NCBI RefSeq assembly: GCF_017115025.1
Contig: NZ_JABXKM010000136.1
Span: 1 to 64,000 of the forward strand
Reading direction: 5' to 3'
Length of the DNA: 64,000 nucleotides
From: Nostoc sp. NOS(2021)
GTDB taxonomy: Bacteria; Cyanobacteriota; Cyanobacteriia; Cyanobacteriales; Nostocaceae
The notes under the pieces were generated by a model that was not told the origin of the DNA, did not search any database, and worked only from the letters and a program-made list of their open reading frames with translations. Position numbers and translations under genes: made by a program. Numbering within the stretch: the first letter of the stretch is position 1; each line of letters starts with the position of its first letter. Shown piece by piece: positions 1-64,000 of the stretch.

Positions 1-2414
1 TCCCCATTCCCCATTCCCAAGGCATCTATGGCATTGCTGAAAATATTCATGAATACCTGATTCATTTGGCCGGCATAGCATTCCACCAGTGGGATGTTGC
101 CATAGTCTTTGATTACCTCAATGCGGGGAAATTCAGCATTTCCTTTGAGTCGATGTTGCAAAATTAATAAGGTGCTGTCAATGCCTTCATGCAGATCAAC
201 GCGCTTGTTTTCAGCTTCATCCAAGCGAGAAAAATTGCGTAATGACAGCACTATTGAGCGGATGCGATCGGTTCCTACTTGCATTGAGTTGATGATTTTC
301 GGGAAGTCTTCTAGCAAAAAGTCAAAGTCCATTGCTTTGATCGCGGTGCTAATTTCACTATGAGGATGGGCATAGTGTAGCTGATAGAGGCGTAAAATTT
401 CTAGCAGTTGTTCGGTGTAGTCACTGGCGTGGCACAGGTTCCCGTAGATAAAGTTAACGGGGTTGTTGATTTCGTGGGCGACACCCGCCACCAACTGTCC
501 TAAGCCGGACATTTTTTCGATCTGAATCAATTTTGTCTGTGTTTCTTTGAGTTGATGTAGGGAATGCTTTAACTGGGCAGCTTGATTTCTGGATTCAGTT
601 TCGGCATTACAGGTTTGTTCGTAAAGTTGTGCTTGTTGAATAGCGATCGCAGCCTGATCTCCTAGCTGTTGCAATAAATCAATTTCTGCATTCTGCCAAT
701 CTCTGGGAGCCTCACACTCATGGGCAATTAGTAAGCCCCATAGTTCTATACCGATCTTAATCGGAACTATTAAGTTTGCTTGCACTTGCAGACTTTGCAA
801 AAACTCTCGATGACAATCACTTAAATCAGCAGTTGAAACGTTGTTAATTGCCGTTACCCTGCCCTCAAAGGATAGACGCCCATACTCATCAGGAAAGCAT
901 TCCGATGGTGCATTCAATCCCAAAACTGACTGCCAATTGCCATTAATCTCTTCCACAATCACTGATTTACTCTTCATTTGAAAAATCAGCACTCGGTCTG
1001 AATTTAGCAGGGGCCGGACTTCCCGAACGATAGATTGCAGGGTTGTCTGCAAGTCTAATGTGCGGCGAATATGCTCTGTGACTTGCTTGAGGACTTTGGC
1101 AAGCAGTAATGATTTTTCGAGTTCAGCAGTTTGCTCTTGCACTTTCAATTCTAGGTTGACATTGAGCATTTGTACCTGTTTATACATTTGATGCTGCTCA
1201 ATTGCCATTGAGAAATGCTCCGATAAGGCTTGCGCCAACAAGATTTCTTCCGGTTTCCACTCAGATGATTGCCCCTTTTTTTGCTCTCGCCAAAGCTCAA
1301 AGGAAAGCTGGGGTAACACTTGTCGCCGATTTTCTTCGCATCGTCCCGCCCACAAGACTTCTGTTTCAAATTCAGAGCGAAAAATGCTTAATACACCAAT
1401 AAATTTTTCGCGGTAATGTAAAGGAATCACCATAAGTCCGCGAATTTTAGTAGAACCGAACCCTAAAGCCAAAACTCGCAAACGTGGTTCTTTGTAGAGG
1501 TCATCGCTTGCCCAAACATTACCTGGTTTACACTCAGCCATCCAGTCTTGCCATACGAGATGCTGTTCGATAATACTGTTATCTAACTGATAGGGGAGTT
1601 TCGGCTGGTCGCCCCAGGTGTATAGTTCCCCATTCTGTTCAATGTGAAGCCTGCCACCTACTCCACCGAAGCCAGTAATAACTTCTTCTAACGCTTTCTG
1701 CAATTGGATTGTCGGTAGTTTATGTAATAGGGTGGTAACTCGGTTAATAGTAGCTTCTCGCTCTTGCTTGGCGAGGGCTTGGGTGAGTAGATTACTTTGA
1801 GCGATCGCGATCCCTACTTCGTCAATAACTTCCTGCAATACTTTTAGTTCCCACTTCAAAATCTCTCGCGGTTCACTGTGGTGAGCTACCAACAATCCCC
1901 ACAATTTAGGCTTTGCCGATTGTTCTTGGAGGTCGGAATGTAAAATTGGCATTACCAAGGAAGACTGCACGCCCATTGCCTTTAGGTATTGAATATGGCA
2001 CGAGTCTACGTGCCGATAGTAGATATTAGTTTCTAGATGTTTGCGAGATTCTATTGACTGTACAGGCGATAGCCCGATCTTCCCATTTGGCACATCCACA
2101 ATCGAACGTTGCCCCAGTAACACAAACATCTCTCTGGCGGGTTGGGGAATATCATCAACTGGGAAGTTTAACCCCAATAAGGATGGCAGACGTTGCTCAT
2201 AGATAGATTCAGCAATGACTTCACCACTACCACTAGCATTAAAGCGATACACTTTCACCCGATCTACATCCAAAAATAAACGCACTTGGCTAACGGTAGT
2301 CGTTAATATTTCTGGGAGGTCGAGCGATCGCCTGATCTCTTTGATCATCCGGTGCAGTAAACTTTCTTGGTCTAAGCTTTGCTGTAACTCATTGGGTTTA
2401 TCGGTAATTGTCAT
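1..2414 (-). CDS. GAF-domain sensor histidine kinase, 3' end outside window
   Basis: Open reading frame from an ATG at 2414 running off the left edge, so the C-terminus is missing. Reading it gives three GAF-type domains (about residues 20-190, 220-400 and 440-610), then a HisKA segment with H-box VAGVAHEINNP (His647) and the start of a GHKL ATPase domain. GAF1 has DSCHIQYLKAMGV (Cys139) and GAF3 has DCHREFLQSLQV (Cys534). A CH pair at this place binds bilins in phytochrome-class GAF domains, but many cyanobacterial GAF domains carry it without a chromophore, so light sensing is only possible. No transmembrane segment was seen, so it is probably a soluble kinase that phosphorylates an unknown partner. 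The last visible codons, after the N-box region (NAIDALGMGN), lie in a GGGAATGG-type simple repeat at the edge. Confidence 0.85.
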   Translation of the reverse strand, partial: MTITDKPNELQQSLDQESLLHRMIKEIRRSLDLPEILTTTVSQVRLFLDVDRVKVYRFNASGSGEVIAESIYEQRLPSLLGLNFPVDDIPQPAREMFVLLGQRSIVDVPNGKIGLSPVQSIESRKHLETNIYYRHVDSCHIQYLKAMGVQSSLVMPILHSDLQEQSAKPKLWGLLVAHHSEPREILKWELKVLQEVIDEVGIAIAQSNLLTQALAKQEREATINRVTTLLHKLPTIQLQKALEEVITGFGGVGGRLHIEQNGELYTWGDQPKLPYQLDNSIIEQHLVWQDWMAECKPGNVWASDDLYKEPRLRVLALGFGSTKIRGLMVIPLHYREKFIGVLSIFRSEFETEVLWAGRCEENRRQVLPQLSFELWREQKKGQSSEWKPEEILLAQALSEHFSMAIEQHQMYKQVQMLNVNLELKVQEQTAELEKSLLLAKVLKQVTEHIRRTLDLQTTLQSIVREVRPLLNSDRVLIFQMKSKSVIVEEINGNWQSVLGLNAPSECFPDEYGRLSFEGRVTAINNVSTADLSDCHREFLQSLQVQANLIVPIKIGIELWGLLIAHECEAPRDWQNAEIDLLQQLGDQAAIAIQQAQLYEQTCNAETESRNQAAQLKHSLHQLKETQTKLIQIEKMSGLGQLVAGVAHEINNPVNFIYGNLCHASDYTEQLLEILRLYQLHYAHPHSEISTAIKAMDFDFLLEDFPKIINSMQVGTDRIRSIVLSLRNFSRLDEAENKRVDLHEGIDSTLLILQHRLKGNAEFPRIEVIKDYGNIPLVECYAGQMNQVFMNIFSNAIDALGMGNG

Positions 2415-2978
2415 TGTTTATATACAGTATGACTGAAGTCTAATTTTTTTTATAATTGTCCCTGATCGGAATTTTCAACTTACAATACTTTGATTTTCAT
2501 CCCATTTCACAAAATTGCTGGCTGCTACAAATGCGTTGCTAGTGGCGTACATCTGTGGCAAATTTTTTGTGCAAATATTTTTGGAAATGGATCAGAGGAT
2601 ATTTGAGAAGTATCAGATATTTGCTTGATCTCCGTAGCTTGAAAAAATTGATTTAAGAGAATCTAAAACGCTTTGATAGCTAGATCACCAAATAGTTTCA
2701 AAACATCCTCTCAAGTTTAAAGTTGAGAAAATATTAATCCTAGACACCTATTAATTTTATATTCTCAATCATCAAACTATTTCAGTGATATCACTCAACT
2801 AATTTCTTCATAATTGCTTTAAACTAAAAATATTTTTGCCCATGAATTCAATTAATTAAGATTTTTTCAAAAAAATAACTAAATGATTGGCAACTTTTTC
2901 CAATATTTCTGGCTGGGGAATTTTACTATTCCCCGTGTAATTGCTGATTTTATGTTGAATGTAACTATTTTGATGAAA
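2415..2978. other. AT-rich intergenic region
   Basis: About 560 bases upstream of the GAF kinase and downstream of the NADAR gene. No ORF of credible length or composition, no tRNA-like fold and no strong palindrome was seen. It must hold the kinase promoter, but I cannot place it. Confidence 0.5.
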
Positions 2979-3452
2979 CTATTCGTAAATTACCGTTAAA
3001 GATCGTAAATTACGGATTTCTTCACGCACACTCATGAGAGTTTTACCGAGATGGTTTTGACCGGCTTGATTAGCACCACAGCCCCAAAAAGAATCGGTTG
3101 GCGAGTTTTCAACCAAAATATCATCGCCTGTCTTCAAGAGAACTTCTCTAATATCAGCATGAGTGAGAAACTTTTTGAGTACAGCTTCTCGCATAATTTG
3201 AGTTTTGACCAAATCCCAGTCTCGACGGAGTTGGCGATCGCTACATCTTCCCAAAGCGGCAGCTTCTTCTGGGGAGGCGGCGGCATGGATGAGGGGTATC
3301 ATTGTTGCCGCATCTGTGCTACCAACAAATTTGTGCGCTTGATAATAATGCTCAACCGTTGGCCAGTAAGTACCCTGAATGTGGATTCCGTGGGGAGAAA
3401 AGTTAGAAAAACAGCCATAAGGCTGCCAAACCTTATAAAAGTAAATGGTCAT
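2979..3452 (-). CDS. NADAR (YbiA/DUF1768) family protein, probable N-glycosidase
   Basis: 157 residues, full length for the family. Visible family motifs are GCFSNFSPHG near residue 15, WPTVEHYYQAHKF near residue 30 (with the conserved Glu) and SFWGCG near residue 122. Characterised relatives: YbiA-type proteins cleave the N-glycosidic bond of early riboflavin intermediates, and other NADAR proteins remove ADP-ribose from modified guanine or process NAD-derived metabolites. The exact substrate cannot be read from this sequence. It stands alone, with no riboflavin gene, DarT or sirtuin next to it. The opposite-strand ORF over the same bases is a shadow. Family assignment is firm; the substrate is open. 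Confidence 0.85.
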   Translation of the reverse strand: MTIYFYKVWQPYGCFSNFSPHGIHIQGTYWPTVEHYYQAHKFVGSTDAATMIPLIHAAASPEEAAALGRCSDRQLRRDWDLVKTQIMREAVLKKFLTHADIREVLLKTGDDILVENSPTDSFWGCGANQAGQNHLGKTLMSVREEIRNLRSLTVIYE

Positions 3453-3671
3453 TTGAAAATTGCTCTTTTATATATCAATTTCAGGGTAGCTGAAAGTTTT
3501 AGATTTCAAAACCCTTCATTTGTCTACAACGACCTACGCCTACGCGCTCCGTTTTCTTCACTTCCCTGTTCCCGCCCCGAAAGTTATTAAACAGATTGTC
3601 TCTCGGTTCATGTAACTGAGGATTCTTTCCAAGGACTTATAAAAATTCTCACACTTCTATCGAGCGATCGC

Positions 3672-5369
3672 TCAATTCTGTAACTTCATCGGTAAAGTCA
3701 GGGTGAACGCTGTTTGACCAAAAGATGTTGAGTCAAGGGTGAGGTCGCCATGATGTGCCCTGGCAATTTCACGGGCTAGGCTGAGTCCTAGTCCGATTCC
3801 TTCGATCTTGCGGGTTCGCGCAGGATCACCGCGATAGAAGCGGTCAAAAATGCGATCGCCGTAGGCATCGCTCACAGGAATATCTTGGGATGCATTGGCA
3901 ATGGTGACGTGGAGAGTTGTTTGAGTTTGATGAGCGCGAATCTGTATCCAGCCGTTGGCGAGATTATATTTGATGGCATTACTAAACAGGTTTTGCAAAA
4001 CTTGAATCAGAAGATCGCGATCGCCCTGTAAGCGCAGCCCATCAGTGAAGTCGGTTTGCACACTCAACTGAGGAGCCAGCATTTCCACATCTTCTAACAT
4101 CTCCATGAGCAACTCAGACATATCCACCTCAACCAGATACAAGCTCATTTTTCCCGCATCTGCTAGAGATAGCAACAAGAGTTTTCGCATAATTCCACTC
4201 AGGCGGCGCACCTCATCCAACAGGTTGCTTAAGCGCTGTTGCACTTCACTTCCGGGATCAACCTGTTGCAATGTTCGTTCTAGTTCGCCTTGCAAAATAG
4301 TCAGTGGGGTTTTCAGTTCATGAGCGGCGTCACCACTAAAGCGGGAAGCCTGGGTAAAACTGCGTTCCAAGCGTTCCAGCATTTGGTTAAACACCTGAAT
4401 CAGTTCGACAAATTCCACATCAGTTGTCCCAATCGGAATCCGCTGATCTAGCCCTTTGACAGTCACCTGTTGAATAACGCCCGTTAATTGACGGATGGGA
4501 CGCAAAGCACCACCAGAAACCAACCATGCTCCGACTGCAACCAGCAGGAGCGCTCCCGGAATTGAAACCAGGAAGATATTGCGAATGGTAGCCATCTCTT
4601 GATTGACAGCTTGCAGGCTAACGGCAATGGCAACCTGAAGATTGGGAAATTTAGCTGCCCCAATCCGCCAGGCTGCTGTTGCCGTCTGCTCAGTGATAAA
4701 TTGAGGTGAGCGGGGATGAAGAAAGGGCGGCCGCTGGAAGGATGGATTTGTATTGGAAGGTAAAGGTGGCTGACTTTTCACGTTATCTGGAAAACCTAAC
4801 CCCCCAGCCCCCTTCCCTGCAAGGGAAGGGGGAGAATTCAAAGCCTCTCTCCTAAAAGGAGAGAGGTTTTCCAGATCCCGTGAAAAATCAGGTAAAGGTG
4901 GCGGTGGCAGAGGTGCCAACTGGAGACGCCCAACCAGCAGACGATTCACCTCAAGATCGAGGGAGTTGGATTGATAAAGTATGTTGCTGTTTGCGTCAAG
5001 CACCAGCAGGACGACGGGGGTTTTTGTATTGGTTCCGAAGGCATAGGATAATGAATCTTCGTAAAACTGCCATTGCGAGCGATCGCGTGAGCGCAAAGAA
5101 CTGCCGTGCATAGAATTGTCTGAGGGTCGGCTTCCTTTGCTCAGAACTTCTCTTCTCAGAGACGCTGCGCGAACCGGAGGTTCCCCCCGTGGAGGCAAGT
5201 TCGGAGTTGCCCGCATTAAGTTATTTAACAGTTCTGCATCAAGACGGCTAATCTTAGCATTGTAAATCTGAAACCAGGAAACTGCGCCAAATCCGACTAA
5301 TGCGCTTCCAGCTAGAGACGCAGACAACAGGGCAATGCGGAGTCGAAATGAAGGGAGTTTCATCAGCAA
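3672..5369 (-). CDS. Membrane sensor histidine kinase with repeat-derived inserts
   Basis: 565 residues. TM1 at about 10-32, an extracytoplasmic region to about 265, TM2 at about 268-290 (IFLVSIPGALLLVAVGAWLV), HAMP, HisKA with DAAHELKTPLT (His350), and a HATPase domain with N, G1 and G2 boxes (NLFSNAIKY, GIGLGLSLA). Its start overlaps the end of the upstream response regulator by 7 bases, so the two are co-translated and form a cognate pair resembling the RppA/RppB, NrsR/NrsS and CopR/CopS groups of cyanobacteria, which sense redox state or metals. The sensor domain is Pro-rich and odd: residues about 162-199 are encoded by a palindromic interspersed repeat, and residues about 58-80 by another repeat-like stretch. 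Kinase function is clear; the signal is unknown. Confidence 0.9.
   Translation of the reverse strand: MLMKLPSFRLRIALLSASLAGSALVGFGAVSWFQIYNAKISRLDAELLNNLMRATPNLPPRGEPPVRAASLRREVLSKGSRPSDNSMHGSSLRSRDRSQWQFYEDSLSYAFGTNTKTPVVLLVLDANSNILYQSNSLDLEVNRLLVGRLQLAPLPPPPLPDFSRDLENLSPFRREALNSPPSLAGKGAGGLGFPDNVKSQPPLPSNTNPSFQRPPFLHPRSPQFITEQTATAAWRIGAAKFPNLQVAIAVSLQAVNQEMATIRNIFLVSIPGALLLVAVGAWLVSGGALRPIRQLTGVIQQVTVKGLDQRIPIGTTDVEFVELIQVFNQMLERLERSFTQASRFSGDAAHELKTPLTILQGELERTLQQVDPGSEVQQRLSNLLDEVRRLSGIMRKLLLLSLADAGKMSLYLVEVDMSELLMEMLEDVEMLAPQLSVQTDFTDGLRLQGDRDLLIQVLQNLFSNAIKYNLANGWIQIRAHQTQTTLHVTIANASQDIPVSDAYGDRIFDRFYRGDPARTRKIEGIGLGLSLAREIARAHHGDLTLDSTSFGQTAFTLTLPMKLQN
4758..4902. repeat. MITE-like palindromic repeat inserted in frame in the kinase gene
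   Basis: Imperfect 23-base inverted repeats (4775-4797 and 4864-4886, 21 of 23 matching) enclose the C-rich core common in Nostoc genomes (CCCCCTTCCCT...AGGGAAGGGGG). The same core type occurs near 13.5, 18.1, 26.8, 50.6 and 59.9 kb. A 13-base direct repeat (AGGTAAAGGTGGC) lies at 4758-4770 and again at 4890-4902. Element plus one direct repeat is 132 bases, or 44 codons, so the reading frame is kept. Confidence 0.75.
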
Positions 5370-6070
5370 GGGTCTGGCTTGCGAAACCGGTATCCAACCC
5401 CTCGAATGCTTTCAATCCAGACTGCTTCATCAATGGGGTCTATCTTTTTACGAATTCGCTGGATACAAACATCCACGACGTTGGTGTTGGGGTTAAAATC
5501 GTAGCCCCAAACGTGTTCCAGGATTTGGGTACGGGTGAAAACCCGTCCGGGAGAGCGCATGAGATACTCCAGAAGATTAAACTCGCGGCTGGTGAGTTCT
5601 ATCGCCTGGTGATTGCAAGTGACTTCCCTGGTGATGCGATCGAGTTTGATCGGCCCAACGCCAAGCAGATTTTGGCGTAGGCGTAGCCCGTCGTAGACAT
5701 CGCTCACACTCCGACGCACAACCGCATGGATTCGAGCTGCTAACTCTTCCACAAAAAATGGTTTAGCGATATAGTCATCGGCTCCCAAATTCAGCCCTTC
5801 CAAGCGATCGTCTAGTTCATTCCGAGCCGTCAACAAAATCACCGGAGCATTCCGACCTTGCCGCCGCAATAGTTTCAGTATCGATAGTCCATCCTTTCCC
5901 GGCAGCATAATGTCGAGTACAATCACATCATATTCGTTGTCTAATGCCCGCAAATATCCTTCATCACCGTTATCGCAGTAGTCTACAACAAATCCCTGCT
6001 CCTTGAGTCCAGCCCGGACAAAGTTAGCAATTTTCGCTTCATCTTCGACAAACAAAACGTTCACAAGCAT
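5363..6070 (-). CDS. OmpR-family response regulator
   Basis: 235 residues. Receiver domain at residues 3-118 with the acidic pair (EDE), phospho-acceptor Asp in VLDIMLPGKDG, LLTAR switch Thr and DYIAKPF Lys, followed by a winged-helix DNA-binding domain at about 140-230 (LTSREFNLLEYL, RVFTRTQILEHVWG, VDVCIQRIRKKID, GVGYRF). The ATG at 6070 is well placed. Its 3' end overlaps the kinase start, so it is the first gene of a regulator-kinase operon. It resembles the RppA/NrsR/CopR group by sequence; targets are unknown. The linker (residues about 123-134) is encoded by a 34-base interspersed repeat that recurs exactly at 37988-38021 outside genes. Confidence 0.92.
   Translation of the reverse strand: MLVNVLFVEDEAKIANFVRAGLKEQGFVVDYCDNGDEGYLRALDNEYDVIVLDIMLPGKDGLSILKLLRRQGRNAPVILLTARNELDDRLEGLNLGADDYIAKPFFVEELAARIHAVVRRSVSDVYDGLRLRQNLLGVGPIKLDRITREVTCNHQAIELTSREFNLLEYLMRSPGRVFTRTQILEHVWGYDFNPNTNVVDVCIQRIRKKIDPIDEAVWIESIRGVGYRFRKPDPC
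5671..5704. repeat. 34-base interspersed repeat used as coding linker
   Basis: Identical over 34 bases to 37988-38021, which is intergenic. It starts TTTGGCGTAGGCGTAGCC and ends GACATCGCT. Here it encodes part of the response-regulator linker without shifting the frame. Confidence 0.8.
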
Positions 6071-6279
6071 TTATGACTTCACATATTGTTCCATTCTAAA
6101 TTCATCGAAGAAGGGAATAGGGAACAGGGAACAGTTTTTCCTATTTCCTGTTCTTTATCCGGGAGTAAGAGACCCCCACTTCTTTTTGTGGCATGTTTCA
6201 GGTGGGATATAAATCCCCCTTTCTGTTACCCCCCTGTTAAGAGTTGCCCGTTAAGAGTTCCCTCTTTAATATTTTTTGT

Positions 6280-6490
6280 TCAAATTACAAAACTGTAATT
6301 TAGAAGATAGGCAAGCTGTAATTTTGAGGTGGCTCAATTAGAAATATGAACACCCTACCTTTTGAAGGTTAATTTTTATGAATATTCGTCGAGTGTTAGC
6401 CGTAGCAGCAATTCCTTTTGTGATTGGTACATTCGGTTTCATTGCACCCAATCAGGCAAATGCCGCTAATCCATCTCATCGGAACGCACA
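6280..6490 (+). repeat. Direct repeat copy 1 (promoter, leader and signal peptide)
   Basis: The stretch starting TCAAATTACAAAACTG at 6280 is repeated starting at 6707. It covers the untranslated leader, start codon and signal-peptide codons of two neighbouring secreted-protein genes. The copies differ by scattered substitutions and small indels. Confidence 0.75.
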
Positions 6491-6551
6491 GATTTCACAA
6501 CAACCCAATAGACTGCAAATATCTGATCAAAACCACAGGTCAGGCATTTAA
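6378..6551 (+). pseudogene. Truncated copy of the downstream small secreted protein
   Basis: ATG at 6378 and stop TAA at 6549, 57 residues. The first 30 or so residues (MNIRRVLAVAAIPFVIGTFG..., ending NANAAN-like) match the signal peptide of the gene at 6796, including the ANA/AAN cleavage region. The remainder (about 25 residues, Gln/Asn-rich) ends before any of the PPRPDF repeats found in the longer copy. Upstream sequence is also duplicated. I read it as a tandem duplicate that lost its body, though a short secreted peptide could still be made. Confidence 0.6.
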
Positions 6552-6683
6552 AACACCATCTAAATCAGAAAAAGCGTTCTCACCAACATCCCCAACCGCA
6601 TAATCAGGGCGCGGTTCAAAACCGATTAGAACACAATAATCGTTAATTGAAGCACCCTTGTATTTCGCCTCGCCCTCAGCCAT
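6540..6683 (-). CDS. Short hypothetical ORF between the duplicate copies
   Basis: 47 residues from an ATG at 6683 (MAEGEAKYKG...; ending SDLDGVLNA). The composition looks protein-like rather than random, and the sequence fills the place where the first secreted-protein copy lost its body. No family recognised. It may be a fragment of a gene brought in by a rearrangement. An in-frame start further upstream at 6749 would run through duplicated non-coding leader and is unlikely. Confidence 0.25.
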   Translation of the reverse strand: MAEGEAKYKGASINDYCVLIGFEPRPDYAVGDVGENAFSDLDGVLNA

Positions 6684-6706
6684 GATATTGCCAGAGGATT
6701 CCCGAC

Positions 6707-6910
6707 TCAAATTACAAAACTGTAATTTAGAAACAGGGCAAGCTGTCATTTTGAGATGACTTAATTAGAAATATAAACTTTTGGAGATTTTAATGATGAA
6801 TATTCGTCGAGTACTAGTCGTGACAGCGATTCCGGTTCTGGTTGGCACATTTGGTTTTATTTCACTCAATCAAGCAAATGCCGCTAATCAATTCGATCAA
6901 ATTGCACAGG
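6707..6910 (+). repeat. Direct repeat copy 2 (promoter, leader and signal peptide)
   Basis: Second copy of the segment at 6280-6490, offset by about 420-427 bases. It carries the start region of the intact secreted-protein gene. Confidence 0.75.
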
Positions 6911-7329
6911 CGCAACTACCGCCCAACCAACCACAGGGAGGACAGCCGCGACCCCCTCGACCTGATTTTGCAGCAGCGGCGGCAAAGTTAGGAGTTACAG
7001 AAGCACAGTTAAAGGCGGCGTTGGGAGTCCCTGCCAATTTTCCAAATTCAGGCGATCGCAATCAGCGTCCACCCAGACCTGATTTTAAGGCCGCGGCGGC
7101 AAAGTTAGGAGTTACAGAAGCACAGTTAAAGGCGGCGTTAGGAGTCCCTGCCAATCCTCCAAATTCAGGCGATCGCAATCAGCGTCCACCCAGACCTGAT
7201 TTTAAAGCCGCTGCGGCAAAGCTGGGTGTCACTGAACAACAGTTGATCGACGCACTAGGTATTCCACCTCATCCTCCAGGCGGTGGCGGAGCCTCTCCTC
7301 AGGAAAATCCCCCTAATCCACCACAATAG
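6796..7329 (+). CDS. Small secreted protein with three 39-residue repeats
   Basis: 177 residues from the ATG at 6796, chosen because the upstream duplicate starts at the same MNIRRVL. A second ATG at 6793 directly precedes it, and a GGAG lies at 6783. The signal peptide is residues 1 to about 30 (ending NANAA-type). From residue 53 there are three tandem 39-residue units that start PPRPDF and contain AAAAKLGVTEAQLKAALGV, a predicted two-helix motif, joined by Pro/Asn/Gly linkers with GDRNQR. The C-terminus is Pro/Gly-rich. The product is probably exported; function unknown. Units 1 and 2 are nearly identical at DNA level, so the expansion is recent. Confidence 0.75.
   Translation: MNIRRVLVVTAIPVLVGTFGFISLNQANAANQFDQIAQAQLPPNQPQGGQPRPPRPDFAAAAAKLGVTEAQLKAALGVPANFPNSGDRNQRPPRPDFKAAAAKLGVTEAQLKAALGVPANPPNSGDRNQRPPRPDFKAAAAKLGVTEQQLIDALGIPPHPPGGGGASPQENPPNPPQ
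6952..7275 (+). repeat. 117-base tandem coding repeats
   Basis: Units begin at 6952, 7069 and 7186. Units 1 and 2 are nearly identical, and unit 3 diverges at its end (EQQLIDALGIPP). HIP1-like GGCGATCGC occurs at the same place in the linker of units 1 and 2. Confidence 0.85.
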
Positions 7330-7476
7330 CTCAACATTATCTAGATCAAGGAAAAAATAATCGTAGTAGCGTGGCAAGTTTAAAATAATGCATTACTTTA
7401 ACTGTGCCACGCCAGTCGCCTAACGCACCTTTTCCGGTATATTAGTGCCTTAAGTTTGCCTGCACCCTTCTATACT

Positions 7477-7591
7477 TAGGGATTTACAAATAAAAAAATA
7501 CTCAACTACTTCTTCTGGGGTGGGCGTAGCCAAAGGCGGGCAAGATGCCCACCCCACAACATTGAATAATTTATTTGTTAGAAATCCCTTA
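7477..7591. repeat. MITE-like element with terminal inverted repeats
   Basis: Ends read TTAGGGATTT... and ...AAATCCCTTA with a shared AAATAAA motif inside. An inner stem pairs GGGGTGGGC (7517-7525) with GCCCACCCC (7547-7555). No coding content. The region 7330-7685 holds no gene otherwise. Confidence 0.6.
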
Positions 7592-7685
7592 GAAGACTGG
7601 CAGATTATTTAATCCACGTTCCTTCGTGATTAGAACTCCTCAGAAAGTATTTAATATCACCTTCACAAAGCATGGTGGACACAGC

Positions 7686-8465
7686 ATGAAAAAAGATGAT
7701 TGTCAAATAAGTCATATTCTGAGTCGGAGAAAGGCACTTGCTATATTTAGGGCAGCCGGAGCTGCAATACTTGTAGTTGGATGCATACCTAGAAAGGCCA
7801 GATCCACACAGGCGGAATCGAGTGTAGCCGTCCCAGCATCATCTTTAGCCAACTCTGGTACATTACCTGCGTGTGTGGTGACTCCAGAGCAGACCGAAGG
7901 GCCCTATTTCGTAGACGAAAAGCTCAACCGCTCCGACATCCGCTCCGATCCGGCGGCCGGTTCAATGAAAGACGGCGTAGCACTCCAATTGACACTGCGG
8001 GTTTCTCAGGTCGGTAGTACTGGGTGTACGCCACGCGCAGGTGCGATCGTAGATATTTGGCACTGTGATGCGCTAGGCATTTATTCGGATGTGGCAGACC
8101 CAGGTTTTAGTACCGTTGGCAAAAAGTTCCTGCGCGGCTATCAAGTGACGGACGCGAATGGAACCGTCCAGTTCACAACTATTTATCCTGGTTGGTACCA
8201 AGGCAGAACCGTTCATATCCACTTTAAGGTTCGCACAGATACGCCATCAACGCAGAGTTATGAGTTTACGTCACAGCTATACTTTGATGACTCGATCACA
8301 GATCAAGTACACACCCAGACACCATACGCCAGCAAGGGACAACGCAAGTTGAAGAACGCTGGAGACGGAATTTTTCAAGATGGTGGCGACCAAATGTTGC
8401 TCAAGCTCACCAAAACAAGCCTTGGTTACGCAGCAACCTTTGATATTGGGCTTCAAATGGCTTAA
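7686..8465 (+). CDS. Intradiol ring-cleavage dioxygenase-like lipoprotein
   Basis: 259 residues from the ATG at 7686, which puts a twin-Arg-like SRRKAL and a lipobox LVVGC at the N-terminus. A GTG at 7626 would bury them. The body has the dioxygenase fold signatures TPEQTEGPYF, VDIWHCDALGIYSD and GWYQGRTVHIHFKV. The two Tyr and two His that bind non-haem Fe(III) in protocatechuate 3,4-dioxygenase-type enzymes are all in place. Family members open catechol rings between the hydroxyls. This exported single-subunit type is common in bacteria and its natural substrate is mostly unknown. No beta-ketoadipate genes are nearby. Confidence 0.85.
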   Translation: MKKDDCQISHILSRRKALAIFRAAGAAILVVGCIPRKARSTQAESSVAVPASSLANSGTLPACVVTPEQTEGPYFVDEKLNRSDIRSDPAAGSMKDGVALQLTLRVSQVGSTGCTPRAGAIVDIWHCDALGIYSDVADPGFSTVGKKFLRGYQVTDANGTVQFTTIYPGWYQGRTVHIHFKVRTDTPSTQSYEFTSQLYFDDSITDQVHTQTPYASKGQRKLKNAGDGIFQDGGDQMLLKLTKTSLGYAATFDIGLQMA

Positions 8466-8797
8466 TAGTAATTCTCCGTAATACTTGCACTTATACCAAG
8501 TTGTGATACATAGTATTATTTGCTTGAAACCTAGTCCAGCAGCGCTTAGATTCTAAACAATACTAACTTTGGCAACTTGGTAAGCTGAAAAATATCTAAT
8601 TTGCATAACCAAATTAAGCATAACTTTTGTGGGGTGGGCAACATGAGCGCCCTAATTATGCAAGTTAAATGTGGAACAGCTTATTACAGCACAATTCAGG
8701 AGCCAGGAGCGGAGCCGGAGACGCTCCGTCTCCAGTCAGCAGTCAAAAAGGCTATCTGGCTTGTAATGGTGCTGGACTATGTGTTAGCTCAAAACCT
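8466..8797. other. Gene-free stretch with repeat fragments
   Basis: Between the dioxygenase and the convergent ModA-like gene. It contains a GGAGACGCTCCGTCTCC palindromic fragment near 8719-8735, typical of the interspersed repeats here. ORFs inside it look non-coding. Confidence 0.5.
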
Positions 8798-9697
8798 TTA
8801 ATCCACTGCTGCTTTAGTTTTGGCTTTGGCTTTTGCCGCTACCTTTCGCTTCATCATCAGGCCGACTATACCTACTGCTATTGAGCCACCAGTAGTCATA
8901 GGTTCGGGGATAGGCGTGAATCCAGATACCTGAAACACAGATAATGCTTGAGGGCTGCGCAGAAAGGAGTTGAAATTCTTAGCTGCATCTAGGTTTTGAG
9001 TTTGTGTGAGTACAGCAGAGCCATAAACAATCGGAGAGTAAAGGTTGATAGGCGGAGTGTATGCAATTTTGACTTTATCAAGTGCTGTTAGAGCGTCTGT
9101 GGTGTAAACAATGCCTGCATCTACAGTGTTGTTTGACACTAATGATAGTACATCACGCACATCTGTGCCCAAGACAAGATTGAGTTGCCCCGATATCCCG
9201 AAATTGGCAAATAATTGCTGGGCGAATACTCCTGCTGGAACAGACGCAGGATTACCAATAGCCACTTTATTCAGCGGTAATAGGTCTTTAACGCTTGATA
9301 TAGATATGGTTGAATTTATCGGCGTGATTATAGCCAAGGTGTTGTTTAGTATGTCTTGCCTGGTTCCTTCTTTTAGTTGGTTAGCGCTTTGCAGATTATC
9401 TAACGGTGCTTGGGATACTGAGAAGAAGATATCTACTGGATTTGGATTTTTTCCCATTATGATTTCATTAGCGAGACCAATAGAACCCGCAAACTTATCC
9501 GTAAAGGTGACGTCGGGGTTGCTTTGCTGGTAAAGTGTCTGAACCTGGAGTAGGGTGTCAGTTAAGCTGGCAGCAGCATAGATGTTAATGTTAATCGGAC
9601 TACTAAGTGTGGCAGCTTGTGCTGGTTTAGCTTGGATTACACCAAAACCCAAAGCAATGCTAGCGGTAGCCAGTGCTAATTTGTACCTTTTCTTCAT
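8798..9697 (-). CDS. ModA-like substrate-binding protein with PEP-CTERM tail
   Basis: 299 residues. Signal peptide at 1-28 (ending AQAA), then a molybdate-binding-protein fold: NIYAAASLTDTL near 37, GSIGLANEIIMGKNP, DIFFSVSQAPLD, NTLAIITP, GNPASVPAG, VSNNTVDAGIVYTTDAL. ModA proteins bind molybdate or tungstate outside the cell for ModBC. Unusually, the C-terminus reads PIPEP followed by a hydrophobic stretch (GGSIAVGIVGLMM) and a basic tail (KRK...KAKAK), which matches a PEP-CTERM sorting signal. No modB, modC or exosortase gene lies nearby. It may be a surface-anchored oxyanion-binding protein rather than a transporter part. Confidence 0.8.
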   Translation of the reverse strand: MKKRYKLALATASIALGFGVIQAKPAQAATLSSPININIYAAASLTDTLLQVQTLYQQSNPDVTFTDKFAGSIGLANEIIMGKNPNPVDIFFSVSQAPLDNLQSANQLKEGTRQDILNNTLAIITPINSTISISSVKDLLPLNKVAIGNPASVPAGVFAQQLFANFGISGQLNLVLGTDVRDVLSLVSNNTVDAGIVYTTDALTALDKVKIAYTPPINLYSPIVYGSAVLTQTQNLDAAKNFNSFLRSPQALSVFQVSGFTPIPEPMTTGGSIAVGIVGLMMKRKVAAKAKAKTKAAVD

Positions 9698-10157
9698 GAA
9701 ATATTTCCGGTAGAGTTAATGTGTGAGTTACTACAATTTTTGAAATTCCAAATATTGCACCCAGCATTGAAAGTTTGCTTTTCACTCCTGCCAGAAAATA
9801 GGGTAACAAGAAGTCGTAGCTGGGAAGCAATCTTTGGTACTTCAGTATTTATAAGGTATCTTTATGTCCACTAAATTACAACTATTTAAAAAGCATCTTT
9901 ATATAAAAAATACAGTAGTCTATGTACTTATACTGCCATAAAACCGCTTCCAATACCAGGAAAGTAGGTTAATGCATCTGTACTATATGGAAAACTTTGT
10001 ATAAAGTTATTTTAAAAATACAATTTTTCTATTTAAAGAAGTATATGGATCTGACTTTTCACGGCAACTTTTCAAAAGCGATCTCTCAAACGGATTCTAG
10101 ATAAAGTACATCACTGATAGTACAGTAGGTAAAATCGGGTGTTCAAGGAAACGAACA
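9698..10157. other. Intergenic region upstream of two divergent genes
   Basis: About 460 AT-rich bases holding the promoters for the ModA-like gene and the small Cys-rich gene. No ORF, riboswitch-like fold or repeat element recognised. Confidence 0.45.
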
Positions 10158-10334
10158 ATGTCGGACTGGTGTCCAAAAAATTTTGCTTTCTGTCAACTGG
10201 GCGATCGCATCCAGTGCTGTGAATATTTACTCATGCTAGAAGGCACAGACGACGATATCCGAATTACTGAAACAATTTTCAGGAAGTGCAATATTCAATA
10301 TTGGGATATCTATGATCGATTGCAGATTGCATGA
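10158..10334 (+). CDS. Small Cys-rich protein, unknown function
   Basis: 58 residues, ATG at 10158, TGA ending at 10334. An AAGGAA ribosome-binding site lies about 7 bases upstream. The sequence starts MSDWCPKNFAFCQLGDRIQCC and has five Cys (5, 12, 20, 21, 44), which suggests metal binding or disulfides. The rest is acidic and aromatic (LEGTDDDIRI, QYWDIYDRL). There is no signal peptide. The coding read is supported by a clean start, HIP1 in frame and a palindrome immediately after the stop. No family name recognised. Confidence 0.55.
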   Translation: MSDWCPKNFAFCQLGDRIQCCEYLLMLEGTDDDIRITETIFRKCNIQYWDIYDRLQIA

Positions 10335-10358
10335 AGAGTGCTGAGTACTCAGCACTCT
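10335..10358. terminator. 24-base perfect palindrome after small ORF
   Basis: AGAGTGCTGAGT followed by its exact reverse complement, starting one base after the stop codon of the small Cys-rich gene and 29 bases before the end of the convergent porin gene. A hairpin terminator for one or both strands is likely, but no clear T-run follows. Confidence 0.5.
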
Positions 10359-10386
10359 GTTGGTCAAGCAAACGATTCACATTCAG

Positions 10387-12000
10387 TTAAAAATCGAAGG
10401 TTGTGCGAATAACACCCACATACTGGGTATCATTTCTGCTGTCGTTTTCCGGGTTGAGAATCACCCAAAAACCAGGAGTCACTGAGATGTTGTCATTTAG
10501 GCGATAACGATAGAATGCTTCGATATGGTAAGCGTTGTCTCGGTCTTGACGGACATCACTGTTAGAGACACGCGGCGGTATACCAAAGAGAATTCCCGGC
10601 AGGTTGCCCCTACCCCCCACATCGGGAAACGACATACCAATCGCCCCAAACCAGACATTGGCATTATCACCACTGTTCACAAATAGAGAATTTGTTCCAC
10701 CCCTACCATTGGAAATATCACTCAAACCAGAGTTCTTGGCATTTGCCCAAATATATCCACCCCAAGCGTGGATTTGGAAATTCGGGGAGAAGCGATAGAA
10801 TCCCTGTGCGCCTACAATATCGTTGGAAGTAGCAATGTTGTTGCCAAAGGGAGCGTTTGACAGGGCGCTACCTGTCCCAGCTGCGAGATCGACTGCTCCA
10901 GCAGGGCTATAGCCATGAGAGTAGGCAACACCAATAGCTCCTTGCTTACCGTAATAGGCTAAGTGCGCCAGGGCGTTGTAGCCACCATCAAACAAGCCGT
11001 TGCTAGCCGATGGGACATTGGGACTGCTTGCTAAATAGCCCAAGGTGAGAACCAAGTCTTTGGTAATGTTCCAGTTAGCGGCACCACCGCCGCCACCTCG
11101 CCGGAATAAGGGACTGTATGACCCAAATAGTGAGGGAACCCCATTGCCGTCGTCAGCGATTGTGGCGGGAGTGACGGTGGTTGAAATGTCGGTGTAACCA
11201 ATGCCTGTGGGTCCAACAACGAAGTTAAGAGAATCACTGACTGGGAAGTAGTAACGGATGTGGGGAACAAAAAGTGTATCGTTGCTGTCATAATCGAAGT
11301 TGAGGCGTGTCATCCCTGTGCCTGTGGCTGCGGCAATTTGGCTTGCACCATTGGAATTCGCAAAGTTGCCAAATTCTAGGCGGACTCGCAACAAATCTTT
11401 GCCGGTGAAACTGCTCTCAAAGTTGAGACGACCCCGGTTTGCAAAGTAGATACCGGATTCATCGCGTTCGCCACCTACTCTATTACCAAAGGTATCACTA
11501 ATAGCGGTAATAATTTGAGCATTCAGCCTGGTAGTGGTGGAAAATTGCTGCTTCTCCAGCGTTGCTGTGTGTGCTTCTAGCGTATCCACCCGCCCACGCA
11601 GAGTTGTCAATTCTGCCGCAAACTCTGTTTGCAAATTTTGCAGCACTGCCAAATCTTCTTTCTTGACTAAATCGCTAGTACCCGCAGCAATTAATTCATT
11701 CACCCGGTCTAAGCAGGCATTTAAACCAGCTGCAAACTCATAACGACTCAAAGCACGGTTGCCGCGATAGGTTGCGTCAGGATAACCTGCAATACAGCCA
11801 TAACGTTCCACTAGCGATTGCAGTGCTTGGAATGCCCAATCACTCGGTTTAATATCGGAAAGCTGGGAAACAGAATTGACTTGTCCCTCCAAATTTCTAT
11901 TAGCATCTGCTGCATTAGAATCATCTTCTGGAGGTGCTGCCCAAACTGCTGGAATTGCCAAAAATAAGACAAAAAAACTATGAAAAAGAATTTTGATCAT
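10387..12000 (-). CDS. oprB: SLH-domain carbohydrate porin, OprB family
   Basis: 537 residues from the ATG at 12000, which opens a clean signal peptide (MIKILFHSFFVLFLAIPAVWA). The ORF extends to 12063, but that would add a polar stretch before the signal. Order: signal peptide; SLH domain (LSDIKPSDWAFQALQSL, GYPDATYRGNRALSRYEFAAGL); coiled coil (EFAAELTTLRGRVDTLEAHTATL); C-terminal beta-barrel of the OprB type ending in Phe (TTFDF). Cyanobacterial SLH porins sit in the outer membrane and let small solutes pass. It is the last gene of a minus-strand run with sugar transport genes, so a role in sugar or polyol entry is likely. In Nostoc an oprB gene also neighbours glcP and the frt transporter. 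Confidence 0.85.
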   Translation of the reverse strand: MIKILFHSFFVLFLAIPAVWAAPPEDDSNAADANRNLEGQVNSVSQLSDIKPSDWAFQALQSLVERYGCIAGYPDATYRGNRALSRYEFAAGLNACLDRVNELIAAGTSDLVKKEDLAVLQNLQTEFAAELTTLRGRVDTLEAHTATLEKQQFSTTTRLNAQIITAISDTFGNRVGGERDESGIYFANRGRLNFESSFTGKDLLRVRLEFGNFANSNGASQIAAATGTGMTRLNFDYDSNDTLFVPHIRYYFPVSDSLNFVVGPTGIGYTDISTTVTPATIADDGNGVPSLFGSYSPLFRRGGGGGAANWNITKDLVLTLGYLASSPNVPSASNGLFDGGYNALAHLAYYGKQGAIGVAYSHGYSPAGAVDLAAGTGSALSNAPFGNNIATSNDIVGAQGFYRFSPNFQIHAWGGYIWANAKNSGLSDISNGRGGTNSLFVNSGDNANVWFGAIGMSFPDVGGRGNLPGILFGIPPRVSNSDVRQDRDNAYHIEAFYRYRLNDNISVTPGFWVILNPENDSRNDTQYVGVIRTTFDF

Positions 12001-12083
12001 TGACTTATTACTTGAAAATGGTTGAATTCTGATTTTGTAACTAAAGAGATTAGACTCGAACAAAAGCTTCGAGATTATGAGCC

Positions 12084-12215
12084 AATACGCTTTGGTTAAG
12101 GCTTAACTCTTTGTCGAAGTAAATTTTTTTAACGAACCGCTAAGGACGCAAAGAACGCAAAGGAAGAAAAGGAAGAAAAGGAAGAGAAGGAAGAAACGCT
12201 TAACTCAACTGTATT
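12084..12215. repeat. Interspersed element with AATAC...GTATT ends
   Basis: Terminal inverted repeats AATACGCTTTGGTTAAG / CTTAACTCAACTGTATT enclose a purine-rich core (AAGGACGCAAAG, GGAAGAGAAGGAAG). Related copies occur at 56002-56124 (full) and about 35034-35193 (altered). Confidence 0.65.
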
Positions 12216-12272
12216 AGGTTATGAGCTAATCAGCATGAAAGTTACATATTTTAAGTTGAGGTTTTAGCTTAC

Positions 12273-13319
12273 TTAAAGTAACGCTATGACTTTTTGCTCA
12301 TTGCTGCTTTTAGTCGCCGCTTCTATAATTCTCATTACATTAATTCCGTCTTCGGCGGTAACAGCAATTGGCTGATTATCAACAATTGATTTGTACACTG
12401 CATCGTAATAACCTAAATAACTGCCCTGTGAACTTTTTACTTTTTCCCGAATTACTTTTGTGTCTTTTTGTGTATGAAGCAAGCCATATTCACTTTCCGG
12501 CTCTGTATACCAATCAAGTGTGTTAGGCTTCATACCCGCCACTAAATACTCTTCTTGTTTATCGGCTCTGCTTTTGAGAAAAGAACCTTTAGTGCCATGT
12601 ATGATATAGGCAGGCGCAGGCTCACGCACAAGGAAACTTGCTTTTAATTTGACGCGCAGTTTGTCGTAGTATAATATCAACTCAAAATTATCATCTACCT
12701 GCGATCGCAGCCTAGTTAGGCGGATGTCTGCAAAAATAGCATCAGGCATTCCAAATAAATGCAAAGCTTGGTCTATTAAGTGCGGCCCTAAATTGTTTAA
12801 TGTTCCTGCCCCCGGACTTGGAACTTCTACGTGTTGTTTATGGCTGAGGGTTGGTTTATATTTTTGAAATTGAAATTCTGCTTCAACTATATCACCTAAT
12901 AAGCCTTCTTGGACAATTTTTTTGACTGTTTTAAAATCACTATCCCACCTCCGGTTTTGATATACAGATAATTTTTTCCCCTGTTTTTGTGCCAATTCTT
13001 TCAGTTTTTCGGCTTCTGCTACCGTTGTGGTAAATGCTTTTTCTACCACTACATGTTTATCTGCAAGTAATGCCTGTTTAGTATAATCGTAATGAGTATA
13101 TGTGGGTGTATTTACTACCACCAAGATTACTTGCTCATCTGCTAGTAATGCTTCCAAAGAAGGATAGCTTTTTACATCAGGATAATCTTCCTGTATGAGC
13201 TTTTTACTTCTTTCCCAAGAACCGGCTAATTTAAATCCGGGATGCAAATCAATAAACGGCGCATGAAATACCATGCCGGACAAACCAGAAGAACAAAGAG
13301 CCGTATTGATAGTTTCCAT
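12273..13319 (-). CDS. Gfo/Idh/MocA oxidoreductase, scyllo-inositol dehydrogenase-like
   Basis: 348 residues. N-terminal Rossmann domain (GLSGMVFHAPFIDLHPGF; VVVNTPTYTHYDYTKQAL), the EK motif in HVVVEKAF, SVYQNRRWDSDF, GTLNNLGPHLIDQALHLFGMP, and a C-terminal ITAEDGIN-type motif (VTAEDGINVMRIIEAA). The layout and these motifs match the NADP-dependent scyllo-inositol dehydrogenases IolW/YvaA and YdgJ as I know them, which convert scyllo-inositol and scyllo-inosose. Where those have a conserved Asp before the catalytic His (DLxxH), this one has Asn (NNLGPH). Its place between the porin and sugar transporters, and near an inositol oxygenase, fits inositol metabolism, but the substrate is inferred. 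Confidence 0.75.
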   Translation of the reverse strand: METINTALCSSGLSGMVFHAPFIDLHPGFKLAGSWERSKKLIQEDYPDVKSYPSLEALLADEQVILVVVNTPTYTHYDYTKQALLADKHVVVEKAFTTTVAEAEKLKELAQKQGKKLSVYQNRRWDSDFKTVKKIVQEGLLGDIVEAEFQFQKYKPTLSHKQHVEVPSPGAGTLNNLGPHLIDQALHLFGMPDAIFADIRLTRLRSQVDDNFELILYYDKLRVKLKASFLVREPAPAYIIHGTKGSFLKSRADKQEEYLVAGMKPNTLDWYTEPESEYGLLHTQKDTKVIREKVKSSQGSYLGYYDAVYKSIVDNQPIAVTAEDGINVMRIIEAATKSSNEQKVIALL

Positions 13320-13754
13320 TTTTTTATTGATTGACTGAAGCGAAAGTTTGTATTTAATTGTTGTCTGATATTTTTCCCCGCGATGGAGGATGATAAATGG
13401 GAATACAGACTCATTAGACGAATTAGGAAATGCACAAAATCAGGCTTGGTGAGACAAGTGGCTTAAGCTCGCTTTTGCAAATGTATCCTAAATTGACCCC
13501 CCTTAGTCCCCCCTTACTAAGGGGGGAAACAAGATTTTTGCTCCCTCTCCTTAGTAAGGAGAGGGTTGGGGTGAGGTTTAAAGAGCTTTCTACAAAAGTG
13601 AGATTCTCCCCTTAAGCCCCTTGTTCTATACAACCTCACAAGTAATCGGTATAAGGCTAAAACTATTTGTCAAAGTCATTTTTTTTAAGGAACCGCAGAG
13701 GCGCAGAGGACACAGAGATCCGAATTACGCACAGCGGTACTAGATGGATACCAA
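13320..13754. other. Intergenic region with C-rich palindromic repeat
   Basis: 13497-13580 is a repeat of paired stems (CCCCCCTTACTAAGGGGGG and CCCTCTCCTTAGTAAGGAGAGGG). 13685-13725 has a GCAGAGGCGCAGAGGACACAGAG repeat common between cyanobacterial genes. No gene seen. Confidence 0.6.
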
Positions 13755-15155
13755 TTACATGTCTTCTAACTCAATTCCTTTGGTTTCTTTAATAAAAAAG
13801 AGAATGAAAAAGAACGAGGTAGCCGCCGCAATTGTATAGAGTCCATAGGCAGAACCTAGACCGAAATATTGCAGTATGGGAGGAAATGTTGTGGAAATCA
13901 CGAAATTCGCAACCCATTGGATGGCAGCAGCAACTGAAAGTGCAGCTGCTCGAATTTTGTTATTAAACATTTCTCCCAACAGCACCCAAACCACTGGCCC
14001 CCAGGAGAAACCGAAGCAAAATACATAGAGGTTGGCTGCAATGAGAGCTACAGTACCTACGCTTCCGGTGAGATTGGGGTTCCCAGTAGCATCAAGGGGA
14101 GCATTGCCAAAAAGATAAGCCATCGTCCCCAAGGTCAAGGTCATGCCAATCGACCCTACTATCAGTAAAGGCTTGCGACCAAATTTATCTACGAAGGCGA
14201 TCGCAATCAGTGTTGTAATAATATTTACGGCTCCTGTAATCACCGTGATTGTTAGGGAATCTTTTTCGGAAAACCCGACTGCCCGCCACAAAACGCTGCT
14301 GTAGTAAAAGATTACATTAATTCCAACAAATTGCTGTAATACAGATAAGCCTATTCCTATCCAAACAATGGGGAGGAGTCCGCCACTTCTACCCAACAGG
14401 TCAGAAAAGCTAGGCTGGCGTTCTTGAAGCACTGTCTGCCGAATTTCTTCAATTTTTGGCAGCACGTCACCCCCCAAAATCTTGGTCAGAACGTTAGCAG
14501 CTTCTGGCTCGCGTCCTTTGGCAACTAAGTAACGGGGGGATTCAGGAATTGTAAAAGCCACCATCCCGTAGAATACCGCTGGCGGGACTGCTGTCCAAAA
14601 CATCCAGCGCCAGGCTGCAACCCCAAACAAAAATGGCGAGTCTGCTGAACCTGCTGACACAGCAATAAAGTAGTCGGTCAATAAGGCGACGAAAATTCCC
14701 ACGACAATCGCTAATTGTTGCAGAGATCCTAACCTTCCCCGCAAATGGGTGGGAGAACATTCGGCAATGTAAGCTGGGGCGATGACGCTAGCAACGCCGA
14801 TTCCAATCCCACCCAATACTCGCCAAAAGATAAAATCCCAGATAGTGAAGGCAAGCCCAGAGCCAATGGCACTGATAGTAAATAACACCGAAGCGACCAC
14901 CATTGCTTTGACTCGACCATAACGGTCTGCAATTTGTCCGGCAAAGAAGGCTCCTACCGCAGAACCCAGCAACGCTAGGGAGACTGCCAGCCCTGTTAGC
15001 CAACTACTGATGTTAAAAGCTTTTGCTATAGATAAAACCGCGCCGTTGATAACTGCGGTGTCAAAACCGAATAAAAACCCGCCGAGTGCCGCAGCACCTG
15101 CAATCAAAATGACATAAAACGTGTTGGATTTACGACGAATAGTAGTGGAAGACAT
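13755..15155 (-). CDS. glcP: MFS sugar porter, GlcP-like
   Basis: 466 residues, twelve predicted membrane helices. Sugar-porter signatures: GGFLFGFDTAVINGAV in helix 1, RYGRVKAMV, R-G-G after helix 4 (GGIGIGVASVIAPAYIAE), PESPRYLVAKGR after helix 6, QQFVGINVIFYYS in helix 7 and KFGRKPLL between helices 8 and 9. Members move hexoses, pentoses or myo-inositol with protons. Position between frtC-like and oprB-like genes matches the glcP glucose permease of symbiotic Nostoc, which is why I use that name. An inositol role (IolT belongs to the same family) cannot be excluded. Confidence 0.8.
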   Translation of the reverse strand: MSSTTIRRKSNTFYVILIAGAAALGGFLFGFDTAVINGAVLSIAKAFNISSWLTGLAVSLALLGSAVGAFFAGQIADRYGRVKAMVVASVLFTISAIGSGLAFTIWDFIFWRVLGGIGIGVASVIAPAYIAECSPTHLRGRLGSLQQLAIVVGIFVALLTDYFIAVSAGSADSPFLFGVAAWRWMFWTAVPPAVFYGMVAFTIPESPRYLVAKGREPEAANVLTKILGGDVLPKIEEIRQTVLQERQPSFSDLLGRSGGLLPIVWIGIGLSVLQQFVGINVIFYYSSVLWRAVGFSEKDSLTITVITGAVNIITTLIAIAFVDKFGRKPLLIVGSIGMTLTLGTMAYLFGNAPLDATGNPNLTGSVGTVALIAANLYVFCFGFSWGPVVWVLLGEMFNNKIRAAALSVAAAIQWVANFVISTTFPPILQYFGLGSAYGLYTIAAATSFFFILFFIKETKGIELEDM

Positions 15156-15165
15156 AGTTTATATA

Positions 15166-15219
15166 TTGGGCATGGGGCATTGGGCATTGGGCATTGGGCA
15201 TTGGGCATTGGGCATTGGG
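15166..15219. repeat. TGGGCAT heptamer tandem repeat
   Basis: Seven-base units (TGGGCAT and GGGGCAT variants) repeated about seven times between the MFS gene and frtC-like gene. This is a simple tandem repeat typical of heterocystous cyanobacteria. A second tract lies at 57037-57080. Confidence 0.9.
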
Positions 15220-15298
15220 AATTGGGGATGGGGCATTAGTTATTTATTCTCCGCGTCCCCCCAGTCCCCAGTCCCCAGTCTCCAGTCCCTTTCATACT

Positions 15299-16297
15299 TC
15301 AACGTCTGGAACGTCTGCGTAACCGATCAATCATTACCGCCAAAATAATTACTAGTCCTTTGACGACTAGTTGCCAGAAGTAAGAGAGGTTCAACAAGGT
15401 CAAACCATTGTTGAGAATAGCAATGATCAATGCACCTAGAAGGGTGCCGCCAATGGTGCCAATACCGCCTGTAAAGCTGGTTCCACCAAGAATAACAGCA
15501 GCGATCGCATCTAGTTCATAACCCTGACCTAATATGCCACTAGCACTATAGAGACGGCTAGCACTCATGATTCCGGCTAAACCTGCCAGTAATCCACTAA
15601 TACCATAGACGAATAGCAACACCTGATTAACTTTAATCCCAGTTAATCTTGCTGCCCGCTCGTTACCACCAACGGCATATATCTGCACTCCTAAAACAGT
15701 TTGTCGCAGCACAAACCAGCTAGCGATTACGGTCAATAGGGCAATGATTACTAGCCACGGTAGCGGGCCGACATAACTATTACCCACCCAAGCAAAATCG
15801 ATGTCCCGGTTAATCAGCGTTGTACCCTTGGCAACCAAAAAGGCTACACCCCGTAAGGCAGTCAGTGAACCCAAGGTGACAATAAAAGGTGGCACATCCA
15901 AGAAGGTGATGAGAGCGCCGTTGAGTAAGCCCAAAAATAATCCTGCAAGTAAGGCAGCAGGCACAGCTGCCCAACTTAAAGCCGGCAGTAGCGATACCAA
16001 CAACGCAACCACGGCAGAGACAGCTAACATTGACCCAACTGAAAGGTCAATACCTCCGGTGAGAATTACAAAGGTCATTCCGGTCGCCAGCACAATATTG
16101 ATTGATGCCTGACGCAAGATGTTAACGATGTTACCACCGGTGAGGAAGTTGGGAGAAAGAAATGCAAATAAGATGCAGATAATTACTAGGATTGGCAGAA
16201 TACCCGCAACTTCCAGGAGAGTGCTAATTGATTTGCGGTTGCGGGATACGGGATTGTTGGCTAATTTATTGGTAGGTGGCCTGACTGTCTGACTCAT
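15299..16297 (-). CDS. frtC: CUT2 sugar ABC transporter permease
   Basis: 332 residues with about ten hydrophobic segments; RbsC-family marks include [31 protein letters not shown] and [18 protein letters not shown]. It forms the membrane channel of a ribose/fructose/inositol-class importer. Its ATG lies within the last codons of the ATPase gene (4-base overlap), so translation is coupled. The order binding proteins, ATPase, permease on one strand matches frtABC. The name is given on family and gene order; substrate not proven. Confidence 0.85.
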
Positions 16298-17850
16298 GAT
16301 GCTAATACCTCCGATGCTCCAGTTGCATAGTGCATAATCTTTTCTTGGGTAATTTCTTTACCAAGGCTGCCATCCAGTTCGCCTACCAGCTGTCCTTCTC
16401 GCATCACTAAGACGCGATCGCTCATGCCGACAATCTCCGATAGTTCGCTGGAAACCATTAAAATAGCAACACCTTGCGCTGCTAATTCGCTCATAATTCG
16501 GTAAATTTCGCTTTTGGCACCAATATCTACGCCGCGTGTCGGCTCATCTAACATCAGGACTCTGGGTTTAATGGCTAACCAACGTGCTAGCAGTAGCTTC
16601 TGCTGATTACCACCAGAAAGATCGAGCGCTCTAATTTCCAAATTGGCTAGGCGGATATTGAAGTTTTCCACCGCGTCTGTTGACAGCCGATTCACTGAAG
16701 CCCAGTTAACAATTCCAACTTTGGCATCCTGCTTGAGTGTGTTGATGGCAATATTTTTGCGGGCGCTCATCTCCAGAAATAAACCTTGATCTTTGCGGTC
16801 TTCTGGGACGTAGCCAATTCCGGCAGCAATGGCATCACTGGGCGTATTAATTTCCAGTTTTTTGCCATTCAAAAATACTTCACCACTGGCCTTGCGGTCA
16901 GCACCAAAAATCAGCCGCGATAGTTCTGTGCGTCCTGCACCAACCAGCCCTGCTAAACCGAGAATTTCTCCAGCATGAAGTTCAAAACTAGTCGGCTCAA
17001 TCTTCTTGCGGGCGTCGCTCATATTTCTGACTGACAGCACGACTGGGCCAGGATTCATTTGCCGTTGATGTTCATAAAAGTCTTGCATGGAGCGACCGAC
17101 CATCATCTGCACCAATCGCTGTGGAGAAATTTCACTGCGTGTGAGACTGCCAATATATTGACCATCACGCAGCACGCTAATCCGGTCAGCTAAGGCATAG
17201 ATTTCTTCCATGCGATGGCTGATGTAAATAATGGCAATGCCATCACTCCGCAGTTTGCGAATTACCTCAAACAAATGCTCACTCTCGCGGTCAGATAGGG
17301 CTGCTGTTGGCTCATCCATCACCAAAACGCGGCTTTTGTCCTTCAGCGCTCGCGCAATTTCCACTTGCTGCTGTTCGGCGATCGACAAGGTACCAACTAT
17401 AGTCTGCGCGGTAAAATTGGCTCCAAGGCTTTCCAGCACTTCTTCTGCTTCCAGTTGCATAGCTTTGCGGTCTAAAAACTGACCTCGCCGCAACTCGCTA
17501 CCCATAAACATATTTTCGGTAACGGTTAAATTAGGTGCAACATTCAGTTCTTGATAAATGAGATTAATACCCGATTTGCGTGCTGTCCCCGGATCGGTAA
17601 TTTTCAAGGTTTGACCATTGATGCGAATTTCTCCTTCATCGGCAATGTAAGCCCCAGCCAGGATTTTCATCAATGTGCTTTTACCTGCTCCGTTTTCACC
17701 CATGAGGGCGTGAACTTCTCCCGGATAAATCGTGAGATTAACATTTTGGAGCGCAGATACACCATGAAATCGTTTCGTAATCCCTTGCATTTCTAACACC
17801 GGGGTGGTAGTTGGTGCATCAGTAAATGAAGTTTCAATAGTTGTTGTCAT
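16294..17850 (-). CDS. frtB: CUT2 sugar ABC transporter ATPase, duplicated
   Basis: 518 residues from the ATG at 17850. An AGGAG sits 7 bases upstream of it, while the in-frame ATG at 17856 would be too close. Two ABC modules: the first with [24 protein letters not shown] and [11 protein letters not shown]; the second with [10 protein letters not shown] (degenerate Walker A), [15 protein letters not shown] and [15 protein letters not shown]. This is the usual RbsA layout, with one weak and one strong site. It drives import with the permease that overlaps its 3' end. A separate gap of about 430 bases with a hairpin lies between it and the binding-protein gene. Confidence 0.88.
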
Positions 17851-18022
17851 GGACATCTCCTGTAAAAAAAATTTAAAATTCGCAATTGTGAGTTAGAAGT
17901 TAACAAACTCATACTTAATCGCAAAATCATGTTTTAAAAGCTGACTACTAGTTTGAAAATAGGGAGTGAGGAAGAGATATTTTCATGCTTCGTTGTTAAG
18001 GTTAGTTCCTAGAGACTGCTGT

Positions 18023-18059
18023 GAAAGTCTGAATGCTAGAAATGGGCATTCAGACTTTC
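18023..18059. promoter_or_regulatory. Intercistronic hairpin between binding protein and ATPase genes
   Basis: Perfect 14-base stem (GAAAGTCTGAATGC / GCATTCAGACTTTC) with a 9-base loop, just downstream (minus strand) of the binding-protein gene and before the ATPase gene. Hairpins here often stabilise or terminate part of the transcript so that the binding protein is made in excess. Confidence 0.5.
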
Positions 18060-18109
18060 CTCTGATGCACATACATAGCGGTTCTCGGTTGCGGTACATA
18101 GAGTTTTGA

Positions 18110-18196
18110 CCTCTCTCCAAACCTCTTCCCTAAAAGGGGAGAGGCTTTGAATCTTACTCCCCAACGCTAGTAGGGAAGGGGCTGGGGGTTAGGTTT
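18110..18196. repeat. C-rich palindromic interspersed repeat
   Basis: Paired stems CCTCTTCCCTAAAAGGGGAGAGG and CTCCCC...GGGAAGGGGCTGGGG. Same family as the repeat inside the kinase gene at 4.8 kb. Confidence 0.65.
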
Positions 18197-18284
18197 TGTA
18201 TTTAACTTAAGCGAAAACCGCCGGAGATTATAGGTATGTGCGAAAACTTTACAAATGCATCAAAGGATTCACAATTTTTATTAT

Positions 18285-19310
18285 TTACCAGCCTTTTTCT
18301 GTGCTGACGTTATCTTTTGTGATCAACTTAACTGGAATCAAAATGGTAGAATTGCTAGGCTTTTTACCATTTAAGATGTCGTTGCCAACCTGAACTGCTT
18401 TTTCGGCCATACCTCGCGGATTTTGAGTGGCAGTCGCCGCATATAAACCATCTTTATTTGCGATCGCAGTGATTGCTTCTGGCGCACCATCAACCCCGAC
18501 AATAAAGAAATCTTTACGTTGTGCTTGGTTAGCTGCTAGTTCTGCGCCAACTCCACTCGGATCATTGATGGCAAAAACCGCATCAATTTTCGGAAAGGTT
18601 GTGAGCAAATCAGTCATAACTCTGAGTCCTCCATCCCGACTACCCTCTGCATTCTGGTTTTTAGAGAGGATTTTGATATCGGGATATTTAGACAATACAT
18701 TCTCACAGCCACTAACTCGCTGAATCACCGAGTCCACTGGCGGCCCGTTAACTATTACAACATTGCCTTTGCCTTTGAGGCGGTCAGCAATATATTTGCA
18801 ACTAACTTCTCCAGCTTGGACATTATTAGTAGTAATGGTGGCATCCACACCTCCTTCAGCACCTGTATCTACCGCAATGACAATTCTACCTGCAAGTTTC
18901 GCTTTTTCAATTGCTGGCTTAATGCCACTTTTATCAGCAGCATTTACGATAATGATATCAGTATTGGAAGCAGTAAAATTTTCAATTTGATTGGCTTGTT
19001 GGTTGAGGTCATAGGCACTGGAAACTACGCTAACGTTGACATCCTTACCGCCAATTTTCTTCGCCTCTGCCTCAGTTGCTTGCCCCATGAGGACGAAGAA
19101 GGGATTACTTAAATCACCAACGGTAAAGGCAACTGATCGTAATTTTGTATTCCCAGTGGCAGTTTTACTCTCTGCACTTATATTGGTAGCCGATTTTGTA
19201 TCAGTGTTAGTAGCAGTGTTGCGATCGGGAGAACTATTTGTACAGCCCACAAGACTACCACTGATGATACCTAATAGGCTAGCTGCGATCGTAATCTTTT
19301 TCACATTCAT
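18285..19310 (-). CDS. frtA: CUT2 sugar-binding lipoprotein, copy 1
   Basis: 341 residues from the ATG at 19310. AGGAGATAT precedes it exactly, and an upstream ATG at 19328 lacks a site. Lipoprotein signal with lipobox near SLVGC. Periplasmic-binding-protein type 1 fold of the RbsB class: GDLSNPFFVLMGQ, NQIENFTASNTDIIIVNAAD, VDTGAEGG, INDPSGVGAELA, IVGVDGAPEAI. It delivers the sugar to the permease. It is about 70-75 percent alike by eye to the second copy 200 bases upstream, so the pair comes from duplication. The ligand could be fructose (frt locus) or inositol; both belong to this class. Confidence 0.85.
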   Translation of the reverse strand: MNVKKITIAASLLGIISGSLVGCTNSSPDRNTATNTDTKSATNISAESKTATGNTKLRSVAFTVGDLSNPFFVLMGQATEAEAKKIGGKDVNVSVVSSAYDLNQQANQIENFTASNTDIIIVNAADKSGIKPAIEKAKLAGRIVIAVDTGAEGGVDATITTNNVQAGEVSCKYIADRLKGKGNVVIVNGPPVDSVIQRVSGCENVLSKYPDIKILSKNQNAEGSRDGGLRVMTDLLTTFPKIDAVFAINDPSGVGAELAANQAQRKDFFIVGVDGAPEAITAIANKDGLYAATATQNPRGMAEKAVQVGNDILNGKKPSNSTILIPVKLITKDNVSTEKGW

Positions 19311-19429
19311 ATATCTCCTAAAACTCATTCTTACTTACACCAAATTTGGAACCGATGTATTGTTTAAAAAACAGGGTCAAGTATTGTAACTCTCCTGTAT
19401 CAAGCCTTTTTCTGTGTGTCCTAATTACG

Positions 19430-19512
19430 AATTACGTTAGCGAGTCCGCGTACTCTGTAAGAGTTGCAAGCTACGCTTTTAGCGTCTCGTAGAGAGCGTG
19501 ATTACGAATTAC
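19430..19512. repeat. Interspersed repeat fragment
   Basis: CTACGCTTTTAGCGTCTCGTAGAGAGCG and flanking ATTACGAATTACG motifs between the two binding-protein genes. Similar fragments recur near 35.1, 45.65 and 61.7 kb. Confidence 0.55.
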
Positions 19513-19521
19513 GAATTAGTA

Positions 19522-20526
19522 TTACCAGCCTTTATAGCTGCTGAGATTCTCTCTAGTAACCAAGTTGACTGGAATCAGAATGTTGGGTGACTCAGGTTTT
19601 TTACCCTGGATGATATCGTTGCCAATCTGAACCGCTTTTTCGGCCATCCCTGCGGGATTTTGAGCAGCAGTTGCAGCAAATACACCATCTTTATCTTCCA
19701 TTGCTTTGGTTGCATCTGGCGATCCGTCAACCCCAACAATAAAAAATTCTTTACGTCTTGCTTGTCTAGCTGCTAAATCTGCGCCCACACCGCTTTGATC
19801 GTTAGTGGCAAAAACGGCATCAATTTTGGGAAAGGTTGTGAGCAAATCGCTCATGACTCTTAGTCCTCCATCCCTAGTCCCTTCGGCGTTTTGGTCTTTA
19901 GAGATGAGTTTGATATTCGGATATTTGGACAATGACTTCTCACAGCCACCCACTCGCTGATTGATTGAATCCATCGGAGTACCGTTGAGGATGACTACAC
20001 TACCTTGACCTTTGATGCGATCGGCAATATATTGGCAAGCAATCTCTCCAGCTTGCGTATTGTTGGAGCTAATCATCGCATCCACATCTGCATCAACGGC
20101 TGAATCTAATGCAATGACAACCCTACCTGCAAGCCTTGCTTGATCAATAACTGGTTTAACTCCTTTTTTGTCAACAGCGCTGAGAATAATTAGATCAGTA
20201 TTCGCAGCCGTGAAATTTTCGATTTGGTTGGTTTGTTGGTTCAGGTCAAAGGCACTAGAAACCGCATTAACTCTGATATTCCCGATTTTCTTGGCTTCTG
20301 TCTCAGCCCCCTTCTGCACTGCATTATAGAAGGGATTGCCCAAGTCACCCAAAGCAACGCCGATTGTTTGCAATTTTCTATTTGGAGTACTAAGACTCTC
20401 TGCACTTATATTGGTAGCAGTGTTAGTAGTATTAGTAGCAGTGTTGTGATTTTGACCGCCATTTGTGCAACCAACAACCGCGAAACCTAATATGCCAACT
20501 ATGAGCGCAATTCTGTTCATATTCAT
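19522..20526 (-). CDS. frtA: CUT2 sugar-binding lipoprotein, copy 2
   Basis: 334 residues (second start ATG at 20520 possible). Lipobox FAVVGC near residue 20. Same fold and motifs as copy 1: ALGDLGNPFYNAVQKG, NQIENFTAANTDLIILSAVD, ATNDQSGVGADLA, IVGVDGSPDAT, VTRENLSSYKGW end. First gene of the minus-strand transport run. Two tandem binding proteins serving one ATPase/permease pair is known for the frt locus of Nostoc and could widen ligand range or allow different expression levels. Confidence 0.85.
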   Translation of the reverse strand: MNMNRIALIVGILGFAVVGCTNGGQNHNTATNTTNTATNISAESLSTPNRKLQTIGVALGDLGNPFYNAVQKGAETEAKKIGNIRVNAVSSAFDLNQQTNQIENFTAANTDLIILSAVDKKGVKPVIDQARLAGRVVIALDSAVDADVDAMISSNNTQAGEIACQYIADRIKGQGSVVILNGTPMDSINQRVGGCEKSLSKYPNIKLISKDQNAEGTRDGGLRVMSDLLTTFPKIDAVFATNDQSGVGADLAARQARRKEFFIVGVDGSPDATKAMEDKDGVFAATAAQNPAGMAEKAVQIGNDIIQGKKPESPNILIPVNLVTRENLSSYKGW

Positions 20527-21613
20527 CTTTTTCTAAGAACGGATTTAAATTTGAAAAAGGTAAGTAGAATATAAATTTGCCAATTTATCACAATATGAGC
20601 TAGGTCTGAAAACTTCAGATATAACCTAGCAGTACTGCTGGTTTGGGCAATTTCAACTCCTCTCAAAGGTCTTATATTGTTACCTGATTTGAGTTAGCGC
20701 TATTAATTTCCCTAAATTAGATGTTTTGTTTTTTAAAGCAAAACTATGAGCACTACACTACGTCAAAAAATCACATTTGTTTTGTGAAACTACACTTGTA
20801 AGTGCGTGGGTTAAAAACAGCTTTAAACTAAAATTAGTAGAACCTGATGTTATCAAAACTGCGAATTTGTATTCTGTTTTACATTAATTTTAGTTTAACC
20901 TGCATTATTCCAAATATGATCCCCGTTTATCGAACTTTACAAAGTCAAGAAAACTATTCCATCTCGATGTAGTTGAAACTTTTCCTCCTAGAGCATTTGC
21001 GAAAAGTAAGCAATTTTCAGCTTAGGCATAGTTTAGAAAACGTAACATATTTCACTCAACTTGAATTGAGAAAAGTTAATACCGTTGGAGGCAAATCGCT
21101 GCTTTTAAATCTATCTTTTAGGGGTAGAAAGATGTAGGCGATTACGATTTTTATAAATCCTGTTGCCTGATTTTCAGAGTTGACTTAAATATGCTTGTCA
21201 AGTGCGCTTATTTGTTATAAGCTGTTCCAAGAGTTAGTCTTGTTATATCTCGACCAGAATAATTCTTTGGATAGAGGGAGAAGGAACACCAAAAAGTCAT
21301 TCTTACCCCATTACCGCCGTTATCAAGATGTGAAAGAACGGACGCGATGAGTAGTTCCCGCCTGTTCAATCTATCTGAGAATTAAAGAAAAATCGAGCCA
21401 GTGGCTATAAACTTCAGGACATCTGCACAGATATTTTATACTTTTATAAGTGGCAATGTGCTGTTTTTCGCTGGAAAACATTCCACTCGGTTTAGACTTG
21501 CTGAAGAATTGTTATTCATCATTAGGTAAAAATAATCGCAATCTCCACAAGCCCAATCAGTTATAATATCTGTAGGTTTTTTTAAATTCTTTGCCTTTGC
21601 TACTAGCGGAGAT
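20527..21613. other. Long gene-free region upstream of the transport operon
   Basis: Nearly 1.1 kb, AT-rich, between the binding-protein gene and the end of the inositol oxygenase gene. No coding ORF, no full copy of the CACACGTGTG operator and no repeat family was recognised. Presumably holds the transport promoter and a long leader. Confidence 0.45.
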
Positions 21614-22510
21614 TTAGAATTTTAAGGTTATGGGTAAATATTTAGCCACTAAATCTTCATAGTAAGGCTTTAATTTTTGCCAATCTGGAGGATTAGGATT
21701 CTTTGAATACAAATCGTAGGGATTGAATAACTTCACCCATTTAAACATTTCTTTATCGTGTTTATCCATCAAATGTTCGTAAGCATTTTCGCGATGTTGA
21801 GGATAAAAGGAGTGATAGCGGAGGATGTACAATGCAGATTCGGGCAAATAGTTTTTCATCATGTAATATACATACTCATCATGTCCCCATGACATGTGTA
21901 CATTACTTAAGCCACAATTCGGCTCGTAAACACCATATACGGAGTTATATATAGGGTTATTGTAATCAGGGTTTTCTTTGAAAAATTCCGAGAAAACAAT
22001 TTTATCAGAAAATGCACAACCCACAGGATAGGTATCGCCTACTGTAGCCCATTGGGGTTCACCAAATAAGCAAAGTACCTTCCCCATATCGTGAAACAAG
22101 CCAGTAAGTACCATCCAGTCTGGGTGCCCATCAGCGCGAATGGCTTCTGATGTTTGCAATAGGTGCTGTAACTGATCTAAGTCTGTATCAGGATCTGAAT
22201 CATCAACCAATTGATTCAAAAATTCCAATGCATCCCAGACAGACATTTCTTTCTTATCTAACTTCAGAAAGTGTTCTTTTTTATCTAATACAAAATCATA
22301 CGTTTGATTGATATGATTTAACCGATAAAACTCTTTCACCGTATCTCTAATAGTCGTTTCGTAATTCCTATACTCTTCGGTGGTTTTACCTTCTTTAACT
22401 ATGCTGTCTGGATCGGGATAGCGATTAAGTAAGTCTTTTTCCCATTCTTCTAGCGAATGTAAAGGATTGTTTTGAGCTTGGTCGATGACATTATTTAGAG
22501 TTTGAGACAT
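21614..22510 (-). CDS. Inositol oxygenase (MIOX)
   Basis: 298 residues, the normal size. MIOX is a di-iron enzyme that uses O2 to cleave myo-inositol to D-glucuronate. All six iron ligands can be placed: His116 (QHLLQTSEAIR), His140-Asp141 (GLFHDMGK), His210 (MSWGHDEYVYYM), His233 (LRYHSFYPQHR) and Asp266 (FNPYDLYSK). Substrate-loop motifs such as PVGCAFSDKIVF and GVYEPNCGL are also present. Bacterial copies are uncommon. Upstream lie two copies of the LacI-type operator also found at the gluconokinase/lacI promoter. It supplies glucuronate for the UxaC encoded 3 kb away. Confidence 0.93.
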   Translation of the reverse strand: MSQTLNNVIDQAQNNPLHSLEEWEKDLLNRYPDPDSIVKEGKTTEEYRNYETTIRDTVKEFYRLNHINQTYDFVLDKKEHFLKLDKKEMSVWDALEFLNQLVDDSDPDTDLDQLQHLLQTSEAIRADGHPDWMVLTGLFHDMGKVLCLFGEPQWATVGDTYPVGCAFSDKIVFSEFFKENPDYNNPIYNSVYGVYEPNCGLSNVHMSWGHDEYVYYMMKNYLPESALYILRYHSFYPQHRENAYEHLMDKHDKEMFKWVKLFNPYDLYSKNPNPPDWQKLKPYYEDLVAKYLPITLKF

Positions 22511-22564
22511 ATCTTTTTACTTGTCGATATTGATTTGTTAAATGGTACTTTCGCACTCCATCTT

Positions 22565-22619
22565 ATGTACAGGTGTGCAAGTACTGTATTGAACTTATTT
22601 TTGCACACGTGTGCAAAAA
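22565..22619. promoter_or_regulatory. Two LacI-type operators upstream of inositol oxygenase
   Basis: 22598-22619 is a perfect 22-base palindrome with core TTGCACACGTGTGCAA (22601-22616). 22565-22580 (ATGTACAGGTGTGCAA) matches the core at 13 of 16 positions. The same 16-base core is at 24174-24189 in the gluconokinase/lacI promoter. CpG-centred palindromes are typical LacI-family sites. Confidence 0.7.
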
Positions 22620-22689
22620 CGTATGTTAAGTTTCTTTTCGTCTTTACATACCAGGGTAAGGTTAGTTTAGCTTATGCCTTCTCGGTAGC

Positions 22690-22944
22690 GACGACCTTAT
22701 ACCACAGCGATCGCAAATACAAAAAGCGAAACACTGGATTCATTGAAAGTCGGCGGGAAACTCGAACCCAAGAGTGGGTGGAGTTTTTCATGTACACGGT
22801 ACGCGAATTAAGATGGTGATCTACTACGTCTTCAGCTAACCCAGCGTGTTGTGTCAGTGCGAAAAATAGATGCAACGAGGCACCGTAAAATGAAGGCAGT
22901 CCGATGAACATCAGTGGCAACATTGCGATCGCTCTGGCTATCAC
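22690..22944 (-). pseudogene. Remnant of a fatty-acid desaturase-like gene
   Basis: Minus-strand reading gives MFIGLPSFYGASLHLFFAL, TQHAGLAEDVVDHHLNSRTVYM and then MNPVFRFLY. These resemble an inner portion of a membrane fatty-acid desaturase (histidine-box region xDHRLNxRTVYMNPxFRFLY). The two parts are separated by about 48 extra bases (KNSTHSWVRVSRRLS), and after FRFLY the frame runs into repeat-like sequence and stops. N- and C-terminal parts of the enzyme are absent. Dead gene fragment. Confidence 0.6.
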
Positions 22945-22958
22945 AATTAAATAGCTTT

Positions 22959-22974
22959 ATGCACAGGTGTGTAT
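22959..22974. promoter_or_regulatory. Degenerate LacI-type operator
   Basis: ATGCACAGGTGTGTAT matches the TTGCACACGTGTGCAA core at 12 of 16 positions. It lies between the desaturase remnant and the DUF1815 gene. May be a weak auxiliary site for looping. Confidence 0.4.
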
Positions 22975-23058
22975 AGCTGTACTAAATGTAAGCTTATCTT
23001 TTGTTTTACATGTGTAAAATCTATGTTGATTTTTTTGTCGGCTTCACCCAGGAGAGTA

Positions 23059-23382
23059 TCAATTTGTCAATTGTATGGCACGATAATACTTGATAATATT
23101 AGCCAACTCTTGTAGCTGGTTTATCGCTTCTGCACCCTCAAACTTCATTAATTCGCGATCGTCCCACAATTCCGTCCAAGTAATCCCGTAATCAGACACT
23201 AAAAACCGAATCAGGTGCTTTTCTCTCAGGCTAACCATAAATGAAGCACTCTTCATTTGGTCACCGCATGTATAACAAGACGCAGGATAGCCACGCCGCT
23301 CAAGTGTAATTGTCAGGGCTTGCAGGTTGATTACCAAGTCTTGGACGAATTCCTGATGTTGTTGCGCTAATCTTAGAAACAC
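23059..23382 (-). CDS. DUF1815 family protein
   Basis: 107 residues, starting MFLRLAQQHQEFVQDLVINL, with YPASCYTCGD (a Cys pair) near residue 37 and FLVSDYGITWTELWDD near residue 65. I recognise it as the small cyanobacterial DUF1815 family, whose function is unknown. The CxxC could bind metal or be redox-active. It stands alone on the minus strand, and a CAACTACA/TGTAGTTG inverted repeat sits just upstream. Confidence 0.7.
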   Translation of the reverse strand: MFLRLAQQHQEFVQDLVINLQALTITLERRGYPASCYTCGDQMKSASFMVSLREKHLIRFLVSDYGITWTELWDDRELMKFEGAEAINQLQELANIIKYYRAIQLTN

Positions 23383-23395
23383 TAGTTTTCTCCTA

Positions 23396-23415
23396 CAACT
23401 ACAGTTATGTAGTTG
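23396..23415. promoter_or_regulatory. Inverted repeat upstream of DUF1815 gene
   Basis: CAACTACA and TGTAGTTG, 8+8 perfect with a 4-base spacer, ending 14 bases before the start codon. A second small palindrome TTACATctgATGTAA is near 23437-23451. Possible operator or promoter-proximal hairpin. Confidence 0.4.
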
Positions 23416-23520
23416 CTTTTAAAATTTCTTTAGACTTACATCTGATGTAATTTAGTTACCAAAAGTTCGTGTTTTCGTAGAGACGTGATTAATCTTAATC
23501 TTACGGTTGTCACCAATAAG

Positions 23521-24045
23521 CTAAATTCCCAAAGCCATTCTAATGTTTTGGACAATTACCTGGGGTGACTGTGCAACATCCATAGATATGCTATCCAATG
23601 GTTCTTCAAGAGTATAAAACTGACTGTTGAGGAGTTTTTCGCTCATGTAATGATCGCGACGCTCTTGCAGCCGCATTTGAATCAACTCATAAGACCCTTT
23701 GAGGTAAACTAGCTTGATGCGTTCGCCCTTGGCGTTGGCGGAGCCATTGCTATCCAATACCAGAAATTGCCGATAGCTATCTTTTAGAGCCGAACACGCC
23801 AGCACCACATTTTTATTTTCTTGCAGCCAGTGTTTAATAGCTGTTTGCAAATCTTGCAACCAAGGCATCCTGTCAGCTTCACTCAGAGGGATACCGCGCC
23901 GCATTTTCTCAACATTCTCTGGCGAGTGGAAAGCATCAGCGTCGCTAAACTCCCATTCTAAGGAGTCTGCTAGCAGTTTTCCGATGGTAGTTTTGCCAGA
24001 ACCTGATACACCCATTACGATAATAATCATTGACTGCTTAATCAT
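23521..24045 (-). CDS. gntK: Gluconokinase
   Basis: 174 residues. P-loop GVSGSGKTT, SDADAFHSPENVEKMRRG, DRMPWLQDL, ACSALKDSYRQFL and VYLKGSYELIQMRLQERRDHYM are all standard for GntK, which makes 6-phosphogluconate from gluconate and ATP. Start may be 24045 or the ATG at 24030. A short insert (SNGSANAKGE) before KLVYLKG is encoded by a GGCGTTGGCGGAGCC-type repeat motif. Divergent from the lacI gene across a shared operator, so both are probably controlled together. In this locus it would feed gluconate from the uronate branch into the oxidative pentose phosphate or Entner-Doudoroff pathway. Confidence 0.9.
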   Translation of the reverse strand: MIKQSMIIIVMGVSGSGKTTIGKLLADSLEWEFSDADAFHSPENVEKMRRGIPLSEADRMPWLQDLQTAIKHWLQENKNVVLACSALKDSYRQFLVLDSNGSANAKGERIKLVYLKGSYELIQMRLQERRDHYMSEKLLNSQFYTLEEPLDSISMDVAQSPQVIVQNIRMALGI

Positions 24046-24137
24046 TTTTTTTTAAGAAAAGTTAAGTTATTGAAACCGAGCCAGAATTCAGGACTCCTGA
24101 CTCCTTTTCATGCGAAATGTGAGTTGGATTAAATCTC

Positions 24138-24198
24138 TTGACAAATAACGATTATTTTCTATAATACATATAATTGCACACGTGTGCAATTATATGTA
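24138..24198 (+). promoter_or_regulatory. Sigma70-type promoter with overlapping 34-base palindromic operator
   Basis: TTGACA at 24138-24143 and TATAAT at 24160-24165, 16 bases apart. From 24165 to 24198 the DNA is a perfect 34-base palindrome centred on CACACGTGTG (core TTGCACACGTGTGCAA at 24174-24189). A repressor bound here would cover the -10 edge and start site of lacI, and lie in the divergent gntK control region. Confidence 0.75.
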
Positions 24199-24215
24199 AA
24201 AGCATCAGATAAAAT

Positions 24216-25256
24216 ATGAATAAACGAAGAATTTCAATTGAAGATATTGCTCGCAGAGCAGGCGTTTCTCATTCCACAGTTTCACGCGCTTTGCGAGATA
24301 ACGCTCTAATTAGCCCGAAAGTGCGAGAAGAAATTAAGCGACTGGCGCAGGAGATGAGCTATGTGCCGAATGCTATTGCTCAAAGCTTGCAAAATAAACG
24401 TACTAATACCATTGGTGTAGTAGTAACTTCAATCGCAGATCCCTTTTTCGCTGAGGTAGTAGAGGGAATCGAGAAGATCGCCAGACCCGCAGGCTTGAGT
24501 GTTTTGTTGAGTGCTTCACACCGAGATTTTGAGCAGGAAATAGCAGCTATTGATACTTTTCATCGCCGGAGAGTAGACGGGATCTTAGTAGCCGACTCAC
24601 GAATTAGTAAACAGCATATCAAACAACTAACGCAAATTGCTGTGCCCACAGTTCTGATTAATAGCCAGACCGAAGATCAATCCGAAATATTTCACTCAGT
24701 GGCAATAGACGATCGCTTAGGTGCTAGATTAGCCGTAGAGCATCTCATAAGTCTGGGACACACCGCTATTGGTTATCTGGGTGTAAGCGATCGCAGTAGG
24801 TCGAACCAGCAGCGCCTAGAAGGATATCGAATGGCCCTTGCTGAAGCTGGCATACCACAAAATACTGATTGGGTTGCAATTAGTGATGACTATGATACCA
24901 GAACAAGCGATGTTGCCACCGGACAACAGATGCTATCTAAACTATTGACTGCTGAGGTGACAGGCATCTTTTGTTACAACGATATGGTTGCGGTTGGCGC
25001 TCTGCTAGTCTGCCAAGAACTAGGTATTTTAGTACCGCGAAATTTAAGTCTCGTCGGATTTGATGGTATTGCTTTGGGCTGTTACGTTACGCCGGCACTC
25101 ACGACAGTCAGCCAGCCAATGTTAGAAATTGGTGGCTATGCCATGCAAATGTTACTCGATTTATTAGAAGAAAAAACTGTAGAAAACCGCGTTTTATGTC
25201 CTTTTCTAGTACAGCGTGGAAGTAGTGCAGCATTACAGCAATTTTCAGGTATTTAG
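24216..25256 (+). CDS. LacI-family transcriptional regulator
   Basis: 346 residues. N-terminal helix-turn-helix and hinge (ISIEDIARRAGVSHSTVSRALRDN; MSYVPNAIAQSLQ) and a periplasmic-binding-like effector domain (TIGVVVTSIADPFFAEVVEGIE, DGILVADSR, VAIDDRLGARLAVEHLISLGH, FCYNDMVAVGAL, LVGFDGI). It most likely binds the CACACGTGTG palindromes in its own promoter, at gntK and upstream of inositol oxygenase. The frt locus also has a LacI-type regulator (FrtR), and this may be its counterpart. Effector unknown; a sugar acid or inositol is a reasonable guess. uxaC follows after 55 bases on the same strand. Confidence 0.88.
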   Translation: MNKRRISIEDIARRAGVSHSTVSRALRDNALISPKVREEIKRLAQEMSYVPNAIAQSLQNKRTNTIGVVVTSIADPFFAEVVEGIEKIARPAGLSVLLSASHRDFEQEIAAIDTFHRRRVDGILVADSRISKQHIKQLTQIAVPTVLINSQTEDQSEIFHSVAIDDRLGARLAVEHLISLGHTAIGYLGVSDRSRSNQQRLEGYRMALAEAGIPQNTDWVAISDDYDTRTSDVATGQQMLSKLLTAEVTGIFCYNDMVAVGALLVCQELGILVPRNLSLVGFDGIALGCYVTPALTTVSQPMLEIGGYAMQMLLDLLEEKTVENRVLCPFLVQRGSSAALQQFSGI

Positions 25257-25311
25257 ACCACGACTGAGACGGGGAGTAGTAATTTGAAAAAATTTTAATC
25301 AAACAAAAATT

Positions 25312-26733
25312 ATGTTAACCAAAAAACCGAGCTTATCTCCCGATCGCTGTTTTTCTCCAGAACCAGTTCAAAGACGACTAGCCCATGAATTTTTTGACAG
25401 TATATCTGCGCTACCTCTAGTCTGCCCACACGGCCACGTAGATCCAGCCTTGTTAGCTAATCCAGCAGCCCGTTTTGGTTCACCGACCGAATTACTGATT
25501 ATCCCTGACCACTACCTTTTGCGTATGCTCTATAGTCGGGGCATACCTCTGCAAGCTTTGGGCATACCTACTAGTGATGGTTCACCAGCAGAAACTGACC
25601 ACCGCAAAATCTGGCAATTGTTCGCCGAACATTTTTATCTATTCCAGGGTACTCCGTCCGGGTTGTGGCTCAAAGACGAACTAACTAACGTCTTTGGCGT
25701 AGATGAACCTTTAAACTCTCGCAATGCTGGACATATCTATGATTACCTGGAAGGTCTGTTAGCTTTGCCTGAGTTCTCCCCCCGTGCTTTATTCAAACGC
25801 TTTCACATCGAAGTGCTTTGTACTACCGATGCAGCCAGTGATACCCTAGAGAATCAGCGATCGCTCCACGAAGAAGGTTTTACTCAAATCAGACCAACTT
25901 TTCGACCAGATGCAGTAGTTAACCTGGATGCTCCTGGTTGGCGCGAAAATCTTGCTAAATTGGAAAGCACTATCGGTAGAGAAATTAATACTTACGCTGC
26001 TTTTGTGCAAGCTTTAGAAGAACGTCGAGCTTTCTTTAAAAAAATGGGCGCGACAGCTACCGATCAAGGTGCAGCTACACCTTATACCACACGCCTTTCT
26101 GACCAAGAAGCAGAAGCTATCTTTGCTAGAGCATTAACCGGCAAGCTGAATCCAAGTGATGTAGAACATTTTACTGGTCATATGTTCATGGAAATGGCGC
26201 GGATGAGTGTGGAAGATGGCTTAGTGATGCAAATGCATTGTGGTGTTATGCGTAACCATAACCCGGCTTTATTTGAGAGATTTGGATCTGATAAAGGTGC
26301 TGATATTCCGCTAAAAATAGAGTGGACTCAAAATTTGCGCCCATTGTTGTCAGCCTACGGTAATGATCAACGCTTCCACTTAATTATTTTTGGCATGGAT
26401 GAAAGCACCCTGAGCCGAGAGATGGCTCCGCTAGCCGGTCATTATCCCACCATACTGCTCGGGCCGCCTTGGTGGTTTCACGACAGCGTTAATGGCATGG
26501 AGCGCTACTTCAATCAGGTAATGGAAACTGCTGGACTTTATAATACTGCCGGGTTTAATGATGATACTCGCGCTTTCGTTTCTATTCCGGCTCGTCACAA
26601 TATCTGGCGGCGAGTAGCTTGTAATTGGTTAGCTGGATTGGTAACACGTGGATTGGTTGAGGAAGAGGAAGGGTATGATATGGCCCGCGCTTTGGCTTAC
26701 GACCTCGCTAAGGTTGCTTACAAATTGGATTAA
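25312..26733 (+). CDS. uxaC: Glucuronate isomerase
   Basis: 473 residues, the family's usual length. Amidohydrolase-like barrel with the metal-binding HGH motif in CPHGHVDP near residue 40, followed by HYLLRMLYSRGIP, CTTDAASDTLENQ, MQMHCGVMRNHN and PARHNIWRRVACNWLAGLV. UxaC interconverts D-glucuronate and D-fructuronate (also galacturonate and tagaturonate). It sits 55 bases after the lacI gene and ahead of the SDR and LarA-like genes on the same strand, but 344 bases of repeats separate it from the SDR gene. Confidence 0.9.
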   Translation: MLTKKPSLSPDRCFSPEPVQRRLAHEFFDSISALPLVCPHGHVDPALLANPAARFGSPTELLIIPDHYLLRMLYSRGIPLQALGIPTSDGSPAETDHRKIWQLFAEHFYLFQGTPSGLWLKDELTNVFGVDEPLNSRNAGHIYDYLEGLLALPEFSPRALFKRFHIEVLCTTDAASDTLENQRSLHEEGFTQIRPTFRPDAVVNLDAPGWRENLAKLESTIGREINTYAAFVQALEERRAFFKKMGATATDQGAATPYTTRLSDQEAEAIFARALTGKLNPSDVEHFTGHMFMEMARMSVEDGLVMQMHCGVMRNHNPALFERFGSDKGADIPLKIEWTQNLRPLLSAYGNDQRFHLIIFGMDESTLSREMAPLAGHYPTILLGPPWWFHDSVNGMERYFNQVMETAGLYNTAGFNDDTRAFVSIPARHNIWRRVACNWLAGLVTRGLVEEEEGYDMARALAYDLAKVAYKLD

Positions 26734-26799
26734 TACCAATTTTCCCAAATCAAGCTATTAGGAACTAGGGCGTGTTTTCAAACTACTCGTTTAGCCTCC

Positions 26800-27016
26800 T
26801 AACTTTATAGATCCCCCTAAATCCCCCTTAAAAAGGGGGACTTTAAGAGACTTGGAGCAAGCCTTTTTAAGGGGGGGGTTGGGAGAATCTAAGACTTTGA
26901 AAAGAGTCTCTAGCCCTTTCAAGGTAACTCGTAAAATCTCTTTATTTTCTCTCTGCGTTTCTGTCGTTATCAGTTATTTAACCACAGAGACGCAGAGAAC
27001 ACAGAGATAAGAGGTT
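26800..27016. repeat. Palindromic and CACAGAGACGCAGAG interspersed repeats
   Basis: 26811-26885 has CCCCCTTAAAAAGGGGG stems and a second CCTTTTTAAGGGGGGGG arm. 26981-27014 has the ACAGAGACGCAGAGAACACAGAG repeat. Fills the gap between uxaC and the SDR gene. Confidence 0.65.
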
Positions 27017-27077
27017 ATGGAGGAATTTGACTTTTTTAATTACGAATTACGAATTGGAATAAGCAGGGTAATCATTG

Positions 27078-27914
27078 ATGCCAGACTTGATTTTAAATAA
27101 ACTTTTTAGCCTAAAAGAGCAGGTAGCAGTAGTCACAGGCGGTTCTGGTGTGCTTGGTGGGGCTATGGCAAAGGGTTTGGCCCTTGCTGGAGCGCGAGTC
27201 GTCGTTTTGGGTCGTAATGAAGCACGGGCGGGTGCGGTAGTGGCTGAAATTACCGCTAACGGTGGAGAAAGCATAGCTGTACTGGCAGATGTCGGCGATC
27301 GCTCCCAATTAGAAATAGCCAGGGATGTTATTATACAGCGTTGGGGTCAGATAGACATCCTGATAAACATGGCTGGTGGTAATATTCCTGCTGCCACAAT
27401 TACTGCTGACGCTACTATTTTTGATATGCCACACGCAGCTTTTGAGGAAGTAGTTAGCCTCAACTTACTCGGTACTTTACTGCCTAGCCAAGTTTTTGGT
27501 CAAGCAATGGTCGAAAGAAATCAGCCCCACGGTTGTATTGTGAATATTTCTTCTATGTCTGCCATTCGGGTGATTAGCCGCGTGGTTGGCTACTCAGCCG
27601 CTAAAGCGGGGATAGATAACTTTACTCGCTGGCTAGCGGTAGAACTCGCCCAAAAGTATGGTGATGGACTACGAGTAAATGCGATCGCGCCAGGTTTTTT
27701 TATTGGAGAGCAAAATCGAGATTTACTGTTAAATCCAGATGGAAGCTTGACTATACGCGGGCAAAAAATCATTGAGCATACCCCCGCCGGACGTTTCGGA
27801 AAACCGGATGAATTACTCAGCACCTTAATTTGGTTATGCAGTTCTGGTTCTAGTTTCGTCAACGGAGTAGTCGTACCTGTAGACGGTGGGTTTAGTATCT
27901 ACAGCGGAGTTTAA
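27078..27914 (+). CDS. uxuB: SDR-type D-mannonate oxidoreductase (fructuronate reductase)
   Basis: 278 residues from the ATG at 27078; an in-frame TTG just before it is a poorer start. Short-chain dehydrogenase: TGGSGVLGGA cofactor loop at about 20, NMAGG (NAG motif), catalytic Ser in NISSMSA and YSAAK (Tyr/Lys). The end HTPAGRFGKPDEL and VPVDGGFSIYSGV is typical of the Bacillus YjmF/UxuB group, which reduces D-fructuronate to D-mannonate with NAD(P)H. It lies between uxaC and the LarA-like gene, with only 2 bases to the latter. Confidence 0.85.
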   Translation: MPDLILNKLFSLKEQVAVVTGGSGVLGGAMAKGLALAGARVVVLGRNEARAGAVVAEITANGGESIAVLADVGDRSQLEIARDVIIQRWGQIDILINMAGGNIPAATITADATIFDMPHAAFEEVVSLNLLGTLLPSQVFGQAMVERNQPHGCIVNISSMSAIRVISRVVGYSAAKAGIDNFTRWLAVELAQKYGDGLRVNAIAPGFFIGEQNRDLLLNPDGSLTIRGQKIIEHTPAGRFGKPDELLSTLIWLCSSGSSFVNGVVVPVDGGFSIYSGV

Positions 27915-27916
27915 AA

Positions 27917-29176
27917 ATGTATTCATTAGCCGTAACTAACGGGACACTTTCAGATGAGCAAGTTTCCGATCTAGTTCATCAAGCTTTAGCAGACCCTAAG
28001 TTGGATGGACAGCGCATCCTAGTATTAATTCCAGATAGTACCCGCACTGCCCCCATACCTCAAATGTTTCGATTGCTTCATAATGAGTTGAGTAAAAGGG
28101 TAGCGGCTCTGGATTTTTTGATCGCTCTGGGTACACATAATCCCATGAGTGAAGAACAAATCAATCACTTGGTAGGGGTAACACCGGAAGAGCGAGAAAC
28201 AACTTTTAAAAAAGTTCGCATCTTTAACCACCTTTGGAATCAGCCGGATACCTTTATTTCTTGTGGAGTAATTTCAGCAGATGAAATAGCAGAGATCAGC
28301 CGGGGAATGCTACATCAAGCAGTTGAAGTACGTGTTAACAAGCTGGTAACAGAGTACGATCTAATAATGATTTGCGGCCCGGTATTTCCCCACGAAGTTG
28401 TCGGTTTCTCTGGTGGAAATAAATACTTTTTTCCCGGCATTGGTGGTCAGGAGGTAATTAATCTCTCACACTGGTTAGGTGCTTTAATCACCTGTTACGA
28501 AATTATTGGTACACCGGGAATAACACCAGTTCGACGCTTGATTAACCGAGCCGCTAACTTGATTTCTACCCCGAAACTTTGTTTGGCGATGGTGGTTGCA
28601 CCAAAAACTAATCAGCTAGCTGGACTATATATAGATAAACCAGAGTCAGCCTGGGAAGATGCTGCAAAATTATCGGCCAAACTGCATATTAAATATGTAG
28701 ATCAGCCCTTTAAACAAGTGCTTTCAGTAATGCCCCAAATGTATGACGACATTTGGACAGCAGCTAAAGGAATGTACAAGCTAGAGCCAGTAGTAGCTGA
28801 CGCAGGTGAAGTAATTATATATGCCCCTCACATTACTGAGTTTAGCTATACACACGGCGAAATCCTAGCCCAAATTGGCTATCATGTGCGCGATTACTTC
28901 CTCAAACAATGGGATAAATTCCAAGCCTATCCCGGTGGAGTGCTGGCTCATAGTACTCACTTAAAAGGTATGGGTAGTTTTGATCCTATACAAGGGGAAC
29001 AAGCGCGGATTCGCGTCACTTTAGCTACTGGTATTTCTGCTGAACGCTGTGCTGCTCATAACTTGAACTATCGTGACCCCGCTACCATTCGACCCACAGA
29101 ATGGGCTAACCATGAGGATGAAGGTATCTTGCTTGTGCCAAAGGCTGGCGAGATACTATACCGGATGAATTCTTAA
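27917..29176 (+). CDS. LarA-like nickel-pincer racemase/epimerase; candidate D-mannonate/D-gluconate 2-epimerase
   Basis: 419 residues. LarA-family residues can be placed with the right spacing: Asp40/Arg43 (PDSTRTAP), His74 (ALGTHNPMS), His159 (FPHEVVGFSGGNKYFFPG), Lys169 (the cofactor-attachment Lys) and His185 (NLSHWLGA). The 10 and 16 residue spacings equal those of lactate racemase His174-Lys184-His200. DDIWTAAKG near 277 matches the C-terminal active-site motif. The family uses a nickel-pincer nucleotide to invert C2 of alpha-hydroxy acids, and a gluconate 2-epimerase is a known member class. Mannonate and gluconate are C2 epimers, and the gene starts 2 bases after uxuB with gntK in the same regulon. 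Function is inferred. Confidence 0.8.
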   Translation: MYSLAVTNGTLSDEQVSDLVHQALADPKLDGQRILVLIPDSTRTAPIPQMFRLLHNELSKRVAALDFLIALGTHNPMSEEQINHLVGVTPEERETTFKKVRIFNHLWNQPDTFISCGVISADEIAEISRGMLHQAVEVRVNKLVTEYDLIMICGPVFPHEVVGFSGGNKYFFPGIGGQEVINLSHWLGALITCYEIIGTPGITPVRRLINRAANLISTPKLCLAMVVAPKTNQLAGLYIDKPESAWEDAAKLSAKLHIKYVDQPFKQVLSVMPQMYDDIWTAAKGMYKLEPVVADAGEVIIYAPHITEFSYTHGEILAQIGYHVRDYFLKQWDKFQAYPGGVLAHSTHLKGMGSFDPIQGEQARIRVTLATGISAERCAAHNLNYRDPATIRPTEWANHEDEGILLVPKAGEILYRMNS

Positions 29177-29282
29177 TCTTTAGAATAGCAAACCTATCTT
29201 CTAAATGACGCTTGGCTTACCATCAACTACGTTTTTGGAGAAATATCTGAGTCTTTGCTCAGATTATTTTGCCTAGCTTACC

Positions 29283-30278
29283 TCACTCTAAACCTTCTCG
29301 CGCACCATGAGCTAACAGTAACTCAACCATATCTTTGTTCCTCTGAGCAACAGCTAGATGAAGCGGACTTTCTCCCCTCAAACCTCGAACATTAACATCA
29401 GCACCATACGCAACAAGAACTCTGACAATCTCATCATTACCTGAGTGCTGAAAAGCACGCAACAGAGGTGTCCAACTTTCATTGTCTATTAAATTAACTT
29501 CTGCACCGTGATCTAAAAGAGACTCAGCTACACTTAGATCATGATGTCGGGCAGCTTCAAATAGTGGACTACTTTTTGATTCATCGAGGGCATTAACATT
29601 AGCCCCACAGTCCAACAAAAGTTCTGTGATATTTTGATGTCCAAGCTGGGTTGCCAAATGTAGAGGAGTTTTACCATGTTCACCAAGAGCGTTAACATCT
29701 GCACCATGATCTATTAGAAGCTCACAAATATCTAGGCAACCTGTAGCAGATGCACGATGTAGTGGGGAAACGTTTTTAGATTTCATCTTCTCATTAACGT
29801 TTGCTCCACAGTTTAGGAGAAGTTCAATAAGATTTTTATTTCTACCCATGATCGCTGCAATTAACCATGACTCTTCTTTGTTTAATCCTTTTACAAGGAA
29901 AGAATTAACATCTAAACCCGAATCTAGATAGTGCTTGACTAGTTCAATATCTCCAAGCATCACCGCGATCTCTGGCTGCATGACCGCACCACAGTCTAAC
30001 AGAAATTGAGCAATTTCCCGATGCTGATTCCAAGCTGCTAGGTATAAGGAAGTGCAACCATCTTTTGTTTCAGCATCGATCTGCGCTCCATTAGTAATCA
30101 GAAGTTCGACTACATCCCTATGTCCCTCGGAAGATGCCTTGTGTAAGGGTGTTTCACCCGAACCATCTACAACATCAACGCTTGCACCAGCAGCCACCAA
30201 CAATTCTACGATATCTTTATGTCCACGATAAGCAGCAATAAGTAGGGCTGAACAGGGTTTTCCTTCAGAGTAAAACAT
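29283..30278 (-). CDS. Ankyrin-repeat protein
   Basis: 331 residues made almost wholly of about ten ankyrin repeats (consensus pieces GETPLHKASSEGHRDVVELLITNGA, GKTPLHLATQLGHQNITELLLDCGANVNAL, GESPLHLAVAQRNKDMVELLLAHGA). The fold binds other proteins; no enzyme domain or signal peptide. The ATG at 30278 opens directly inside a partial first repeat, so the natural N-terminus could be short or 5' sequence may have been lost. The fourth to fifth repeats are degenerate (AVMLGDIELVKHYLDSG). No partner is evident nearby. Confidence 0.85.
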   Translation of the reverse strand: MFYSEGKPCSALLIAAYRGHKDIVELLVAAGASVDVVDGSGETPLHKASSEGHRDVVELLITNGAQIDAETKDGCTSLYLAAWNQHREIAQFLLDCGAVMQPEIAVMLGDIELVKHYLDSGLDVNSFLVKGLNKEESWLIAAIMGRNKNLIELLLNCGANVNEKMKSKNVSPLHRASATGCLDICELLIDHGADVNALGEHGKTPLHLATQLGHQNITELLLDCGANVNALDESKSSPLFEAARHHDLSVAESLLDHGAEVNLIDNESWTPLLRAFQHSGNDEIVRVLVAYGADVNVRGLRGESPLHLAVAQRNKDMVELLLAHGAREGLE

Positions 30279-30370
30279 ATAAATTAAGTAGCACAGCTAA
30301 ACATATTCATAAGTGGTTCTCCTACATTGATTCTAAACTTAGCTCAGATGAACATTGTTTGCGTACACAC

Positions 30371-30862
30371 TTACAGCTGATAAGAAGCCGTCAAAGCTAC
30401 CGCCAAAGCATCCGCAGCATCATCAGGTTTGGGAATTTCATCTAAATCCAACTCCCGCGCTACCGCCTCTTGCACTTCTGACTTATCAGCATTGCCATAG
30501 CCTGTTAAAGCTTGCTTAATTTGAGCCGGAGTAAACTCTACGTAGGGAAGACGACGCTGGCCCAACACCAAAATGAGTACACCCCGCGCTTGTGCAACCA
30601 GGATTGTACTTGACATACGATAGAAGAATAGTTTCTCGATCGCCACTAAATCTGGTTTAAATTCCTCCATCACGGTGTGTAAATCATCGAATAATGTACA
30701 TAGGCGCTGTCCCATTTCTACACCTGCTGACGTTTTAATTACTCCAAAATCCAGCATATTTACTGTAGTTTCTTGTACCTTGTTGGGACTTTGTGTGCAG
30801 GTAATTGCCCCAAACCCTAAAATTGCCAGTCCTGGATCTAATCCTAAAATTCGTTTTTCCAT
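30371..30862 (-). CDS. ruvC: Holliday junction resolvase RuvC
   Basis: 163 residues from the ATG at 30862 ([11 protein letters not shown]). The ORF runs up to 30913, but the extra 17 residues are not part of the family. Acidic catalytic residues: Asp7 (GLDPG), Glu in VAIEKLFF and the [10 protein letters not shown] end. Cuts four-way junctions with RuvAB during recombination and fork repair. Stands alone, divergent from yvcK. Confidence 0.93.
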
Positions 30863-31036
30863 TAAATTCACTTTTACCAAGCCAGAGTAGTGTTTAACTA
30901 GGAATACTGGCAATTTTGACCACTTGCTCTTAGTCTAATAGGATTGACAAATATAATAGTTCCACGCCTGGTGTTTTAAACCAAGTGGTGTACATTTTCT
31001 GTTAATTATTGTTTGTAGCACTGCTCCAAATCAGGT

Positions 31037-32449
31037 ATGTCAATTGGTTTTCTCAGACAAGCCCTCAACGCCCTGCAAAAGCAGTCGCGTTCTCGTACTT
31101 CCTATCGGGTTAACCAGTGGTTCAAATGGTTGTCCCCTGGACTATCGGTAAAACGTTGGTTGTTGATCAGTACTGGGGGTGTACTGCTGGCGAGTTTGGG
31201 ATTAGCTATCTGGATTAAGCTGACCCCAATTTTTTGGATGATCGAGTTGGTTAGGGGTTTCCTGGGAGTAATCAGCAACATGTTACCCAACTATATCAGT
31301 GGGCCTTTGGTGCTGCTTGGCGGCTTGCTGTTAGTGCTTTGGGGGCAAACTCGCACCGTAGGCTCAATTACTAAGGTACTAAGAGCAGAAGGCGGAGAGG
31401 AACTCATTGATGTCTTGCTGGCCCATCGTCGATTGTACCGAGGCCCGAAAATAGTGGTAATTGGTGGTGGTACGGGACTTTCTACGTTGTTGAGGGGACT
31501 GAAAACTTACAGCGCTAATATTACTGCGATCGTCACTGTCGCCGATGATGGTGGATCTTCTGGGCGGTTGCGCCAAGAATTTGGAGTGTTACCACCGGGG
31601 GATATTCGCAATTGTTTGGCTGCACTAGCCGATGAAGAAAAGTTATTAACAGAATTGTTTCAATACCGTTTTCGGGCTGGAGATGGGTTAACGGGTCACA
31701 GTTTTGGCAATTTGTTTTTAACGGCAATGAGTGATATTACTGGAGATTTAGAACAAGCAGTTGCAGCGAGTTCCAAAGTGCTAGCGGTACGGGGACAAGT
31801 ACTACCAGCAACTCTCAGTGATGTTCGCCTCTGGGCAGAATTGGCTGATGGTCGCCGCATTGACGGGGAGTCTAGCATTCCCAAAGCTGGCGGTAAAATT
31901 GTCAAAATTGGCTGCATTCCAGCTAATCCTCCGGCGGTGCCAGCAGCTATTAAGGCACTTAAAGAAGCTGATTACATTATTATTGGCCCAGGTAGCCTTT
32001 ATACCAGCCTGATTCCTAACTTATTAGTACCAGAAATTGCCGATGCGATCGCTCAAACAGATGCCCCCCGTATTTATATCTGCAATATCATGACTCAACC
32101 AGGAGAAACTGAAGGCTACACTGTTGCCGATCACATCAGGGCAATTGATGCTGCTTGTGGGCAAAGACGGCTATTCGATGCTGTGCTGATACACAAAAAA
32201 TCCCCCTCGGAGCAATCACTCACGCGCTACGCCCAACAAAACTCCCATCCCGTTTTCCTAGATAGAGAAGCCGTAACTCAGCTAGGGCGAAGGATTGTTC
32301 CAGCTAATGTTTTGTATGAAGATGAAACGGGTTTTGTACGTCACAATCCGCAGAAACTAGCACGAGTTTTGTTGCGGTGGTACGGTAGAGGTCAGCCCCT
32401 TCGGGGAATTCAAAATTCAAAATTCAAAATTAAGGAAGATGAAAAATAG
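31037..32449 (+). CDS. yvcK: YvcK/CofD-like protein (gluconeogenesis factor type)
   Basis: 470 residues. N-terminal extension with two hydrophobic segments (about 40-62 and 85-105), then the YvcK core: [75 protein letters not shown] and [12 protein letters not shown]. YvcK proteins bind UDP-sugars and control cell-wall and central carbon flux in other bacteria. The last 14 or so residues (NSKFKIK...) are encoded by an ATTCAAA tandem repeat that runs through the stop codon, so the C-terminus is repeat-derived. tsaE follows after 47 bases. Confidence 0.9.
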
Positions 32450-32496
32450 TCATTAGTCATTTGTTTAGACTAATGACTAATGACCAACGATTAATT

Positions 32497-32952
32497 ATGA
32501 AAATTTTTCTTGCAGATACAGAGGCGACGCTACGCTTAGGTATTACTCTTGGTGAATCTCTGACCCCTGGCAGTGTAATTTTACTAGAAGGTGATTTAGG
32601 TGCTGGTAAAACTACCCTAGTTCAAGGTATTGGCAGGGGTTTGGGAATCGCTGAACCCATTGTCAGTCCCACTTTCACCCTGATTAATGAGTACACGGAA
32701 GGACGCTTCCCCCTTTACCATCTGGATTTATATCGCTTAGAACCACAAGAAGTTCCACCCCTGAATTTAGAAAGTTACTGGGAAGGTGTTGAGGTTATAC
32801 CAGGAATTGTGGCAGTTGAATGGGCGGAACGATTGCCCTACAAGCCAGATAGTTATCTAAGTATGAGTTTGACTTATGGGCATGGGGGCACTCGTCAAGT
32901 CGAACTCATACCATTCAATTGTGCCATTAGCGAAGTCATTGCCGCGATTTAA
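32497..32952 (+). CDS. tsaE: tRNA threonylcarbamoyladenosine ATPase TsaE
   Basis: 151 residues from the ATG at 32497 (MKIFLADTEAT). The 12 residues before it in the ORF come from a GACTAATGAC palindrome and are not family sequence. Walker A GDLGAGKTT, switch SPTFTLINEY, YHLDLYRLE and VEWAERLP. TsaE works with TsaB and TsaD to make t6A37 in ANN-decoding tRNAs. Likely read with yvcK. Confidence 0.93.
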   Translation: MKIFLADTEATLRLGITLGESLTPGSVILLEGDLGAGKTTLVQGIGRGLGIAEPIVSPTFTLINEYTEGRFPLYHLDLYRLEPQEVPPLNLESYWEGVEVIPGIVAVEWAERLPYKPDSYLSMSLTYGHGGTRQVELIPFNCAISEVIAAI

Positions 32953-33792
32953 GCTCATCTCCCGACTTAAGTACGAGGGATTTCACTTTTTTGATCACAA
33001 CAGTAGAAAATTTCTGCAAATAATCGAGGGAGAACTCCACACTCGTCCTATCTGCCACTACCACGTTCACCACTGTCAGTCCCTAACATTGTTATCTCAA
33101 CCAAAAATAAACGAAAGAATTGTTCAACAGCACATATATTGCAACAGAGCAAATGTAAATAAACTGTTGTTGGGTTAAATGAGAGTTTTTACAGAACTTA
33201 GTCAGCTTGCTTGAACCAGATTAGTTCCCTACTGTCATTCGGGAATCCAACCCTTGATTATTTAGTAGCGAAAGCTAGTAGAGGAAAGTTAAACAACAAT
33301 CAAGTTCTGTATAAGTCGTCTAACTTTCCTCACGCTTAGTATTCCCAAGTTAGGTTCACAATCTATACAAAAGAAGAAACTAGTTTATGATTTTTTAAAA
33401 TAAGTTCAAATTATTTTAACTAGCAAATAATTCTTATATTCACATCTGTCATTAGCACTGATATCAAGCAAATATTAAATAAAACATCTCGTATTTATAC
33501 GATAATTATGTAGAAATACGAGATGTTTTATACTATATTAGTTGACATTAATATGCCTACGTGGATGCACTATAAGAATTCGGTTTGATTCCTGAATTTA
33601 CTTGCGTGGAAAGGGAACAGGGAAAAGGGATAGATACGTACTGAGTCTTGTTCAAAAATCAAATAGGAGTCCTATAGTAGTCTGTCAAGTTTAAATTGAT
33701 GGGTAAGCAAGTTCGTAGTCAGGACTTTAGTGCTTAGAAAATAAGCACTAAAGTCCTGACTAGAAACTCTTCATTACTAGCTTGACAAAGTA
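32953..33792. other. Gene-free region with two hairpin elements
   Basis: About 840 bases. 33480-33496 and 33514-33530 form a perfect 17-base stem (TAAAACATCTCGTATTT and its complement). 33675-33795 is a MITE-like element described separately. The first 500 bases show no coding signal. Confidence 0.55.
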
Positions 33793-33793
33793 C
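33677..33793. mobile_element. MITE-like element with TA flanks, abutting patatin stop
   Basis: Ends GTAGTCTGTCAAG and CTTGACAAAGTAC form imperfect inverted repeats, with TA at 33675-33676 and 33794-33795. The centre is a perfect 21-base stem (33716-33736 with 33742-33762; AGGACTTTAGTGCTTA loop GAAAA). Stop codon TAG of the patatin gene is at 33795-33793, made from the flank TA and the last element base. Confidence 0.6.
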
Positions 33794-34968
33794 TAGTTAT
33801 CTCTAATGAAAGAGGCGATCGCCTTTTTTGTCTGAGGGCCGGAGTCGTCTCTGGTATAGTACGTAAGACCTTTATCAATGAATGCAGAGGTAGTATCTAT
33901 TAACTGCTGAACAACCTCCGCACTAGTGTTATCTATTTCTTCACTGACTTTTTCTCCTGTAAATCGGTTTTTTCGATCTTCTGGAGGTAATAGAATGCGA
34001 GGATCTTTATAAGTCTCTTTTGGCTTGGGTTCAAATGTCTCATTTAAGTCAAACTGAAGACGTAAGTAACGTTTAGAATCGTATCCACCCATGATTTGTC
34101 GGCAAATCGTACTAGCAATTTCCGATGTAGGTTCTATAAAGATGTTAGTAAGATTTTTTGCCCAATCGAAGCCTCTCCATTTGCTTATTTGCTTATATTG
34201 ATATGGTTCACCAGTTTGACCTGTGCCAATAGAAAGGATAGAAATATCTTCCAATCGCAGATTATCAAGTTTATATTTTTGCTTGATTGTTGGAGAGACT
34301 GAAGACTGACTGATCCTCATAACTAGACTCAAAGCTGCGAGAGAGGGATTATTAGCAGAAACTCCTCCATCAATGTGTGGAAATTCCCAATCACCAAATT
34401 TTTCTTTATCTACAGGTTCTAATTTATATGGTGGAAAAAAAGTGGGAGCTGAGGCAGAAGCGGTACATATCTCCCATAAATAACAGTCATCATACCATCT
34501 GTCTCCTAGATCGGGATGACAATTTGTAAAAAAGGTTGTATTCCGATATAGCGTATCGTAAGCAAGAATCAAAATAATCGGTTTTTCAATATCCTTTATT
34601 CTTGTGGATTTATACGCATCTTTGAGGACGCTAATAATTCCATCATGAGAATATTTAGGTGGTGAAAGTACATCCAAAATGGATTTTATGATCGGCGGAA
34701 AGTTTTTGTAGCGGTCTTTTCTATCGGTTGGGAATATATCTTTACCCCGATCTCTATACATTTTAATTAGTTGATCACTCTCCTTTCCTACAGCAATCCC
34801 TCCTGCTAACATTGAACCAGTAGAAGTACCAGCAACCATGTCAAAGTATTCGTGTAAAAAGTTTCCTTTCCCCTGATTTCTAATTTCTTGTTCTACTTGT
34901 TGAAGTATTCGGGCTGCAACGACTCCACGAACACCACCACCGTCTAAAGCCAAAATTTTGAAGGACAT
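33793..34968 (-). CDS. Patatin-like phospholipase
   Basis: 391 residues, AAGGAGA ribosome-binding site before the ATG at 34968. Oxyanion motif DGGGVRGV near residue 9, nucleophile Ser in GTSTGS near 49, and catalytic Asp in IDGGVSANNP near 200, so the Ser-Asp dyad is intact. Patatins hydrolyse acyl chains from phospho- or galactolipids. No signal peptide. CapV phospholipases of CBASS defence have this fold, but no cyclase or ubiquitin-like gene lies next to it, so a lipid-remodelling role is as likely. Its stop codon is formed at a MITE junction, so the original C-terminus may have been longer. Confidence 0.85.
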   Translation of the reverse strand: MSFKILALDGGGVRGVVAARILQQVEQEIRNQGKGNFLHEYFDMVAGTSTGSMLAGGIAVGKESDQLIKMYRDRGKDIFPTDRKDRYKNFPPIIKSILDVLSPPKYSHDGIISVLKDAYKSTRIKDIEKPIILILAYDTLYRNTTFFTNCHPDLGDRWYDDCYLWEICTASASAPTFFPPYKLEPVDKEKFGDWEFPHIDGGVSANNPSLAALSLVMRISQSSVSPTIKQKYKLDNLRLEDISILSIGTGQTGEPYQYKQISKWRGFDWAKNLTNIFIEPTSEIASTICRQIMGGYDSKRYLRLQFDLNETFEPKPKETYKDPRILLPPEDRKNRFTGEKVSEEIDNTSAEVVQQLIDTTSAFIDKGLTYYTRDDSGPQTKKAIASFIRDN

Positions 34969-35415
34969 AGCAATTCTCCTTGATTATCTCTATTAGCTTG
35001 TTTACTCCTATTCGGTATCTGGCTGGAAGAATACCTAATTTTTTTAAGGAACCGCCATCTCTACGATAGGCTGACGCCAACGCGCAGCGTCTGGTAGAGA
35101 AGAACGCATACTCCTACGGAGAAGCAAGCTACGCGTAGCGTCTCGTAGAGAAGGAAGAGAAGGAAGAAATACTTAACTGAACTGTATTGCACTATAAATA
35201 AATTCAGGGTTTGAAGTTGCAATTTCTGATACAGCGACAAGTAAATACCCTTTGCTTAAAAGGGTAAAGGAGGAAAAACAAGGATTTTCGCCTTTTAGCT
35301 TTAACCAAACCGCATTGGTCTAGTTCTGACTCTGGATAGATGAAAATCTTGCCAGTTAAAGTATGACTTTGATGTATAACTCTTTGTCTACTACGTAAGC
35401 TGAAATAAATATTTG
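34969..35415. repeat. Composite of interspersed repeats
   Basis: 35034-35193 has the AAGGAACCGC...GGAAGAGAAGGAAG...GAACTGTATT family, interrupted by CTCTACGATAGGCTGACGCC and ACTCCTACGGAGAAGCAA repeats. TACTCCTACGGAGAAGCAA (35109-35127) also occurs exactly at 41436-41454 inside a kinase gene. No gene is present. Confidence 0.65.
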
Positions 35416-36735
35416 CTACAAGAAAGTTAAAGCTTGACCCCGCACTTGCGTATTTACCTGGCCTTTGTCATAAACTATCTCACCACCGACAATGGTGGTT
35501 GTAGCCCAGCCGGTGAGGTTCCAGCCTTCAAAAGGACTCCAATGGCATTTGGTTAAAAGTTCCTCGCGCCGAACTGGACGATATGTGTTTAAATCGACAA
35601 GCACTAAATCGGCATCATAACCAGGTGCGATCGCTCCTTTATTGGGAATACCATAAGCTACAGCTACAGCTTTAGACATCCAGTTCACAACTTGAGCCAC
35701 AGTACACTGTCCTTGCATTGCCGCAGTTAACATCAAAGCTAGGGAAGTTTCTACCCCAGGCATTCCCGAAGGACTATTGGGGTATTCTTGAGCTTTTTCT
35801 TCTAAGGTGTGCGGTGCGTGATCTGTGGCGATGAAATCAATCACGCCATCGCGCAAAGCTTGCCAGAGAACTTCGTTATCGTGGGGCGATCGCAAAGGTG
35901 GATTCATCTGTGCTAAGGTACCAATTGTTTCATAAGCACTGGTATTTAACAACAAATGCTGTGGTGTTACCTCTGCTGTCACCCAAGTAGGTTTCTCCTG
36001 ACGCAGCAAATCTGCTTCTTCAGCCGTTGACAAATGCAGAATATGCAAACGACGCTGATATTTTTGAGAAAGTTTTAATGCCAGTTGAGTTGCCAACAGT
36101 GCCGCTTGATTATCTTGAATTTGCGAGTGAACGGCTGGATCGTGAATGTTGGCAAATTCTTGGCGGCGTTGGTTGATTCTAGCTTGGTCTTCGGCATGAA
36201 CGGCAATCAAGCGATCGCCTTTAGCAAATATCGCAGAGAGTGCTGTTTCGCCATCAATCAGCAACTGACCATGCATCGACCCCATGAAAATCTTAATTCC
36301 CGGTGTTGGCTTTGCCAAAAGCAAATCTGGTAAATTCTCTGCTGTTGCCCCAATAAAAAAGCCATAATTAACCAAGCACTTTTGGGAGGCACGTTCTAGC
36401 TTGTCGTCTAAAGCCTGCTGTGTCGTTGTCAGGGGGCGCGTATTGGGCATTTCTAAAAAGGAAGTAACTCCGCCTTTAGCACAGGCACAACTGGCGGTGA
36501 ATAAATCTTCCTTATGTTCTAGTCCAGGTTCCCGGAAATGCACCTGCGGATCAATAACTCCTGGCAACAAAGTTAACCCTTCTGCGTCAATTTCAGTGGC
36601 TAGTGCTGTTTGGGAGATTTCTGGCGCAACTTCGACTATTTGGCGATCGCGCGTCAACACATCCCCAATCATCAGTTCCCCATTGGGTAGGATTATGCGA
36701 GCGTGGCGAATCAGTAAAATTTGTGGAGATGACAT
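35416..36735 (-). CDS. pyrC: Dihydroorotase
   Basis: 439 residues, class I amidohydrolase. Metal motif VHFREPG near residue 63, GGVTSFLEMPNTRP, GIKIFMGSMHG (Lys), HILHLSTAEEADLL, FIATDHAPH and a C-terminal VVGGEIVYDKGQV. Cyclises N-carbamoyl-aspartate to dihydroorotate in pyrimidine synthesis. It is a lone gene, divergent from lepB. Confidence 0.92.
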   Translation of the reverse strand: MSSPQILLIRHARIILPNGELMIGDVLTRDRQIVEVAPEISQTALATEIDAEGLTLLPGVIDPQVHFREPGLEHKEDLFTASCACAKGGVTSFLEMPNTRPLTTTQQALDDKLERASQKCLVNYGFFIGATAENLPDLLLAKPTPGIKIFMGSMHGQLLIDGETALSAIFAKGDRLIAVHAEDQARINQRRQEFANIHDPAVHSQIQDNQAALLATQLALKLSQKYQRRLHILHLSTAEEADLLRQEKPTWVTAEVTPQHLLLNTSAYETIGTLAQMNPPLRSPHDNEVLWQALRDGVIDFIATDHAPHTLEEKAQEYPNSPSGMPGVETSLALMLTAAMQGQCTVAQVVNWMSKAVAVAYGIPNKGAIAPGYDADLVLVDLNTYRPVRREELLTKCHWSPFEGWNLTGWATTTIVGGEIVYDKGQVNTQVRGQALTFL

Positions 36736-37000
36736 AAGGATAAGGAATTAAAAATTCAAAATTAGGAAATGCAATGTTGGCAAGCATCCTGGTTATTGAC
36801 TCAATGTAAATTCAAGCAAGGGCGGCTTATGTATTACAGAGAACTATGCTTTTAGGTTAAACTTATTCGCGCTCGAAGTAACTAATGGTAGTCAAGATGC
36901 AAACATGACTAGGAAATTAAAGTTTTCCCGTTAAGATTAACAGATAAAGTCTCACTAGGCGAGTTAATTACCTACATTTTTCTTTCAGTTAAGTAATTTC

Positions 37001-37642
37001 ATGCATAATCAAGTGTCTGATAACAACTCTAGTCAACAACCTGATAATTCCTGGATCGCAGAGCTAGGTAGAACAATTGTATTGAGCATTGTTCTAGCTC
37101 TGGGAATTCGTACCTTTGTTGCGGAAGCACGCTGGATTCCTTCTGGCTCGATGGAACCCACTCTGCATGGTACGCCAAACCAGTGGGAGGCAGACAAAAT
37201 CATTGTCGATAAATTGAAGTATAAATTTGCTGACCCGCAGCGGGGAGACATTGTAGTATTCTCACCTACACAAGAGCTACAAAAAGAACAATACCAAGAT
37301 GCTTTTATTAAACGTGTAATTGGCTTACCTGGTGAAAAAGTACAACTTAAGGATGGCAAAGTCTATATCAACAACAAACCCCTCCCAGAAGCCAATTACC
37401 TCAGTTCTGGGCAGAGTACAGTCATTGATGTTTGCCAATCAGGGCCACAACCACCTTTTTTGGCAAAACCCCAGACTATACCAGCCGATTCATATTTAGT
37501 ACTAGGTGACAATCGTAACAACAGTTATGATGGCCGCTGCTGGGGTCTTGTCCCCCGCCAGAATATTATTGGACGTGCTGTAGTTCGCTTCTGGCCTCTA
37601 AATCATATTGGCGGAATAGATAAATCGCCACTATATCCATAA
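37001..37642 (+). CDS. lepB: Signal peptidase I
   Basis: 213 residues. One N-terminal membrane anchor (IVLSIVLALGIRTFVAEARWI), catalytic Ser in IPSGSMEPTL, catalytic Lys in FIKRVIGLPGE, box E GDNRNNSYDGRCWG. Removes signal peptides from exported proteins at the outer face of the membrane. The start at MHNQVSDNN gives the usual short cytosolic tail. Confidence 0.93.
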   Translation: MHNQVSDNNSSQQPDNSWIAELGRTIVLSIVLALGIRTFVAEARWIPSGSMEPTLHGTPNQWEADKIIVDKLKYKFADPQRGDIVVFSPTQELQKEQYQDAFIKRVIGLPGEKVQLKDGKVYINNKPLPEANYLSSGQSTVIDVCQSGPQPPFLAKPQTIPADSYLVLGDNRNNSYDGRCWGLVPRQNIIGRAVVRFWPLNHIGGIDKSPLYP

Positions 37643-38486
37643 TTAACAATATTAGACAACAGGGAGGCAGCCGTTTGGGCGGGTTTCCCGACTTGAGGGA
37701 CTGCCGTAGGAAAACTTAGCCAAGATTTTACAAATCGGCGATCAGGTTGACATATTTCCACAACAAAATTAACATTTCTTTAAAATTGTTGTAGTTAATT
37801 AAATATAGCAATCCTGAATCATTCGTAAGAAACAAGATCCCCGACTTCGTAAAAGTTGTCGGGGATCTGCGGCTTGTAATTCTCACAAATCAAATAGGAT
37901 TGCTATATAAGCCACATTCCGCGCTTCAACAAATCTTACAAAAAACAGTTGATATTATTAAGTATTAACACTGCTATTTTCTCGGCATTTGGCGTAGGCG
38001 TAGCCCGTCGTAGACATCGCTATTCAACTACCATTAGCCCAAAATTTGTAATACTCGCATATTACAATCCGAAGTACGAAATGTGGGATATAAGTTTTTG
38101 TACAAGTCCAGAGGTTTTGAGACCGGAAAATCAAGACATCAGCAATTAAAAATTAAATTTAGGATTGAGTGCTAATGGCAACCTGAATTTTAGAATGGCA
38201 TACTGTAGTTTATCGGTTAAATTTCAGTTCATCCGAGAAAATCTGTTGACATATTACCAGATTAAACTGAGCAATTTCAGATGTGATGGCGTACCCACCC
38301 GTCGTAGGCGATGTCTGTTTGAAAATTAGGCGTTGGAGGAACTCAGCGAGTCAAACAAGTATAAAAACATAAGTATGTTTTTATACTAAAGTAAAACGTA
38401 AAAATATATGTCATAACCAAAGCGATCGCACGCCGTAATTATACTAAGATTAAATGTAGCTGATATTGCAAAAGAGTCCCTAGTAT
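37643..38486. other. Gene-free region with MITE and coding-repeat twin
   Basis: Holds the element at 37804-37907, the 34-base repeat at 37988-38021 that also occurs within the response regulator at 5671-5704, and a related CCCGTCGTAGGCGATGTC fragment near 38295. The upstream side must hold the promoter of the kinase at 38487. Confidence 0.6.
37804..37907. mobile_element. Small palindromic MITE (104 bases)
   Basis: Perfect 12-base ends TATAGCAATCCT / AGGATTGCTATA with TA at each outer edge. An inner stem GATCCCCGAC / GTCGGGGATC. A second copy, split by another repeat, spans 50526-50800. Confidence 0.7.
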
Positions 38487-41400
38487 ATGCTGGGGAAGAA
38501 TCAAACAACAATGTTATCCAAACTTCAGCCCGTCAAATCTATTAATCGCTTCGTTGGCAAAGTTTATGCCAAGATGCCTCTGAGGTATGTTCTGATTGTG
38601 CCCTTTATATTGCAAATTTGTGGGGCGGTGGGACTTGTGGGCTATCTTTCGTATCAAAACGGACAAAAAGCCGTAAAGGAGCTTGCTACTCAATTAGAAA
38701 ATGAAATCTGCGATCGCATTGAACAGCATCTTGATGACTATTTAACAAACCCGAAGCAAATCAATCAAATCAATTTAGATGCAGTTGAGCTAGGTTTACT
38801 CAACCTTTCTGACTTTAAAACCACCGGAAATTACTTTTGGAAACAAATGCAGGTTTTCGATGTGGGCTACAACAACTTTGCCAACCCCAAAGGTGAATTT
38901 ATCGGTATTGAACGTTTAGATAATGGCAGACTTTTAATTAATGAAGTTACCCAAAAACATGGCATCGGGAAACTTTATGTTTACAATACAGACCGAAAAG
39001 GTAATCACCGCCAGTTGCAGCAAGTCAAAAATTACGATCCTCGCCTAGAAGCGTGGTATGCAGATGCAGTCAAGATAGGCAAACCCGTCTGGAGTCAAAT
39101 TTATCAATGGGAAGATAAACCACAAATTTTATCCATATCTTCCAGCTATCCTGTTTACGATAAAACTCACAAACTGGTTGGGGTGATTGGTATCGATTTG
39201 ATATTGTCACAAATCAGCAACTTTTTAGCCAAATTCAATACCGAACGGTCGGGTCAAACTTTTATTTTAGAGCATTCTGGGTTAATAGTGGCTTCTTCTA
39301 GCGAGCCACCATATATCATCATTAATGGTAAAGGAAAACGTCGAGCAGCATTAGATAGTCAAAATTCTTTAATTAGACTTACAACACAGTCCTTGATCAA
39401 ACGCTTTGGCAGTCTTAAGTTTGTTGTGGGGAAGCAACAGCTGAATTTTACCGCCGATGGAATGCGTTATTTTGTGCAGGTAAAAAGTTGGAGGGACGAA
39501 CTGGGTTTAGATTGGCTAATCGTGGCGGTGATTCCCGAAGGCGAATTTATGGAGCAAATTAACGCCAACACCCACATCACTCTTTTGCTGTGTATAGTTG
39601 CTTTTTTAGTGGCTACAAGAATTGGGATTTTGACTGCTCGCTGGGTAATTAAGCCGATTTTACAATTAAACACATCAGCGAAGAAAATTGCTCAAGGTGA
39701 ATGGGAGCAAATACCAGAAATTCAGCGTTCCGATGAGCTTGGGGAACTAGCCAAGTCATTTGAAACTATGGCAAAGCAACTCCAAGCATCCTTTAATACT
39801 TTGTCAGCAAAGAATGCCCAGATGCAAGTCTTAAATGAGGCCCTATCTCACAGTGAGAGTCGGCTAACTCAATTTTTAGAAGCCATGCCGGTAGGTGTAT
39901 TTATTATAGATGCTGAAGGTGAACCTTATTATACAAATCAAATTGGGCAGCAAATTCTTGGTCAAGGAGCGATTGCAAAAGTTAGTGTTGAACAATTGTC
40001 AGATGTATATCAAGCTTACCTTGCCGGTACTGATCAATTTTATCCCAGCGATCGCCTGCCAGTTTTGAGAGCATTGCAAGGGGAAAGTGTCAGGGTTGAT
40101 GATATTGAAATTCGCCATTGTGGCAAGATTACTCCCATTGAAGTTTTAGGAAAACCAATTTATGATGAATCGGGGAATCTGGCTTTTGCGATCGCCACAT
40201 TTTTTGATATCACCCAACGCAAACAAACAGAAAAGTTATTAGCAGAATACAATCGCACCTTAGAGGCTAAAGTAAAAAAACGTACTGAAGAGTTCCAGCA
40301 AGTTATCGAGCAACTGCAAAGTACCCAAGAAGAACTGATTCAATCGCAAAAAATTGCGGCACAGGAACAACAAGCAGCCGTTCGTGAAGCGGCGCGAAGC
40401 GCCGCCGCCAACCTTGCCAAAAGCGAATTCCTCGCTAATATGAGCCACGAACTGCGTACCCCACTCAATGCCATTCTTGGTTTCAGCCAAGTCATGAGCC
40501 GAGATTATTCGCTATCTGGGGAACATCAAGAAAACTTGGCAATTATTAATCGTGCTGGCGAACATCTACTCAAGTTAATTAACAACATTCTAGAAATGTC
40601 TAAAATCGAAGCTGGCAAAATCAGATTAAATCGCAGCAGCTTTGACTTAATTCATGTGTTGAAGAACTTAGAAGAGATGTTGCACTTGCGTGCTGCATCT
40701 AAAAATTTAGAATTACTGTTTGAATATGCACAATACATTCCTAAATACATAGAAGCGGACGAAAATAAATTGTGTCAAATATTGCTCAATCTCTTGGGAA
40801 ATGCCATCAAATTTACTGGTACGGGGAGGGTGACGTTACGGGTGAGACTGGGGGCTGGGGAGCAAAATCCTTCTTATCCCCCTTATCTCTTCTTCGAGGT
40901 ACAAGACACTGGCTGTGGTATTGCTCCACAAGAAATTGACTTGCTGTTTGAGGCTTTTGAACAAACCGAAATCGGCAGAAAATCCCAACAAGGGACGGGA
41001 CTGGGTTTAGCGATTAGCCGTAAATACGTGCAACTGATGGGAGGAGATATTACTGTCAGCAGTCTGCCTGGTGTCGGTAGTACATTTGCCTTTGATGTTC
41101 AGATTGCTCTAACTTGCCCCAGAGAAATCCCGACAAACCAAATTAAATCCCAAATTCTAGCCTTAGCACCGACTGAAAAAGCATACCGCATCTTAGTAGT
41201 TGACGACTCCAAAGAAAGCCGTCTGTTGCTGGTTAAAATTCTCACACCTCTAGGCTTTGAAGTCAGGGAAGCTACTGATGGTAGGGAAGCGATCGCTAAT
41301 TGGGAATCTTGGCAACCACACTTGATTTTTATGGATATGCGAATGCCGATCATGGACGGTTACGAAGCCACAAGAATGATTAAAGCTAAACAAATAGGGC

Positions 41401-41990
41401 ATGGGGCAGCCACGTTGCGGAGGTTCCCGAAGTTGTACTCCTACGGAGAAGCAACTGCTGTCATGGGAAATGATGCATTTGGTACGTCCACTTTGCAAAC
41501 GCGGACGCCAACAGCCCTGCCTCCCCTTTGCGACTTCTCTGAGGTAACACAGGGTTGCTCTAATACACACACGATCATTATTGCCCTAACTGCTAGCGCC
41601 TTTGAGGAAGAACGCCAGAAAATTTTGTCTATTGGCTGCGATGATTTTATTCGCAAGCCATTCACACAGGAAGTATTATTGGAAAAACTGAGCCAACATC
41701 TGGGTGTAAAGTATACCAACCAAGTAGAAATCACAAAGACAGCAGTTGTCGATCAATCTACACAAATGTTTGTCAGTGTTGCCGAACTCCTGAGCCATTT
41801 ATCACAAATGTCACCTGAGTGGCTCCAACAGATCCACTATGCCGCAGCCAGCTGTAGCGATGAACTGATTTTAGAGTTACTCAAGCAAATTCCATCAGAT
41901 AATGGTCAAGTTTTCCAACTTCTCCGGGATTTAGCAAATAACTACCAGTTTGAGAAAATCATGGAATTGACTATAACAAACCTAGAATGA
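38487..41990 (+). CDS. Hybrid sensor histidine kinase (Cache, HAMP, PAS, receiver)
   Basis: 1167 residues. TM1 about 33-55, extracellular dCache-like domain about 60-355, TM2 about 360-382, HAMP to about 435, PAS about 462-575, coiled coil, HisKA with ANMSHELRTPLNAILGF (His654), HATPase about 760-875 (NAIKFTG, GTGLGLAISRK) and a C-terminal receiver with phospho-Asp950 (IFMDMRMP) and FIRKPF Lys. Within the receiver about 59 residues (969-1027) of repeat-like sequence are inserted between ATRMIKAKQ and TIIIALTASA. It overlaps the next gene by 4 bases (ATGA). Senses an unknown external ligand and probably passes phosphate to the downstream regulators. An ATG at 38511 is a possible alternative start. 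Confidence 0.9.
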   Translation: MLGKNQTTMLSKLQPVKSINRFVGKVYAKMPLRYVLIVPFILQICGAVGLVGYLSYQNGQKAVKELATQLENEICDRIEQHLDDYLTNPKQINQINLDAVELGLLNLSDFKTTGNYFWKQMQVFDVGYNNFANPKGEFIGIERLDNGRLLINEVTQKHGIGKLYVYNTDRKGNHRQLQQVKNYDPRLEAWYADAVKIGKPVWSQIYQWEDKPQILSISSSYPVYDKTHKLVGVIGIDLILSQISNFLAKFNTERSGQTFILEHSGLIVASSSEPPYIIINGKGKRRAALDSQNSLIRLTTQSLIKRFGSLKFVVGKQQLNFTADGMRYFVQVKSWRDELGLDWLIVAVIPEGEFMEQINANTHITLLLCIVAFLVATRIGILTARWVIKPILQLNTSAKKIAQGEWEQIPEIQRSDELGELAKSFETMAKQLQASFNTLSAKNAQMQVLNEALSHSESRLTQFLEAMPVGVFIIDAEGEPYYTNQIGQQILGQGAIAKVSVEQLSDVYQAYLAGTDQFYPSDRLPVLRALQGESVRVDDIEIRHCGKITPIEVLGKPIYDESGNLAFAIATFFDITQRKQTEKLLAEYNRTLEAKVKKRTEEFQQVIEQLQSTQEELIQSQKIAAQEQQAAVREAARSAAANLAKSEFLANMSHELRTPLNAILGFSQVMSRDYSLSGEHQENLAIINRAGEHLLKLINNILEMSKIEAGKIRLNRSSFDLIHVLKNLEEMLHLRAASKNLELLFEYAQYIPKYIEADENKLCQILLNLLGNAIKFTGTGRVTLRVRLGAGEQNPSYPPYLFFEVQDTGCGIAPQEIDLLFEAFEQTEIGRKSQQGTGLGLAISRKYVQLMGGDITVSSLPGVGSTFAFDVQIALTCPREIPTNQIKSQILALAPTEKAYRILVVDDSKESRLLLVKILTPLGFEVREATDGREAIANWESWQPHLIFMDMRMPIMDGYEATRMIKAKQIGHGAATLRRFPKLYSYGEATAVMGNDAFGTSTLQTRTPTALPPLCDFSEVTQGCSNTHTIIIALTASAFEEERQKILSIGCDDFIRKPFTQEVLLEKLSQHLGVKYTNQVEITKTAVVDQSTQMFVSVAELLSHLSQMSPEWLQQIHYAAASCSDELILELLKQIPSDNGQVFQLLRDLANNYQFEKIMELTITNLE

Positions 41991-43822
41991 ATTACGAGCA
42001 TTTAAACCCTGATAAAAAAGATATTTTGATCATTGACGATATGGCGGACAACCTCCGGGTTTTATCCTCCATATTGACAAGGGAAGGGTATAACGTTCGT
42101 AAAGCCTTGAACTGGCAAATGGCACTGACAGCAACTCAAACAGTATTACCGGATTTGATTCTACTTGATATTATGATGCCAGAAGTAGATGGCTATGAAA
42201 TTTGTCAGACCTTTAAAGCTTGGGAGCTAACAGCCGATATTCCGGTAATTTTTATTAGCGCTTTAGATGATGTTTTTGACAAAGTTAAAGCCTTTAGGGT
42301 AGGTGGTGTAGACTATATCACCAAACCTTTTGAGTTTCAAGAAGTTTTAGTGCGCGTGCAAAATCAACTGGCATTGAGATCGGCGCGATTAGAAATATTG
42401 AAACTAAATGTGGAACTGGAAGATCGCGTAAAACAGAGGACTGGGGAGCTAGAAAAAACTCTACAAAAACTCCAACAAGAAATCACTTCCCGCCAGAAAT
42501 TGCAAAGTAAACTGCTAGATATAGCGTTGCATGATTCACTGACTGGATTACCAAACCGAGTTTTGTTTATTAGGCGACTAGAAAATGCTCTAAATCGGGC
42601 GAAGCAAGAATCTAGTTATCAGTTTGCGGTACTTTTTTTGGACTGCGATCGCTTCAAGGTTATCAATGATTCTCTTGGTCATCCCGTGGGAGATGAATTG
42701 CTGATAGCCATTGCTCGTCGCCTGCAAGGATGTCTGATACCTATCGATACTCTATCACGATTGGGCGGTGACGAATTTGGAATTATCCTAGAAAATATCA
42801 CAGATATCAACATAGCAATCCAAGTTGCCGAACGAATTATCCAACAGCTATCACTTGCTTTTAAACTGTCAAGATATGAAGTATTTATGAATGCCAGTAT
42901 TGGTATTAGTTGGGGCAATAAAGATTATGATCGCCCAGAGTATTTGCTGCGGGATGCTGATACGGCAATGTATCGGGCTAAGGCTCAAGGAAGAGCCAAC
43001 TATCACGTTTTCAATCCACTGATGCATCAGGAAGCTATTCAGCTTTTAGAGTTAGAAAATGACCTGCGAAGGGCTGTTGAAAGGCAAGAATTCCTCGTTT
43101 ATTATCAGCCAATTGTTTCCCTAACTACAGGCAGAATTTCTGGATTTGAAGCTTTGGTACGCTGGCAACATCCGATTCGTGGTCTGGTTTCTCCCACAGA
43201 ATTTATTCCTGTGGCCGAAGAAACAGGTTTGATTAATGCTATCAATACTTGGGTATTACAGTCAGCTTGTCATCAATTAAGCATCTGGCAACATCATCCA
43301 GTGACACCAGAACCTCTAACTATGAGTGTCAATTTGAGTGCACGGTTATTTTCACAGATCAATTTGGTAGAACAAATTGACCGAATAATTTATGAAAATA
43401 AAATAAATCCTGCATACTTGGAATTAGAAATTACAGAAAGTGTACTTATGGAAAATACTAATGCGATTAAAATAATTCTTCAACAACTAAAGCAGCGAAA
43501 AATCAAGTTGATTATGGATGACTTTGGTACAGGATATTCCTCTTTGAGTTACCTGCACATCTTTCCTTTGAATGCACTCAAAATTGATAAATCTTTCGTC
43601 AAACGTATGCAGGAAAACAAAGAGAATATGGGGTTAGTACCAGCAATGATTGGCATTGCCAACTCAATGGGGATGAGTGCGATCGCTGAAGGTGTCGAAA
43701 CACAAGAACAGTTAGCCCAATTGAGAAGTTTAAACTGTAATTTTGCTCAAGGATATCTGTTTTCTAAACCCATAGAACAACAATTGGTTCTTAAGTTGCT
43801 TGCCGCAGCACCTCAATGGTAG
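41987..43822 (+). CDS. Response regulator with GGDEF and EAL domains
   Basis: 611 residues. Receiver at 10-130 (IIDDMADNLRVL, LLDIMMPEVDGYE, ISALDD, YITKPFE), coiled coil, GGDEF domain with intact GGDEF (SRLGGDEFGIIL), and EAL domain with EALVRWQHP, NLSARLF, DDFGTGYSSLSYL and KIDKSFV. Such proteins make and break cyclic di-GMP; both active sites look complete, so the balance would be set by phosphorylation. Translationally coupled to the hybrid kinase upstream. Confidence 0.92.
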   Translation: MNYEHLNPDKKDILIIDDMADNLRVLSSILTREGYNVRKALNWQMALTATQTVLPDLILLDIMMPEVDGYEICQTFKAWELTADIPVIFISALDDVFDKVKAFRVGGVDYITKPFEFQEVLVRVQNQLALRSARLEILKLNVELEDRVKQRTGELEKTLQKLQQEITSRQKLQSKLLDIALHDSLTGLPNRVLFIRRLENALNRAKQESSYQFAVLFLDCDRFKVINDSLGHPVGDELLIAIARRLQGCLIPIDTLSRLGGDEFGIILENITDINIAIQVAERIIQQLSLAFKLSRYEVFMNASIGISWGNKDYDRPEYLLRDADTAMYRAKAQGRANYHVFNPLMHQEAIQLLELENDLRRAVERQEFLVYYQPIVSLTTGRISGFEALVRWQHPIRGLVSPTEFIPVAEETGLINAINTWVLQSACHQLSIWQHHPVTPEPLTMSVNLSARLFSQINLVEQIDRIIYENKINPAYLELEITESVLMENTNAIKIILQQLKQRKIKLIMDDFGTGYSSLSYLHIFPLNALKIDKSFVKRMQENKENMGLVPAMIGIANSMGMSAIAEGVETQEQLAQLRSLNCNFAQGYLFSKPIEQQLVLKLLAAAPQW

Positions 43823-44090
43823 CTATCAAATAGCACCTGGGAAAAATTTCATGGTTGACGCTCGGCTAAAGAATCTGCGTGTGCTATCTACTTTACTGCT
43901 GTAAGCAGGCTATCAGGTTCGCAAAGCTCATAACTGACCAATAGCCTTGATAGTCTGTAAAACTCTCCAGCCACCGTGAGAGTTAAACTATAAATACAAG
44001 TATTTCGGTGAAATTGGTCAACAAATTTCAGGGTGATTTCAAAGAAGCATTTACTATCCTCAATAATTATACGCATAACTTTTGATAATA

Positions 44091-45377
44091 ATGCATTTTA
44101 ATCAAACTAACCATCATAAAAGAAATATTTTGGTGGTCGATGATACCCCAGATAATTTGCGGCTTTTATCGGCAATGTTGACTGCACAAGGCTTTGAAGT
44201 TCGCAAAGCCTTAAACGGTAAAATGGCACTGACTGCGTGTCAAATGGTTTTGCCCGATGTGATTTTGTTAGATATCAATATGCCAGATATGGATGGCTAT
44301 CAAGTTTGTCAACAACTGAAAGCTGATGATAAAACTTGTGAAGTCCCAGTAATTTTTATTAGCGCCTTGGATGATGTTGTAGATAAGGTAAAAGCCTTTG
44401 ATGTTGGTGGTGTAGATTATATTGCAAAACCTTTTCATGGGGCAGAGGTTGTGTTGCGAATTGAAAATCAGATTAATTTACGTTTGCTCCAAGTTAAACT
44501 GCAAGAAAAAAACTTTTTACTCCAACAAGCTCTTGACAACTTGAAAGCCTCTCAAGTTAAACAAATTCAGAACGAAAAGATGGTGGCGCTGGGGCAGTTA
44601 GTAGCTGGGCTGGCTCATGAGATTAATAACCCGATCAGTTTTATTTATGGGAATCTCCAATATGCTGGTCAATATGTGCAAGACCTAGTGAATATGATTG
44701 AGGTCTATCAACAGGAATATCCTAAACCCACACCAAAAATTCAGCAAATAGCCAAAAATATAGACCTGAATTTTATAATTAAGGATCTGCAAAACCTGAT
44801 AGGTGCAATGTATAGAGGATCTGATCGCATTCGAGAAATTGTACTGGCGCTACAACACTTCTCTCGGCATGATGAAGCAGAGATGAAACGGGTAAATATC
44901 CATGAAGACATCGAAAATACTTTGGTGATGTTACAACATCGACTCAGGGAAGCAGCAGACCGTCCCGCAATTGTTGTAGTAAAAGATTATGGTCACTTGC
45001 CCCTAGTCACTTGTTATACGAGTGAACTAAACCAAGTATTTATGCATCTGTTGAATAATGCTATTGATGCAATAGAAGAGGGAGTGGGAAATCAATCTCC
45101 TACTCCCCAAATTTTGATTCACACAGAGGTGACAGACTTGAATATGGTCAAAATTGCGATCGCTGATAATGGCCCTGGTATAGAAGAGTCGTTGCGCTCG
45201 CGTTTATTTGACCCATTTTTTACGACAAAATCTGTGGGCAAAGGTAGTGGGCTAGGATTATCTATTAGCTATCAGATTATCGTGCAAAAACACCGAGGAA
45301 ATATTACCTGCACCTCATCCGTTGGCAAAGGAGCAGAGTTTGCGATCGAAATTCCCATAGAGCAGACTGAGCCTTAA
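44091..45377 (+). CDS. Receiver-histidine kinase hybrid
   Basis: 428 residues from the ATG at 44091; a TTG at 44082 is weaker. Receiver domain at 12-130 (LVVDDTPDNLRLL, LLDINMPDMDGY, FISALDD, YIAKPF), coiled coil, a HisKA variant with GLAHEINNPISFIYGNL and a HATPase domain (NNAIDAIEE, DNGPGIE, GKGSGLGLSIS). The H-box matches that of the kinase at the left window edge. It begins about 270 bases after the GGDEF-EAL gene, so it may form part of the same phosphorelay. Confidence 0.9.
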   Translation: MHFNQTNHHKRNILVVDDTPDNLRLLSAMLTAQGFEVRKALNGKMALTACQMVLPDVILLDINMPDMDGYQVCQQLKADDKTCEVPVIFISALDDVVDKVKAFDVGGVDYIAKPFHGAEVVLRIENQINLRLLQVKLQEKNFLLQQALDNLKASQVKQIQNEKMVALGQLVAGLAHEINNPISFIYGNLQYAGQYVQDLVNMIEVYQQEYPKPTPKIQQIAKNIDLNFIIKDLQNLIGAMYRGSDRIREIVLALQHFSRHDEAEMKRVNIHEDIENTLVMLQHRLREAADRPAIVVVKDYGHLPLVTCYTSELNQVFMHLLNNAIDAIEEGVGNQSPTPQILIHTEVTDLNMVKIAIADNGPGIEESLRSRLFDPFFTTKSVGKGSGLGLSISYQIIVQKHRGNITCTSSVGKGAEFAIEIPIEQTEP

Positions 45378-45693
45378 GTGAGAATATTTCGTTCCCATAG
45401 TACTCCACATAAATTGAGCCGGATTTACGTGAATTTACTTATTGTTTTTTTGCGAGCTTTGTGAGAGTCTCCTTTACATAACAATTAAATGCCTTAAATC
45501 GATAGAGTTACCGTAGTTTAATAAAAGCCAAAAATATGAAAATCTCTATGAGGCTGACATTCAACCAGGCACAGTTGAGTTGTAGGGGCATAGCATCAGC
45601 AAGATTCTCTGCCGAACCCAAAAATTGCGTAGGCGCAGCCCGCCTTCTCTACGAGACGCTCCGCGAACGGCATCGCTATTGGGAATTAATCTG
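45378..45693. other. Intergenic region with interspersed repeat
   Basis: 45628-45676 is a GCGTAGGCGCAGCCCGCC...CTCTACGAGACGCTCCGCGAACG repeat. It extends the open frame of the next gene upstream (MRRRSPPSL...), but that stretch is repeat and not protein. Confidence 0.6.
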
Positions 45694-46338
45694 ATGTCTC
45701 TTACAAAATCTGTAGAACCCGCTTCAGTCCACAGCCGAATTCTCGTGCCTCAGCGGTATCACAGGCAACCTGTAATTTCCCGACTGGTATCTCGTTATGG
45801 TTTAACCGTCAATATCAAAGCTGCATCCCTGACATCAGACAGTGACAGCGACGGCTGGTTTGATTTGGAACTTTCAGGAAATCCCCAAAAACTGACAAAT
45901 AGCCTATCTTACTTGCAAGGATTGGGAGTGAATTTGCTGCAACTAGCGATCGCTAACCACATTCAACCCAACCAGCACTCTCTACCTTTCCCAAATCCAG
46001 CTAGCAAACTGAGTCCCAAAGACTCTGCATGGCTGACAAATCAATGGCAAGAACAATTCCAGCAATGGATTTCTCTAGGTCAAACCAATCGATTGCGCTT
46101 GCAACTGTGCGTCTTAAAATCTTATTATGAAGAACCAGTGATTTCCGAGTTAGTTTCTCGTTATGGATTAACAGTCAATATCACCAGTGCTAGACTTCAA
46201 CCCGATACGGAAGATGACGGCTGGTTTGACTTGGATTTGTGGGGGAGAACAAAGCAACTTTACTCTAGCCTGAGTTATTTAGAAAAACTGGGGCTACCGA
46301 TTTGGCTGGATTTGTCTAGCGTTTATAGCGATCGCTAA
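45694..46338 (+). CDS. Tandem NIL-domain protein
   Basis: 214 residues from the ATG at 45694 (MSLTKSVEPAS), chosen because the upstream frame is an interspersed repeat. Two similar halves: RYHRQPVISRLVSRYGLTVNIKAASL...DGWFDLELSG and YYEEPVISELVSRYGLTVNITSARL...DGWFDLDLWG, each followed by a helix (LSYLQGLGV / LSYLEKLGL). This is the NIL fold, first seen at the end of MetN, a small ligand-binding domain tied to methionine and sulfur metabolism. The neighbouring cysE and cysK genes fit a sulfur role; exact function unknown. Confidence 0.75.
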   Translation: MSLTKSVEPASVHSRILVPQRYHRQPVISRLVSRYGLTVNIKAASLTSDSDSDGWFDLELSGNPQKLTNSLSYLQGLGVNLLQLAIANHIQPNQHSLPFPNPASKLSPKDSAWLTNQWQEQFQQWISLGQTNRLRLQLCVLKSYYEEPVISELVSRYGLTVNITSARLQPDTEDDGWFDLDLWGRTKQLYSSLSYLEKLGLPIWLDLSSVYSDR

Positions 46339-46384
46339 CCAATTAACAATTCAAAATTCAAAATTCAAAATTCAAAATTAAAGA

Positions 46385-46419
46385 CATTTCAGACGGGGAT
46401 TTAAACCCCGACTGAAATG
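46385..46419. terminator. Hairpin between convergent genes
   Basis: 14-base arms CATTTCAGACGGGG and CCCCGACTGAAATG (one mismatch), 7-base loop. Placed between the ends of the NIL gene and the Crp-like gene. An ATTCAAA tandem repeat lies just before it at 46349-46381. Confidence 0.55.
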
Positions 46420-46572
46420 GGTGCTACATATAGATGTAGGGGTCTTAAACCCTTTAATTTACGATAATTCATAATTCATCATTCATAATTCATCATTTAT
46501 TGACCCATCAAATTTATTTGTAGGGTAATTATTAATTATGCTAACGGCGATCGCTAGTTTTGCTGAAATAAT

Positions 46573-47175
46573 CTAAATTTCGTAGTACCAAATTTCTTCT
46601 TCTTTTAGCACAATTCGGTGCAGGGAAAGACGATCAATCAAGCCTTCTTGCTCAAACTGCCCAAGAACACGAGTGATGGTAACACGAGTTGAACCGAGCA
46701 TTTCCGCCAGGTCTTCATGAGTCAAACGCATATCTATTAAACGTCCCTTCTCAACTTCCGAACCAAACTTTTTGGATAACCATGCCAACAGCTTGATGAG
46801 CATAGTATCCACTTTTCTATGGCTACGAATGATCATCAATTCTTGAGCCTGTTGGATATGGGCAAGTAGAGTTTCTGTTAGTTCAGTCCACTCCTCTAGA
46901 GGTAAGACTGTCGCCTCCACTTTAGTTAAGCATTCCATCTGATAAGGTTCTAATTTTGACAAAGCCTTACCAACGACATCTCCAGGGCCCCACAATCCCA
47001 GAGCAACGGTTGTACCATCTTCCAGATAGGTAAAAGTCCGAACAAAACCCGTTTCAATCTTCCAAAGGCCGTTTTTATGCTCTGGCAGAAATGACCTACG
47101 GGCAAAAATTTGCTTAGTATTATTACTGTTTGAGCTAGATAAGCTTGTGTACAAAGACACCATATTAAGTAACAC
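46573..47175 (-). CDS. Crp/Fnr-family regulator
   Basis: 200 residues. N-terminal cyclic-nucleotide-binding-like barrel (GLWKIETGFVRTFTYLEDG, LGLWGPGDVVG) and a C-terminal helix-turn-helix LTHEDLAEMLGSTRVTITRVLGQFEQEG. The barrel lacks the full cAMP-binding phosphate cassette, so cAMP control is doubtful. Next to cysE and near cysK, it resembles the position of CysR, the Crp-type sulfur regulator of cyanobacteria, but I cannot confirm orthology. Confidence 0.85.
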   Translation of the reverse strand: MLLNMVSLYTSLSSSNSNNTKQIFARRSFLPEHKNGLWKIETGFVRTFTYLEDGTTVALGLWGPGDVVGKALSKLEPYQMECLTKVEATVLPLEEWTELTETLLAHIQQAQELMIIRSHRKVDTMLIKLLAWLSKKFGSEVEKGRLIDMRLTHEDLAEMLGSTRVTITRVLGQFEQEGLIDRLSLHRIVLKEEEIWYYEI

Positions 47176-47318
47176 TTTTCTCCGATAAACTAACCGTAGT
47201 ATTATATTTATATCAGGTTCTAAGAGCCTATGGGTATTTTGAAGAGGGGAGAAATCAATTCAAAATTCAAAATTCAAAATTGAAGAACTTCTGCCTCCTC
47301 TTTCCCAATGCCCATTCC

Positions 47319-48047
47319 CTAAATTCCGGCACCATCTAGAAAATCTTCAATCATCCCATCAGAATTTTCGCTCTTAGGTTTGTCGGTTGGTTGGTCGCCA
47401 AGCTCAGTTGGAGACAAACTTGATTGATCTTGCAACTGCTCGAACTGCTTCTCTAGAGCCTTGACGCGTTCAAATAAAGCGCGGATTACTTCAGCTTCTA
47501 CGTCGCGTACTTTATCATGATCCAGAACATTTGTAGCCGAGTTGTTCTGACGAGTCACGCGCCCTGGAATCCCAACTACAGTAGTGTTACTGGGCACATC
47601 TCGCAGCACCACAGAACCGGCTCCAATACGGACGCGATCGCCAATTTGAATATTTCCCAATACCTTCGCACCCGTTCCTACAACTACATGAGAGCCTAAA
47701 GTAGGATGGCGTTTGCCGGTTTCTTTCCCAGTCCCGCCAAGGGTGACACCTTGATAAATTAGGGCATAATCACCCACTATCGCTGTCTCACCAATCACTA
47801 CTCCCATACCGTGGTCAATAAAAACACCCTGACCAATTAATGCCCCAGGATGGATTTCAATCCCGGTTAAAAAGCGACTAATATGAGAGATAAATCGAGG
47901 TATAAAGGGAATTCCCATTTTATGCAGCCAGTGTGCCAATCGATGAAACACTAGGGCATGAAGTCCAGGGTAACAGAACAATACTTCTAGCCAGTTACGG
48001 GCTGCCGGGTCACGCTCAAAAATGGTTCGCAAATCAGTTAGTAGCAT
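47319..48047 (-). CDS. cysE: Serine O-acetyltransferase
   Basis: 242 residues from the ATG at 48047 ([18 protein letters not shown]); residues before it in the frame are not family sequence. N-terminal helical part, then a left-handed beta-helix with hexapeptides ([60 protein letters not shown]) and the catalytic His in DHG. Makes O-acetylserine for cysteine synthesis. The C-terminus is longer than in enterobacteria and rich in charged residues, and does not end in the Ile-containing tail in a normal context (ends LDGAGI). Confidence 0.92.
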
Positions 48048-48275
48048 ACTCTGTTGGGATTTTCGTTTGTAAGTGAGGCTCTGAAAACAGAAACTCAGGA
48101 TAATTCCCACTAAAAGATCAAGTCATTCATGGGAATTGTGTAAGATAATAATCTACGGTAAGTCGATAGGGTATAGTGATTTTGTGGGCAATAACTGGGA
48201 TGCTATCACATTCCACACTTGGAAAAAATTAATTTCGCATAAACTGCGATAAGTCCCTCAATTCACCGTAGTATA

Positions 48276-48743
48276 TTGAGTACAGTCTTGAATAGCCAAA
48301 ACTACGCTCTCTTGGATCTGTCTTCCAAAGTGGAATACGCGCTGCTGGCACTCTTAGAACTGGCAAGCCACCACGGAAAAAAACTTCCTCTAACCATGAG
48401 CGAGATCACTGCCAAGCAACCCATACCTGAGCGCTATCTGGAACAAATTTTGACCAACCTCCGGCGTGCTGGTGTGGTGCAGAGTCAACGCGGCTCTAAA
48501 GGAGGTTTCGTTTTAGCTCGTGAACCTTGGCAGATTACAATACTTGAAATTGTCACTTTGGTTGAAGGCGAGCGGAAAGAGAAAGATACCTCTAACTCTC
48601 CGACTCTAGAAAAGACTCTGGTTTATGAAGTTTGGGAGCAAGCAAACGCTGCCTCAATTGAAGTTTTGGGTCGTTATACACTCCAAGACTTGTGCGAGGA
48701 AAGAGAAACTCGCGCCCAGCAGAGTCCAATGTATTATATTTAG
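48276..48743 (+). CDS. Rrf2-family regulator, CymR-like
   Basis: 155 residues, apparently starting at a TTG (48276). Winged helix typical of Rrf2 (VEYALLALLELASHHGKKLPLTMSEI, IPERYLEQILTNLRRAGVVQSQRGSKGGFVLAR). It lacks the three-Cys cluster that binds Fe-S in IscR, so it is closer to CymR, which represses cysteine genes when bound to CysK. cysK starts 18 bases downstream, an arrangement that favours such a partnership. Function by context. Confidence 0.82.
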   Translation: MSTVLNSQNYALLDLSSKVEYALLALLELASHHGKKLPLTMSEITAKQPIPERYLEQILTNLRRAGVVQSQRGSKGGFVLAREPWQITILEIVTLVEGERKEKDTSNSPTLEKTLVYEVWEQANAASIEVLGRYTLQDLCEERETRAQQSPMYYI

Positions 48744-48761
48744 ACACGACGGAGTATTCAC

Positions 48762-49724
48762 ATGCGGATAGCGAAAGATATCACAGAGTTAATCGGACGA
48801 ACTCCTTTAGTTCAATTAAATAAGATTCCCCAAGCTTCGGGAGCGGTTGCTCGGATTGTGGTGAAGCTAGAAAGCATGAACCCAGCATCTTCTGTAAAAG
48901 ACCGGATTGGCGCGAGTATGGTGGAAGCGGCAGAAGAAGCAGGCTTGATTCACCCCGGAAAAACCGTTTTAGTAGAGCCGACTTCTGGGAATACAGGAAT
49001 TGCGCTGGCGATGGTGGCGGCCGCTAAAGGTTATGATCTTATTCTAACGATGCCTGACACAATGAGCCAGGAAAGACGATTGATGCTCAAAGCTTATGGC
49101 GCTCAACTAGAGTTAACGCCAGGGGTAGAAGGGATGCGAGGAGCGATCGGTCGTGCAGAACAGATTTTAGCTCAAACGCCCAATGCTTATATGTTGCAGC
49201 AGTTCCGCAACCCTGCTAACCCGAAAGTTCACGCCGAAACCACGGCAGAAGAAATTTGGGATGATACCGATGGAGAAGTAGATATTCTCGTGGCGGGAGT
49301 GGGTACTGGTGGGACGATTACGGGAGTTGCAGAAGTTATTAAAGGACGGAAGCCGAGTTTTCAAGCGATCGCAGTTGAACCAAGCAACAGTCCGGTATTA
49401 ATAGGTGGGAAATCGGGGCCTCACAAAATCCAAGGTATCGGCGCGGGATTTATCCCAGCAATTTACCGTCCAGAACTGGTAGATGAAGTGATTCAGGTAG
49501 CAGATGAGCAAGCGATCGCTTACAGCCGTCGCCTCGCAAAAGAAGAAGGATTGCTATCGGGGATTTCTACTGGCGCTGCTTTATACGCGGCTATTCAAGT
49601 GGCACAACGGCCAGAAAATGCCGGTCGCCTCATCGTGATGATCCAGCCTAGCTTCGGCGAACGCTACCTCAGTACCTCACTATTCAAAGACCCAGAGGAA
49701 AATGAGTGGTTAAGTAAAGTTTGA
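48762..49724 (+). CDS. cysK: Cysteine synthase A
   Basis: 320 residues. PLP Lys in [11 protein letters not shown] near residue 45, [46 protein letters not shown] and the C-terminal SGISTGAAL. Makes cysteine from O-acetylserine and sulfide. In one operon with the Rrf2 regulator, with cysE 0.7 kb away on the other strand. Confidence 0.94.
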
Positions 49725-49732
49725 TTCCGCAT

Positions 49733-49781
49733 ACCAATTTTAGATTTTGGATTTTTCATCTAAATCAAAATCTAAAATTGG
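49733..49781. terminator. Bidirectional hairpin between cysK and CadD-like gene
   Basis: Arms CCAATTTTTAGATTTTG and CAAAATCTAAAATTGG with one bulge, 16-base loop. It sits exactly between two convergent genes. Confidence 0.6.
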
Positions 49782-49786
49782 CTTTG

Positions 49787-50497
49787 TTATCTATTAGAAT
49801 TTTCGCCAATTTCATCGACACTTTCATTATTTTTCACCAAAATAATTAAACAGACACAACTAGCAGCTAGCTTGATTAAGCTCAAAGCTTCACTTTTTAA
49901 TGCAATGAAAGCGCCTAATCCGATCAGAACAAAAGGCACAAGATTATTAACATAGCGAGTCAATACATCAGCTATGACTCTATTGTTAATTAATTTGTAT
50001 GCAACGTAGCACCAAACTCCTAATAATAGAAAAAATAATCCAATAATTACCAAAAAAGTCTCTAAGTTACTGCTAGCAAATAAAGGCACGTAGACACTAA
50101 TATTATCGCTACCATTGGCAATTGTAACAGCTGCCACACTATAAACTTGGGGAGAAAAAAAGCTAGGAATTGTTGATGCTTCACCTTCTTCTGTTGCAGC
50201 TACAACTTCTTTTGATGAATCTTCTTCCCGATTCACTAAGCTACTGATACCTATGGACATTGGTAGTAAACCAAGTAATCCAATCCAGCTTTTTGATAAA
50301 ACTAACCCACCAAATAAACCCGGAAGACTAAGGATTAACAGAACCGTAAAACCGAGAAACTGACCAGCAATGATATGCCTGGGGCGAAATTTAGCATTTA
50401 TTTGAGAAAAAAACAACAATAGAATGACAATATCATCAATGTTAGTGGCAATGAACGCGATCGCCCCTGTAGTAATTGCAGTAAGTAACTCGTTCAT
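49787..50497 (-). CDS. CadD-like cadmium resistance/export protein, copy 1
   Basis: 236 residues, about six membrane helices. Family marks: FIATNIDDIVILLLFFSQ in helix 1, GQFLGFTVLL, LPGLFGGL, LGLLPMSIGI, VAAVTIANGSDNISVYVPLFA and FVLIGLGAFI. CadD proteins belong to the LysE-like exporters and give cadmium resistance in Gram-positives; substrate in cyanobacteria is unproven. A divergent paralogue lies 350 bases away across repeats. Confidence 0.82.
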   Translation of the reverse strand: MNELLTAITTGAIAFIATNIDDIVILLLFFSQINAKFRPRHIIAGQFLGFTVLLILSLPGLFGGLVLSKSWIGLLGLLPMSIGISSLVNREEDSSKEVVAATEEGEASTIPSFFSPQVYSVAAVTIANGSDNISVYVPLFASSNLETFLVIIGLFFLLLGVWCYVAYKLINNRVIADVLTRYVNNLVPFVLIGLGAFIALKSEALSLIKLAASCVCLIILVKNNESVDEIGENSNR

Positions 50498-50525
50498 ATT
50501 TTAAGAGAAACATAGATATGGTTTT

Positions 50526-50800
50526 GTAGCAATCCTAAATCATTCCTGAACAATGAGATCCCGGACTTCTTAGAGGTTGTTTTAAAAGTGGTATGTTGTA
50601 ATTTTAATCGAATTATTACCCCCCTTAATCCCCCCTTATAAAGGGGGGAAACCGTAAACTTAATTCCCTCCCCTTTCCAAGGGGAGGGTTAGGGTGGGGT
50701 AAAAATATTTGATACATCAATCATGACTTTTTAAACATCCTCTTAGAGAAGTCCGGGATCTGAGCCTTGCGATTTTCACAAATCAGATAGGACTGCTATA
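50526..50800. mobile_element. MITE split by a C-rich palindromic repeat (nested)
   Basis: Outer ends TAGCAATCCTAAATCA...ATCAGATAGGACTGCTA and inner arms GATCCCGGACTTCT / AGAAGTCCGGGATC match the compact element at 37804-37907. Its centre holds a different repeat (about 50610-50700: CCCCCCTTATAAAGGGGGG and CCCTCCCCTTTCCAAGGGGAGGG). Confidence 0.65.
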
Positions 50801-50846
50801 AGGTTAATTTGGTATGGTGATAAATCGTAGGTTATAAAAATGCAGC

Positions 50847-51509
50847 ATGAGTAAGTTAGGGACAACCTTCAGTGAAGGGATAATTGCCTTCATAGCCACT
50901 AACATAGATGACATCATTATCTTGTTAATATTTTTTTCACAGGTAAATGTTAATTTTCGCCCCAGGCATATCTTACTCGGTCAATATCTGGGTTTTACAG
51001 CCATTATCATCGCTAGCTTACCAGGGTTTTTTGGTGGCTTGGTCGTACAGCGAGAATGGATAGGATTGCTAGGACTACTACCAATAGCAATTGGTCTTCA
51101 GCAATTAGTATATAGAAAAGAAGAAACTATCACAGTTCAGACAGTCAGCAGTGATTTTAGTCAGTCCACACCTACTAACCCCATATTGTCTTTTATTTTG
51201 AGTGTTTTGCACCCCCAAACCTATAAAGTGGCAGCAGTAACGATCGCTAATGGTGGTGACAATATTAGTGTATATATTCCTTTATTCGCTGGTCACGATC
51301 TTACCAGCTTGGGAGTAATTTTGGGTATATTTTTTGTCATGGTCGGGGTTTGGTGTGCGATCGCTTATTTTTTAAGCCGTCAACCTACCATTGCTTATAT
51401 TTTAAGTCGCTACGGTCAAGCTGTCGTACCTTTTGTGTTAATTGGCTTGGGTCTGTTCATTATGTATGAACGAGGTACATTCACTCTACTACCTTGGGTG
51501 AGAAGTTAA
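50847..51509 (+). CDS. CadD-like cadmium resistance/export protein, copy 2
   Basis: 220 residues. Same motifs as the divergent copy: FIATNIDDIIILLIFFSQ, GQYLGFTAII, LPGFFGGL, VAAVTIANGGDNISVYIPLFAG, VLIGLGLFIMYE. The two copies have different central loops, so the duplication is old. Close to TauE and cysteine genes, it may help with metal or sulfur-compound stress. Confidence 0.82.
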   Translation: MSKLGTTFSEGIIAFIATNIDDIIILLIFFSQVNVNFRPRHILLGQYLGFTAIIIASLPGFFGGLVVQREWIGLLGLLPIAIGLQQLVYRKEETITVQTVSSDFSQSTPTNPILSFILSVLHPQTYKVAAVTIANGGDNISVYIPLFAGHDLTSLGVILGIFFVMVGVWCAIAYFLSRQPTIAYILSRYGQAVVPFVLIGLGLFIMYERGTFTLLPWVRS

Positions 51510-51552
51510 TCAATGTTAGATGCTGGATTTAGGGTTTAAAATCTCAAATTGC

Positions 51553-52371
51553 TCATACCTGATGAACTAATTTCCAACTCACCATCATCAAGATGGCGTA
51601 AATGATAAACCGTAGTGGGCGTTGTGGAGCTACCTGGCAGATTTTAGCGCCTAGTAACACCCCTGGAACAGAGCCTAGCCAGATAGGCAATACCAGACTC
51701 CAATCAACTGTTCCCAGGCTGAGATGGCCCAGGGCTGTAAACAGCAGTAAAATCGCTGCGTGTGAAATATCTGTACCCACTAACTTCCGTGCATCAAGGC
51801 GGAAAAACCCAATCAGCACTAGGGCAAACATTGAACCTGATGAGACGCTAGTTAGACCAACCAAACAGCCTAAAATTGCTCCCAAAGTGATTGTTAGGAA
51901 GCGACCAAAATTAGTTTCTAAGTCTAACTTTGGCAGTTCGGGTAAATTAAATTTGGGGAAAAAAGTCAATAACAACAATTGCACGAGTGCTAACACTGTG
52001 ACTAACAAAATCATCCCGCCAAGCAAACGGAGTAAGATGTTATCCAGGTTATACTCACCTGTACGTTTAATGAAGTGCAAAATCCCCACCCCGAATAGTG
52101 AGCCTGGAACACTCCCAAATGCCAACCATTTGACAACTTCTGTATCAAGGGTTTTCTGTTCCCAATGCTTGACGCTACCAACAATCTTCATCAATGTGGC
52201 AGCCACAACATCAGAACTCACAGCGATGGAAGGCGGAACCTGAAAAACAAAAATCAACATTGGGGTGATGAGAGAGGCTCCGCCAATTCCTGTCAAACCA
52301 ACGATGATGCCAACAAAAAAGCTTAAGAACGGTAGTAATAAATAGTGCATACTCTTCGGGGGTTTCAACAA
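51553..52371 (-). CDS. TauE/SafE family anion exporter
   Basis: 272 residues, eight or so membrane segments. Family hallmarks: IGLTGIGGASLITPMLIFVF near residue 24 and the second-half repeat GLTSVSSGSMFALVLIGFF near residue 180. Members export sulfite, sulfoacetate and related anions. Its place beside cysteine genes suggests sulfite or another sulfur compound. Confidence 0.85.
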   Translation of the reverse strand: MLKPPKSMHYLLLPFLSFFVGIIVGLTGIGGASLITPMLIFVFQVPPSIAVSSDVVAATLMKIVGSVKHWEQKTLDTEVVKWLAFGSVPGSLFGVGILHFIKRTGEYNLDNILLRLLGGMILLVTVLALVQLLLLTFFPKFNLPELPKLDLETNFGRFLTITLGAILGCLVGLTSVSSGSMFALVLIGFFRLDARKLVGTDISHAAILLLFTALGHLSLGTVDWSLVLPIWLGSVPGVLLGAKICQVAPQRPLRFIIYAILMMVSWKLVHQV

Positions 52372-53177
52372 TTCAGTTATCAGTTATCAGAGTCCTGTTG
52401 AGTCTCCCACTTCTATAAGTGAGCAGCGTCGGTTAGGGTTTAAATCCCCAAACGAAGCCTTGATAACTGTTCACTGACTTAACTACGAGCAGCTAGAACT
52501 GAAAGTCAGCTAAAGCTTCACTGCTAGAGAGCAGCAATTCAGCCAAACTATAGCCCTGTGGTAGACAGAGCTAGTGATGGCAAGTTATTGTGTTTCTCAA
52601 GGGATGAGTGACACAAAGGTTATCCAGCTAAAAGTTAGGGCAGAGGATTCCTGGACAACTTAAAACCTGTCTGGAAGTTTTTGGAAGCATGACAACTGGC
52701 ATTTAGCTGAAACAGACTTTGATAACTGCTTATGGGTCAGTTGCTCTGCTAAACTCAACTTCTAACTGGGTTTTTCTGCGGTTTTACATGTAAAAGCCCG
52801 TAAGGCGATGCACTTACCGTATTTTACTTGTAAGCATGATTAAACGTCCAGCGTATTCGCGTTGTATATCGCTAGATTCTCTGGATAATACATCGCAGCC
52901 GGTTAAACTTCTGAGGACTAGTTGTTAAAAAATTTACCTACAAGTTAATAACCATAGGGATAATTCAAAACCTTGTAGAAAAGATATATCGCGTCTCTAC
53001 ATCTGGATTTATACTGCAATTGGCAACGCCGTGAAAGTGATTACAATTCTAAAAAAGCCTTGACTTTCAAGCACATATCATTATACTCTAAATCAGGCCA
53101 TTCGGTCGGTAATATTTTATTTAGAGCAATTTTCAATTTAATAAACTCCCTACTCCCCACTCTAAGAAATCGCTGTA
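52372..53177. other. 800-base gene-free region with many short stems
   Basis: No ORF looks coding. Several small hairpins can be drawn (CACTTctatAAGTG near 52410; GGTTAGGGTTTAAATCCCC near 52432) and GATAACTG recurs (about 52461 and 52720). I do not recognise a known RNA family. Holds the TetR promoter at its right end. Confidence 0.4.
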
Positions 53178-53765
53178 ATGTCCAAAGGCGAAGAAACAAA
53201 AAGCAGAATTCTCCACCAAGCAGCCGAACTGTTTAACCAACAGGGGTATGCAGGCTCATCAATGTCAGACATCATGCGTGTGACTGGATTGCAGAAAGGA
53301 GGAATTTACAATCACTTCCAAAGTAAAGATGATCTGGCACTACAGGCTTTTGACTTTGCGATCGCTCGCATCAAACAGCATACTAGATTTGCATTACGAA
53401 GCAAACGCCACGCAGTAGAACGTCTGCAAGCAATTATTGGGGTATTTAGTAGCTTCGCAGAAAATCCACCGATCAAGGGAGGGTGTCCACTGCTGAATAC
53501 TGCTGTGGAGAGTGATGATGCTCATCCAGCGTTGCGAGAACACGCTCAACAGGCGATGGACTCTTGGCTGCATCTAATTCGTCGAATTATTGAAACGGGA
53601 ATTGAAAAGGGTGAAATTCGCCCGGAAGTAAGTGCTGATGAAATCGCTACCATCATAATTGCAACGCTGGAAGGAGCCATAATGATGAGCAAGCTTTATG
53701 GAGATTCAATTCATATGCACAGGGTAATTAATCACCTGAATCAATATTTGGAAACTTACCTTTAA
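53178..53765 (+). CDS. TetR-family repressor
   Basis: 195 residues. N-terminal helix-turn-helix (KSRILHQAAELFNQQGYAGSSMSDIMRVTGLQKGGIYNHFQSKDDL) and an AcrR/NemR-like ligand domain with KGGCPLLNTAVESDD, where a Cys sits in the usual place for thiol-sensing members. First gene of a TetR-thioesterase-GST run (gaps 59 and 68 bases), so it probably controls a response to electrophiles or lipid peroxides. Confidence 0.88.
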   Translation: MSKGEETKSRILHQAAELFNQQGYAGSSMSDIMRVTGLQKGGIYNHFQSKDDLALQAFDFAIARIKQHTRFALRSKRHAVERLQAIIGVFSSFAENPPIKGGCPLLNTAVESDDAHPALREHAQQAMDSWLHLIRRIIETGIEKGEIRPEVSADEIATIIIATLEGAIMMSKLYGDSIHMHRVINHLNQYLETYL

Positions 53766-53824
53766 ATTTATTTTCCTATTTTACAGACTGAGCAGTATTA
53801 AAAAATAATTGATCGAGAGAAATA

Positions 53825-54268
53825 ATGCTAGTAAATAACAACTTGCATAGACCATTAGAAGTAGTATTGGCAATTCCTGTAAGAACATACGACATTGATT
53901 TTATGGGAATCGTGAGTAATATTGTCTATATCAGATGGCTAGAGGATTTACGTTTAAAGTTTTTAGATGAACATTGGCAACTCAATCAACAAATTGAGCA
54001 AGGATATACACCGATTCTAGCTGGAACGGAAATTGAATATAAACGTCCGATAAAGATTGTTGATCAAGTGATTGGACGTTTATGGCTGAGTAATTTAGGA
54101 CGGTTGAAGTGGACTGTGCAAGCTGAAATTTTATCTAATAATGAGTTAGCAGCAGTGGCGACACAAAAAGGTGCTTTTATTAGTTTGCACAATGGTCGTC
54201 CTATTAAAATTCCAGAAGAATTGCAAAAGAAATATTTCCAGTGTCAGCAAGTGACTCAGGAAATTTGA
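53825..54268 (+). CDS. Acyl-CoA thioesterase, hotdog fold
   Basis: 147 residues. 4HBT-type motif RTYDIDFMGIVSNIVYIRWLEDLRLKFL (Asp and Asn positions as in YbgC/FcbC group), then a central GTEIEYKRPIKIVDQV strand. Family hydrolyses acyl- or aryl-CoA thioesters. Located between the TetR and GST genes; substrate unknown. Confidence 0.82.
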   Translation: MLVNNNLHRPLEVVLAIPVRTYDIDFMGIVSNIVYIRWLEDLRLKFLDEHWQLNQQIEQGYTPILAGTEIEYKRPIKIVDQVIGRLWLSNLGRLKWTVQAEILSNNELAAVATQKGAFISLHNGRPIKIPEELQKKYFQCQQVTQEI

Positions 54269-54336
54269 ATTTGATAAAAGCTGAAATTTTTTTAACTATT
54301 TTCAGACTGAACGGTTTTATTTATCAAGGATTCACC

Positions 54337-55002
54337 ATGCTGAAATTTTACTACAATCCGCTCTCGCCAAATGCTCGTCGTGTGTGGCTGACCTTACTGG
54401 AAAAGGAGATACCCTTTGAATCAGTTTTGATTAATTTGGATGGCGATCAATTACAACCAGAGTTTTCGACAATTAATCCCTTTCATCACATTCCGGTTGT
54501 GGTAGATCAGGGTTTTCGAGTTGTAGAATCACTGGCAATTATGGACTATTTAGAAAGTAAATATCCTACACCTGTAATGTTACCTTCTGAGCCTCAGGCA
54601 TTAGCAAAGGTGAGGATGGTGCAATTACTCACTGCTAATGAATTATTTCCACAAGTGATTTCACTAATTTATGAAAGTGAAGATTCACCACAAGCTGCAC
54701 AAGCAAAGCAGCATATAGATAAGCTACTGAAATTTTTTACACAAGTGCTTGGCGATCGCAGTTTTTTTGGTAGTCAACAGTTAACTTTAGCAGATATCGT
54801 TGCGGGAATAGGTGTACTTTCATTACCTAATTTAGGTGTTAATCTCAGTGATTACCCCAGGCTAAATGAATGGTCTGAGCGCTTAATGCAACGTCCAGTA
54901 TGGCAGAAAACCAAATTGAGCAGCGAAGAATTTGAAGCATTTAAAGGGCGAGTTAGAGCTTTAGTGAGGTTGCGTAGGAGTAAAGCGAATAAGAACAAAT
55001 AG
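54337..55002 (+). CDS. Glutathione S-transferase
   Basis: 221 residues from the ATG at 54337, preceded by AAGGA. The ORF opens at 54241 within the end of the thioesterase gene, but those residues are not GST. Thioredoxin-like N-half (MLKFYYNPLSPNARRVWLTLLEKEIPFE, NPFHHIPVVVDQGFRVVESLAIMDYLE with the cis-Pro and ES glutathione-binding pair) and an all-helical C-half (LTLADIVAGIGVLSL). Detoxifies electrophiles with glutathione. Ends in a basic tail (RRSKANKNK). Confidence 0.9.
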   Translation: MLKFYYNPLSPNARRVWLTLLEKEIPFESVLINLDGDQLQPEFSTINPFHHIPVVVDQGFRVVESLAIMDYLESKYPTPVMLPSEPQALAKVRMVQLLTANELFPQVISLIYESEDSPQAAQAKQHIDKLLKFFTQVLGDRSFFGSQQLTLADIVAGIGVLSLPNLGVNLSDYPRLNEWSERLMQRPVWQKTKLSSEEFEAFKGRVRALVRLRRSKANKNK

Positions 55003-55136
55003 CAAGAAGAATTAGCGAGTTTGTGCGTGTTGAGGCGGGATATCAAGAAGTAATTGCGATCGCTAACGAATCAAGTACACTCTATAACAATCTCCAAAAT
55101 TGGCATCACTACTGAACTTGTCATATCTTTAAGAAC

Positions 55137-55174
55137 ATGAGGAGTGAGGAAAATTTCTCCTCATCACTCCTCAT
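55137..55174. terminator. Hairpin between convergent GST and DsbA-like genes
   Basis: 11-base perfect arms ATGAGGAGTGA and TCACTCCTCAT, with a near-palindromic centre and TTT within. It ends 21 bases before the end of the DsbA-like gene. Confidence 0.5.
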
Positions 55175-55194
55175 AAGCTACTCTTTACACCAAT

Positions 55195-55971
55195 TTACTT
55201 AGCATCCAATATGCTTTTGATGTCTGCTAGCTGCACCACTCCTGAAAAAGTTGGACTATTAATTATAAAGAAAGGTGTGCCAGAAACAGCCAATTTCTCA
55301 GCTAGCTGGATATCTTTCTTAATTGCGGAAGTGGCAAGAGTCAGGTCGCGTTTAAATTTACCCAAATCCAGATTCAGTTTTTTAGCAATATCTAAATATA
55401 ACCCCTGACCCAGTTGCTTTTGATTAGTAAATAGCGCATCATGATATTCCCAAAATTTGCCCTGCTGATATGCTGCCCAAGCTGCTGTCGCAGCTGGCAA
55501 TGCTTCAGCATGAATTGAAATCAGAGGTAAATTCTTGTAAACTAATCTTAGTTTATCTGGATACTTTGCTAATAATTGTTTCAAGGTTTTATGCGCCTCA
55601 GCACAATAGGGACATTGAAAATCTGAAAATTCTATTAGCACAGTTTTTGATTTAATTGAACCTATGGTGGGAGAGTCACCAATCACTATTTGAGGATTCG
55701 TCTTTAAATCCTGTAAAAATGCTTGCTGTGCTTGGTTTACTTTCTGTTGTTGTTGCTGCTGATAGGCTTGAACAGATTCAATAATTACCTCTGGGTGTTC
55801 CCGGATAATTTGTAATACTTGCTGTTCCAACTGCGGATCAATCGTGCTGGCAGCTTGTGCAGGAAATGACCAGGTGACAACCAAACATAGTAGACCTATT
55901 GCTGTCCAAGTACGCAGATACTGAAATAAGCAACTAAACCAATCAAAGAATGCACCCATACAAAAACTCAT
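55195..55971 (-). CDS. DsbA-family thiol oxidoreductase, exported
   Basis: 258 residues. N-terminal signal or membrane anchor (TAIGLLCLVVTWSFPAQAAS, to about 41), a Gln-rich helix (QQQQQKVNQAQQAF), then the thioredoxin fold with FSDFQCPYCAEAHKTL (CPYC active site, near 115) and cis-Pro SGTPFFIIN. Helical insert ALPAATAAWAAYQQGKFWEYHDALF as in DsbA/DSBA-like proteins. Forms or shuffles disulfides outside the cytoplasm. No DsbB/VKOR partner next to it. Confidence 0.87.
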   Translation of the reverse strand: MSFCMGAFFDWFSCLFQYLRTWTAIGLLCLVVTWSFPAQAASTIDPQLEQQVLQIIREHPEVIIESVQAYQQQQQQKVNQAQQAFLQDLKTNPQIVIGDSPTIGSIKSKTVLIEFSDFQCPYCAEAHKTLKQLLAKYPDKLRLVYKNLPLISIHAEALPAATAAWAAYQQGKFWEYHDALFTNQKQLGQGLYLDIAKKLNLDLGKFKRDLTLATSAIKKDIQLAEKLAVSGTPFFIINSPTFSGVVQLADIKSILDAK

Positions 55972-56001
55972 AAATACTTCTTTAAGGGGATTCTATACAT
56001 C

Positions 56002-56124
56002 AATACGGTTCAGTTAAGGCTTAACTCTTTAATCAAAGTCAATTTTTTAACGAACCGCCAAGGACGCAAAGGACGCAAAGGAAGAGAAGGAAGAAAAAGA
56101 AGAAATGCTTAAGTGAACTGTATT
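56002..56124. mobile_element. MITE-like element with AATAC...GTATT ends
   Basis: Inverted ends AATACGGTTCAGTTAAG / CTTAAGTGAACTGTATT (15 of 17). The core is AACGAACCGCCAAGGACGCAAAGGA-type purine-rich sequence. Best-preserved copy of the family at 12084-12215. Confidence 0.7.
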
Positions 56125-56148
56125 GTTATATACATTACTTTTTACTTG

Positions 56149-57030
56149 TTAAAAAGATCCAAGAATCATCCCAGCAAGTAAAATAAAACCAATCCACACG
56201 TTTTGCCGGAACATCTCACCATAAACAGGGTTGGGTAAGTCTGGCTGTCTTAATCGCAGAGACTGCCAAACCCATCCGATAGCAGCAACTGCAAGGCTAA
56301 TCCAGAAGGCTAAGTGCAGATGTATGAGTACACCTAACCAAGCCAATAACAAGATTGTGCCAGCAAAGAAAATTCCAATGGCTACAGGGGCATAATTCCC
56401 AAAAAATAGAGCGCTAGAATTAATACCAATGCGGCGATCGTCTTCTTTGTCGCTCATAGCATAAAGAGTATCAAATCCCAATGTCCATAATACAGTCGCA
56501 CCCCAAAGTAACCAAGTTGGTTGGGAAATTGTTTGTGTGACTGCACTCCAGCTAATCAATACGCCAAAACCCCAAGCGATGGAAAGCACCAGTTGCGGTA
56601 CGGCAAACACCCGCTTTGCACCTGGATAAAGCAGAATTACAGGTACTGCTGCCACACATAACCAAAAACTCAGGGGGTTAAGATAAAAGGCCAGGACTGC
56701 TGCACATGCTAGCGAGACGATCGCAACTACAATCCCAACTTTCACAGACAGGGCGCGAGAAGCGAGAGGGCGATCGCGTGTTCTCTCCACTTCTGGATCA
56801 ATATCCCGATCCCACAAATCGTTGACAACACACCCAGCCGCACTCGTGGCTAGAGTACCCAATATAATCACACCAACCAGAGGTAAAGGCGGTTTCCCAG
56901 AAGCTGCCAAAAACACAGCCCAAAGGGCAGGAATCATTAAAATTAACCGTCCTTCTGGTTTATGCCAGCGCAAAAGCCGGATAATTACAAGCCAAATTGG
57001 TGACTGGGGGCGTTCTGGCGTCGTTAACAT
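56149..57030 (-). CDS. ubiA: UbiA-type 4-hydroxybenzoate prenyltransferase
   Basis: 293 residues from the ATG at 57030 (MLTTPERPQSP). The frame extends to 57060, but that stretch is a TGGGCAT repeat. Eight or nine membrane helices; the two Asp-rich Mg-prenyl-diphosphate motifs are NDLWDRDIDPEVERTRDRPL near residue 73 and DTLYAMSDKEDDRRIG near residue 193. In cyanobacteria this enzyme attaches a solanesyl chain to 4-hydroxybenzoate for plastoquinone. It stands divergent from ppx. Confidence 0.9.
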   Translation of the reverse strand: MLTTPERPQSPIWLVIIRLLRWHKPEGRLILMIPALWAVFLAASGKPPLPLVGVIILGTLATSAAGCVVNDLWDRDIDPEVERTRDRPLASRALSVKVGIVVAIVSLACAAVLAFYLNPLSFWLCVAAVPVILLYPGAKRVFAVPQLVLSIAWGFGVLISWSAVTQTISQPTWLLWGATVLWTLGFDTLYAMSDKEDDRRIGINSSALFFGNYAPVAIGIFFAGTILLLAWLGVLIHLHLAFWISLAVAAIGWVWQSLRLRQPDLPNPVYGEMFRQNVWIGFILLAGMILGSF

Positions 57031-57036
57031 AGTATT

Positions 57037-57080
57037 AATTGGGCATTGGGCATTGGGCATTGGGCATTGGGCATTGGGAA
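57037..57080. repeat. TGGGCAT heptamer tandem repeat
   Basis: About five GGGCATT units ending in GGGAATTAG, directly upstream of ubiA. Same family as the tract at 15166-15219. The region 57081-57366 otherwise holds the divergent ubiA/ppx promoters and nothing else I can identify. Confidence 0.85.
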
Positions 57081-57366
57081 TTAGTATTTCTCCTATGCCC
57101 TATGCGCCATGCCCCATGCCCTAATTCACACATCTTTATATCTATAGAATAACGTTATTTGTTATTTGTAAAAACATAACCTAAAGTGGCAACTTTAAAT
57201 ATCTTTAAATAGTCACTAGGGTTATAAACATTAGGGTGAATATACTTAGCTCAGTTACCCTCGACCAACGGTCAATCTCAGAGCAAGTGTGTTGCAACAA
57301 ATATCAGTGCCAGCTACCCCGACATATCACCGTTTGCCATCATTTCTTATAAAGAGAGAAAACTAG

Positions 57367-59019
57367 ATGCTGAATTTAGTTTCGGCTAGCTGGGAGAGTG
57401 TTCCAACTCAACCACCTAACCAACATCGGATTATTGCTGCCATTGACCTGGGAACAAATTCTCTACACATGGTAGTAGTCAAAATTGACCCCACACTACC
57501 GGCTTTCAGCATTATCGCTAGAGAAAAAGAAACCGTCAGACTTGGCGATCGCAATCTAACTACAGGGGAACTCAAACCGGAGATAATTAAAAAGGCGATC
57601 GCTGCTTTAGGACGCTTCCAAGAAGTTGCCAAAACTATCAATGCTGAAACAATCATTGCTGTGGCAACTAGTGCTGTACGAGAAGCCCCCAATGGTAAAG
57701 ATTTTTTGCACACAGTAGAAACGGAGTTGGGTTTAAGCGTTGACTTGATTTCTGGTCAAGAAGAAGCGCGACGAATCTACCTTGGCGTGCTGTCGGGGAT
57801 GGAATTTCACAACCAGCCCCACATGATTGTTGATATTGGCGGTGGTTCCACAGAATTGATTTTGGGCGACAGTCACGAACCGCGTACTCTCACCAGTACC
57901 AAAGTTGGTGCAGTGCGACTGACTAGCGAATTAATCACTACCGACCCCATCAGTAACACTGAGTTTCAATACCTGCAAGCCTATGCACGTGGGATGTTAG
58001 AACGTTCCGTGGATGAGGTATTAGCAAACTTCCAACTTGGGGAATCTCCCCGTTTGGTGGGTACGGCTGGTACAATTGAAACCTTGGCGATGATTCATGC
58101 ACGGGAAAAGTCGGGTGTTATTCCTTCCACTCTCAATGGCTACCAGTTCAGTCTTAAAGACTTGCGAGAGTTGGTAAATCGCTTGCGGAAACTGAGTAAT
58201 TCAGAAACGGCTGCGATTCCCGGTATGCCAGATAAGCGGGCGGAAGTTATACTCGCTGGTGCAGTAATATTACAGGAAGCGATGACCCTTTTGGGTAGTG
58301 AATCGGTAACAGTGTGTGAGCGTTCTCTGAGGGAAGGCGTAATTGTAGACTGGATGCTAACCCACGGTTTAATTGAAGATAAGCTGCGCTACCAAAGTTC
58401 AGTTCGGGAACGGAATGTTCTAAAACTCGCTAATAAATACCACGTTAACTTAGAATATAGCGATCGCGTGGCAGCATTTGCCCAGAGTTTATTTGACCAA
58501 ACTCAAGGTACCCTACACCACTGGGGATCTGACGAGCGACAACTACTGTGGGCAGCTGCAATATTACACAATTGCGGTCATTATGTCAGCCATTCGTCTC
58601 ACCACAAACACTCTTACTATCTAATTCGCAATGGTGAATTACTCGGTTATACAGAAACCGAGATTGAAATCATTGCTAATTTAGCGCGTTATCATCGCAA
58701 ATCGCCGCCCAAGAAAAAACATGAAGATTACCAGAATTTGCTGACTAAACACCAGCGACAAATGGTCAGTCAATTGAGTGCAATTTTAAGATTGGCAGTG
58801 GCATTAGATAGACGACAAATTGGTGCGATCGCTCAAGTCCAATGTGAATATTATCCACAATTTCGGCAGGTAAACTTGCTGATTTTTCCATCTCAATCTG
58901 ATGATGATTGTGCTTTAGAACTCTGGAGTTTAGATTATAAAAAAGGAGTGTTTGAGGAAGAATTTGGAGTGAAATTAGTAGCGACTTTAGAAAAATATAG
59001 CGTTGCTAACTTGTCTTAG
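57367..59019 (+). CDS. ppx: Ppx/GppA exopolyphosphatase
   Basis: 550 residues. Actin-like fold in two halves (AAIDLGTNSLHMVVVKI, VATSAVREAPNG, DIGGGSTELILGD, VGTAGTIETLAMIH) followed by a C-terminal HD-like domain (AAILHNCGHYVSHSSHHKHSYYLIRN). Degrades polyphosphate from its ends and/or hydrolyses pppGpp. It is monocistronic, with a hairpin-T-run terminator. Confidence 0.92.
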   Translation: MLNLVSASWESVPTQPPNQHRIIAAIDLGTNSLHMVVVKIDPTLPAFSIIAREKETVRLGDRNLTTGELKPEIIKKAIAALGRFQEVAKTINAETIIAVATSAVREAPNGKDFLHTVETELGLSVDLISGQEEARRIYLGVLSGMEFHNQPHMIVDIGGGSTELILGDSHEPRTLTSTKVGAVRLTSELITTDPISNTEFQYLQAYARGMLERSVDEVLANFQLGESPRLVGTAGTIETLAMIHAREKSGVIPSTLNGYQFSLKDLRELVNRLRKLSNSETAAIPGMPDKRAEVILAGAVILQEAMTLLGSESVTVCERSLREGVIVDWMLTHGLIEDKLRYQSSVRERNVLKLANKYHVNLEYSDRVAAFAQSLFDQTQGTLHHWGSDERQLLWAAAILHNCGHYVSHSSHHKHSYYLIRNGELLGYTETEIEIIANLARYHRKSPPKKKHEDYQNLLTKHQRQMVSQLSAILRLAVALDRRQIGAIAQVQCEYYPQFRQVNLLIFPSQSDDDCALELWSLDYKKGVFEEEFGVKLVATLEKYSVANLS

Positions 59020-59098
59020 AAAGTAGGGTGCATTAACGCAGTGTAACGCACCTGTAAATAGCTTATATTTCATTAGACCTCTGGCAAAATTTCCCTAA

Positions 59099-59147
59099 CA
59101 CCCCACCCCCAGCCCCTCTCCGCAGGCGGAGTGGGGTTCTTTTTTTG
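59099..59147 (+). terminator. Rho-independent terminator of ppx
   Basis: Stem ACCCCAC...GTGGGGT with an inner CTCCGC-AG-GCGGAG hairpin, then CTTTTTTT. Lies 80 bases after the ppx stop. Confidence 0.7.
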
Positions 59148-60055
59148 ATTTATGCAAGAAGTCTATTCTTGTGACAATTCATCAGCTTGAGAAATTAGGC
59201 TCAATATAAAAGCTTGAGGTAAAAATCAGATGAATTTATCTGATAACCGTTCAACAGGGTGTGATTAGCAAAAAACACCCCATTATAAAATAGAACAAGA
59301 CTTTTTATCTCAATATGTTTTCAAAATTAAATAAAACCTCCTATCTAATTTTGACATCTTACTTAAGGATCAATTTATAAACTGTCCTAAGAAGCATTTA
59401 AAAATAAAAATTGGTAATTATAATATAGTTAACAATCTATTTAATGTAGGTTATGTTGCTATTGGATATCTAAGCCGGGAAAACTTAGATATCCTTATAT
59501 AAAATTTCAGTAAAACAGGCTCAATTGCTCGGTTCTCTGCACTGGAGAAAACTCATACCGTTTCACTTTCCTAATGATACAAATAAGTTGGGAGCGGCAG
59601 AGCATTGCTCATTGGCGGCGGTTATAAACCGTGTCTACACGAGGCTTTACCCACCTCTGTGGGTTACAAACCCTCAATTTTTTCTTAGCGGACTTTGTTT
59701 GTGTAGCCGCGAATTCCATTGCCCTGGCGCCCCTATAATAATGAGACAAAGTGATTATTGTGTGGATATTAGATACAGATCACTTATCCTTATCGACGTG
59801 AATTGGATGCAGACAAGGAAGTGAGGTAAATTCAGAGGTGAATCATTTAACTGACTTCTCACCGGATCTGGAAAACCTCTCTCTAAATCTCTCTCCTACA
59901 AGGAGAGAGACTTTGAATTTTCCCCCTTCCCGTGTCGGGAAGGGGGCTAGGGGGTTAGGTCTTTCGTAGGCTTTTCTACTTATAAACTAAAAAACTGCGT
60001 CATCTAGTACTGCTCAGAATTTAATCTGAGTTTGATCGCCAAAATAGTTTAATAT
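59148..60055. other. Gene-poor region with toxin-antitoxin fossil and repeats
   Basis: Holds a fossil of the toxin-antitoxin pair (59762-59849) and a C-rich palindromic repeat at about 59865-59962 (CTCTCCTACAAGGAGAG and CCCCCTTCCCGTGTCGGGAAGGGGG). The 99-codon ORF from 59525 runs through this patchwork and is not believed. Confidence 0.6.
59762..59849 (+). pseudogene. Fossil of a HicB-like/PIN toxin-antitoxin pair
   Basis: 59763-59792 (GGATATTAGATACAGATCAC...) matches the first codons of the PIN toxin at 60967-60995 (ILDTDHLSL). 59795-59849 matches the antitoxin's last codons plus the toxin start at 60910-60965. The order is reversed relative to the intact pair, as expected if two tandem pairs were joined by a deletion. 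Confidence 0.6.
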
Positions 60056-60508
60056 TTATTGAGTGATGCTGGACAAACTTTCTTGAATTTTTAGTTTATT
60101 TACAATACTTTCTTCCAAGAGATGATAGAGAAAATGAGGTGTGTTCAAATTAGCTGAGTGTAAAAGTTTTTGATAAACTTGGCAAGCTGAATCATCATTT
60201 AAAATCCTGTCATGAATGATTTTTGTCCATTCAGGTGCATTGATCATTAATTGGGGTACAACTTTAATAAAAGCCGCAATTTGCTCTTCTATATCAAAAG
60301 ATTCGAGAAAATGAATTAAGCTGAACATCACTTCTGGCTGTTGACATTGATCATCTAAAACAAGATGATATGCAGATAAATTTTGCTCATCAGGATTATC
60401 AGCTATTTCAGCTAAAGCATTTTCAAAGTCCGTAACTTGCTGTTGAGCTTGCATCAAGCGATTTTCTCTTAAAATTGCCAATAGATTGTTTTGATTCATG
60501 GGTTTCAA
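60056..60508 (-). CDS. Helical protein, Imm30-like immunity protein candidate
   Basis: 150 residues, nearly all predicted helix. Contains YHLVLDDQCQQPEVMFSLIHFLESFDIEEQIAAFIKVVPQLM and WTKIIHDRILNDDSACQVYQKLL, which resemble the Imm30 immunity family of polymorphic toxin systems as I remember it. No toxin gene lies next to it. Start at 60508 or the internal ATG at 60499. Assignment is tentative; neighbouring barstar and toxin-antitoxin genes support a toxin-defence setting. Confidence 0.5.
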   Translation of the reverse strand: MKPMNQNNLLAILRENRLMQAQQQVTDFENALAEIADNPDEQNLSAYHLVLDDQCQQPEVMFSLIHFLESFDIEEQIAAFIKVVPQLMINAPEWTKIIHDRILNDDSACQVYQKLLHSANLNTPHFLYHLLEESIVNKLKIQESLSSITQ

Positions 60509-60596
60509 CCTACTTTATCAAAAATACTTTGTATTGATTCAGCAGCTTTACTTAAAAATGTTATAATCAATATAAAACTTCAAAGATGAAAATATT

Positions 60597-60944
60597 ATGA
60601 ATTTAGCTGTAAAAACTACCTCTACGACAACTGCACCAAAGTTAACTTATGATGTGCTGATTGAAAATCAACCAGATGGCACAGTCAAAGCAATATTGTT
60701 AGGTTTACCAGACTGTCAAGGTTTAGGAAATACGGAAACGGAAGCAATAGAGAAACTCAGTCAAAGTTTGGAAACTCGGTTAGAAACAGCCAAAATTGTG
60801 ACTTTAGAAATTGAAGCGCCCAAAGTAGAAAATCCTTGGTTGAAAATAGCTGGCAAATATAAAGATGATCCGCAATTTGATGAGATGCTGGAATATATAG
60901 AAGAATATCGACGTGAATTGGATGCAGATAATGAAGCGAGATAA
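60597..60944 (+). CDS. HicB-like antitoxin of PIN toxin pair
   Basis: 115 residues. N-terminal half looks like a partial HicB fold (YDVLIENQPDGTVKAILLGLPDCQGLGNTETEAIEKLSQSL). The C-terminal tail NPWLKIAGKYKDDPQFDEMLEYIEEYRRELDAD is typical of antitoxins that wrap a PIN partner. The toxin starts 8 bases after the stop. It presumably neutralises the toxin and may autoregulate. Confidence 0.75.
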   Translation: MNLAVKTTSTTTAPKLTYDVLIENQPDGTVKAILLGLPDCQGLGNTETEAIEKLSQSLETRLETAKIVTLEIEAPKVENPWLKIAGKYKDDPQFDEMLEYIEEYRRELDADNEAR

Positions 60945-60952
60945 ATTCAGAG

Positions 60953-61378
60953 GTGAATGATTTAAGGATACTAGATACAGATCACCTATCATTGATGCAA
61001 AGAGGTAATCCATTTATTATCGAACGATTAAATACATTTAATACTCAAGACATTGCCATAACTATAGTTACAGCTACTGAACAACTACGGGGGCGAATGA
61101 ATATTATTAACAGGGCTGATTCATTAGATGAATTAGTCTTTGCTTATGCCAGATTAAAAGATACATTAGAAGACTTAAATACTCTCAAGGTGCTGCCATT
61201 TAGTCATGATGCTGGCAAAATTTGCGCTGAATTAGTTAAGCAAAAAATCCGCGTTGGGACTCAAGATTTACGCATTGCGGCAATTACGCTGTCAGTGAAT
61301 GGTATTTTGGTTACGCGCAACCGCAAGGATTTTGAAAAAGTGCCTAATTTGAGTTTAGAAGATTGGACTATATCTTAA
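60953..61378 (+). CDS. PIN-domain toxin, VapC type
   Basis: 141 residues from a GTG at 60953, coupled to the antitoxin. PIN acidic residues: Asp in ILDTDHLSL near residue 8, Glu in VTATEQLRGR near 43, Asp in GTQDLRIAAI near 105, then TRNRKDFEKVP. VapC-type toxins cut tRNA or rRNA to stop growth. All catalytic acids present, so it is probably active. Confidence 0.88.
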   Translation: MNDLRILDTDHLSLMQRGNPFIIERLNTFNTQDIAITIVTATEQLRGRMNIINRADSLDELVFAYARLKDTLEDLNTLKVLPFSHDAGKICAELVKQKIRVGTQDLRIAAITLSVNGILVTRNRKDFEKVPNLSLEDWTIS

Positions 61379-61400
61379 TTTGTCTTAAGGTTAATTTGAC

Positions 61401-61933
61401 CTATTTGTTTATAGTTAAAAAATTCAGAGTTATATTATTATCTTCCCAGTATTCTTTAGCTGAATTTAAAATATCCAATGCTATTTGGTACTGTGTCGGT
61501 TCAGCTTGAGCAAAGATATCAGCATGGTAATACAATATGACGTATCTCTCAGCCGGACACCATGTTAAATCGGTGATACATTCATCAAAAGCATCCCAGT
61601 TTGCACCAAAGTAAGTAGGTAGGCACGAATTAATCTAACTATGTAACAAAATGTAAAACCGTTAAAGTCCTTGTGATTGCTTCTCTACGAGACGCTACGC
61701 GAACGTTACACTGCGTTTCACTCGCAATGACATACTTGTAAATTTTCCCACCTACTTACTTATGTAGGAAATTGCATTGCTTCAGCAGCTTTACTTAAAA
61801 ATGTTTCTTTGCTATTAATTTTTTTACCATCAAGATAAAAAACTTTAGTTCCTGGTTCTGCGGCTATTTGTTCCACTGTTTCATGTATGCCTTGTTTTAT
61901 GTCTATTGACGAAACATTTATAAATTCACTCAT
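61401..61933 (-). pseudogene. Barstar-family inhibitor gene split by a MITE
   Basis: N-terminal part 61933-61763 (57 codons, MSEFINVSS...AAEAMQFPT; AGGAGG site just upstream) and C-terminal part 61613-61401 (70 codons and stop, YFGANWDAFDECITDL...). Together they give 127 residues with the barstar signature FPxYFGxNWDAFxDCITDL. An insertion (61614-61762) creates a stop right after FPT. Removing exactly 149 bases (element plus one TA) restores the frame, and both halves are free of other damage, so the hit is recent. Barstars block barnase-type ribonucleases. The gene lies 15 bases after the kinase-TPR gene on the same strand. Confidence 0.85.
61614..61760. mobile_element. 147-base MITE with TA target duplication, inside barstar
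   Basis: Flanked by TA at 61612-61613 and 61761-61762. Ends AGTAGGTAGGCACGAA and (complement of the right end) AGTAAGTAGGTGGGAA match at 12 of 16. TA duplication and short inverted ends are the mark of IS630/Tc1-mariner-type transposition. Inside is a CTCTACGAGACGCTACGCGAACG repeat motif. No transposase encoded. Confidence 0.8.
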
Positions 61934-61948
61934 GTATTCCTCCTTATA

Positions 61949-64000
61949 TTATTTAACATCTTTGAATATTTTCTTAGCTTCTTCGTTTCCTAAGCTTGCA
62001 GCTTTCCGAAAATCTTCCACTCCTTGATAGTGATTTCCATTCATAATATGACTAGCACCCCGGCAAAAGTAGGCTTTATGATTATTGGGATTGATCTTAA
62101 CTGCTTCGTTACTGTCATCCACCGCGTCACTATAATCTTCCAATTGAAAATGGGCTGAACAACGTAAAAAGTAGGCTTCGTCATTATTGGGATTGATCTT
62201 AACTGCTTTGTTACAGTCATCTACTGCCTCACTATAATCTTTCAATGAAAAATAGGCTGAACAACGTAAAGAGTAGGCTTCGTCATTATTGGGATTGATC
62301 TTAACTGCTTTGTTACAGTCATCTACTGCCTCACTATAATCTTTCAATGAAAAATAGGCTGAACAACGTAAAGAGTAGGCTTCGTCATTATTGGGATTGA
62401 TCTTAACTGCTTTGTTACAGTCATCTACTGCCTCACTATAATCTTTCAAGTTCACATGGACTGAACAACGTTTCACGTAGTCTTTTTCAAGGTTGGAATT
62501 TTTTGCAGAATTAAGATTGTTAGCAAAAATAATCGGTATGCTAGAATAAGCAATCAGTGAAGCTGCTATTAAACTAAGAGCAATTATCGCCCCCTGCTTA
62601 TTTCTTAGTGCAGAACGTGCAAGTCCCCGATTTTTGTACGCATTGGCATCGTTAGGATTAATGTTGAGGGCTTGGTTAGAATCATCTATTGCCCCTTGGT
62701 AATCTCCCAAATTATGACGTGCAGATCCCCGGTTACTGTAGGCTAAAGCATAGTCGGGATTAATCTTGAGAGCTTGGTTGTAATCATCTATCGCCCCTTG
62801 GTTGTCTCCCAAGTTAGAACGGGCAACTCCCCGGACAATGTAAGCATCGGCATGGTTAGGATTAATCTTGAGAGCTTGGTTGTAATCATCTATCGCCCCT
62901 TGGTTGTCTGCCAAGTTATAACGGGCAACTCCTGAGTTGATATAAGCATCGGCATGGTTAGGATTAATCTTGAGAGCTTGGTTGTAATCATCTATCGCCC
63001 CTTGGTAGTCTCCCAAGTTATAACGGGCAACTCCTGAGTTGATGTAGGCATCGGCATCTTTATCTTTGTAAGAGGTGTGTTTTTTCGCAAAGCCAGGAAA
63101 TATATCAATACCAAGTTTTGTAGAGCGATCGCACCAATAACATTTACCATAAGTTCGGCTGTAGTAGTGGCTGTCTACCTTTCCACAGATAGTTAACTCA
63201 TTAACAGCAAGTCTGAGCGCCTTTACCCAATCCCCAGCAGTTGGGCGTAAATTAGGATTTTGATAACCATCATTAAAGCATCTGAGAAAACATCGCTGAA
63301 CCTCTGGGTGAACAATCTCAAGAGGAATTATCCTTTCTACGGGTTGAATCAAACTGTTTGGTGCATACAACCATAAACCCTGACGGATACGATCATTAGT
63401 GTCTGGCTCTTTCCCCGCGCCTATCCACGTTCCTGCAAAAGGACTTTGACCACCAAACAACAATTGATAGATAATCACTGCTAACCGGAAGCGATCGTGT
63501 ACTTCCGTTTGATCAATGCTAGAAAAATCTTGATCAATCAGTTCCGGTGGTGTATAATCTGGTGAACCAACTGGACAACGATAAATATTGCCATTTACCG
63601 GATTCCGAACCTGAAAGGAATCAGTATCAATAATTGAAGGTAAGGCGCGATCGTTTACAAGAATATTTTGCTGCTTGATATCACCCAAAACATAGCCAGA
63701 AATGTGAATTGCTTCAATAATTGAGGCGATATTTAGCGCCGTTGTGTGGAGAAAACGCCAATCAACCTCAAGTTTCAAAGCCTTTCTTTTCTGGGGGTTA
63801 TATATATTAATAAGTTCTTTTCCTTCCTTAATTTCCGGCATCAAAAAGCCCACACAATTACCCTGAGCATCTTTCAGTACCGACTTAGGCCAAGCAAAAG
63901 AAATATGATTCAGGTGAGAGTTTGGCTCTTTGGGTTGGTGCGCTATCATCACCGCCAACTTTTGCACATGCTCAGGAGTTTGGTTGTGATAAATTTTTGC
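61949..64000 (-). CDS. Protein kinase-like TPR membrane protein, 5' end outside window
   Basis: The frame is open to the right edge (upstream codons read AKIYHNQTPEH), so the true start is beyond 64000. Kinase C-lobe: ISFAWPKSVL, GFLMPEI, GYVLGDIKQQNILVND (catalytic loop), IIDTDSFQV (DFG equivalent) and SPDYTPPEL. Then CxxC-containing segment (YGKCYWCDRS), four or five TPR units of the type LGDYQGAIDDYNQALKINPN, one membrane span (IALSLIAASLIAYSSIPIIFA), and five more TPR units (LKDYSEAVDDCNKAVKINPN). It resembles the helix-hairpin-helix/kinase family of cyanobacteria. The barstar gene follows after 15 bases. Confidence 0.85.
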   Translation of the reverse strand, partial: AKIYHNQTPEHVQKLAVMIAHQPKEPNSHLNHISFAWPKSVLKDAQGNCVGFLMPEIKEGKELINIYNPQKRKALKLEVDWRFLHTTALNIASIIEAIHISGYVLGDIKQQNILVNDRALPSIIDTDSFQVRNPVNGNIYRCPVGSPDYTPPELIDQDFSSIDQTEVHDRFRLAVIIYQLLFGGQSPFAGTWIGAGKEPDTNDRIRQGLWLYAPNSLIQPVERIIPLEIVHPEVQRCFLRCFNDGYQNPNLRPTAGDWVKALRLAVNELTICGKVDSHYYSRTYGKCYWCDRSTKLGIDIFPGFAKKHTSYKDKDADAYINSGVARYNLGDYQGAIDDYNQALKINPNHADAYINSGVARYNLADNQGAIDDYNQALKINPNHADAYIVRGVARSNLGDNQGAIDDYNQALKINPDYALAYSNRGSARHNLGDYQGAIDDSNQALNINPNDANAYKNRGLARSALRNKQGAIIALSLIAASLIAYSSIPIIFANNLNSAKNSNLEKDYVKRCSVHVNLKDYSEAVDDCNKAVKINPNNDEAYSLRCSAYFSLKDYSEAVDDCNKAVKINPNNDEAYSLRCSAYFSLKDYSEAVDDCNKAVKINPNNDEAYFLRCSAHFQLEDYSDAVDDSNEAVKINPNNHKAYFCRGASHIMNGNHYQGVEDFRKAASLGNEEAKKIFKDVK
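62120..63070. repeat. 102-base TPR coding repeats, two arrays
   Basis: Array 1 about 62120-62480: 102-base units, three of them nearly identical. Array 2 about 62640-63070: 102-base units of a different consensus, also near-identical. They are separated by the membrane-span codons at about 62515-62600. Confidence 0.85.

Follow-up and report, generated by a model that had tools for sequence, protein, structure and literature searches.

The window (the whole stretch of Nostoc DNA analysed, 64,000 nucleotides) comes from a genome of 7.62 Mb in 346 contigs that is 95.7% complete. Genes and features were assigned from profile matches, alignment and gene order, and those of the locus under study are given below in order of position.

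10387..12063, minus strand: porin corresponding to orpB (NF033921, a model named iron uptake porin).
12273..13319, minus strand: Gfo/Idh-type oxidoreductase corresponding to mviM (best model at 278 bits against a cut-off of 330).
13755..15155, minus strand: MFS sugar porter corresponding to the published glucose permease gene (TIGR00879, 360.9 bits, cut-off 237.8).
15299..17856, minus strand: sugar ABC transporter permease and ATPase corresponding to frtC and frtB, named by gene order.
18285..20526, minus strand: two sugar-binding proteins (18285-19328 and 19522-20526) corresponding to frtA1/frtA2, named by gene order.
21614..22510, minus strand: hrmE, myo-inositol oxygenase (MIOX), source of D-glucuronate (PF05153, 1.5e-109).
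22601..22616, no strand: palindrome TTGCACACGTGTGCAA, putative HrmR operator in front of hrmE.
23521..24045, minus strand: hrmK, gluconokinase of the GntK/IdnK type (TIGR01313, 149.3 bits, cut-off 113.75).
24174..24189, no strand: palindrome TTGCACACGTGTGCAA, putative HrmR operator between hrmK and hrmR.
24216..25256, plus strand: hrmR, LacI-family repressor (profile matches).
25312..26733, plus strand: hrmI, glucuronate isomerase UxaC (NF002794, 485.9 bits, cut-off 387; PF02614).
27078..27914, plus strand: hrmU, SDR-type D-mannonate oxidoreductase (fructuronate reductase; NF006132, 388.6 bits, cut-off 281); its start is the ATG at 27078, the open reading frame being listed from the TTG at 27075.
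27917..29176, plus strand: hrmA, LarA-type NPN-dependent enzyme of 419 aa, predicted D-mannonate/D-gluconate 2-epimerase (GntE-like); profiles and alignment for the function, synteny for the name.

These genes correspond one for one, and in the same order, to the hrm locus of symbiotic Nostoc as set out in the legend of Fig. 6 of PMC5987646, which lists orpB, mviM, a glucose permease, frtA1A2BC, hrmE, hrmK, hrmR, hrmI, hrmU and hrmA. Because of this gene-for-gene match the last gene was named hrmA, a name that rests on synteny. The sequence-only reading had recognised neither the hrm locus nor hrmA. In strain 210A, which is named in the same paper, the gene order is identical and this protein likewise follows hrmU. 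The legend enters hrmA as unknown, whereas the present analysis gives it a family, a cofactor and a predicted reaction. The porin OrpB is described there as carbohydrate-selective. The ABC transporter was considered as an inositol importer and dropped, since the published locus assigns the transporter to fructose (PMC5987646).

The order hrmR, hrmI, hrmU, hrmA on one strand was found at 28 of 32 cyanobacterial loci; three of the other four are cut by a contig end and one, in Nostoc carneum NIES-2107, has hrmA alone. The open reading frame at 27917-29176 on the plus strand was recovered exactly as first read, beginning 2 bases past the stop codon of uxuB/hrmU (27912-27914), and this spacing recurs, as judged by tblastn ends, at 23 of the 29 cyanobacterial loci where both genes are present. 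The gap between hrmI and hrmU in the window (26734-27077, about 340 bases) is repeat-like, with opposing runs of C and G, and measures about 95 bases at one related locus (L010).

HrmA matches the Pfam family Lar_N with an E-value of 7.6e-23 (81.2 bits against a curated cut-off of 23.3), and among solved proteins it is closest to Thermotoga maritima GntE2 (PDB entry 4nar; 1.5e-62 over residues 12-417), the next one reaching only 1.1e-08 by sequence. Chance resemblance is excluded by the Lar_N and 4nar matches together. In an alignment of 23 proteins the six residues named by the sequence-only reading all fall on their LarA counterparts (Asp40 on D72, Arg43 on R75, His74 on H108, His159 on H174, Lys169 on K184 and His185 on H200), and Lys284 falls on K298. 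The seven catalytic and NPN residues and, as far as they were counted, the signature residues described below were invariant in all 31 near-full-length cyanobacterial copies, a set made up of the window copy and 30 of 38 related loci, leaving aside two truncated at contig ends and six belonging to other phyla. The dN/dS of the window copy against 12 other copies ranged from 0.056 to 0.114.

The best NCBIfam model for HrmA is the group 18 putative hexonate epimerase NF052594, at 200.8 bits. As the cut-off of that model is 500, strict membership of group 18 was rejected; GntE2 itself scores 191.6 bits on it, similar to HrmA. The lactate and malate racemase models gave 66-92 bits against cut-offs of 460-500 (68.6 bits for lactate racemase NF033504, under its equivalog cut-off of 460), and identity with a lactate or malate racemase was rejected on these scores and on the different signature residues. 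The signature reported for groups 18-20 is Glu followed by Val or Ser after the second His, Trp in helix 11 and Ala or Val in helix 14 (PMC7583248). HrmA has E160-V161 in the loop and W280 in helix 11, and its V342-L343-A344-H345 aligns with V-A-A-H of GntE2, the choice of the helix-14 residue being our own reading of that paper.

HrmA and GntE2 (LarAH20) share homology over their full length, the catalytic and NPN residues, the Glu after the second His, the helix-11 Trp and a C-terminal stretch A-H-x5-G-x-G-x-F-D-P. They differ in that identity is about 31%, and at possible specificity residues HrmA has Val for Ser after the loop Glu, Ala for Gly before the catalytic Lys (K284) and G341 where GntE2 has N348. 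A search with a predicted model of HrmA (mean pLDDT 75, below 50 around residues 161-178, 311-331 and 338-357, active-site loops among them) also returned 4nar as the best fold match, with an E-value of 8.1e-33 and a TM score of 0.77 for the predicted structure. Nostoc strains have proteins up to 95% identical to it, with 93% identity each in N. punctiforme NIES-2108 and strain 210A.

The placement in a LarA-family tree that the sequence-only reading had proposed as a check was carried out with 23 rows: the window protein, 21 of 58 extracted locus proteins and GntE2, GntE1 (group 19) being left out. The window clade (support 94/94), which holds members from Nostocales, Thermomicrobiales, Chloroflexota, Acidobacteria and Embleya, joins GntE2 and the group 18 proteins at 98/96, and the joined clade is separate both from lactate-racemase-type proteins and from a distinct cyanobacterial branch. 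The tree program warns that the long branch of GntE2 may mislead, and it also flags the weakly supported grouping of GntE2 with group 18 (87/70). By sequence, fold and tree HrmA sides with GntE2 and not with lactate or malate racemases. Group 18 shares with HrmA the E-V and W signature, but its true members (618.9 bits in Saccharobesus and 620.9 bits in Catenovulum on NF052594) branch off on their own, and one of these proteins carries a fused gluconokinase.

A separate cyanobacterial group of LarA-like proteins, 29-34% identical to HrmA, has His-Arg in place of His-Glu after the second catalytic His and occurs in three hosts of another family of the order (L077, L078 and L079, in G300, G200 and G358). 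The neighbours scanned, those of L077, include a membrane transporter and an NAD-dependent epimerase.

The genes for the NPN cofactor, whose absence the sequence-only reading had named as evidence against itself, are all present in the source genome on other contigs, with scores above cut-off for LarB (291.1 bits, cut-off 175), LarC (488 bits, cut-off 22.1) and LarE (320.9 bits, cut-off 150). Since many cyanobacteria are reported to carry LarBCE without LarA (PMC11796402), their presence is weak and non-specific evidence.

The sequence-only reading had also held that a LarA-like enzyme takes the place of the mannonate dehydratase branch and that UxuA and KdgA are lacking. UxuA bore this out, a profile search of the source genome with PF03786 giving 0 matches. 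For KdgA the absence is true of the window only, because an aldolase of the KdgA/Eda type (PF01081, 156.4 bits) sits on another contig. The genome's 3 matches to PF13378 (MR_MLE_C) yielded no recognisable enolase-superfamily mannonate dehydratase. Two of them exceed the PF13378 cut-off: an o-succinylbenzoate synthase (506.9 bits, over the cut-off of its own model) and a protein whose top-scoring model is racemase DgcA (237.3 bits, under the cut-off of 400). The third is weak, at 24.2 bits. Compared with the UxuA-KdgK-KdgA branch of glucuronate breakdown, the Nostoc locus thus has UxaC and a fructuronate reductase in common, and the genome differs in giving no UxuA match and in having its KdgA/Eda-type aldolase elsewhere. 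A predicted inositol oxygenase operon of Francisella is reported to carry the UxuA branch instead (PMC3479022).

A survey covered 388 genomes of this order, which had been taken from a larger group; the counts are not independent, because the carriers are close kin. UxuA was matched in 0 of the 388 by the PF03786 search, which found a match in 5 of 14 named genomes used as a positive control. hrmA is near full-length in 9 of the 388, and 1 fragment, 3 distant homologues and 2 weak matches bring the total to 15. UxaC is intact in the same 9 genomes and broken in a tenth. MIOX gave a strong match in 13 genomes (15 in all, including one split and one weak), 9 of which have both hrmI and hrmA and 4 of which have neither intact. 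Two of those four (G240 and G378) keep broken remnants of hrmI and hrmA with an intact hrmR; one of this pair has a broken hrmU, and no hrmU was found in its partner. The remaining two (G265 and G356) gave no match to hrmA or UxaC genome-wide, and the stretch of DNA retrieved from them lacks hrmR and hrmU. hrmI and hrmA are therefore retained or lost jointly, and hrmE and hrmK can stay alone. As these two persist in four genomes without intact hrmI, hrmU or hrmA, they must have some use that is independent of HrmA.

At all four of these loci (L087, L088, L089 and L090) hrmE and hrmK lie beside sugar transporter genes. Intact hrmA away from hrmI and hrmU was seen in Nostoc carneum NIES-2107 (L045) and in G359 (L083 and L091), at a distance of about 23 kb in the latter. 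In L045 and L028 an open reading frame of 1749 or 1748 aa comes after hrmA.

Outside the cyanobacteria, some relatives also lie near uronate genes. A Thermomicrobiales locus (L037) has UxaC, UxuB and LarAH consecutively, and an Anaerolineae locus (L040) has UxaE, a mannonate oxidoreductase (UxuB) and LarAH, with an FGGY kinase 1.2 kb on whose best model is gluconokinase (223 bits, below its cut-off of 648.55). At L041 a mannonate oxidoreductase lies about 1 kb upstream of LarAH, and in Embleya UxaC and a LacI regulator lie a few kb from it. No uronate gene was found among the scanned neighbours at L039, L042 and L044. Several scanned open reading frames in the GC-rich loci L037, L039, L041, L042 and L074 matched no family, probably through the choice of spurious overlapping frames. 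On a plasmid of Saccharobesus litoralis (NZ_CP026605.1; L075, 5494-7263) a GntK-type gluconokinase (residues 3-157) is fused to a group 18 LarA-like protein (residues 171-581) near larB, a tagaturonate epimerase gene (UxaE) and gnd, and Catenovulum adriaticum has uxaC, gntK, a group 18 LarA-like gene, larC and larB. Both cases serve as analogies, because the proteins belong to group 18 and not to the HrmA clade. The fusion suggests that group 18, whose substrate had earlier only been guessed to be a hexonate, may also make gluconate.

The putative regulon of the locus was defined by the palindrome. At up to 2 mismatches TTGCACACGTGTGCAA occurs in the source genome only between gntK and lacI and before the inositol oxygenase gene, so that gluconokinase is in the same putative regulon, as first read; a reversed control pattern gave no site, and a weaker site with 3 mismatches lies at 22565-22580. 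In relatives, a site with up to 2 mismatches was found within 300 bases of hrmE at all 21 loci tested and a site with up to 3 mismatches upstream of hrmR at all 29, and the best match upstream of hrmI and hrmU had at least 5 mismatches. The two positions agree with the promoters, those of hrmR and hrmE, at which HrmR is reported to act (PMC5987646), and HrmR may bind the palindrome.

Family, residues, gene order, the palindrome, the UxuA non-match and the presence of LarBCE were computed directly. We infer the substrate and direction: the product of hrmA would be a GntE-like, NPN-dependent 2-epimerase, turning D-mannonate into D-gluconate and so completing a path from inositol to 6-phosphogluconate, with a probability of roughly 0.8. 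The kinship with GntE2, the LarBCE genes, the survey result for UxuA and the gene contexts favour the replacement of the mannonate dehydratase branch. A gluconate 2-epimerase class in the superfamily, to which the sequence-only reading had appealed, does exist, and HrmA's nearest solved relative belongs to it: GntE2 is reported active on D-mannonate, and GntE1, GntE2 and LarAH15 are reported to convert D-mannonate to D-gluconate. A branch from mannonate to gluconate had earlier been proposed for Thermotoga and was demonstrated in vitro with GntE2 (PMC7583248), and an oomycete enzyme is described likewise. Substrate does not strictly track family, since LarAH10, which is not GntE-like, is also reported to epimerise gluconate and mannonate.

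In the proposed path HrmE would convert myo-inositol to glucuronate, HrmI glucuronate to fructuronate and HrmU fructuronate to D-mannonate. HrmA would then invert C2 to give D-gluconate, which HrmK would phosphorylate to 6-phosphogluconate for entry into the oxidative pentose phosphate pathway without a mannonate dehydratase. At the active site of HrmA, H74 and H159 would act as base and acid in turn, and K169 and H185 would hold the nickel-pincer cofactor, which would accept the hydride from C2 and deliver it back on the other face. TTGCACACGTGTGCAA would be the site by which HrmR represses both promoters. The uronate locus of Thermotoga, as reported, likewise holds a fructuronate reductase and a gluconate kinase. 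The Nostoc case differs in being cyanobacterial, in that inositol oxygenase would supply the uronate, and in its LacI-type regulator, a GntR-like one being cited for the Thermotoga regulon.

Gene content cannot tell the order of the last two steps, and both activities of a reversed order, in which mannonate is phosphorylated by HrmK before HrmA epimerises it, as 6-phosphomannonate, to 6-phosphogluconate, are reported in extracts of Lactobacillus suebicus, where the epimerase was unidentified. That order is unlikely: the relatives GntE1, GntE2 and LarAH15 are reported to use free D-mannonate, HrmK passes a gluconokinase model of the GntK/IdnK type, and the gluconokinase of E. coli is reported, through a citing paper, to be inactive on mannonate. 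About equally improbable is an enzyme that epimerises another hexonate or aldarate, such as glucarate/mannarate or altronate, mannonate not being its natural substrate. The three differences from GntE2 at possible specificity residues would fit it, as would the case of GntE1, an enzyme with a uronate-linked context whose KM for mannonate is high (table value 120) and which is suspected of acting on another acid (PMC7583248). Against it, hrmA follows a mannonate oxidoreductase gene by 2 bases and shares a putative regulon with gluconokinase, and the steps before and after the gap belong to enzymes of mannonate and gluconate. Membership of the LarA superfamily would by itself also allow an ordinary racemase of lactate, malate or another short hydroxy acid that follows uxuB by chance; this is very improbable given the low racemase model scores, the E-V loop where lactate racemase has an aromatic residue, the helix-11 Trp where LarA has Tyr, and the joint retention or loss of hrmA with hrmI.

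A further explanation concerns the purpose of the pathway and is compatible with a mannonate/gluconate epimerase rather than opposed to it: the hrm enzymes would serve to make a signal metabolite and not catabolism, with gluconate or mannonate as the hormogonium inhibitor or the HrmR ligand. The published hypothesis, as far as it is set out in PMC5987646, is that the locus makes an inhibitor metabolite and that this metabolite lifts repression by HrmR, and the putative operator is restricted to the hrm locus. A simple catabolic or NADPH-supplying role would serve equally, and the gluconokinase in the putative regulon argues that gluconate gets consumed; we regard a signalling purpose as possible, at somewhat less than even odds. 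If the epimerase assignment is correct, glucuronate, fructuronate, mannonate and gluconate become the candidates for the supposed hrm metabolite or HrmR ligand, and the route from pathway to hormogonium repression could run through a metabolite itself, its action on HrmR or NADPH supply.

hrmA is reported to participate in halting hormogonium formation, and its expression to respond to host-derived repressing factors and flavonoid-type compounds; it has been described as without homologues. No LarA or epimerase assignment for hrmA was found in the literature searched on hrmA, hormogonia and cyanobacteria with racemases. The enzyme class is thus already known, and HrmA as that enzyme appears to be new within the literature searched. 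The HrmA reaction would join the hrm enzymes into one inositol-to-6-phosphogluconate pathway and give a gene described as lacking homologues a metabolic role that can be tested. It would also make HrmA a LarA-type NPN client in a phylum that mostly makes NPN for unknown ends, a recognisable client enzyme where many cyanobacteria are reported to make the cofactor without LarA, and it predicts that hrm-dependent control needs nickel and larBCE. We infer the link to hormogonium repression, which is put forward tentatively: HrmA may set the level of a sugar acid sensed by HrmR and the flow of carbon to the oxidative pentose phosphate pathway, and thereby decide when symbiotic Nostoc ceases to form infective hormogonia inside the plant or lichen.

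Just downstream of hrmA, on the opposite strand, lies an ankyrin-repeat protein gene (29283-30278, minus strand) that among the 38 related loci is listed only in L018. Further along the window, at 33793-34968 on the minus strand, a protein resembles a CBASS phospholipase model (162.8 bits, below the cut-off of 200).
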